A stretch of 34,231 nucleotides of DNA from Bacillota bacterium (GCA_023621995.1 JAMOAB010000125.1:1-34231), one strand, 5' to 3'. Numbered from the stretch's first letter, positions 1 to 34,231 are shown. The notes: generated by a model not told the origin, from the sequence alone. Numbers and translations are program-made.

Positions 1-719
1 GGAAATACTCTAAAGCCCTTATCCATGAAGAGTTCTACTGAAGGATAGACTTCTCTATAATCGTAGTGCCAATCACATATGACAATGTCTTTGGGTATCA
101 TATCTATAGCTGGAGCTATACCATAAATATCTGCATCCCACTGGGTATATCCTAAAGTCTCAGCATCTATCAGTCGATCTCCCCACATAAACATTTCTAC
201 CCCTCTTTTTTCTACCAAGTGGGAATAATAGTCATTCACTGCCTTAGCATATAGCTCAGCCTTGTCTTTACCTTTGCAACGTGGACAGTTATCGTCTCCT
301 ATTACAAATACTTCATCCATGCCTACATGAAAAGCATCGGCTTCAAAGGCATCTATCAATTCATCCATAAGCTGAAATATTAGGGTATTTATATCAGGAT
401 GTAGTGGACACCAACTTCTACAGTAAAAATCTGGCCACTGTGCATCTCGAGGCACATGTGGCGTCTCATCAAACTCAGGATATTTATCCAAAATACTGTT
501 TGGCATTCCGCCCCAGCCTTGGTGTCCCAGGCATTCAAACAAAGGAATAAGCCTTATATCATTTTCTCGGCACAATGCGGCAAGCTCATGTGCATCAGCT
601 TTGGTTAAGGTACCCTCTGCCAATTCTGGGTGTGACTCAAATATAAAATTGGTGTTTACTTCTAATATGGATCCAAAACGCATATGAAAACCTTTCCATC
701 TACCTTTATAATCTTTCAT
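1..719 (-). CDS. GH20-like beta-hexosaminidase family glycosidase, partial (3' end beyond window)
   Basis: The reading frame opens with ATG at 719 behind AGGAGG (about 8 bases upstream) and stays open to the window edge, giving about 239 residues from MKDYKGRWKGFHMRFGS. The body looks like a GH20 TIM barrel. HVGMDEVF near residues 131-138 matches the family's Asp-Glu catalytic pair (D135, E136), where the Asp positions the substrate acetamido group and the Glu is the general acid. It is followed by a CPRCKGKDKAELY segment and MFMWGDR. There is no signal peptide, so the enzyme is probably cytoplasmic and acts on imported amino-sugar oligosaccharides. It is the last visible gene of the sugar-uptake operon, 65 bases after a permease. 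The family call rests on motifs only, and substrate and exact subfamily are inference. Confidence 0.75.
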   Translation of the reverse strand, partial: MKDYKGRWKGFHMRFGSILEVNTNFIFESHPELAEGTLTKADAHELAALCRENDIRLIPLFECLGHQGWGGMPNSILDKYPEFDETPHVPRDAQWPDFYCRSWCPLHPDINTLIFQLMDELIDAFEADAFHVGMDEVFVIGDDNCPRCKGKDKAELYAKAVNDYYSHLVEKRGVEMFMWGDRLIDAETLGYTQWDADIYGIAPAIDMIPKDIVICDWHYDYREVYPSVELFMDKGFRVF

Positions 720-784
720 TATTAATCCTCCTAACAATATTTATAATTAAACATAATTTTTTAAAATATAAACAACTATAAATT

Positions 785-1735
785 TTAATTTGCCAAACCT
801 GTACGCTCTATACCTTGAGTAAATTTGTTTTGTAAGAATATATACATGATAAACAATGGAAGTATAATAAGTATAGCTCCTGCCATACCAAGAGGACTTA
901 CAATCATTCCACTGGCACTCTCATATACATTTTTCACATCTGTCATAAGAAGATTAAGGGACATTGATAACAATGAACGTTCAGGTACCATCAAATATAC
1001 AGATGGCTGAAAACTATCATTCCAGTGCCATACTATAGATAATATAGCAGTAACTAATATTGGAGATCTTGCAAGTGGTAGCACAATGCTAATATATGTC
1101 CTAAAGGTTCCTGCACCGTCTATCCGGGCTGCCTCTTCAAGTTCCCGTGGTAATGATCTGAAAAATTGTCTAAATATAAATATAAACAATCCACCTTTTA
1201 ATCCCATACCAAAATATGTAGGAAGTATTATTGGCCAAAAAGTATCTAACATACCTAAGTTAGAATATTGTATATATAGAGGAATAACCAATACCTGTGG
1301 TGGTATTATGAGACTAAATAGTACCAAAGCAAATATAAGGTTCCTACCAGGAAAATCGAATCTTGCCAATCCATATGCTATAAATGAACAAGACAATATT
1401 TGTCCCAAGGCAGAACTCAATACTACTATCAAATTATTTTTTAGTCCTCGCCAATAGGACATCTTATCCATAGCCTCGCGATAGTTATCCCATTGGGGAT
1501 TTCTGACAATCCATTTTGAACTTATATCAGCAAGATGAAGAGGACCCTTTAGCGAGTTTGTAAACATATATAAGAATGGAAATAGAAATACAAACATAAA
1601 TTCTATAAGTAGTATATAAACTAAAGCCTTCACTACAATCTGAGACATACGCTTTTTGAAAAAGTTAGCGTCTAGAGGTGCCGTTCTTTCCCTCTTCGTC
1701 ATCTCTATTTGTGTATTTTCTACATTCAATCTCAT
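785..1735 (-). CDS. carbohydrate ABC transporter permease, MalG type (second pair)
   Basis: This is an inner-membrane subunit of a CUT1-family sugar importer. It has about six hydrophobic segments, starting with one near LVYILLIEFMFVFLFPFLYMF, and the cytoplasmic EAA loop LEEAARIDGAGTFRTYISIVLPLA that docks the ATPase. The C terminus is typical of MalG-like proteins. It directly follows its MalF-like partner, and the ribosome-binding site lies just past the partner's stop. A GTG at 1759 is in frame but has no ribosome-binding site. AAAGGAGG at 1738-1745 points to ATG 1735 (2-base gap) or TTG 1729 (8-base gap), so the start is uncertain by a few codons. Family membership is very secure, but the substrate cannot be read from the sequence. 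Confidence 0.92.
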   Translation of the reverse strand: MRLNVENTQIEMTKRERTAPLDANFFKKRMSQIVVKALVYILLIEFMFVFLFPFLYMFTNSLKGPLHLADISSKWIVRNPQWDNYREAMDKMSYWRGLKNNLIVVLSSALGQILSCSFIAYGLARFDFPGRNLIFALVLFSLIIPPQVLVIPLYIQYSNLGMLDTFWPIILPTYFGMGLKGGLFIFIFRQFFRSLPRELEEAARIDGAGTFRTYISIVLPLARSPILVTAILSIVWHWNDSFQPSVYLMVPERSLLSMSLNLLMTDVKNVYESASGMIVSPLGMAGAILIILPLFIMYIFLQNKFTQGIERTGLAN

Positions 1736-1748
1736 TACCTCCTTTATA

Positions 1749-2663
1749 TTATCTATCACCTAGATATACCACAAATCTACCTAAGATCAAAAATACTAAC
1801 CCGATTACAATTCCAATAAACATGAAAAATATCCAACCTAATGCAGCACCATAGCCAAATTCCATATTGGTAAAGGCAACTTTTATAGTATACTCCATAA
1901 CCTTGTTGTCAACATTTGTAAACGAATCTATGAGTGTATATATTACATTTAGCAATATAGAAGGGGTTATCATAGGAAGAGTAATCTTCCAAAACATTTC
2001 CCAGCTACTAGCACCATCGCAATGTGCAGATTCATAGAGCTCTATTGGTACACCTTGTAAAGCACCCATAAATATCAGTATTTGTATACCAGACATCCAT
2101 AATATAAACGATAGCCTATTAAATATGTTTTGAACTACCTTAGCAACATCTGGACTTAAATAGGTAGTAAAGAGCTCAGGAGTGGATATAGCCCCTGCCA
2201 TTACTTGGGTATCGCTTGTTTCTGCCCTTCCAGTTACGGCTTGTAAAAGTTCCTTGTCTAGCTGAGTTCCTAATAGTTGCTTCATGACCAGTCCCGTACC
2301 TAAGAGCACTGGAAGAAAAAATACTATCCTAAAAAAGCCTTTGCCCTTTAAATCTTTATTTAAGAGTATTGCTATAAATAACGAATATATAATTATTATT
2401 GGTGTGTCGATCAGTGTGTTACGTACTGTCTCCAAAAATTTAGGTGTAAAATCTACATCTACTACAAAGGCTTTTATATAATTTTGCCATCCTACAGATT
2501 TTATTTCAAAGTTAGCCACATCTATAACCTTTCCAAAGCTCAATATAAGAGAACTAAAAAAGGGATAAGCAAAGAAAAATATGAACCCTATAAGCCAAGG
2601 TAATACAAATTTATACCCTTCAAGATTATATTTTTGTTCTGCCGTCAAATGGATTTTTTTCAA
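1749..2663 (-). CDS. sugar ABC transporter permease, MalF/UgpA type (second pair)
   Basis: This 304-residue integral membrane protein is the MalF-like partner of the permease at 785-1735. The N terminus PWLIGFIFFFAYPFFSSLILSF is the usual first membrane segment of CUT1 permeases. The EAA loop ELYESAHCDGASSWEMFWKITLP lies in the C-terminal half. A soluble stretch near residues 130-165, following MKQLLGTQ, makes the extracellular loop longer than usual. The start is TTG at 2663, because GGAGG at 2674-2678 lies 10 bases upstream and a nearby ATG at 2670 is out of frame and closes quickly. The ribosome-binding site overlaps the end of the DUF5696 gene, which indicates translational coupling in one operon. 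Confidence 0.93.
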   Translation of the reverse strand: MKKIHLTAEQKYNLEGYKFVLPWLIGFIFFFAYPFFSSLILSFGKVIDVANFEIKSVGWQNYIKAFVVDVDFTPKFLETVRNTLIDTPIIIIYSLFIAILLNKDLKGKGFFRIVFFLPVLLGTGLVMKQLLGTQLDKELLQAVTGRAETSDTQVMAGAISTPELFTTYLSPDVAKVVQNIFNRLSFILWMSGIQILIFMGALQGVPIELYESAHCDGASSWEMFWKITLPMITPSILLNVIYTLIDSFTNVDNKVMEYTIKVAFTNMEFGYGAALGWIFFMFIGIVIGLVFLILGRFVVYLGDR

Positions 2664-2669
2664 AATACA

Positions 2670-5246
2670 TCAACCTCCATTTTTCACTACAAGATAATCA
2701 TTTGCCTGTATGTTATGGCCATCTACTTCTTGTTTTTTCGAAGAATAATTGACATATACAGTTATTCCATTTTCATATATAGTTTTATACACATCTTCTT
2801 TCACCTTTTCGTGACCTACTATACACTTATTTACTGTGTCTCCCAAATTGTCATTAAATTCTTTGTATACCTCTATAGCTTCATCTTTCCAATCATCAAA
2901 CTTCGATGAAAACAGTTGATTATATGAGGTGTGTATGAGATTCTCTGAATCTTCATATGTTAATTGATAATAAGGAATACATCCATATTCTATGGCTTTA
3001 AGTTTTTCTCTATCGCTATCATAAAACAAGTTAAAAGGCTTTGAAGAATATGGTATAAATCCGTGTACTACCATCTGATAAAAAGGGACAGACTCATCAG
3101 TAATAAAATATCCCGTAGTTTCATTAGGTATATTTATTAATCTATCCACATTATCCAAGACATATTTGTTACCCCCCAAAGAAGCAGCTGAGCCTAATTC
3201 TTTTTTAGACGTCTTTACTATCTCATTCCACGATTGAGCTGTTTCTTGCCTACTTACTTGATACTTGGTATTGTAATCGGCATATATAAAAGAACCTGCT
3301 TTCTCAAGAGCTATGCCATCTACACTGAACTTCTGAAAAAATGGTAGTACCTTATTCCTAAAACGGCTAAGTGCTACAACGGGAGAAAAAATATATCTCC
3401 TCCTGTACTTATCACTTATCTGCCTAGTACTCTTATCTCGTGCTACATCGTTACCAATAGAAAAGCCACCATTTTCTCTATGAGCATCTATAAGGTTATC
3501 CTGCAGATATAATGTATATCCATTTTTATCTACCTCGTCAATAAGTTTTTTAAAATCTCTTTTACTTCCCAATTTACTTTCTATTTTATATTGGGGAGGG
3601 TAAGTATGAAAACCATTCTTCATCCAGCCTAACAAATTGATTTGTATAGTATTTATACCAGCTTGTTTCAGTTCTTCTATTATGTCTACAGCCTGACTGA
3701 ATGTAGTCATTTTTACAAATTTATCCTTCAATACCCTCTCTTCTTTAATGCCCATTAAGAGATCCAGTCCAAAAGGCATTACATCATTTAAGCTTTGACT
3801 CTTTTGCAGTTCGCCACTCTCTACCAAATATTCTCTATATCTATTTGCCATACCACTGTAGTTTGCATCTTCACCACTTAAAAATGCAAACGTAACTTCT
3901 CTATCTTGCTCCAATCTCTCTCTCTCTATCAGATAGTATCCAAACCCTGACCAACTCTTAGTTATAGGTTTGTAACTTCTCCTATATACAAAACCAAAAC
4001 TACTTCTATTTATATCCACATTATAACCAGCTGGATAAAATTTTACATTGGAATCAGCTTCACCTTCAGATATAAATGACACAAAAGCATTGTCTTCCCT
4101 TTTAATGCCATACACAGGTAGCATTACATCTTTTATTCCATTTTCTTTATTTAAGTCATGCTCATTTAAATCTACATTATATTCTGAGTATATATCCTTG
4201 CTATAAAATTGATTTTGCGGTGGAGGATTTTCTCTGAAATAGGTGATTCCACCACTACCATCAGGATAGAATACATATCCTTCTTCATCTGTATATCCTG
4301 CACCAAAGTATGGTAACAAGTGTAATTCTACTAGCCCTCCTACACTTACACCTTTGAGAGCAGCAGCATTTGACATGACCTCAAAACTTAAATCCAGTAA
4401 ATTCTCTGTCAAGTCCAATATCTTTTGGGCGTCTTTCTTGTCCAATTGGGCTTTTTTTAATCTATCCTCTAAGCCTTTAGCATCTCTTGAACCTTTAATT
4501 ATTGACCTAAAGGAAGTAGTAGCACTATAGAGCCCTTGAGCACTAGAAGCCAAGCCATATACCCCTTTTATCTGTGCAACCCTTGTTTCAGCTCTGCTTA
4601 AATATGTTTCAGCCTTCGATATTAGATTTTTTATCTCTGGTATATTTGCTTTTTTTATGCTATTGAAATCTTTTCGGATTTCTACAATATTTGCGTTTAT
4701 TATTTCCATACGTTCTTCCAGTTCCTCACCTATTCCTACAGATTCTTTTACTCCATCTGATGGTATACGCACTTTTAGAAATTCATCTTCTAAAAAAACC
4801 TCAAGGGTTATGTGCATATTTAATTCTTCCATCTTAAATATTAACCTAACCCCATTGTCAATGGGATGGCTATCCACTTTTGTCTTTAGTCTTAAATAAC
4901 TACGTGTACTGACATTATCAGCATCTTTCGTTAAATCAGTATATGTTATTAAAAATATAGAACGAATAGCTGTCTTTATATCATCGTTTAAATTCTCCGC
5001 ATGCTCAATCCTGTCTAAATCCACATCAGATGTCCATACAAAATCACTCTCTTTATCTAAAACAGCTATAGAAATTTCCTCGTCATTATAATATAAGGTA
5101 AGGGTATCTGTTTCGCCTACCTTTTCGTATCCAACCAGTTTTTCGTCATTTGGATATGCATAAACTGGCTGAGCAAATGGTGTAAATATTTCAAAGACAC
5201 ACAAAAATGATAATGTAATACACAGTAACTTAAATTTAGTTTTCAA
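2670..5246 (-). CDS. secreted DUF5696-type glycosidase-like protein with coiled-coil insertion
   Basis: The 858-residue protein has a signal peptide (positive MKTK, a hydrophobic core, likely cleavage after VYA near residue 30). Residues 35-165 form a beta-rich N-terminal domain. Residues about 170-298 are strongly helical and rich in Glu/Lys/Ala heptads, probably a coiled coil. The sequence then resumes with LHLLPYFGAGYTDEEGYVFYPDGSGG, a segment I associate with the DUF5696 family. Residues about 500-760 look like a TIM barrel (INTIQINLLGWMKNG, YTLYLQDN, YFITDESVPFYQ). Activity is unproven; it may be an extracellular polysaccharide-acting or sensing protein. It sits between the Yip1-like gene and the second permease pair in one operon. 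The domain family is a recall-based call, and function is inference from context. Confidence 0.8.
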   Translation of the reverse strand: MKTKFKLLCITLSFLCVFEIFTPFAQPVYAYPNDEKLVGYEKVGETDTLTLYYNDEEISIAVLDKESDFVWTSDVDLDRIEHAENLNDDIKTAIRSIFLITYTDLTKDADNVSTRSYLRLKTKVDSHPIDNGVRLIFKMEELNMHITLEVFLEDEFLKVRIPSDGVKESVGIGEELEERMEIINANIVEIRKDFNSIKKANIPEIKNLISKAETYLSRAETRVAQIKGVYGLASSAQGLYSATTSFRSIIKGSRDAKGLEDRLKKAQLDKKDAQKILDLTENLLDLSFEVMSNAAALKGVSVGGLVELHLLPYFGAGYTDEEGYVFYPDGSGGITYFRENPPPQNQFYSKDIYSEYNVDLNEHDLNKENGIKDVMLPVYGIKREDNAFVSFISEGEADSNVKFYPAGYNVDINRSSFGFVYRRSYKPITKSWSGFGYYLIERERLEQDREVTFAFLSGEDANYSGMANRYREYLVESGELQKSQSLNDVMPFGLDLLMGIKEERVLKDKFVKMTTFSQAVDIIEELKQAGINTIQINLLGWMKNGFHTYPPQYKIESKLGSKRDFKKLIDEVDKNGYTLYLQDNLIDAHRENGGFSIGNDVARDKSTRQISDKYRRRYIFSPVVALSRFRNKVLPFFQKFSVDGIALEKAGSFIYADYNTKYQVSRQETAQSWNEIVKTSKKELGSAASLGGNKYVLDNVDRLINIPNETTGYFITDESVPFYQMVVHGFIPYSSKPFNLFYDSDREKLKAIEYGCIPYYQLTYEDSENLIHTSYNQLFSSKFDDWKDEAIEVYKEFNDNLGDTVNKCIVGHEKVKEDVYKTIYENGITVYVNYSSKKQEVDGHNIQANDYLVVKNGG

Positions 5247-5260
5247 TTTAACACCCCTCC

Positions 5261-5884
5261 TTATCTCATATAGAGCAGTTTTATCTCACTGATTATTTCC
5301 TTAACAAATACTACTATCTGATCGCCTAGAGAATAAAATAGTGCAATTAGAAGCCATATGATTATTACACTTAAACCACTAAGTAAACACACACCCAACG
5401 TCTTCCAAAATTTATACTCATTCATGGTCGATGTAGATATAAAAAACAGAATAATTATCCAAGCCCACTTTATAAACTGTAATCTAGCAAATAGTCCTGA
5501 ATCCTTAGCACTCATGAAATGAGATAGTAATGCCAATATAGGCGTAAGGATTATATATGGCAACATGGAATAAGCAGTACTAGCTAATTGTTCCTTTAAC
5601 ATTGTCTTACCTTCCATTATAGTAGTCATGGAATAGCAAGCTATAGTCCATGTAAGTAATGGTATAAACATTCTAGCTAGTTCAGTCCATATATTAGTTT
5701 CCCTAGGGTTTAGCATAGACAACGGATAATGAGTAAAATATATATCCACTAATCTAGCTAGTATTATAAGAAAGAAGAGTACTATAGTAGGGGTATAATC
5801 AAAATTCTCTCGTTTCTCTTTTATAACTCTAAAGCCCCTTATAGGATGAAATAATATGATAAGAGCAGTCTTTAATCCATCCAT
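5261..5884 (-). CDS. Yip1-family integral membrane protein
   Basis: The 207-residue protein opens with LKTALIILFHPIRGFRVIKEKRENFDY, a pattern typical of bacterial Yip1-domain proteins. At least five hydrophobic segments follow, for example TIVLFFLIILARLVDIYF, LLTWTIACYSM, TAYSMLPYIILTPILALL and VIIIWLLIALFYS. It therefore lies in the cytoplasmic membrane. The ribosome-binding site GGGGTGATC overlaps the last codons of the NHL/TPR gene, whose stop is only three bases upstream, so the two are translationally coupled. No biochemical role is known to me for bacterial Yip1 proteins of this kind. Tight packing with the NHL/TPR and DUF5696 genes suggests a joint membrane or secretion-related function in the sugar locus. 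Confidence 0.8.
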   Translation of the reverse strand: MDGLKTALIILFHPIRGFRVIKEKRENFDYTPTIVLFFLIILARLVDIYFTHYPLSMLNPRETNIWTELARMFIPLLTWTIACYSMTTIMEGKTMLKEQLASTAYSMLPYIILTPILALLSHFMSAKDSGLFARLQFIKWAWIIILFFISTSTMNEYKFWKTLGVCLLSGLSVIIIWLLIALFYSLGDQIVVFVKEIISEIKLLYMR

Positions 5885-5887
5885 GAG

Positions 5888-7321
5888 CTAGATCACCCCT
5901 TTCCATGTTTTCGTCTCTCTGATATATTTGTCGCTAAGCTTCTTCAAATAACGTACGAACCGGATTATTGCTATTATTGCGACAACTACTGCTAGAACTA
6001 TCCAACCGAAATATTCCCTAAAATTTTGATGTCGCCGTTCTGCAAAAGAATCTGAATATCCTTCCTTATCATCGGCTAACTTATATGCCTTCATTGATTG
6101 ATTCCATTTTTCTTGCTTCATATAAGCCTTACCCATACCCTTGTGGGCCACATAATAATTGGGGCCAACCTTTAGTATCTCTTTCCAAGGCTCTATAGCT
6201 TCTTGATATTTTCCATCATAATATAAACTGAGAGCTGTATGAACAGTTTTTATGAATTTAGTAGGTCTGAATATTTGGATATTATTCATTCTACTATCCA
6301 ACACATATATATTACCTTCATTATCATGTACTACACTAGTAGGAAATAAAAATTTACCCCTGTATGTACCTCTACCCCCAAATACTGTAAGTAAATTCCC
6401 CTCTTGATCATATTGGTACAATCTACATGTACTACTCTCTAGCGCAGTTATTATACCGTTTTCATCTACCGTTAGGTCTACGAAAGCAGGTTCTATCTTA
6501 TTACCATATTCATCTATCTCTTCTCCAAAAAAACCATCTTCAGGATATATGTTTTCTCCTAAAGTAGTCATCTTTTTAATCTGTTCTGTTTTAGCCCTCA
6601 GAGTTGTAGCATATATCATTCCATCATCAGTTATTACAAAGTTAGAATGGGCTGGTGGTAATCTCTTTGCCAGTTGTTCCTTCTGTTCAGGAGATGCAAA
6701 TATCCTTATAAGTACATCTTTAAAACTAAACTCTAAGCGAGTAGGAGCCACATATCCTTTAAAATGGTTGTTTGCATCCAACACTATAAATCCATGATAG
6801 TCATCATTTAATGCATATATCTGATTTATCGCATCTATATATACTTTAGTTGGTTTAAACGGCGATTTCTTATCATACAATGGTGATTCCGGTTGGACGA
6901 ATTCTTCAACAAATTTTCCATCAGGATCTAAGTGTACAATTCTACCGTTACCAGTATCTGCAACATACATATCTCCATATTCATCTACATAGATACCATT
7001 CGGATTGTTAAATTTTTTTGTGTCCCCGTCATACTGTCCAAGAAGTCTACCTTCTGTGCTTAATTTAAGCACCCTATTATTTCCAGTATCTACTACATAT
7101 AATTTTCCATCTTTATCTATGAAGAGATCCTGTGCATTGTTTAAATATCCAGCCCCCTCAAAATAAGAAAGTACTTTTTCGACTCTGTAGGTTGAAGGAA
7201 TGGCTATACGCTCTTTGTTTTCATCCAGAATATAGTCATAATTACTTGCACCATAGACAGTACTACTAAAAAAACATATCAACACTACCAACATAAAAGC
7301 TATTTTTTTTATTCTTTTCAT
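5888..7321 (-). CDS. membrane-anchored NHL-repeat beta-propeller with TPR and C-terminal TM
   Basis: The protein has about 477 residues. The start at ATG 7321 is chosen because GGAGG lies 8 bases upstream, whereas an ATG five codons earlier has no ribosome-binding site. A signal peptide ends near VYG|AS. At least three NHL-type repeats follow (for example GKLYVVDTGNNRVLKL, GDMYVADTGNGRIVHLDPDG and GNIYVLDSRMNNIQIFRP), suggesting a beta-propeller of about six blades on the outer face. After it comes a TPR-like helical pair (LYYDGKYQEAIEPWKEIL, AHKGMGKAYMKQEKW), then one membrane span (WIVLAVVVAIIAIIRFV) and a basic tail. It is probably a surface scaffold or polysaccharide-binding protein, since no catalytic residues are evident. 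It sits between the first permease pair and the Yip1 gene. Confidence 0.85.
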   Translation of the reverse strand: MKRIKKIAFMLVVLICFFSSTVYGASNYDYILDENKERIAIPSTYRVEKVLSYFEGAGYLNNAQDLFIDKDGKLYVVDTGNNRVLKLSTEGRLLGQYDGDTKKFNNPNGIYVDEYGDMYVADTGNGRIVHLDPDGKFVEEFVQPESPLYDKKSPFKPTKVYIDAINQIYALNDDYHGFIVLDANNHFKGYVAPTRLEFSFKDVLIRIFASPEQKEQLAKRLPPAHSNFVITDDGMIYATTLRAKTEQIKKMTTLGENIYPEDGFFGEEIDEYGNKIEPAFVDLTVDENGIITALESSTCRLYQYDQEGNLLTVFGGRGTYRGKFLFPTSVVHDNEGNIYVLDSRMNNIQIFRPTKFIKTVHTALSLYYDGKYQEAIEPWKEILKVGPNYYVAHKGMGKAYMKQEKWNQSMKAYKLADDKEGYSDSFAERRHQNFREYFGWIVLAVVVAIIAIIRFVRYLKKLSDKYIRETKTWKGVI

Positions 7322-7336
7322 ATTCTCAGCCTCCAT

Positions 7337-8218
7337 TTATGCCTTAATCCCCGAATATGCCATGGTTTCCATAACTCTAGACTGCATAAACAAGAATATT
7401 AATATAGTTGGTAGTGTAGTTAAAAAAGTGGCTGCTGCCATAGCACCTGAGCGAGCAACTTGCCCTGGTCCTCCTTGAATAGTCTGTAAGGCCAATGGTA
7501 ATGTTTTCATAGTTTGACTAGTTATAAACACTAATGGTGAGAAATAGTCATTCCAGTTTGATACGAAAGAAAATACTATGAGAGTGGCCCATGCCGGTCT
7601 TGCCATAGGCATTACAATAGTCCAAAATATTCTAAAATCTCTTGCTCCATCTATCTTGGCAGCTTCTAAAAGTTCGTCTGGAACCTCTTCCATAAACTGT
7701 TTCATTAGGAATAGGTTATATGCTACTGCCAACTTTGGCACTATTAAAGACCAATATGTATTTATCATCCCCAACTTATTCACTATTAGATAGTTTGGAA
7801 TTTGAGTAACTTGTGGTGAAAACATGAGTGCAGCTACAACAATATTAAATATCGTATTTGCCCATGGCAGATCGTACTTCTCTAAAGCAAATGCTCCCAT
7901 ACTGCATATGATAACTGTTCCCATCACTGTAACTATAGTAGTAAACAAGCTATTGAAGACATATCGGGTAAAAGGTACCGCAGTACTATCTAATGTAGTT
8001 AAAAGTTCAGAGAAGTTTCGTAATGTTGGTTTTCTAACAAAAAACCTAGGAGGATATAAGAACAACTCATCTAGTGGCTTGAAAGCCGAGCTCACCATAT
8101 ATATAAGTGGTAACGATGTAAAGGCTACTAGTACAAACATAAATAAGTAAGTAAAAAACCAACCCCAACTAAATTTTTTGCGCTTTTTCTTTTTTTTATA
8201 TTTCTGTGCCATTATCAT
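7337..8218 (-). CDS. carbohydrate ABC transporter permease, MalG type (first pair)
   Basis: This 293-residue inner-membrane subunit of a CUT1 sugar importer begins with an unusually lysine-rich cytoplasmic N terminus (YKKKKKRKKF) before the first span. The EAA loop is LLEAAKIDGARDFRIFWTIVMPMARP. The C terminus has the usual final span and ends in RVMETMAYSGIKA. ATG 8218 is preceded by GGAGG with a 5-base gap; a second ATG at 8212 would be 11 bases away. It lies 15 bases after its MalF-like partner. The operon also carries a second, sequence-divergent pair at 785-2663, so two distinct translocation channels are encoded. Confidence 0.94.
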   Translation of the reverse strand: MIMAQKYKKKKKRKKFSWGWFFTYLFMFVLVAFTSLPLIYMVSSAFKPLDELFLYPPRFFVRKPTLRNFSELLTTLDSTAVPFTRYVFNSLFTTIVTVMGTVIICSMGAFALEKYDLPWANTIFNIVVAALMFSPQVTQIPNYLIVNKLGMINTYWSLIVPKLAVAYNLFLMKQFMEEVPDELLEAAKIDGARDFRIFWTIVMPMARPAWATLIVFSFVSNWNDYFSPLVFITSQTMKTLPLALQTIQGGPGQVARSGAMAAATFLTTLPTILIFLFMQSRVMETMAYSGIKA

Positions 8219-8233
8219 TTCGACCTCCCATCA

Positions 8234-9187
8234 TCAGTTGTCTGTTGAAAATATTTTCATACTCAATCTACCTAATAAAAATGTCAACAAGAATAATACG
8301 ACAGCAATTACCGAAGCATATCCCATATTAAACCTTATAAAAGCATGATCATATAGATGGGCAACTATTGTATGTCCTGCATAGTTGGGACTTGGCATAC
8401 CGGCTATAGATACTGCTACATCAAAGACTCCAAAAGAATTTACTATAGCATTTATCGCACCGAATAAAAGTTGAGGTTTCATACATGGAAATGTTATGTA
8501 TGCTAGCTCTTGGAATCTGTTCTGGACTCCATCAATAGCTGCAGCTTCATAGTATTCCCGTGGAATATTCTGTAGTCCTGCAAGAAATACGAGAAAGCCT
8601 GTTCCCATGCTCATCCATACAGATACTATTATTATAACTGGTAATATGGTATCTGGGTTCATATTCCACAATATGGGCTCACTTATAATACCTATATTTA
8701 TTAAAATATTATTAAGAAAGCCATATCTATCAGCAGAGAAAAAATATAACCAAACCACTGACATGGCAATGCCACTTGTCAATGAAGGCGCATAAAAAGC
8801 TAGAGCAAAGGCATTACGCCATTTTAGTTGATCTATAATCCATGCAAAGAAGAAAGAAGCAAAAAAACCAATAGGTCCCGTAACTACTGCAAATAATAGT
8901 GTATTTCTAAGTGCAATCAAAAACACATCATCATCAGTAAAGAGTAGTCTATAATTAGTAATCCCAGCCCACTTAGGAGGTTGTAATATATTATAATTAG
9001 TAAAGCTCAGGCCAATTGCTGTCACCACAGGCAACAGTATAAAAATAATAAATAGTATCATAAATGGTGCCAGCATCAAATAACCTGGACCATATCTGTT
9101 CCAAAAAGCTTTAAATTGATCCCTTTTCTGGGGGGCTTTCTGCATCTCATTTTGGCTTTGTTCAACAGTATTGACATTTACGTCCAT
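8234..9187 (-). CDS. sugar ABC transporter permease, MalF type (first pair)
   Basis: The 317-residue permease has a hydrophilic cytoplasmic N terminus of about 30 residues, then GYLMLAPFMILFIIFILLPVVTAIGLSF as its first span. The motif YYEAAAIDGVQNRFQELAYITFPCMKP is the EAA loop. It pairs with the MalG-like protein directly downstream and is preceded by the large substrate-binding protein gene, giving the classic order binding protein, MalF, MalG. ATG 9187 has AAAGGGGTG about 11 bases upstream. No ATPase is encoded in the visible operon, so the pair presumably recruits a multitask MsmX/MsiK-type ATPase encoded elsewhere, as many Bacillota CUT1 importers do. Confidence 0.94.
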   Translation of the reverse strand: MDVNVNTVEQSQNEMQKAPQKRDQFKAFWNRYGPGYLMLAPFMILFIIFILLPVVTAIGLSFTNYNILQPPKWAGITNYRLLFTDDDVFLIALRNTLLFAVVTGPIGFFASFFFAWIIDQLKWRNAFALAFYAPSLTSGIAMSVVWLYFFSADRYGFLNNILINIGIISEPILWNMNPDTILPVIIIVSVWMSMGTGFLVFLAGLQNIPREYYEAAAIDGVQNRFQELAYITFPCMKPQLLFGAINAIVNSFGVFDVAVSIAGMPSPNYAGHTIVAHLYDHAFIRFNMGYASVIAVVLFLLTFLLGRLSMKIFSTDN

Positions 9188-9228
9188 AGATGTATATACA
9201 CCCCTTTCACCAAATATCTATAGATATC

Positions 9229-12213
9229 TTATCTCTTATCTTCAATGATTCCATATTCTATTTGCTTATTTCTCATCTCCTTATTTATATCTTTTATTGC
9301 CTTTTCCAATGCATCACGTTCGTTCATACCGCTCATCAAGACACTAGTAGCAGCATTTTTTATATGTCTATCTGTAAAATACCCGCCCAGTACAATAGGC
9401 TGTTCTCTATACCATTTCCATTGCTCTTCGAATACTGCCAAATCCTTTTTATTCCAGGGTATACTATTGAACGCATCTATATTTGCCGTATTCCATCTAG
9501 CTTCTATTCCTATGAGTGATTCAATGTCTGTCCCAAACTGAGACTGTGTATCTGTATCAGTCCACCATTTGAGAAATTCCCACGCTTCGTCTTTATTTTC
9601 ACTTTGACCTAATACTATTGCTGCCGATGGTGATCCACCAGCTGTTCTGTCTATACGCCCATCTTCTGTTCTCACGCCAGGAAGAGGAGCTATTCCCCAT
9701 CGTCCATAAAGCTCTGGAGCAGCCACTGATATCATTATATATGTGCTATAGTTTCCTACGCCCATAGGCATCTCCCCTGTTCGAAATCTATTGAAAAAGT
9801 TAGCTTGTATAGGAATTTGGTATACCTTGAAAAGTCTAGTCCACTCTAAAAATGCCTTATAGGCTTCACTAGTATCAAGTGCTGAAGACATTTTGTCTTC
9901 TGTATAAAAATCAGCTCCATTTTGATATAAGAATGGCAGAAAAGATGAACTTGCTGCCAATAATGAAGGATAATAAAATTGCATCCCATTTTGATTTAAA
10001 ACTGGGAGTACCGATCTATATAACTCTTCCCAAGTTTCTGGAATACGTATGCCAAGTTCTTCCACTATATCTTTGCGATAAAATAATACGTTAAAGTCCA
10101 TAGTCTCAGGTAGCGCATATATTCCCTCATTGTATTCAAATGGTACTAATACACCAGGTAAGAACCTCTTTGAAACATGGTCAAAGTCATCAAACTGTGA
10201 CAGATCTACAGCTGCATCGCGTATTGCAAGTTCTACTGGAGATAACGGATCTACACCTAGTGCTATATCAGGAGCTTTGCCCGATACTATAGAAAGGGTT
10301 AACGCATTAACTCCGCTAGCACCCATTTGTCCTGCTGGCAATATATTCATATTTACTCTTATGTCTGTCTCTGTTGTAAAGTCTTCATCTGCCTTCTGTT
10401 TAATTACTTCGCCCCATTCTTTCCCTCTGGAAACCCATACATTTATACTCTTTTTGGGTTTGCCGTTATCCTCTTCTTCTGCACTATATACGTTATCAAT
10501 CCTGTCATAGTCTTTATAAAAAGATGCAACAAAGTTTTGCCATGTAGCCTTGAGCTTTTGCCAGGCACTGGCTTTGTAGTCTTCTATATTTTCTGTGGGT
10601 GATGCAACGATAAAGTAATCAACATTCAAAGGTTGTTCTTGTATATCTTGTAAAGATAATGTTAAGCCTGACTGAGAACTCATAAGATCATTTAGTCCAC
10701 GGGGAATTATGAAGGGATCCTTTATCATTTTATCTAGTTGATCTTTGAGAACTGCAAAGTTATTCACTATCATAGGCCGCCTAGCTGACATAGCTGTGAC
10801 ATTTTCTATGTGCTGCTGCATACTCTGTGATAACTCCTTAAAAGAATCTATGAGACCTGGTATCTTCTTGTCTAATTCATAATCAAAATTTAAATCAGGC
10901 TCACTACCTGTTATCATGATTATATCTCTTATAACATCAGATAGTATCCAAGCATCTTCTTCTACAGCATTAATGATCTCCTGAAGCGGTCCCATTTTCA
11001 CTGTCATAGATAGAGTATGCTCTCCTTCTTCTAGATAAAATAAGTACGGTTCTCCATTATCATCTTTTAAAGTCTCGGTTCTCCAATCATGTTCGTATAC
11101 AAATTTATAGGATTCCATCTCTTTAAAAGGTATTTTGCCATCTATTTTTATTTGTCTATATACAGGCAAGCCATCTCCATACCACTGGGCTAATCTAAAT
11201 GTCAGTTTATATAATCCACTTTCAGGTACATCGAACTTCCATATAACTTCCTGATTACCCTTTCTCCAACGCCAGCCTCCTATCATATTGAGCCTTATAT
11301 TACCCCCTGCCGGAGGATATACTGAAGGATTTCCGTCATATTCTCTTCTAACCGTAGGATCGTTTTTTATGTAAGCATCTTCCCCTTCTATTCTTATAGA
11401 CTTTGTTGCTTCTTTATAGCCTTTTTCTTTATACTGGTCAATTACTTCTTGATATTCTGGAATGTTCTCAGGTGATTTTATTATTATTTTAGATATAGCC
11501 ATAGGTTGTTGTACATAATTAAGTCTTATGGTATGAACACCTTGGGAAAAATAAAACTCTAATGGTTTTGTATACATACCACTTACGTCAACCATGGGAC
11601 TTACTTGCCATTTAGCAACTTCTATTTGCTTTGGTCGTATCTCATCTCCTACATTATTAAGTGCAGGTTCTCCTGCATCCATCCATAGTTTGTAGAAAGG
11701 CAAATTAGAAGCTTCATTAAATGGTACCTCCCCATCTATCATCAATTCTCTTTGGGCTATATTGCTAGACTCTCCTAAGCAATAATATTCTACATATATG
11801 TTATATAATCCACTTTCGGGTATATCTACTTGCCACTCAAACCAAGCATCTTGATCTTCCCATACTAGTACTTTTTCATTCTTGCCACATATTCCTGTCT
11901 TCAAAGGTAGGGAGTTCTTATTGGATTCGACTATATCCTCAATCGTCAAGATTATATCCATTCCCTCTGTCTGCTTATAGTTATTTTCTTCATACTCTCT
12001 CAACGCGCGAATATAACTATTCTCTCGGGGATTTACATAGCTTTGCTCAGATTCCATATCTATATCTTTGTCTTCTATTTTATCTTTATCTTTTAATGGT
12101 ACTCCAGGTTGTGCAATACTGGTCATAGGGCTAAGCACAGTAAACATAAGAGTCAAGCATAAACATCTACATATAAAGATAGTCCATTTATCAAAACTGT
12201 AGCGCACTATCAT
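9229..12213 (-). CDS. giant secreted substrate-binding protein with two repeated beta-sandwich modules
   Basis: The protein has about 994 residues from ATG 12213, which follows GGGAGGGG; a TTG at 12234 is in frame but lies inside the terminator's T-run. A signal peptide ends near SIA|QPG and, unlike the upstream binding protein, has no lipobox cysteine. Two related beta-sandwich modules follow (about residues 80-250 and 275-410). Both contain PESGLY, then an R-x-L/I-x-IDG-x-x-PF motif, so they look like a tandem duplication with carbohydrate-binding character. A helical linker (about 410-560) leads to a family 1 extracellular solute-binding domain (about 590-990; KAPDIALG, YALPETMDFNVLFYRKD, PETWEELY). 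It probably captures a polymeric or long oligosaccharide for the adjacent permeases. The ligand is unknown. Confidence 0.88.
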   Translation of the reverse strand: MIVRYSFDKWTIFICRCLCLTLMFTVLSPMTSIAQPGVPLKDKDKIEDKDIDMESEQSYVNPRENSYIRALREYEENNYKQTEGMDIILTIEDIVESNKNSLPLKTGICGKNEKVLVWEDQDAWFEWQVDIPESGLYNIYVEYYCLGESSNIAQRELMIDGEVPFNEASNLPFYKLWMDAGEPALNNVGDEIRPKQIEVAKWQVSPMVDVSGMYTKPLEFYFSQGVHTIRLNYVQQPMAISKIIIKSPENIPEYQEVIDQYKEKGYKEATKSIRIEGEDAYIKNDPTVRREYDGNPSVYPPAGGNIRLNMIGGWRWRKGNQEVIWKFDVPESGLYKLTFRLAQWYGDGLPVYRQIKIDGKIPFKEMESYKFVYEHDWRTETLKDDNGEPYLFYLEEGEHTLSMTVKMGPLQEIINAVEEDAWILSDVIRDIIMITGSEPDLNFDYELDKKIPGLIDSFKELSQSMQQHIENVTAMSARRPMIVNNFAVLKDQLDKMIKDPFIIPRGLNDLMSSQSGLTLSLQDIQEQPLNVDYFIVASPTENIEDYKASAWQKLKATWQNFVASFYKDYDRIDNVYSAEEEDNGKPKKSINVWVSRGKEWGEVIKQKADEDFTTETDIRVNMNILPAGQMGASGVNALTLSIVSGKAPDIALGVDPLSPVELAIRDAAVDLSQFDDFDHVSKRFLPGVLVPFEYNEGIYALPETMDFNVLFYRKDIVEELGIRIPETWEELYRSVLPVLNQNGMQFYYPSLLAASSSFLPFLYQNGADFYTEDKMSSALDTSEAYKAFLEWTRLFKVYQIPIQANFFNRFRTGEMPMGVGNYSTYIMISVAAPELYGRWGIAPLPGVRTEDGRIDRTAGGSPSAAIVLGQSENKDEAWEFLKWWTDTDTQSQFGTDIESLIGIEARWNTANIDAFNSIPWNKKDLAVFEEQWKWYREQPIVLGGYFTDRHIKNAATSVLMSGMNERDALEKAIKDINKEMRNKQIEYGIIEDKR

Positions 12214-12223
12214 ACCCCTCCCA

Positions 12224-12275
12224 CAAAAAATCAACTTATAGGGAGATATTTGTAAATATCCCCCTATATAAGTTG
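12224..12275 (-). terminator. terminator-like hairpin between the two binding-protein genes
   Basis: Read on the minus strand, the arms run 12275-12254 and 12251-12232. They pair over about 20 positions with a two-base bulge and one mismatch, ending in CCCTATAAGTTG. A run of six T follows immediately (12225-12230). It has the form of an intrinsic terminator but lies inside the operon, 13 bases after the lipoprotein gene's stop and just before the next ribosome-binding site. Partial read-through would give much more binding-protein mRNA than permease mRNA. Confidence 0.8.
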
Positions 12276-12288
12276 TATATATTACTTG

Positions 12289-13731
12289 TTATTCTATACC
12301 CATAGCCTTTTGCTCATCAAGGAAGTTCTGAACAGCTTCTTTTGCCCTTTCTTCCCATTCAGCTAAAGCCTCTTCTGCTGACATTTCACCTTCGTAAAAC
12401 TTCATCCACTGCTCTTCGTGCATATCACCAAAGTCAACAGGTGAGCCAGCTCCTCCTGACATACCATATTCACTTATAATCTTAGCTCTGTTTAGAGTCA
12501 CTTCTCTTTTTCTTGGATCTGGAATCTGGGGCAGAATTTCAGATATAATCCGTTCGTTATCATCTTTAAGAGCTATAGGCATATAGAAGTACGCATCAGG
12601 ATCATTTTCAAACCCCTCTTTATCTCCTTCATAACTGTTAAGCTCGGAGAACCATTTAGTTATGGCAAAACCGCCTTCAGGATTTTTTGATTTAACAGGC
12701 ATTACAAGAGCCCATGTGGCTCCTACACCCATTGCAAAATCTTGACCATCTTTTGTTGGAACGGGTGCCACACCATAGTCTAAATCAGGATATTCATTAT
12801 CAAATATCTGAGCTGGCCATATAGCATCATCTAGTTTCATAGCTACAGTATCATGTTCTAGGCCAAATTGTACGCCTGCATTCTTTGCTGCTTCAAGACC
12901 ATCATCGCCATTATGAAGATCATAAAATTCCTTTATCATTTCCCAAATTTCTACCATCTCAGGTGTGTTTATCTTAATCTCAAATGGATCTTTAGAGAGC
13001 TGATCAGTTACAGCATCTTGGGCAAATTTGAATACTACATCTTTCCAATATTCACTTTGAAAACCTTGCTGAATTAGTTGGCCTTTGCTATCAAATTTAG
13101 TAAGCTGTTTTGCATATGTTCTAAGATCTTCCCAACTCTTTGGTGGAGTATCGGGATCTAATCCTGCATCTTCAAATAACTTTTTGTTCCAATACAGTAT
13201 CTGACCGTTTATATCCCAGGGTAATGAGTAGTGTTTCCCATTGTATAATCCTAAATCGGCAGCAAAACCGTAATATTTATCCCAATCTATTTCACCCTTT
13301 TCAGCATATGGGTCATAAGGTTGTAATAGATTAGCTGCAGCAAGTTTAGGAACATAACTTGCATACAAAAATGCTGCATCTGGTGGTGAACCACTTGCAC
13401 AAGCTGCTATGAGCTTTGTGTCATCTACCCAATTTAGAGGATATTCATAATCCCATCCTGTCTCTTCTTGGAATCTTTCAAATATCTTTTCAGAGCCAAA
13501 TTGTCCACCCCAAAATACTACTGTTCCCTTTGGAGCATCATCTGCAACTTCATCATCGTCATCATTATCTACATCGGCATCTTCGCTATCATCTGTGTTC
13601 TCATCATCAGTCTGCTCTACAGGAGTTTCTTCATCAGCTGTTGTCTCGTCGCCATCTTTACTAGCACAAGCAACTAATGACGAGATCATAACTACTACAA
13701 GAAGTAGTGAAAGAAATCTCTTCATTTCCAT
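12289..13731 (-). CDS. sugar ABC transporter substrate-binding lipoprotein
   Basis: This 480-residue family 1 extracellular solute-binding protein starts at ATG 13731, with AGGAGG 7 to 8 bases upstream. A type II signal peptide ends in the lipobox LVAC, so Cys22 should be lipidated and the protein anchored on the outer face of the membrane. Residues about 23-68 form a very acidic, Asp/Glu/Thr-rich linker. The fold then shows typical landmarks: GTVVFWGGQ, ASGSPPDAAFLYASYVPKLA, YSLPWDINGQILYWNKKLFEDAGL, PPKSWEDLRTYAKQL. Trp-rich positions suggest a carbohydrate ligand. It is the first gene of the roughly 13-kb operon and is followed by a terminator-like hairpin, so it is probably the most abundant product. 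Confidence 0.94.
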   Translation of the reverse strand: MEMKRFLSLLLVVVMISSLVACASKDGDETTADEETPVEQTDDENTDDSEDADVDNDDDDEVADDAPKGTVVFWGGQFGSEKIFERFQEETGWDYEYPLNWVDDTKLIAACASGSPPDAAFLYASYVPKLAAANLLQPYDPYAEKGEIDWDKYYGFAADLGLYNGKHYSLPWDINGQILYWNKKLFEDAGLDPDTPPKSWEDLRTYAKQLTKFDSKGQLIQQGFQSEYWKDVVFKFAQDAVTDQLSKDPFEIKINTPEMVEIWEMIKEFYDLHNGDDGLEAAKNAGVQFGLEHDTVAMKLDDAIWPAQIFDNEYPDLDYGVAPVPTKDGQDFAMGVGATWALVMPVKSKNPEGGFAITKWFSELNSYEGDKEGFENDPDAYFYMPIALKDDNERIISEILPQIPDPRKREVTLNRAKIISEYGMSGGAGSPVDFGDMHEEQWMKFYEGEMSAEEALAEWEERAKEAVQNFLDEQKAMGIE

Positions 13732-13761
13732 TTTTGTCCCTCCTAAAACACACTTGTTTTA

Positions 13762-13795
13762 CTTGTTATTAATAGCAAGATAATCCTGTATCTTG
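13762..13795 (-). promoter_or_regulatory. two overlapping dyads in the operon leader
   Basis: On the plus strand, 13762-13779 is CTTGTTATTAATAGCAAG, palindromic except for one base pair. Positions 13776-13795 form CAAGATA-ATCCTG-TATCTTG with perfect 7-base arms. They share the CAAG at 13776-13779, so as RNA hairpins they are mutually exclusive. They lie in the leader between the predicted promoter and the first binding-protein gene. They could be operators for a regulator or alternative leader structures; the sequence does not decide. Confidence 0.45.
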
Positions 13796-13858
13796 TTTGT
13801 TTTCCTTGTATTTATCACTCCTCTCAATGATAATTTACATGTATAAATTTGAAACAAA

Positions 13859-13886
13859 ATTATGATATATCATCTTTAGAGAACAA
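13859..13886 (-). promoter_or_regulatory. candidate sigma-A promoter of the sugar operon with overlapping palindrome
   Basis: On the minus strand TTGTTC (13881-13886) and CATAAT (13859-13864) are separated by 16 bases. The perfect palindrome ATGATATATCAT (13862-13873) covers the spacer and the edge of the -10 box, a position where a bound repressor would block RNA polymerase. The leader would be about 120 bases. The -35 is a moderate match, so the promoter call is tentative. Confidence 0.45.
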
Positions 13887-14183
13887 TTTATAGGTTTCTT
13901 AAATTTACTGTATTACTAAACTCAATTAAACAGTATCTTGATATACCCTCCTCTTCCTCTCTAAGAAGGAAATAAATATAAGAGTATTCTATATATGAAA
14001 TAACCAAAGCTAATCCTGTAAATATAAAAGTCCATTTTACTCACATAGCTTGTATATAAAGAATAGGTTGATTTATGTGAGATTCATCTTTCTTTTTTGT
14101 TTCTTTTGACAAAAGAATATAATCTCGTATTTTTATATTTTAAAAGTTATGGATTTATTTAAGTCTATGGATTGTTTTTCTCT

Positions 14184-15293
14184 TTATTTAACATTATCTA
14201 TCGTTAAATTATCACTTTGATTTGGAATAAGCTTAACTGGTATTATTCTACGCTCAACTTCACAACTGCCTTGTTCTATAATCTCTACTACCATGCTGGC
14301 AGCAGCCCTACCTATCTCATAAAAATTTTGATCTACACTAATAATAGGTATATTTAGATGCTCTAAAAGTTCAATGTTATCAAAGCCTACTATGGCAACA
14401 TCTCCTGGCACATCTATTCCCATATTCTCTAGGACTCTGGCTATAGAGATTGCAAGATAGTCATGTTCAGCAAATATAGCAGTTACTCCACCCTCTATAA
14501 TAGATCTTAATAACTCTACTGTAGAGAAAGCGAATTCATCTCCTTCATAAGTGAGATTAAAATGTACTATGTCATAATCAAGAGAAATATTATTGTCTTT
14601 GAGTGCATTACAATAACCGAAGAAACGTTCCCTTACTGTGCTTATATCTTCTATATTAAGATTTGATAGATACGCTATACGTGTATGTCCAGACTCTATT
14701 AAATATGTAGTCGCCTCATAACCTCCTGTGAAATTATCTGATACTACGTAACACAAAGGCAAAGATTGAAAATATTTGTCGATTATTACTATAGGATAAT
14801 TTTTTAAATGCATTCCATATAATATATCAAAATTCTTTCTGGCTGTAGGATAGTATATTATCCCACTTATACCCTGGTTAGGTAAATCTATTAAGAAATT
14901 ACGTTCTTGTTCTAGATTGTCGTTTGTTGTATGTATAGTAAGTAAATATCCTTTTTGATTTAAATAATCGTTGGCACCATCTATGTAATCAATACGTCTA
15001 CCTGTAGGTCCATCTGATGGAAGTATTATAGATATAACCTTATGGGTAACATCTTTAGTAGTATTTGACCTAAAAGGAAGTACAAAACTTCCTTTTCCTT
15101 GTCTTCTATATATAAGTCCTTCTCTTTCTAACTCCACTAGAGCCCTCTGAGACGTAATTCTACTAACATTGTATTTTTTAGCTAACTCCATCTCCGTTGG
15201 TAATTGCTCTCCTGGCATAAGTTTGTTTTCTTCAATTTGTCTTTTTATATCATCTATGATCTTTGAATATAAGGTCTTTCTTTCTTTGCTCAT
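14184..15293 (-). CDS. GntR-family regulator with LacI-type sugar-binding domain (AraR-like architecture)
   Basis: The 369-residue protein has an N-terminal winged helix (residues about 1-70). Its signature is GEQLPTEMELAKKYNVSRITSQRALVELEREGLIYRRQGKGSFV, in segments typical of the GntR family. A periplasmic-binding-protein-like LacI/GalR effector domain follows: HKVISIILPSD, SGIIYYPTARKNF, GFDNIELLEHLNIPIISVDQNFYEIGRAAASMVVE. This combination is that of AraR-type repressors, which release DNA on binding a sugar. ATG 15293 follows GAGGAAGG. The gene precedes the sugar operon in the same orientation and is its probable regulator. Two identical 12-base sites in its own upstream region suggest autoregulation. 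The effector sugar is unknown, and I do not assign a gene name. Confidence 0.92.
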   Translation of the reverse strand: MSKERKTLYSKIIDDIKRQIEENKLMPGEQLPTEMELAKKYNVSRITSQRALVELEREGLIYRRQGKGSFVLPFRSNTTKDVTHKVISIILPSDGPTGRRIDYIDGANDYLNQKGYLLTIHTTNDNLEQERNFLIDLPNQGISGIIYYPTARKNFDILYGMHLKNYPIVIIDKYFQSLPLCYVVSDNFTGGYEATTYLIESGHTRIAYLSNLNIEDISTVRERFFGYCNALKDNNISLDYDIVHFNLTYEGDEFAFSTVELLRSIIEGGVTAIFAEHDYLAISIARVLENMGIDVPGDVAIVGFDNIELLEHLNIPIISVDQNFYEIGRAAASMVVEIIEQGSCEVERRIIPVKLIPNQSDNLTIDNVK

Positions 15294-15329
15294 TTAAAAC
15301 CTTCCTCACCTTCAATACCAATTGAAATA

Positions 15330-15341
15330 TTGATATGACAA
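15330..15341. promoter_or_regulatory. candidate operator, proximal copy of TTGATATGACAA
   Basis: This 12-base sequence is identical to the one at 15686-15697. Its outer triplets TTG and CAA are inverted, as in operators of AraR-type regulators. It lies 36 bases upstream of the regulator's ATG. Binding by the adjacent GntR-LacI type protein is inference. Confidence 0.4.
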
Positions 15342-15641
15342 GTTTAATCTTTAGTTATGCTTTTATATAATATATTTTATTGTATATTAATCCCTTTAAA
15401 AAATTTCTGCGATTTGATGTAAAAAACCTTGTTTTGATTATTTATTGATAAAATTTGAGTATTTATTATTTTTTCTATGATATATTGAATGCTTTAGTCG
15501 TTATTAGTTTTGTTTTTAATCTGATAGACAATTTATAAAACTAGATATATATCATTCTCATAACAATAATATTTGAAATTAAAGGTAAACTATGCCTGCT
15601 TTTTATTTCAAAATTTAGAATTCTATCTTAATTCACGTATA

Positions 15642-15670
15642 ATACTAACATATAGTTATAATAAAGTCAA
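15642..15670 (-). promoter_or_regulatory. candidate sigma-A promoter of the GntR-type gene
   Basis: On the minus strand TTGACT (15665-15670) and TAGTAT (15642-15647) are separated by exactly 17 bases. It is the best-spaced promoter in this gap and is oriented toward the regulator, giving a long leader of about 340 bases. A weaker promoter nearer the gene cannot be excluded. Confidence 0.5.
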
Positions 15671-15685
15671 CACCTTTTTGTATAT

Positions 15686-15697
15686 TTGATATGACAA
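15686..15697. promoter_or_regulatory. candidate operator, distal copy of TTGATATGACAA
   Basis: This exact repeat of 15330-15341, 356 bases away, lies 15 bases upstream of the predicted -35 box. Flanking bases are also similar (an AT-rich trinucleotide on each side). Two operators on either side of a promoter would permit DNA looping. Confidence 0.4.
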
Positions 15698-15750
15698 ATT
15701 GTAATTTTAGTTGGTCATTTTATACATAATTTGTATTTAACTTGAAATTG

Positions 15751-17712
15751 CTAAAATGTTAATGCCTTGTCTATATATACTTTTCCTGTAAGTGGAGCCA
15801 AACTTATGTGGAGCATCCCCTCCATAAGCTCTATTTCTTCTCCTTCCAAAACGTCTATTATATAATCTACACCCTTATTATTTAAGTCAATTGATATATC
15901 ATATCCTCTATGCCTACTCCTATTAAAAAATAGGATAACACATCCATCTTCTCTAGCTTGGCCAAATTGGTCTTTTCCCCCTACTATAGATCTCATAAAT
16001 CCATATACATCAGCCTTATAGTATAGGGGCGTAAATTCTCCAGTCTTAAGGGCATCGAACTTATTTCTTATAGCTATTATAGTCCTGTACCACTCTATTA
16101 GCTCCTTATCTTCCCTCCCCCAAGGATAAGTGCGTCTATTAAACGGATCCCTATAGCCTGTGAGGCCTGCTTCATCTCCATAATATATGCATGGCACACC
16201 AGGAAGGGTCATCTGAAAGAGGGACGCAAGTTTTAGCCGCTTAGTACCTAATATCTCTTGTTTCTCACTTAAAGTATATTTTGCCTGCTCATCACGACTC
16301 AAACGCCGTTCCGAAGGAGCTCCAGCAAGTATTGTCTTGGCCCGTGCCACATCATGACTCCCTATGAGGTTCATATTTGAATAGAATACCTCCTTAGGAT
16401 AATTTTCATATAGGCTCATAATTCCTTGATTAAACCTCTCAGCGGAGATCTCACCTAGAAGAAAATCTAATATAAGGGTTCTTAGAGGATAATTCATTAC
16501 CCCATCCAATTCCTCACCCCATATAAATTCTCGTTTCATACCATAGCTCATCTTATTAGAAGCGTCTTCCCATACCTCTCCTATTATGACTGCATCAGGA
16601 TCGACCTCCTTAACTACATTTCTAAACCTCTTTAAAAATTCATCAGGTAGTTCATCGGCCACATCTAACCTCCAACCCTTAGCACCCATATTAATCCAAT
16701 ATCTGGCCACACTGTCTCTATTGTTTATTATAAAGTCTAAGTAGGTTGGCTCCATCTCATCTACGTTGGGCAAAGTATCAATCCCCCACCAACAATCATA
16801 TCTTTTAGGATGATCTGTAAATCTATACCATCTGTAATATGGTGAATTGGTAGAATTATAAGCTCCTACTGTATTGTAGCGATTCTCCTTATTAAAATAA
16901 ACACTATCACTTCCTGTATGGCTGAATACGCCATCTAACATTACCCATATTCCTAGCTTTTTAGCTTCGCTGCAAAGCTCTCTAAACAGCTCATTGTCTC
17001 CAAACATGGGGTCAATTTTCTTATAGTCGCCCGTATCATACTTATGATTTGAAAAGGCTTCAAATACAGGGGATAGATAGATTACACTTATGCCCAATTC
17101 TTTTAAATAGGAAAGCTTTTTAATTATGCCTAGAAGATTGCCACCAAAAAAGTCATTACACATTATCTCACCTGTATCAGGATCAGGTCTATGGTTTGGT
17201 ATATCAAACCAATCGGTATGAATCATATACCCATCTTTACATCTATATATGATTCCTCCTTCATTGCCATTATAAAATCTATCTACAAATATATGGTATA
17301 TAATGCTATCTTTAAACCAATTGGGAGTGGTAAATTCTCTATTATATACAGTAATCTGATATGAATCTGGAGGATAGTTTGCTAAAAATCCAACACCTCC
17401 TGATCTATTTGCATTATTTCCATAATAATAACTTATATGTTCATATTCTATGACAAAGTAATACCATAGGAGTCCAGGGGTATCTGGAGCTATAAATTCC
17501 CCTTCAAATATATATGTCTCACCGTCTGCTTTTGCCAAATTCATATATATTTTTCTCTCATACATCTCAAGTTCCCAAATACGTATATATACGACCCTGG
17601 GCTCCTTACTGTATAACACCTTTAACCGAAGTACAACCCTTTGGCCACAGCGAACTGCTCCAAAGGGTTGCCTATATCTTATATCATGGGAGTTATGAAA
17701 TACACCTATCAT
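15751..17712 (-). CDS. GH13 alpha-glucan hydrolase (neopullulanase/cyclomaltodextrinase-like)
   Basis: The cytoplasmic alpha-amylase-family enzyme has about 653 residues and no signal peptide. Residues 1-125 form a beta-sandwich N-terminal domain resembling CBM34, followed by WFKDSIIYHIFVDRFYNG at the start of the barrel. The four conserved GH13 regions are readable: LDGVFSHTG (about 259-267), GWRLDVADE with nucleophile Asp near 350, IIGEVWED with acid/base Glu near 379, and IGSHDVAR with Asp near 454. The start is ATG 17712, where GAGGTG lies about 6 bases upstream; an in-frame GTG at 17721 overlaps that site. It follows glgP by 27 bases, so it probably helps degrade glycogen or maltodextrins by opening alpha-1,4 or alpha-1,6 links. 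Exact specificity is not readable. Confidence 0.92.
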   Translation of the reverse strand: MIGVFHNSHDIRYRQPFGAVRCGQRVVLRLKVLYSKEPRVVYIRIWELEMYERKIYMNLAKADGETYIFEGEFIAPDTPGLLWYYFVIEYEHISYYYGNNANRSGGVGFLANYPPDSYQITVYNREFTTPNWFKDSIIYHIFVDRFYNGNEGGIIYRCKDGYMIHTDWFDIPNHRPDPDTGEIMCNDFFGGNLLGIIKKLSYLKELGISVIYLSPVFEAFSNHKYDTGDYKKIDPMFGDNELFRELCSEAKKLGIWVMLDGVFSHTGSDSVYFNKENRYNTVGAYNSTNSPYYRWYRFTDHPKRYDCWWGIDTLPNVDEMEPTYLDFIINNRDSVARYWINMGAKGWRLDVADELPDEFLKRFRNVVKEVDPDAVIIGEVWEDASNKMSYGMKREFIWGEELDGVMNYPLRTLILDFLLGEISAERFNQGIMSLYENYPKEVFYSNMNLIGSHDVARAKTILAGAPSERRLSRDEQAKYTLSEKQEILGTKRLKLASLFQMTLPGVPCIYYGDEAGLTGYRDPFNRRTYPWGREDKELIEWYRTIIAIRNKFDALKTGEFTPLYYKADVYGFMRSIVGGKDQFGQAREDGCVILFFNRSRHRGYDISIDLNNKGVDYIIDVLEGEEIELMEGMLHISLAPLTGKVYIDKALTF

Positions 17713-17739
17713 ACCTATCACCTCTACTAAAAAGCTCTA

Positions 17740-20184
17740 TCACAATTCTAGCTTAGAAAGATGCCAAATTCCCCTATTATAGTTTTCAATGGTCAAATCA
17801 CTGGAGAAAGAACCCCCATTTGCTGTATTTATGATGGCCTTTGTTCTCCAAAGTGGAGGCTTCTTATATTGCCTATCTATCTCTAAATGGGCATCTCTAT
17901 AACTTCTAAAGTCTTTTAAAACCATATAACAATCTGCCATATTCCCTTCTGGATATAATAGATAGCCATATAGGTCTCTGAACATATCTGTCATATTTGG
18001 AGATATGGTTCCATCTATCAATGCATCTACTGCCCGTCTAATTGCCATATCATTTTGATATAGCTCTCGAGGATCATAATTCCCATTTCTATAATAGTAG
18101 TCTACTTGCTCTGCAGTAAGTCCAAATATAAATATATTCTCCCTACCAACTGCATTCATTATTTCAATATTTGCCCCATCTAAAGTTCCAATAGTAAGGG
18201 CACCATTTAACATAAGTTTCATATTGCCTGTTCCCGACGCTTCCTTACCGGCCGTGGATATCTGTTCACTTACATCTGCAGCTGGTATTATAAGCTCTGC
18301 CAAGGATACATTATACTCTTCTAGAAAAACTACCTTTATACGCCCATCTACTCTGGGATCATTATTTATAGTATGGGCTAGGACGTTTATCAATTTTATT
18401 ATTAGTTTTGCCCTAGCGTAACCAGGCGCTGCCTTGCCTGCAAATATAAATGTCCTCGGATATATATCCTCATTGGGATTGTCAAGTATTCTTTGGTATA
18501 AATATATTATGTGCAGAGCGTTTAAAAGCTGTCTCTTATATTCGTGTATCCTCTTTATCTGGACGTCAAATATAGAGTGGGAATCAACTTTTATTCCCGT
18601 ATTCTCCAATATATATTTGGATAGCCTTTCCTTGTTTTGTTTCTTTATACCGGCAAAATTATCTGCAAACGGTTTATCATTCGAATACTCTCTAAGCTTT
18701 ATAAGATCCTTTGGGTTAGCTATCCAGCTATCGCCTATGGCCTCTATAATTAAACTGCATAGATTGGGATTTGCTTGTACAAGCCATCTCCTATGGGATA
18801 TACCATTGGTAATGGCTCTAAATTTATGAGGATATAACGTGTAAAAATCATTGAATAAATCTCGCTTCAAGATCTCACCATGAAGCTGAGATACTCCGTT
18901 GACAGAGCGACTTCCGATTATACACAGATTGGCCATATTTACCTGACCATAGTTTATGATTGCCATCCTATCTATTCTATCTTGTTGCCCTAGATATATT
19001 CTATTTAGTTGATGTATATGTCTATCATCTATTTCCCTTATTATCATATATATCCGAGGAAGGAGCTCAGCAAATAGATCAACTGACCAACGCTCCAACG
19101 CCTCACTCATAACAGTATGATTTGTATAGGCACATACCCTTGTTGTTATATCCCATGCAACCTCCCATGAAAGCTCCATATCATCCATGAGAACCCTCAT
19201 AAGCTCAGGTATTACAAGGGTCGGATGGGTATCATTTATCTGAATTATAACCCGATCTGGCAACTCTTCTATGGGATAGGAACCGCGTGCCCTCTTTATT
19301 ATATTCTGCACAGTGGCTGATACCAAAAAATAATACTGTTTTAGCCGGAGCTTCTTTCCCTCATAGCTATTATCCTCAGGATATAGAACTTTTGAGATTG
19401 CCTCGTTTTTTATCTTTCCACCAAGGGCATCTACGTAATTGCCCCTATTGAAGGCATGAAGATCTATTCCCCTTGGGGATTTTGATCGCCATAATCTCAA
19501 TGTATTTATGCACCTAGAATTATAGCCAAGTATAGGTATGTCACAAGGCACGGCAGCCACCGATTCATAGCCTTCATGCCTCACCTTTAATCTGCCATTT
19601 TGCCACTGCTCTGTTATCCTGCCGCCAAAACGCACCTCTACTTTTTCCTCTGGTCTTTCAACTATCCACATACTGTCATTATCTAGCCAGTTATCAGGAT
19701 ATTCTACCTGATATCCATCTTCAATTCGTTGATTGAAAAAACCATATTCATACCTAATGCCGCACCCAAATGCAGGATAACCTGCAGTAGATAGTGTCTC
19801 TAGAAAACTTGCAGCTAGCCTTCCTAGACCACCATTGCCTATACCTGGCTCCGGCTCTTCTGCTATAAGCTCATCTAGAGATATCCCAAGCTCTAAACAT
19901 GCTTCTCTATATAGCTCCCGCTTAAACAACTTTGTAAGGTTAGTTTCAAAAAATTTTCCTGTAAGAAACTCTGCAGATAGGTAATACAGCGTCTTAGGAT
20001 GTCTTTTTTTTATATCCTCTAATGTATTCGCCCAATCTGCCATAATATCATCTCTTACCACCATGGCACACGCCTTATATAGTTCATTATCAGTGGCATT
20101 ATCCACCCTCTTTCCAAAGCTGTTCAAAAGCTTGTGGGAAATTGCCTTTTTTATACTCTCTTTACTATCTAAATTCGTATTCAT
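17740..20184 (-). CDS. glgP: glycogen/maltodextrin phosphorylase
   Basis: This 814-residue GT35 enzyme releases glucose-1-phosphate from the non-reducing ends of glycogen using phosphate. The pyridoxal-phosphate site EASGTGNMKLMLNGA places the Schiff-base lysine at residue 656. Other family landmarks are LYYLSAEFLTGKFFETNLTKL, EPEPGIGNGGLGRLAASFLE, NDTHPTLVIPELMRVL and VQIKRIHEYKRQLLN. Length is normal for bacterial phosphorylases. ATG 20184 has GGATAGGAA upstream. It lies 15 bases after glgA and before the GH13 gene, in a glgB-glgA-glgP-GH13 operon that makes and mobilises glycogen. The assignment is secure; preference for glycogen over maltodextrin is not determined. Confidence 0.97.
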   Translation of the reverse strand: MNTNLDSKESIKKAISHKLLNSFGKRVDNATDNELYKACAMVVRDDIMADWANTLEDIKKRHPKTLYYLSAEFLTGKFFETNLTKLFKRELYREACLELGISLDELIAEEPEPGIGNGGLGRLAASFLETLSTAGYPAFGCGIRYEYGFFNQRIEDGYQVEYPDNWLDNDSMWIVERPEEKVEVRFGGRITEQWQNGRLKVRHEGYESVAAVPCDIPILGYNSRCINTLRLWRSKSPRGIDLHAFNRGNYVDALGGKIKNEAISKVLYPEDNSYEGKKLRLKQYYFLVSATVQNIIKRARGSYPIEELPDRVIIQINDTHPTLVIPELMRVLMDDMELSWEVAWDITTRVCAYTNHTVMSEALERWSVDLFAELLPRIYMIIREIDDRHIHQLNRIYLGQQDRIDRMAIINYGQVNMANLCIIGSRSVNGVSQLHGEILKRDLFNDFYTLYPHKFRAITNGISHRRWLVQANPNLCSLIIEAIGDSWIANPKDLIKLREYSNDKPFADNFAGIKKQNKERLSKYILENTGIKVDSHSIFDVQIKRIHEYKRQLLNALHIIYLYQRILDNPNEDIYPRTFIFAGKAAPGYARAKLIIKLINVLAHTINNDPRVDGRIKVVFLEEYNVSLAELIIPAADVSEQISTAGKEASGTGNMKLMLNGALTIGTLDGANIEIMNAVGRENIFIFGLTAEQVDYYYRNGNYDPRELYQNDMAIRRAVDALIDGTISPNMTDMFRDLYGYLLYPEGNMADCYMVLKDFRSYRDAHLEIDRQYKKPPLWRTKAIINTANGGSFSSDLTIENYNRGIWHLSKLEL

Positions 20185-20199
20185 ATTCCTATCCAGCCC

Positions 20200-21642
20200 C
20201 TATCCTTGAGTTCTTAGCATATCGTAAAGTTCTATATATTTTGATGCCGACTTATCCCAACTATAATCGCCAGACATACCCCGCCTAACCAATACATTCC
20301 AGATATCCTTTCTATGAAAAAACTCTATAGCCCTTCGTATTGTATATAGCATGTCGTGGGCATTATAATTTGTAAAACTAAAGCCATTACCCTCTCCAGT
20401 AAATTCGTTATATGGTTGCACCGTATCCTTTAGGCCACCCGTTTCACGGACAATTGGTATGGTTCCATATCTTAGGCTAAATAACTGGGCAAGTCCACAC
20501 GGTTCAAATAGAGAAGGCATGAGGAATATATCAGCGCCGGCATATATCTTATGTGCCAAGGCATTGTCATAATATATATTTGCCGACAGCTTATGGGGAT
20601 AGCGGTGGGCGCCATCTCTAAATAGCCATTCATAATGGGCTTCTCCATCACCCATAACTATCATCTGTATATCCATTCCCAATATCTCATCTAATACGCA
20701 TTCTATTAGGTCCAAACCTTTTTGAGATACCAACCTAGTTATGAGGGCTATTACAGGTACATCTTCTCTAATTGGTAGGCCTAAATGTTCTTGGAGCTTT
20801 AATTTATTATTCATCTTTCCTTGAATATTTTTGCTATCATAGTTTTCATATATTAAGGGATCATCTTTAGGGTTATAGGCATCATAGTCAATTCCATTTA
20901 ATATTCCAAACAAATCTCCATGCCTTGCCCTCAAAAGTCCATCCAGTTTTTGTCCAAAAAAGGGGGTCTGTATCTCCTGGGCATAGGTAGGACTTACAGT
21001 ATTTATAAGATCTGAGTAGGTAAGCCCCCCTTTCATAAAACTCACCCCTCCATAGAACTCCAATTTATCGGCTGTATAGTACTCTCCTCCAAGACCTAAG
21101 AGATCCTCCACAAGCTCTTTGGGGAAAACCCCCTGATACTTTAGATTGTGTATGGTAAATAGAGTGCGGATATCCCTGTAGAATTCATCGTCCATATACT
21201 TTGCCTTGAGTAATACTGGCACCATGCCCGTCTGCCAATCGTGACAATGAAGTATATCTGGTTTAAATCCTATATGGGGTAATATCTCGAGAACTGCCTT
21301 ACAGTAAAAGGCATATCTCTCTGGTTCATCATCATCATAGCCATATATCATATCCCTACCAAAATAATATTCGTTATCTATAAAGTATACAGGTAGTCCA
21401 TATAGATTGTACTCCTCTATTCCACAGTATTGATGGCGCCAACCTATATCAACATATATATATTTGATATGATTGATATTATTTCTATACTCATCTGGTA
21501 TTGTCATATACTTTGGCAACACTACTCTAGCATCTACGTTTTGTGCCCTGAGTGCCTTGGGTAGTGAGCCTATTACCTCACCAAGCCCCCCTGTCTTTAT
21601 GAATGGTGCCCCTTCAGGTGCCACTATGAGAACCTTTAACAA
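20200..21642 (-). CDS. glgA: glycogen synthase (ADP-glucose type)
   Basis: This 480-residue GT5 glycosyltransferase transfers glucose from ADP-glucose to growing alpha-1,4-glucan chains. The N terminus carries the KTGGLGEV loop (Lys16) that contacts ADP-glucose. DILHCHDWQTGMVPVLLK and the C-terminal SLFEPCGLAQLFSLRYGTIPIVRETGGLKDTV are family hallmarks. The start is TTG at 21642, with AAAGGAGG 9 to 10 bases upstream and lying in the end of glgB, so translation is coupled to glgB. ADP-glucose pyrophosphorylase genes (glgC/glgD), often beside glgA, are absent from the window. Confidence 0.97.
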   Translation of the reverse strand: MLKVLIVAPEGAPFIKTGGLGEVIGSLPKALRAQNVDARVVLPKYMTIPDEYRNNINHIKYIYVDIGWRHQYCGIEEYNLYGLPVYFIDNEYYFGRDMIYGYDDDEPERYAFYCKAVLEILPHIGFKPDILHCHDWQTGMVPVLLKAKYMDDEFYRDIRTLFTIHNLKYQGVFPKELVEDLLGLGGEYYTADKLEFYGGVSFMKGGLTYSDLINTVSPTYAQEIQTPFFGQKLDGLLRARHGDLFGILNGIDYDAYNPKDDPLIYENYDSKNIQGKMNNKLKLQEHLGLPIREDVPVIALITRLVSQKGLDLIECVLDEILGMDIQMIVMGDGEAHYEWLFRDGAHRYPHKLSANIYYDNALAHKIYAGADIFLMPSLFEPCGLAQLFSLRYGTIPIVRETGGLKDTVQPYNEFTGEGNGFSFTNYNAHDMLYTIRRAIEFFHRKDIWNVLVRRGMSGDYSWDKSASKYIELYDMLRTQG

Positions 21643-21646
21643 TATA

Positions 21647-23593
21647 CTATACCTCCTTTATTTGATCTTTGTCTTCTATAACTTGAATCAGCTTTAAAAT
21701 AATAGTAGATAAGGGGGGAATGGTTATGGCTACTGAATAGGGCATATAGTGCCAAGATTCCCTATCTGCTTCTATAATCTTCCCGTTTTTATTCCCATTA
21801 CCCCCATATACCTCATCATCACTATTTAGTACCTCCTTATATTCACCTAGTATTGGTACACCTATCCTATACTTCTCATATTTAACTGGTGTAAAATTAC
21901 ACACTACAACTAAAAAGTTGTCTTCCTCTTCTCCCTGACGTATAAATGAAATAATGCTATGGCTATAGTTATTTGCATCTATCCATTTAAATCCTTCCCA
22001 GCTATAATCTATCTCCCAAAGACAACTATTCTCTAGATAGAACCTATTTAGGCCCTTTACATAGTTCCAGAGCTTTTTATGCATGTCATACTCTAAAAGA
22101 TGCCAATCAAGGCTTTTTTTATAGTCCCACTCTATAAATTGTCCAAACTCACCACCCATGAACATGAGCTTTTTTCCAGGATGGGTCATCATATATCCAT
22201 AAAGCAATCTAAGACTTGCAAACTTTTCATAATAACTACCTGGCATCTTGCCTATAAGAGAGCATTTCCCGTGCACTACTTCATCATGGGAGAGGGGCAG
22301 GACATAGTTTTCTGAGAAAGCATATGTCATGGAAAAGGTTAAGAGATTATGATGCCATTTCCTGTGTATAGGATCTAATGACATAAACTTTAATATATCG
22401 TTCATCCAACCCATATTCCATTTATAGTTATAGCCAAGTCCCCCTAAATAAGTAGGTTTGGTCACCATAGGCCATGCAGTTGATTCTTCGGCTATCATCA
22501 GGGCAGTGGGAAAAACTCTAAACACCTCTTCATTGAGCTTTTTCATAAAATCTATTGCCTCTAAATTTTCATTGCCACCATAACGATTTGGTAGCCATTC
22601 CCCTCCCCTTTTTCCATAGTCTAAGTACAACATAGAAGCCACTGCATCTATTCTAAAACCATCTATATGATATTTATCAAGCCAAAACATGGCATTTGAT
22701 ATGAGAAAATTTCTCACTTCATTTCTACCAAAGTCGAATATCAAAGTTCCCCAATGGGGATGTTCACCCCGTCTCGGATCGGGATGTTCATATAGTGGTC
22801 CACCATTAAAGCGGGCAAGGCCATGGGCATCCCTGGGAAAGTGGGCAGGAACCCAGTCTAGTATTACACCAATATCATTTCTATGGCACATATCTACAAA
22901 ATACATAAAATCTTCAGGAAAACCATATCTACTGGTCAGACTATAATAGCCTGTCACTTGATATCCCCAAGATCCATCGTATGGATGTTCACACACTGGT
23001 AAAAGCTGAATGTGGGTATATCCCATCTCCATCACATAGGGAATAAGTTCATCGATCAAATCCCTATATGTTAAAAAATCTCCATTCCCCTTTTGCCTCC
23101 AAGAACCTATATGAACTTCATATATGTTCATTGGCCTCTCGTATGACCGTTCCCCACTTTTCTTCTGTTGCCATCTGGCATCTGTCCATCTATATCTATC
23201 TAGGTCATATACCACAGAGGCAGTATTGGGCCTAAGCTCGCTATAGAAAGCATAGGGGTCAGCCTTTAAAAATATACGACCTTCATATGTCTCTATCTCA
23301 TATTTATAGAGATCTAGCTCCTTTGCCTCTGGAACAAATAAAGTCCATATCCATGAATCGCCTATACGTTTCATAGGAGATCGGCTTCCATCCCATCCAT
23401 TGAAATCTCCTACCACGCTTACACGCTTTACATCTGGACACCATAGGGCAAACCGAACTCCCCTATTCCATCCCCTACTTATCAAATGGGCGCCTAGCAT
23501 CTTATAGGCATATGAATTTGTACCCTGGTGAAAGAGATAGATATCCCTTTCACTTATATCTATAGTATCCCGACCTTTTAATTTATAATTCAA
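21647..23593 (-). CDS. glgB: 1,4-alpha-glucan branching enzyme
   Basis: This 648-residue GH13 enzyme introduces alpha-1,6 branches into glycogen. The N-terminal CBM48-like domain includes GAHLISRGWNRGVRFALWCPDVKRVSVVGDFNGWDG in parts. The barrel shows NIYEVHIGSW, GFRIDAV with nucleophile Asp316, MIAEEST with Glu369 and LPLSHDEVVHGK with Asp437. The start is TTG 23593, with GGAGG about 10 bases upstream; no upstream ATG is in frame, and the N terminus DIYLFHQGTNSYAYKMLGAH aligns with known branching enzymes. It is the first gene of the glycogen operon, about 50 bases past the terminator of the CBM25-like gene. I could not identify a clear promoter in that short gap. Confidence 0.97.
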   Translation of the reverse strand: MNYKLKGRDTIDISERDIYLFHQGTNSYAYKMLGAHLISRGWNRGVRFALWCPDVKRVSVVGDFNGWDGSRSPMKRIGDSWIWTLFVPEAKELDLYKYEIETYEGRIFLKADPYAFYSELRPNTASVVYDLDRYRWTDARWQQKKSGERSYERPMNIYEVHIGSWRQKGNGDFLTYRDLIDELIPYVMEMGYTHIQLLPVCEHPYDGSWGYQVTGYYSLTSRYGFPEDFMYFVDMCHRNDIGVILDWVPAHFPRDAHGLARFNGGPLYEHPDPRRGEHPHWGTLIFDFGRNEVRNFLISNAMFWLDKYHIDGFRIDAVASMLYLDYGKRGGEWLPNRYGGNENLEAIDFMKKLNEEVFRVFPTALMIAEESTAWPMVTKPTYLGGLGYNYKWNMGWMNDILKFMSLDPIHRKWHHNLLTFSMTYAFSENYVLPLSHDEVVHGKCSLIGKMPGSYYEKFASLRLLYGYMMTHPGKKLMFMGGEFGQFIEWDYKKSLDWHLLEYDMHKKLWNYVKGLNRFYLENSCLWEIDYSWEGFKWIDANNYSHSIISFIRQGEEEDNFLVVVCNFTPVKYEKYRIGVPILGEYKEVLNSDDEVYGGNGNKNGKIIEADRESWHYMPYSVAITIPPLSTIILKLIQVIEDKDQIKEV

Positions 23594-23634
23594 CCTATTT
23601 TATCCTCCCATATTCAAGGCTTAATATAGTATTG

Positions 23635-23676
23635 GCCAAAAAATAAAAGAGGATACAAGTTGTATCCTCTTTTATT
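23635..23676 (-). terminator. intrinsic terminator after the CBM25-like gene
   Basis: A near-perfect palindrome centred at 23659 pairs 23642-23658 with 23660-23676 (core AGAGGATACAA / TTGTATCCTCT). On the minus strand it is followed by TTTTATTTTTT. The stop codon of the upstream gene (23672-23674) lies inside the stem. This separates the CBM25-like gene from the glycogen operon. Confidence 0.9.
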
Positions 23677-23995
23677 CTGTCACTTTAGATGGAAATATAT
23701 AATTTTGTCCATTATTGTTGTCCCAATTGTCGCCATCATCTTTGAAGGCCACATTTAAATTGCCAACTTCAGTTATGGGAATATCTATCTCAAATTTGCC
23801 ATCCCTACTACGTATCATCTCGTACTCTCCTGTATTTGTCCAACCATCATTTGGACCATAACCTATGCGGGCATATATCATTTGAGCCCCTTGCTCTGCA
23901 AGGACACCTTCATATGTCAGCTGTATTGACTCACCCTTTTCCACATAATATGGATCACAAAACACTCCATTTTTTGAATATTTGGCATTTATCAT
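23672..23995 (-). CDS. free-standing CBM25-like starch/glycogen-binding protein
   Basis: This small cytoplasmic protein of about 107 residues consists of a single beta-sandwich. Features typical of CBM25/CBM53 starch-binding modules are YVEKGESIQLTYEGVL, IYARIGYGPNDGWTN and LNVAFKDDGDNWDNNNGQNY, whose aromatic and Asn/Asp-rich loop is the likely glucan contact. No signal peptide or catalytic domain is present. The start is taken at ATG 23995, about 11 bases after AAAGGA; an ATG four codons upstream abuts the ribosome-binding site too closely. It lies between htpG and the glycogen operon and has its own terminator. I infer that it binds intracellular glycogen, but its biochemical role is unknown. 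Confidence 0.8.
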   Translation of the reverse strand: MINAKYSKNGVFCDPYYVEKGESIQLTYEGVLAEQGAQMIYARIGYGPNDGWTNTGEYEMIRSRDGKFEIDIPITEVGNLNVAFKDDGDNWDNNNGQNYIFPSKVTE

Positions 23996-24077
23996 TATAG
24001 TGATCATCCTTTCAACTTAGGATTTTCACCATATAGTTTAACCTTTTTACTAGCTTAATATGAGAACTAAGTACTAC

Positions 24078-25952
24078 CTACGCCTTCCCTAATTTGGCAA
24101 ATCTTAGAAGTATTTCATTACTCCTCTTTATAAATTCTGTCATAGCTTCTGGCTCTAGTTGTTCATGTCCAAGCATGGCAAGATCATATACCTGATTGCA
24201 TATTAATTCTACATCTTCCCTATACTCTTCATTTTGATTTAAGCCTGGAAGAAGTTTCATAAGTTCATTATTGTCGTTTATAATTAATGTCTGTTCATTT
24301 CCTTCAGGCATGGGACCAAAATCTATGCCAAATTGTCTGCTAAAATCTTTCATACGCCTTGATTCTTCTGCGAGTATCATAATAGCAGGTACAGAATTTG
24401 CTCTCAACGACTCTACCTTTACATTGACATCCTCACCATCTAAAGCTCTTTTGAATATGGTTTGAAGCACTTTCCTCTCCGTCCTATCAAGGCCCTTTTC
24501 ATCAGCTTTTACACTATCTGCTATATCAGAATCTATCCTATAAAATTTTACATCAGTGCTATAGTTCTCTAAAAATTGTATAAAGGCATTATCTATTGGG
24601 CTATCCAACACCACTGCTTCAAGATCCTGTTCCCTAAATAGATTTATATACTGTGCCTGCTGGTTTTTATCAGTCACATAGTACACCTTGTTTTCATGCC
24701 TATCCTTATTTGCCTCCAAATATTCTTCTAGAGTAATATATTTATCATCTATGGTCTTATATATGAGTACATCCTTCACTTGATCATAAAAACTATAATC
24801 CTGCATACAGCCATATTTTATAAATGGATTTATGTCATCCCAGTATTTGTTGTAGTTATCCCGTTCATCATTATATAGAGAGATGAGCTTATCAGCTACC
24901 TTTTTTGTTATATGGCTAGAAATTTTTCTAACATAAGGATCATTTTGAAGGAAGCTCCTAGACACATTTAATGGTAGATCGGGACAATCAATGGCCCCCT
25001 TTAGAAGGAGTAGAAACTCTGGAATGACTTCTTTTATATTATCTGCCACAAATACCTGGTTACAGTAGAGTTTCACTTGACCTTCTAATGTGTCGAACTG
25101 GTTCTTGAGTCTAGGAAAGTAAAGAATTCCCTTTAAATTAAAGGGATAGTCAACATTTAGATGTATCCAAAATAGAGGATCTTCAAAGTCATGGAATACA
25201 GCTCTATAAAATTCCTTATATTCCTCATCAGTGCACTCACTAGGACGTTTGAGCCATAGTGGATTGGTATCATTTATAGGGCCATCGTCAATAAACTCGT
25301 TTTCATCTTCCTTGGCATTTGCATCTTCAAGATAGATCTCTATGGGCAGAAAAGCACAGTATTTCTCTAGCACTTCCCTTACCCTATAGTAGTTTAAGTA
25401 CTCTTCGCTATCTTCACTTATGAATAAAGTAACCGTCGTTCCCCGCATAGTCCTGTCAGATGGCTCCATTGTATATTCTACACCGCCATCACATTTCCAT
25501 CGGACGGCTTCTGCTCCCTCCCGATAGGACAGAGTATCTATCTGGACAACATCAGATACCATAAATGCAGAATAAAAACCAAGTCCAAAATGGCCTATTA
25601 TTTCTCCTTCGCTGTCCACCTTATCTTGATACTTTTCCATAAAGTCCTTTGCTCCTGAAAAGGCCACTTGGTTTATATATTTTTTTACTTCATCACCTGT
25701 CATCCCTATACCATTATCAATGAATTTAAGGGTTCCCCCATCCTTATCTACTATTACTTTCACATAGTATTTCTCATCGTCTTCTACGTTGGCTTCTCCT
25801 ATAGAGACCAATCTTTGAAGTTTATTTATGGCATCGCATCCATTAGACACCAACTCCCTTATGAATATATCGCTATCAGAATACAGCCACTTTTTTATTA
25901 TGGGAAGCATATCTTCAGTGCTTACAGTTATATTGCCCCTCTCTATAGACAT
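24078..25952 (-). CDS. htpG: molecular chaperone HtpG (Hsp90)
   Basis: This 624-residue bacterial Hsp90 is an ATP-dependent dimeric cytosolic chaperone. The GHKL ATP-binding domain is at the N terminus: FIRELVSNGCDAINKLQRL with the catalytic Glu, FIDNGIGMTGDEVKKYI and IGHFGLGFYSAFMV. The middle domain follows (LYFPRLKNQFDTLEGQVKLYCNQVFVADN in part, DLPLNVSRSFLQ), then a C-terminal dimerisation region. Length and domain order are normal. The ribosome-binding site AGGAGG is 9 bases upstream of ATG 25952. A strong promoter lies just upstream at 25991-26018. No CIRCE inverted repeat was found near it, so HrcA control is not indicated. Confidence 0.98.
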   Translation of the reverse strand: MSIERGNITVSTEDMLPIIKKWLYSDSDIFIRELVSNGCDAINKLQRLVSIGEANVEDDEKYYVKVIVDKDGGTLKFIDNGIGMTGDEVKKYINQVAFSGAKDFMEKYQDKVDSEGEIIGHFGLGFYSAFMVSDVVQIDTLSYREGAEAVRWKCDGGVEYTMEPSDRTMRGTTVTLFISEDSEEYLNYYRVREVLEKYCAFLPIEIYLEDANAKEDENEFIDDGPINDTNPLWLKRPSECTDEEYKEFYRAVFHDFEDPLFWIHLNVDYPFNLKGILYFPRLKNQFDTLEGQVKLYCNQVFVADNIKEVIPEFLLLLKGAIDCPDLPLNVSRSFLQNDPYVRKISSHITKKVADKLISLYNDERDNYNKYWDDINPFIKYGCMQDYSFYDQVKDVLIYKTIDDKYITLEEYLEANKDRHENKVYYVTDKNQQAQYINLFREQDLEAVVLDSPIDNAFIQFLENYSTDVKFYRIDSDIADSVKADEKGLDRTERKVLQTIFKRALDGEDVNVKVESLRANSVPAIMILAEESRRMKDFSRQFGIDFGPMPEGNEQTLIINDNNELMKLLPGLNQNEEYREDVELICNQVYDLAMLGHEQLEPEAMTEFIKRSNEILLRFAKLGKA

Positions 25953-25990
25953 AAAATATCCCTCCTACTAATTTTGTCCCATTTGTTTAT

Positions 25991-26018
25991 ATTTTATAGT
26001 TATTTCACTTTTTGTCAA
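25991..26018 (-). promoter_or_regulatory. sigma-A promoter of htpG
   Basis: On the minus strand TTGACA (26013-26018, perfect) and TAAAAT (25991-25996) are 16 bases apart. The -35 box overlaps the stop codon of the C-S lyase gene. The start of transcription would lie about 30 bases before the htpG start codon. Confidence 0.75.
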
Positions 26019-27190
26019 GAGAGACAATCTAAAGCTCCAACAAGTCTATCTACCCCTTCTTTCAGTATGACTCTAGGACAAGCTATGTTCATACGCATAA
26101 AACCATTTCCCTCTTCGCCAAAACTCCTGCCATCATTTAGTCCTAACCTTGCATTATCTATTATATATCTAGATAGCTCTTCCCCTAAAAGCCCTGTCTC
26201 TCTAAAATCCAGCCACACAAGATATGTACCCTCCGGTCTAGTAAACTGTACTTTCGATGAAACTTTTTTCAGATTTTCATATAAATAATCTAGATTGCCC
26301 TGTAGATATACTAGAAGTTCATCGAGCCACTGTCCTCCATATGTGTAGGCGGCTTCTAAGGCAGCTACACCAAATATATTACCTCCACCTATACCTATTC
26401 TCTCCATAGTGGTATTGAATCTCTTTCTCAGTTCAGCATTGGGTATTAATATAGCCGATTCCTCTAGACCTGCTATATTAAATGTCTTACTAGGTGCGAT
26501 ACATGTTATAGAATTCTGTAGCATGGCATCACATATACTAGCTATGGGTATATGGGTATGGCCATCAAATATAATATCCGAATGTATCTCATCTGATACA
26601 AGTAATACTCCATATTTTAGACATAGTTCAGAGATTCTACACAGTTCTTCCCGCTTCCATACCCTGCCTACAGGATTGTGTGGACTACACAGTATCATCA
26701 TCTTCACATCGTTCCTTAGTTTTTCCTCAAGGTCGTCAAAGTCAATCGTATAATAACCATTAATTTCTCTAAGACTATTTGTCACAAGCTGTCTTCCATT
26801 GTTTCTAACTACATTGTAAAATGGTGGATATATAGGAGTCTGAATAAGTATCTTGTCTTTTGGAGATGTATATGTAAGAACAGAAATATTTAGTGCAGTA
26901 ACTACCCCTGGAGTGCTTACAATCCAATCTCTATCTATCTTCCATCCGTGCCTTTTGTCCATCCAATTTACAATTGCTCTATAATAGCCCTCTGATCTTC
27001 TAAAATATCCAAAAACACCGTGCTCTATGCACTCCCCCATGGCTTCCCTAACTTCAGATGGAGATTTAAAGTCCATATCGGCAACCCACATTGGCAGTAC
27101 GTCATCTCTGCCGAAGAATAGTTCATTATAATCCCACTTTATACAGTCTGTATTCTTTCTATCTATTACCTCATCAAAGTTATGGATCAT
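26015..27190 (-). CDS. MalY/PatB-type pyridoxal-phosphate C-S lyase (cystathionine beta-lyase)
   Basis: This 391-residue fold-type I PLP enzyme of the MalY/PatB subgroup cleaves C-S bonds of cystathionine or cysteine conjugates to pyruvate, ammonia and a thiol. The opening FDEVIDRKNTDCIKWD is characteristic of the subgroup, followed by LPMWVADMDF. The cofactor site is readable: ILCSPHNPVGR (Asn172), VSDEIHSDI (Asp200) and CIAPSKTFNIAG (Lys235, Schiff base). The C terminus carries RMNIACPR. Length is normal. It has its own promoter (27227-27255) and is followed directly by the htpG promoter. It could serve methionine biosynthesis or sulfur salvage; the sequence alone does not separate these. 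Confidence 0.95.
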   Translation of the reverse strand: MIHNFDEVIDRKNTDCIKWDYNELFFGRDDVLPMWVADMDFKSPSEVREAMGECIEHGVFGYFRRSEGYYRAIVNWMDKRHGWKIDRDWIVSTPGVVTALNISVLTYTSPKDKILIQTPIYPPFYNVVRNNGRQLVTNSLREINGYYTIDFDDLEEKLRNDVKMMILCSPHNPVGRVWKREELCRISELCLKYGVLLVSDEIHSDIIFDGHTHIPIASICDAMLQNSITCIAPSKTFNIAGLEESAILIPNAELRKRFNTTMERIGIGGGNIFGVAALEAAYTYGGQWLDELLVYLQGNLDYLYENLKKVSSKVQFTRPEGTYLVWLDFRETGLLGEELSRYIIDNARLGLNDGRSFGEEGNGFMRMNIACPRVILKEGVDRLVGALDCLS

Positions 27191-27226
27191 AGCATGTTCC
27201 CCCTATATTATACTTCTATGACTATT

Positions 27227-27255
27227 ATTATAGGATATAATCTATATGTATCCAA
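27227..27255 (-). promoter_or_regulatory. sigma-A promoter of the C-S lyase gene
   Basis: On the minus strand TTGGAT (27250-27255) and a perfect TATAAT (27227-27232) are separated by 17 bases, about 37 bases upstream of the start codon. No terminator for the preceding ade gene was recognised between 27256 and 27292. Confidence 0.7.
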
Positions 27256-27292
27256 ATACAAAATATTGACGATGTCATGACTTTCCACAAAT

Positions 27293-29086
27293 CTACTTTA
27301 CTAACAGATCTATAAACTTGAAATCTACAGTATCTACAAGTCCCCTGTTTGTAAGTCTGAGCTCCGGCAACACAGCAAGTGATAAAAGAGCCATGGTCAT
27401 AAATGGAGATACCAAATCACAGCCCAATTCCTTCCACGCATCTCCTAGTACCTCTACCTTTTTTGCTATGTCTTCAGCAGGAAGTTCACTCATAAGGCCT
27501 GCTATAGGTAGCTCTAAAAGTCCTATCACCTCTCCGTCCTTTACGACCACCATTCCCCCTCCTGCCTCAATTAAAGTATTGGCAACAAGTGCCATATCAT
27601 CATCATTTACACCTATTATTAGGAGATTATGAGCATCGTGGGCAACTGTTGAAGCTATGGCTCCCTCCTTTATGTTAAAGCCCTTCACTAGCCCCTTACC
27701 CATAGTGCCAGTGGCCTTATGTCTCTCTACTACAGCAGCTTTTATTATGTCCTGCTCTACATCTATCCCTAGTACACCATCTATTACAGGCAGTTTGCAT
27801 TCCCTTGCATAGGTATTGACCCTTGCCTCCACGATTTCGATTACCCTAGCCACTGCAGTATCCTTCGACTTGTCTTCTACATGGATTACAAAATCTTGTG
27901 GAGTAAGTTCCCTTCCCACTTTCATGGTATCTTTAGAATACTCAGGATATACACCCCTCGGAATCTCTACTATGGTCTTTCCATGTTCAGCTACTACTTC
28001 ACCATTTATAAGTACCTTTTCTACCTTTACCTGGGTAAGATCGCTTATGAGTACTATATCAGCCCATCGCCCAGGAGATATACTACCTAAGTCCCTGTCC
28101 ATACCAAAACATTGGGCCACATTTATAGTGACCATCTGTATGGCGGTTATGGGATTTACGCCCTCTTCTATAGCCCGTTTTACTATATAGTCCATATGTC
28201 CCTTTGTAATAAGTGTGCTGGGATGGGTATCGTCACTGACTAAAGTTGCATATCTAGTATCTATATTGTTTTCCGTTATACTCTTTACAGTCTCCTTTAC
28301 ATCATGCCATGCCGAACCTTCCCTCAACTGGGCATACATTCCAAGACGCATCTTAGCCAAAGCATCTTCCGCCCTTATAGATTCATGGCAACATCTCACA
28401 CCAGAAGCTATATAGGCATTTAAGCCGGAGCTGGTCTCAGGCATTGAGTAATGCCCGGTTATTATCTTATCTGCCTCTAGAGTAGCCTTAAGTTCTGCAT
28501 GTACATTCTCATCTCCAGAGATGACACCAGGGAAATTCATCATTTCGCCTAACCCTGCCACTTCGTCCCAGTTCATAGTCTCCCTTATATCATGGGGGCC
28601 AATTGAACCACCTGTATCCTCAAAGCCTGGTACCGCAGGTACACACGAAGGCGTGGTCACATATACCCTAAGTGGCACCTCTTTAGCGTCATCTATCATG
28701 AGCCTTACCCCATTCATCCCCATCACATTGCCAATTTCATGGGGATCCATATATATAGTAGTAGTACCATGGGGCATAACCGTCTTTGCATATTCCCGAA
28801 CAGACATCATACTACTCTCCACATGTACGTGCCCATCCATAAAACCTGGTGCCATATAAAGTCCTTTAGCATCTATTATATCTGTCTCCGGGCCTATGGC
28901 ATGTGTGCTATCGCCTACTAATGCAATCCTCCCATGGGTAATAGCTATGTCTATATTGTCCATTATTTCGCCAGTGTTTACGTTTATTAACCTACCATTT
29001 CTTATAACCACATCTGCCTTTTCCCTACCCTGTGCTACTGCTACTAATCTTTCTGTAACTTCAGCTAATTTATAACGTCTATTCAT
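27293..29086 (-). CDS. ade: adenine deaminase
   Basis: This 597-residue amidohydrolase converts adenine to hypoxanthine and ammonia in purine salvage. The metal-binding motif PGFMDGHVHVESS (His86, His88) and the later segments TTIYMDPHEIGNVMG, SGDENVHAELKATL, LVSDDTHPSTLITKGHMD and the C-terminal AHDAHNLLIIGVNDDDM match bacterial adenine deaminases, whose C-terminal extension is specific to this family. Length is normal. ATG 29086 is preceded by AGGAGG. A promoter with a perfect -10 box lies at 29200-29228. No purine riboswitch was recognised in the leader. Confidence 0.97.
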   Translation of the reverse strand: MNRRYKLAEVTERLVAVAQGREKADVVIRNGRLINVNTGEIMDNIDIAITHGRIALVGDSTHAIGPETDIIDAKGLYMAPGFMDGHVHVESSMMSVREYAKTVMPHGTTTIYMDPHEIGNVMGMNGVRLMIDDAKEVPLRVYVTTPSCVPAVPGFEDTGGSIGPHDIRETMNWDEVAGLGEMMNFPGVISGDENVHAELKATLEADKIITGHYSMPETSSGLNAYIASGVRCCHESIRAEDALAKMRLGMYAQLREGSAWHDVKETVKSITENNIDTRYATLVSDDTHPSTLITKGHMDYIVKRAIEEGVNPITAIQMVTINVAQCFGMDRDLGSISPGRWADIVLISDLTQVKVEKVLINGEVVAEHGKTIVEIPRGVYPEYSKDTMKVGRELTPQDFVIHVEDKSKDTAVARVIEIVEARVNTYARECKLPVIDGVLGIDVEQDIIKAAVVERHKATGTMGKGLVKGFNIKEGAIASTVAHDAHNLLIIGVNDDDMALVANTLIEAGGGMVVVKDGEVIGLLELPIAGLMSELPAEDIAKKVEVLGDAWKELGCDLVSPFMTMALLSLAVLPELRLTNRGLVDTVDFKFIDLLVK

Positions 29087-29414
29087 AATTTGCCTCCTTG
29101 TATGTACTCTAATTTATATCTTCCCCCGCCCATCCACTTCTCTCATAGATAAAGATATCTACTAATTATCCACGCTTTAGAATCTATGTTTTAATGGGAA
29201 TTATACTATATCTATATCCTACAGACAAGTATAAGTATCCATTCACATCTATTGGCATAGACGACCCTTTTCAGTTAAAATTTGTAAACATAGTCATCCA
29301 CAAAGGCATCAAGTTTTTAAGTTGGCCATTATAAGTCTTTATTGCTATATCCTAACTACTATGATTATGATTACTTTTGACCTTTATATTTTTAAACCCA
29401 CATTATTCAAACTT
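29087..29414. other. 328-base gap between agrC and ade
   Basis: Apart from the ade promoter and its leader I see no gene, no obvious terminator after agrC and no riboswitch. The part 29229-29414 is AT-rich and holds only very short ORFs. Confidence 0.55.
29200..29228 (-). promoter_or_regulatory. sigma-A promoter of ade
   Basis: On the minus strand TTGTCT (29223-29228) and perfect TATAAT (29200-29205) are separated by 17 bases. The leader would be about 107 bases. Confidence 0.7.
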
Positions 29415-30704
29415 TTATAAACTATATATCAAAATGTCTACATAAAAGGTGCTATCTGTATGATATATTTCCATCTCACCATCATATTTCTCAACTACAT
29501 TCTGTACATTGTTTAATCCTATGCCATGCTTTTCTTTATCTTTATGCCTAGTTTGAATCCTATTATTTTTATATATTACTTTACCATCAAATGTATTACT
29601 TATGCTCATAAATAACACATTTTTATCAAAGTCTAAATCTATAGATATCTCCCTACCAGACTGTAGTTTGGATGTAGCTTCAATTGCATTATCGAGGAGG
29701 TTGCCCAATATGATGCAGATATCAAAGGAGGATATATTCATCTGCTCTGGTATCTTCAGCTTCAAATTCACATCAATACCCTTGTCTTTAGCCTCTTGTA
29801 TCTTATAATTTAAAATGCTATCCACATCAAAATTACCTGTTTTAGCATACTCATGCCTATAATCAAAAGAATCAATAAATTTTTTAATATAGTTTAACGC
29901 CTTTTCCCTATCTCCTTTTTCTACAAGGGCTTGTAGCACTATAATATGGTTATTCATATCATGCTGCAACATCTTAATGTTTTCTTGAGATTTTTCCATA
30001 ATTTCAAACTGTTTTGAATAGTAATTGTTTTGTTGTCTCAACAAGCCTGCCTCTACCTTTTTTGCATATTCATTAGCCAATGCATCATAGAGATAGAATA
30101 CTAAAATATTAATGAAAAATAGTATAACTACACTAATTAGTATATTTTCTTCTGAATAGATAGAATCAGAGATGATAGTATAAGTAATAAATAAAGTACC
30201 TAGGGGTATGAAGAATATAGCAAGCCAGTTTAAGTTTGAAATATTGATCCCTGTCTTTATATTTTTCAGTGTATCGGCGACTAAAACCATTATGTAAGAG
30301 ACAATTTTCGTTGCTACCAAACTTATGATTAAAAAATCTTCATTGGAAAAACCTGTAACCAACTTATTGGATAAAGCTCTTGTCAATAAAAAGATAATGC
30401 TCTCAACCACCATCAACATAGTGTACATAAGTATTATAGCTATGGATCTCGTCTGTATTGTAGCCTTATAATTAAAAGAAAGTACAAAGAACATCACTAC
30501 ATTAGATAGTAACGTAACTATAGGTCTGTTGAATTTTAGGTATATTAAACTTATTAATATGAGATAGCTTATATAGGATACAAACTCAATTCTCTTATTT
30601 ACATATGTTCTGTCGAAAAAAACACACATAAGTTTAAAAACTATAAATGTGCTAAATATATTAGAGATAATATATATATAATCATATAGACTCAGTTTCA
30701 ACAT
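29415..30704 (-). CDS. agrC: GHKL sensor histidine kinase of the agr system
   Basis: The 429-residue AgrC-type kinase has about six membrane segments over residues 1-205 that form the peptide-sensing domain. A linker leads to the H box MLQHDMNNH, with phospho-acceptor His248 in the HPK10-like HD-x-x-NH form. The ATP-binding GHKL domain has GNLLDNAIEA (N box, Asn339) and HGIGLNNVQNVVEKYDG (G box). It should detect the AgrD-derived peptide and phosphorylate AgrA. Its start, ATG 30704, lies two bases after the agrA stop, and its ribosome-binding site AAAGGGGAT is inside agrA, so the two are co-translated. The gene symbol is by architecture and context rather than by close similarity to the staphylococcal protein. 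Confidence 0.93.
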   Translation of the reverse strand: MLKLSLYDYIYIISNIFSTFIVFKLMCVFFDRTYVNKRIEFVSYISYLILISLIYLKFNRPIVTLLSNVVMFFVLSFNYKATIQTRSIAIILMYTMLMVVESIIFLLTRALSNKLVTGFSNEDFLIISLVATKIVSYIMVLVADTLKNIKTGINISNLNWLAIFFIPLGTLFITYTIISDSIYSEENILISVVILFFINILVFYLYDALANEYAKKVEAGLLRQQNNYYSKQFEIMEKSQENIKMLQHDMNNHIIVLQALVEKGDREKALNYIKKFIDSFDYRHEYAKTGNFDVDSILNYKIQEAKDKGIDVNLKLKIPEQMNISSFDICIILGNLLDNAIEATSKLQSGREISIDLDFDKNVLFMSISNTFDGKVIYKNNRIQTRHKDKEKHGIGLNNVQNVVEKYDGEMEIYHTDSTFYVDILIYSL

Positions 30705-30706
30705 AT

Positions 30707-31423
30707 TTAGTATCCCCTTTTTAACTTTATTTGTAGTTTTCTTACTCTTTTTCGATTGCTTTGACTTATTGATAAGATAGTATTATTGGACATTGTGACC
30801 TGCGTGTATTCCAATTTAGATATGTGCTCATAGTTTACTAAGTATGATTTATGGATTCTGATAAAATTAAATGTAGTCAACTGCTCTTCTATCTCATCTA
30901 ACTTACCGTAAAATTCCGTATCTCCATTATATGTAACTATGTTTATTTTTTTTCCTTGGCTCTCAAAATAAATAATATTACTGATAGGAACTCTATATAT
31001 TGTATGACTTATCTTATACTCAAAAAATCTGTTGTTTTTATTTAAAAATTTTATTACCCTCTTCATTACCCTATATACCTCTTCATATGTCAGTGGCTTG
31101 ATAATAAAGTCAAAGGGTCTTACCTTAAATAGCTCCATGGCATAATTTGCTTTGCCAGAGATATAGATTATCTGTGTTGCCTCATTTGTCAATTCCTCCC
31201 TCAGCCTCTGGCCAAAGTCTATACCATCCATACCTTCCATCTCAATGTCTAAAAATATAATATCAAAATATACCCCTTCTAAAATGCATTTATATAACTC
31301 TACGCCAGATAAAAAAACTTCTACAATAAACTCCTCAGCTACTCCGCTCTCTATTTCCTCTAAAATACCTTCTAATTGCATACATATAATCCGTTCATCA
31401 TCACAAATTGCTATTTTAAACAT
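30707..31423 (-). CDS. agrA: LytTR-type response regulator of the agr system
   Basis: The 238-residue response regulator runs from ATG 31423 (MFKIAICDDERII); the open frame reaches 31492 but the receiver domain clearly begins at this Met, with AGGAG 11 bases upstream. The receiver domain has the acidic pair Asp8/Asp9, phospho-acceptor Asp59 in IIFLDIEMEGMDG and Lys109 in IIKPL. The C-terminal LytTR DNA-binding domain (about 135-238) includes IIYFESQGKKINIVT and FIRIHKSYLVN. AgrA-type proteins bind paired 9-base repeats. It precedes agrC by two bases. An inverted repeat and a sequence shared with the agrD leader lie in its upstream region and are candidate control sites. Confidence 0.93.
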   Translation of the reverse strand: MFKIAICDDERIICMQLEGILEEIESGVAEEFIVEVFLSGVELYKCILEGVYFDIIFLDIEMEGMDGIDFGQRLREELTNEATQIIYISGKANYAMELFKVRPFDFIIKPLTYEEVYRVMKRVIKFLNKNNRFFEYKISHTIYRVPISNIIYFESQGKKINIVTYNGDTEFYGKLDEIEEQLTTFNFIRIHKSYLVNYEHISKLEYTQVTMSNNTILSISQSNRKRVRKLQIKLKRGY

Positions 31424-31487
31424 GGTGATCACTACTCCTATTATAAGCTCTCTACTGTAGTTACCTCTCCTCAACAGCTTATAATAT

Positions 31488-31521
31488 GTCATTTTTAGAT
31501 GTACCCCATACTAAAAATGAC
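31488..31521. repeat. perfect inverted repeat upstream of agrA
   Basis: GTCATTTTTAG (31488-31498) and CTAAAAATGAC (31511-31521) form perfect 11-base arms around a 12-base loop, 65 bases upstream of the agrA start. On the minus strand it lacks a following T-run, so it is unlikely to be a terminator. It may be an operator or leader hairpin. Confidence 0.6.
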
Positions 31522-31701
31522 TACTAGGTATAAGCAGTCAAATTTGAACATCTTGGAATAAAACTATCCACTCATACATATTTTAACATAAATGTGTATT
31601 CATTTCTAATATATTGTATATTAATCACATAATATGTAAAATAGTGGAATCTTTCTTTCCCGAGTAACTTTAGATGAGTACCATACCCTGTATCATTCTC
31701 G

Positions 31702-31741
31702 AAAAAATAAAGTCATTACCACAATGGGTGATGACTTTATT
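31702..31741 (-). terminator. intrinsic terminator after agrB
   Basis: On the minus strand AATAAAGTCAT pairs with ATGACTTTATT, extended past one mismatch by ACC/GGT around a 6-base loop, and is followed by TTTT. It lies 43 bases after the agrB stop and separates the agrDB unit from agrAC. Confidence 0.9.
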
Positions 31742-31783
31742 CCTAGTCTAATGGATAGATTTAAATATAAAATAGCAATATTC

Positions 31784-32383
31784 TTAATAATGTGAATGTT
31801 CTTTCATAAAACGTCTTGTCAAATGTGCTAATCCTCCCAATATGAGCATAACGCTCAGCGCAAAAAGTGATATCGCTATAGTCAATGCCATGGTATAGAG
31901 TTTCGATAACAAGGATATTGCAATTATACATATTTCAATTATAAGTATGAGTCTTGCCCTCTTTCTATATACTTTTAATTCTACTTCGTCTAAAGGCTTA
32001 TTACTATCCTCCATAGGCGATAACCAAGCTATAATCCCACTTGCTATTCCAGTCAATGCTATAATAGGTATATCCGTCGCAGGAATACTTTTAATCATGA
32101 TAAGCACAACCACAGTGAGCATTATGGATAATATGTAGCACTTTAATTGTGTCCTAGCATGATATCCCCCTGCAAATGATCGCAAGGGGATATATGCTAC
32201 CATGAATATAATACTCTGCCATACCATGCTAAAACAAAATCCAATTATAACAGTTGTTATAATATTTAAAATCATCATTAAACCTTGCTGCAGCCCATAT
32301 AGATATATTTGTCTATCCTCGGCTTTGACAGTTCCATTGACAATAAGCCAGTCCACAACTTTATTAGAAAATTTAGTTGCCAT
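31784..32383 (-). CDS. agrB: AgrB-type peptide-processing membrane protease
   Basis: The 199-residue integral membrane cysteine endopeptidase trims the AgrD precursor and joins its cysteine to the new C terminus as a thiolactone. The family core RSFAGGYHARTQLKCY carries catalytic His75 and Cys82, seven residues apart as in Staphylococcus AgrB. Four to five hydrophobic segments surround it (for example LMMILNIITTVIIGFCFSM). ATG 32383 has no ribosome-binding site of its own. Its first base is the last base of the agrD stop codon, so translation should depend on agrD. Length is normal. Confidence 0.95.
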   Translation of the reverse strand: MATKFSNKVVDWLIVNGTVKAEDRQIYLYGLQQGLMMILNIITTVIIGFCFSMVWQSIIFMVAYIPLRSFAGGYHARTQLKCYILSIMLTVVVLIMIKSIPATDIPIIALTGIASGIIAWLSPMEDSNKPLDEVELKVYRKRARLILIIEICIIAISLLSKLYTMALTIAISLFALSVMLILGGLAHLTRRFMKEHSHY

Positions 32384-32526
32384 CAGAACTTGCGAAGTTT
32401 TTCTGCACCTCGTGGTAGCTTAGGTTGGTGGATCCAGCACATACAAGTTTGATTTACGTTCATTGCCGTGGTGGCTAATGCAAAAGTTGCTATTAGATCA
32501 CGGAACTTCATAACCAATCTTTTCAT
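32383..32526 (-). CDS. agrD: AgrD-type cyclic autoinducer peptide precursor
   Basis: This 47-residue ORF starts at ATG 32526, 6 bases after AGGAGGAG. It has the three-part AgrD layout. The first is an amphipathic N-terminal leader (MKRLVMKFRDLIATFALATT). The second is a core with cysteines at 28 and 30 (NQTCMCWIHQP). The third is a charged C-terminal recognition tail beginning PKLPRG and ending KLRKF, close to the conserved pattern in clostridial AgrD. By comparison with clostridial precursors where the tail begins two residues before QP, cleavage after Ile32 and a five-residue ring from Cys28 to Ile32 is my best guess; the exact ends are inference. The stop overlaps the agrB start by one base. 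Confidence 0.93.
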   Translation of the reverse strand: MKRLVMKFRDLIATFALATTAMNVNQTCMCWIHQPKLPRGAEKLRKF

Positions 32527-32540
32527 GAGCGTCTCCTCCT

Positions 32541-32576
32541 TTTTATGTTAATATCATGTATGATATTAACATAAAA
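32541..32576. repeat. 36-base inverted repeat abutting the agrD ribosome-binding site
   Basis: The arms TTTTATGTTAATATCAT and ATGATATTAACATAAAA (32541-32557 and 32560-32576) are perfectly complementary around two bases. In the transcript this makes a long AU-rich hairpin whose base touches AGGAGGAG at 32533-32540. It has no T-run after it in the agrD direction. It could be an operator dyad, an RNA-processing site or a translational control element lying between the small peptide gene and agrD. Confidence 0.85.
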
Positions 32577-32605
32577 TCCATACAAAATGGACAAGTTGTA
32601 AAAAC

Positions 32606-32746
32606 TTAGCTTATATAAATTTCAGACAAATAGCAATCATCGACACTATTGGCATAGGCACTCATCCCCTGTGCATTAGAAATTTGTGGCGCTACACATA
32701 TGAACATCATTACAAAAACCATAAAAGAACTCAAAATCTTTTTCAT
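32606..32746 (-). CDS. small secreted peptide encoded directly upstream of agrD
   Basis: The 46-residue ORF starts at ATG 32746 with GAGAGGGG 9 bases upstream. It begins MKKILSSFMVFVMMFICVAP, a textbook signal peptide (two lysines, then a hydrophobic core), with likely cleavage after SNA at residue 25. The mature product would be about 21 residues, QGMSAYANSVDDCYLSEIYI plus a final serine, with one cysteine and two adjacent aspartates. A promoter with a perfect -35 lies about 35 bases upstream, and no terminator separates it from agrD, so it is the first gene of the agrDB transcript. I do not recognise the family. It could be a Sec-exported signal, a cofactor of the autoinducer or a toxin-like peptide. 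That it is translated is inferred from the ribosome-binding site and composition. Confidence 0.7.
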   Translation of the reverse strand: MKKILSSFMVFVMMFICVAPQISNAQGMSAYANSVDDCYLSEIYIS

Positions 32747-32779
32747 GAATATTAACCCCTCTCTTGTATAGTTAGTATT

Positions 32780-32809
32780 GTATTAACCAGTGAATGAAAT
32801 CACTGTCAA
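32780..32809 (-). promoter_or_regulatory. sigma-A promoter of the peptide-agrD-agrB unit
   Basis: On the minus strand a perfect TTGACA (32804-32809) is followed after 17 or 18 bases by TTAATA/TAATAC (32780-32786). The spacer carries a perfect dyad, CAGTGA (32788-32793) with TCACTG (32800-32805), a possible operator. The start of transcription would lie about 25 bases before the secreted-peptide gene. Confidence 0.65.
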
Positions 32810-33161
32810 ACCTGCAAATTTAGCATTTAACCATATCAAATAAAAGCAATCTATTCTAAATATCAAATACATTTTGGGCTCCATATCTTAGCCAGTTTGC
32901 CAGCACCTGTTGGCCTGAACCTTGATAACATATATAATATTATATGGAAAGGAATGGATACTTTAAGTCCAATTAATTTTAAGTGGTTGCCCAAATGAAA
33001 ATTAACCATGATTCCTATACTGATGTGAAAAGAGCCATTGAACTATTAAAAAAAGTGGAAAAGGACTGAAGAAAACAATAGGTTTATTAAGGTTACCCTT
33101 TTAAAGAGTTTCTCTTGTTTTTCTTTTAAAAACTCCTCTTGACATATTACCAGATTGCTTT
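32810..33161. other. 352-base region without a recognisable gene, possible decayed sequence
   Basis: A plus-strand frame stays open for about 55 codons (about 32834-32998) without a start codon, including LHILASLPAPVGLN. It is overlapped by a 24-codon frame from ATG 32995. The patch 32875-32935 is GC-richer than its surroundings. I recognise no family. It may be the remnant of an inserted or deleted gene beside the truncated permease. Confidence 0.35.
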
Positions 33162-33428
33162 CTATGCTGCATAATTATAAAATATATCCATTTCTAGTAG
33201 ATCATCGACAACCTCATTTATATTGTCTATATCCTCATCGATTTCTATAGAAAAAGTACCAGCAATATTTCCACCCCTTGATGTATTTATTAAGTATGCT
33301 ACGGTACCTGTAATTAATGAAAGTGCCACAAATGAAACCGATATACCTAGCAAAACAATAAACAATATTAGCTTATTTGATTTATACAAATTCTTTAAAT
33401 TTGCAAAAACTAGGTTAAGTATTTCCAT
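33162..33428 (-). pseudogene. truncated FtsX/MacB-type ABC transporter permease (N-terminal stump)
   Basis: The 88-residue ORF resembles only the beginning of an FtsX-family ABC permease: a cytoplasmic N terminus (MEILNLVFANLKNLYKSNK), one membrane span (LILFIVLLGISVSFVALSLITGTVAYLI) and the start of the extracellular domain with paired acidic stretches. Such permeases are normally 300 residues or more with three further spans, and no downstream continuation is seen in any frame. ATG 33428 has GGGGAG about 10 bases upstream. No ATPase gene lies beside it. The likely reading is a gene fragment left by a deletion, though a short functional membrane protein cannot be excluded. Confidence 0.6.
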
Positions 33429-33703
33429 TTTTTGTAACTCCCCACATCATAATATACAGCTTTACAAATTCATATCTTCCTTAATCCTGCCTATAACAAG
33501 GTAGTATATTAAGTAATTTTCTGATTTATGAATCTTCTTCATTTTTTGTTCCTACTATGTTTAATATTAACACACAGTATAGAAAGAATAGACAATTTGC
33601 CAGAATTTATATATGTTTTTGTCAAAACTTACAGTTTTAGAACGAAGAATAGATTAGCACTAAACATCAGAGAAGTGGCGCTGACACCACTTCTCTAACT
33701 TTA
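33429..33703. other. AT-rich gap with a hairpin downstream of the 68-residue ORF
   Basis: The clearest element is a hairpin at 33669-33696, AGAGAAGTGG with CCACTTCTCT around 8 bases. It lies 7 bases after the stop of the ORF at 33704-33910 and is probably its terminator, although the following T content is poor. A TTGACA on the minus strand near 33615-33620 could be a -35 box for the permease stump, but no convincing -10 accompanies it. Confidence 0.5.
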
Positions 33704-33910
33704 CTAAAAATATATCCAACCATATTTGAATTTTGTTACCAGTGCCCATGGATTTAAGCTATCCCATGCGTTTGCATGTGCTGAATATGTAATACTACTT
33801 GTTTTACTGGATGCTGTAGATGTATATAATCTACCTCCATTGGTTGTTACACTTTGTATATCTCTTGTAAAATTAACATATGTCCTTTTAACATGTTTTC
33901 CTATTACCAA
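33704..33910 (-). CDS. hypothetical beta-rich ORF, possibly a 3' fragment of a secreted protein
   Basis: The 68-residue ORF can only begin at a TTG (33910) without a ribosome-binding site. The same frame is open 16 codons further up, back to the TAG that ends the 60-residue membrane protein. The sequence is Thr/Ser/Tyr-rich with alternating hydrophobic residues (RLYTSTASSKTSSITYSAHA, WALVTKFKYGWIYF), typical of a secreted beta-sheet domain, yet there is no signal peptide. It may be the C-terminal part of a gene whose 5' end was lost. I do not recognise the family. A hairpin follows its stop. Confidence 0.4.
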   Translation of the reverse strand: MVIGKHVKRTYVNFTRDIQSVTTNGGRLYTSTASSKTSSITYSAHANAWDSLNPWALVTKFKYGWIYF

Positions 33911-33958
33911 TGAATAGCCAGGAAAAGATTGAATAGATGTATAGCTTCCAACATATTC

Positions 33959-34141
33959 CTATTTCTTCTGACTTTCTACTGTCTTTCTATGTTTTTTATT
34001 AAATTCGTTTGCTATAATTGCTATAACCAGTGGAATAAATAGCAGTTCTCCATGATCTTTGATAATCAAATAAACTATCATAAAAAAACCTATTATTCCC
34101 AACAGAATTGCTATAACTCTGTATAATGTTAGTGCTTTCAT
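33959..34141 (-). CDS. small two-span membrane protein
   Basis: The 60-residue protein starts at ATG 34141, 5 bases after GGGAGGGG; the frame is open to the window edge but no better start is visible. It has two hydrophobic segments (about residues 8-26, VIAILLGIIGFFMIVYLII, and 32-46, LLFIPLVIAIIANEF) followed by a Lys/Arg/His-rich tail ending SQKK. It is therefore probably a hairpin in the membrane with both ends inside. Size and topology are compatible with a bacteriocin immunity protein, but this is only a suggestion and I recognise no family. Confidence 0.6.
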   Translation of the reverse strand: MKALTLYRVIAILLGIIGFFMIVYLIIKDHGELLFIPLVIAIIANEFNKKHRKTVESQKK

Positions 34142-34231
34142 GTTTCCCCTCCCTTTATAATATGCCCAGAGCCATATTTTTGATATTCTAAACATATTGC
34201 TTTTTATTTGTTTTAAAAAAACTATCTTAAT

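Follow-up and report, generated by a model that had tools for sequence, protein, structure and literature searches.

An NHL/TPR–YIP1–DUF5696 module linked to CUT1 sugar permeases in Bacillota

An NHL/TPR protein, a YIP1 membrane protein and a DUF5696 protein constitute one obligate module that is genetically linked to CUT1 sugar permeases in Bacillota. The three genes lie in a sugar operon at the beginning of the window, by which we mean the whole stretch of 34,231 nucleotides that was analysed (GCA_023621995.1 JAMOAB010000125.1:1-34231).

The coupling of the three families far exceeds chance. Of 299 Bacillota genomes taken in a single draw, 26 contain DUF5696 above its curated cut-off. Alignment searches returned the identical set of 26 both for full-length NHL/TPR (at least 354 bits) and for the YIP1 subfamily (at least 157 bits), every other genome remaining below 46 bits for YIP1. 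For NHL/TPR a 27th genome (G243) gave an incomplete match (165 bits) close to the end of a contig, the 8.5 kb covered there being without the partners, and all other genomes scored below 70 bits. Because NHL/TPR and YIP1 were searched for reciprocally, the co-occurrence at the genome level is free of DUF5696 ascertainment bias. The earlier note on this DNA had supposed that the three genes belong together, their independent scattering being the outcome that would speak against it; they were found in the same genomes and, at 151 loci, in a near-fixed order.

The survey supplied 46 DUF5696 loci at which this order was followed, and to these were added 80 organism-named loci and 32 places reached via YIP1 or NHL. 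The 80 named loci came from a search of genome contigs with a four-row DUF5696 alignment (the single window protein gave no match and a 17-row alignment was too divergent); they are mostly from Paenibacillaceae and also from Caldicoprobacter, Lachnospiraceae, Oscillospiraceae, Limnochordia and one Chloroflexi MAG. Counted by six-frame HMM search over 151 DUF5696 loci, which are mutually non-independent and were mostly found via DUF5696, with contig ends corrected for and only testable loci in the denominators, NHL/TPR is upstream of DUF5696 in 139/139, YIP1 accompanies DUF5696 in 147/148, MalF2 directly follows DUF5696 in 141/142 and MalG2 is downstream in 134 of 135. The large binding protein SBPL is upstream in 73 of 74 loci, and MalF1–MalG1 stands upstream of NHL in 104 of 129, a looser association. 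The tie of the trio to sugar transporters that the earlier note had drawn is therefore near-complete for MalF2–MalG2 and partial for MalF1–MalG1, which is absent in a fifth of the testable loci. Since a set of many-paralogue lineages keeps the cassette with the MalF2–MalG2 pair alone, we regard NHL/TPR–YIP1–DUF5696–MalF2–MalG2 as the core. The cassette can be multiplied within a genome: G082, of 3 Mb, has at least 14 copies and G135 at least 11. The same gene order occurs in RefSeq on plasmids from Butyrivibrio fibrisolvens and Paenibacillus cellulosilyticus; among the viral contigs of IMG/VR no relative was found. Where the order seemed to be interrupted in GC-rich genomes, false antisense ORFs were responsible, and the six-frame HMM search removed them.

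NHL/TPR and YIP1 are encoded in one continuous frame at 67 of 145 loci (46%) and separately at 78; the second cassette of the window's own genome is of the fused type. At many loci YIP1 had seemed to be missing and was found there fused to NHL/TPR. The fusion is good evidence, at the level of sequence, that the two act as one membrane unit, and for the fused form the physical coupling suggested earlier is borne out in this part of the trio. Gene content, order, obligate co-occurrence and natural fusion are established. One naturally fused protein (L084) was modelled at pLDDT 91, and in it a signal helix is predicted to be followed by an NHL propeller (residues 35-366), TPR helices (368-449), a TM helix and then the Yip1 helices; the NHL/TPR protein of the window has hydrophobic segments at 9-32 and 438-467. 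From signal peptides and TM segments we infer that the trio is located at the cell surface, where it had been placed before. A connection of Yip1 domains with sugar uptake is not known to us, which is a point against a role of the trio in import.

In the window, ORFs and Pfam matches delineate an operon of ten genes on the minus strand, in the order SBPS–SBPL–MalF1–MalG1–NHL/TPR–YIP1–DUF5696–MalF2–MalG2–GH20-like, with intergenic gaps of −11 to 54 bp from SBPS to the GH20-like gene, the last one being truncated at the contig end. The two complete MalF/MalG pairs, the two very different binding proteins and the tightly spaced trio between the pairs, all pointed out in the earlier note, are recovered in this arrangement. 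The trio consists of NHL/TPR (5888..7336; N-terminal signal, NHL beta-propeller, TPR and C-terminal TM helix; NHL 4.8e-16, TPR_1 4e-5), the polytopic YIP1-domain protein (5261..5884; Yip1 1.2e-8; four hydrophobic stretches by hydropathy) and the exported, GH129-like DUF5696 protein (2670..5246; DUF5696 3.5e-171). Downstream of MalG2 lies the gene of a GH20-like enzyme (3..737; Glyco_hydro_20 1.9e-11), of which the 3' part is missing, and 452 bp upstream of the operon, in the same direction, that of a protein with a GntR-type HTH and a LacI-type sugar-sensing domain (14184..15293, minus strand; Pfam GntR 9.5e-20, Peripla_BP_3 3.2e-24), which is likely the operon regulator; both are additions to the earlier gene list. 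A promoter scan upstream of the operon remained at background (16 found versus 16.2 expected). L203, a genome from a different genus of the same family, has these ten genes at 66-90% identity, with a complete GH20-like orthologue of 341 amino acids directly 3' of MalG2. Because the next genes there encode GHMP kinase, aspartokinase-like and threonyl-tRNA synthetase-like proteins, the GH20-like gene is probably the last of the operon.

The first permease pair is MalF1 (8234..9187; BPD_transp_1 4.2e-8) and MalG1 (7337..8218; 1.6e-17), the second MalF2 (1749..2663; 7.5e-10) and MalG2 (785..1759; 1.5e-18). A tree of the MalF sequences from 37 loci separates MalF1 and MalF2 into two clades, each with 100/100 support, which bears out the divergence of the pairs and indicates that both are old parts of the cassette. 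The EAA loop is kept in both pairs, MalF2 having mostly E-G instead of D-G. SBPS (12289..13731; SBP_bac_1 2.7e-22) is a lipoprotein-like protein of 480 amino acids with a lipobox-like N-terminal SSLVACAS; SBPL (9229..12234; SBP_bac_1 2.4e-26 at 608-897) has 1001 amino acids, of which about 580 are extra sequence N-terminal to an SBP domain at about 588-985, the best PDB relative being Lin1841 (1.7e-13 at 589-947). Of the 83 two-pair loci with enough flank, 73 encode a large SBP together with one or more small ones; the single SBP in about one in ten two-pair loci is a point against a reading with two importers. A MalK-type ATPase is not encoded in the operon. One ATPase of this type with an OB domain is encoded elsewhere in the genome (G000:C167), and in Paenibacillus cellulosilyticus a UgpC ATPase gene is located inside the operon itself. 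With MalF/MalG containing the EAA loop, an SBP and a MalK/MsmX-type ATPase with OB domain, the permeases and binding proteins appear by their sequences to be ordinary CUT1 importers.

DUF5696, which had been described as an uncharacterised secreted protein, is still seen as exported, and it has a recognizable GH129-like fold. Pfam assigns no function to the family, but a profile built from 17 of its members finds the GH129 structures 5opq (3.4e-12) and 5wzn (7.2e-8). The model of the window protein (pLDDT 90.8) ranks GH129 first and GH101 next in Foldseek and is aligned by VIA-align to NagBb (5wzn) with Z 31.9 over 572 residues at rmsd 3.9; the GH129 matches reach Z 29-32 over 558-585 residues, and the next rows (GH13, GH101) are near 21. 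A whole-length GH129-like fold is thus predicted, with a core of residues 41-167 and 301-858 and a helical insert at about 168-300 that is common to the window protein and an orthologue of the same family, 59% identical. In Pfam the window protein matches PF18952 alone at E <= 0.1 and not PF11308 (GH129); a scan of 199 Bacillota genomes gave no match to PF11308, but as it gave none to its controls either, it carries no weight. The folds of the module are established by prediction.

What DUF5696 does with this fold is less clear from its residues. In the GH129 mutant 5wzq three His and one Asp are replaced, as read from the printed sequences, and these four residues are probably the Ca2+ site mentioned in PMC8106489; the aligned DUF5696 positions (about 497, 537, 539 and 583) are without conserved His or Asp. 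The likely nucleophile region 646-650 is variable and without a conserved acid, and near the usual acid/base is N693 (82% N), both being located by strand order and a weak GH101 alignment (E 0.002) that is unsafe beyond strand 4, for which reason we do not take the loss of the nucleophile as proven. Among 50 DUF5696 sequences R666, D717, N739 and E753 are invariant and D657, H812 and W541 near-invariant. The modelled fold could equally mean an active enzyme; taken together, DUF5696 is probably a glycan-binding pseudo-enzyme, or it may be a hydrolase of an unclassified kind with other catalytic residues.

An active hydrolase is the strongest of the alternatives, though we think it rather unlikely. 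DUF5696 would then belong to a GH101/GH129-like family that is not yet classified and has its catalytic residues at other positions, and it would, tethered to the membrane, trim oligosaccharides beside MalF2–MalG2. The whole-length fold and the conserved polar residues in the barrel half are in line with this; the unconserved 5wzq positions, the variable 646-650 region and N693 are not, and the diversity of enzymes in the operons that share this one DUF5696 family argues against a single bond specificity. A role of the trio outside the import path, as a sensor that reports sugar capture or the state of the transporter, is improbable. NHL propellers and TPRs are commonly protein-binding folds, and a histidine kinase or AraC-type regulators are near some loci. 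These regulators are, however, variable and missing from many loci, no cytoplasmic signalling domain was found with Pfam in NHL/TPR, YIP1 or DUF5696, and the GntR/LacI-type control seen here requires no surface sensor.

How different the enzymes are is evident from the first operonic gene after the cassette (n = 86), which encodes GH30_2 ten times, GH26 six times, GH43 and GH76 five times each, GH113, GH51-type and GH5 enzymes three times each, and in further cases GH42, GH31 or GH28; elsewhere around the cassettes GH10, GH35, GH2, rhamnosidase and GH38 are found, with a sulfatase and a radical-SAM SPASM protein in the case of Caldicoprobacter. Because the neighbours are so varied, the module appears to be generic and the enzymes its exchangeable part. 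In the window the only enzyme is the GH20-like protein, whose PDB relatives (9fyl 7e-72, 8bal 3e-70) are named beta-N-acetylhexosaminidase or GH20, so that a HexNAc-containing glycan is a fair guess for the substrate. Hydropathy predicts no signal peptide for this enzyme, and some of the hydrolysis is therefore probably intracellular. The cassettes of Limnochordia adjoin genes of outer-membrane assembly (Omp85, OmpH, LpxD, LptF/G), which hints that the cassette may not always serve nutrition. Should it serve envelope or exopolysaccharide assembly in general, the permeases would move glycans for non-feeding traffic. This we consider highly improbable: the SBPs are of the importer type, the permeases have the EAA loop, most lineages have degradative GHs, a sulfatase and LacI/AraC/GntR regulators, and even in Limnochordia GH38 and Gfo/Idh genes are located upstream of the cassette. 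That the genes merely stayed together as an inherited operon without functional linkage, as the shared descent of loci within a genus might suggest, can practically be dismissed, since the order persists across many groups of family rank despite identities of 25-40%, fused and split forms both exist, and the joint set of 26/26/26 genomes nearly refutes it.

We return to uptake and propose, with about even confidence in the reading as a whole, that the operon encodes two MalK/MsmX-dependent (CUT1) ABC sugar importers beside a dedicated cell-surface module that receives glycans. NHL/TPR and YIP1 would be the membrane platform, with an extracellular propeller, a TPR stalk and a TM helix joined to the Yip1 bundle. 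On or beside this platform the exported DUF5696 protein, with its GH129/GH101 fold, would bind or process the incoming glycan, holding or trimming it outside the membrane close to MalF2–MalG2, the obligate partner of the module. That the members of the module form a protein complex in contact with its glycan we infer; that the glycan is handed over to MalF2–MalG2 is a guess. SBPL–MalF1–MalG1, which is often present, would be a second importer that takes up the same sugar or a related one, and SBPS and SBPL would feed the two importers. Within the cell, enzymes of the operon, here the GH20-like one, would complete the processing of the imported product under the control of the GntR/LacI-type regulator.

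Within the open-licence literature we found no paper on DUF5696 or on the combination of NHL, Yip1 and SBP; the transcriptome paper on Paenibacillus JDR-2 mentions neither NHL nor Yip1, and RefSeq labels the individual genes by family. It is a serious possibility that the trio constitutes an independent surface system.

Gram-positive polysaccharide utilization loci (gpPUL) are defined by a polysaccharide-degrading enzyme, a transport system and a transcriptional regulator in one locus (PMC5320581). The operon in the window, with a GH20-like enzyme of putative polysaccharide role, two CUT1 importers and a GntR/LacI regulator, fits this definition, and the neighbours of the cassettes are often polysaccharide enzymes, in agreement with the link to polysaccharide utilization that the earlier note had made. 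To the elements of that definition the operon adds a surface module of three genes in fixed order and, from another clade, a second pair of permeases; an NHL or Yip1 protein is not mentioned in PMC5320581. Importers of the MalEFGK2 or MsmEFG-MsmX type share with it the SBP, MalF, MalG, the EAA loops and the MalK-type ATPase encoded elsewhere in the genome, whereas two divergent MalFG pairs in one operon, an SBP of 1001 amino acids with a long N-terminal region and three accessory surface or membrane proteins are peculiar to the system described here. With GH129 (NagBb, 5wzn; ZgGH129, 5opq) and GH101, DUF5696 shares the predicted whole-length fold (Z about 30), but it is only 14-16% identical, the His and Asp of the probable metal site are not conserved, the catalytic pair looks unconserved at its apparent positions, and it is tied to ABC permeases.

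How long glycans are held at the surface before ABC import is far less clear in Gram-positive bacteria of gut, rumen and soil than in Bacteroidota. In the latter, SusCD-type systems capture glycans at the surface with a TonB-dependent channel and are multiplied within a genome for different glycans. The module, with its near-perfect genetic linkage and a copy number that reaches 14 or more in a genome of 3 Mb, would supply DUF5696 with a fold assignment and a likely role. The likeness to SusCD is one of analogy, namely surface glycan capture, here putative, tied to one transporter; no homology was seen, and an ABC importer takes the place of the TonB-dependent channel. Speculatively, and we would sooner doubt than expect it, NHL/TPR–YIP1–DUF5696 could be the answer of the Bacillota to SusCD: a repeatedly duplicated surface complex whose pseudo-GH129 receptor seizes long glycans for MalF2–MalG2, one reception part serving many polysaccharides by way of exchangeable enzymes and binding proteins.

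The DUF5696 protein encoded in the window carries a long helical insert (4347-4745, residues about 168-300), which is absent from most relatives; its same-family orthologue at the cassette locus L203 has the insert too, the two inserts being 59% identical.

The sugar operon adjoins a glycogen cluster on the minus strand (15751-24007), in which a CBM25 protein is followed by branching enzyme-like and glycogen synthase-like ORFs, both assigned by eye, a phosphorylase and a GH13 enzyme. The window also harbors, likewise on the minus strand (29415-32383), an agr-like quorum-sensing set composed of AgrB, a LytTR response regulator and a GHKL histidine kinase; between AgrB and the regulator no convincing ORF for an AgrD peptide was found.

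In Caldicoprobacter oshimai (locus L107, 14064-16642) a sulfatase gene comes after the cassette, together with one for a radical-SAM SPASM/SEC-C protein that is probably the maturase of this sulfatase. The position of this putative pair after the cassette suggests a sulfated glycan. In the Limnochordia, which are presumably diderm, the sugar-import cassette adjoins an outer-membrane assembly cluster: at four loci (L091, L092, L094 and L069) it is directly followed by genes for a SpoIVB-like protein, Omp85/POTRA, OmpH, LpxD and LptF/G.

In some genomes of 2-3 Mb (G082, G135, G062, G040 and G165 of the Bacillota surveyed; loci among L036-L192) the cassette is present in some 10 to 14 copies or more, many of which have the second permease pair only. 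In this strong expansion of the cassette within single genomes the system resembles SusCD of the Bacteroidota.
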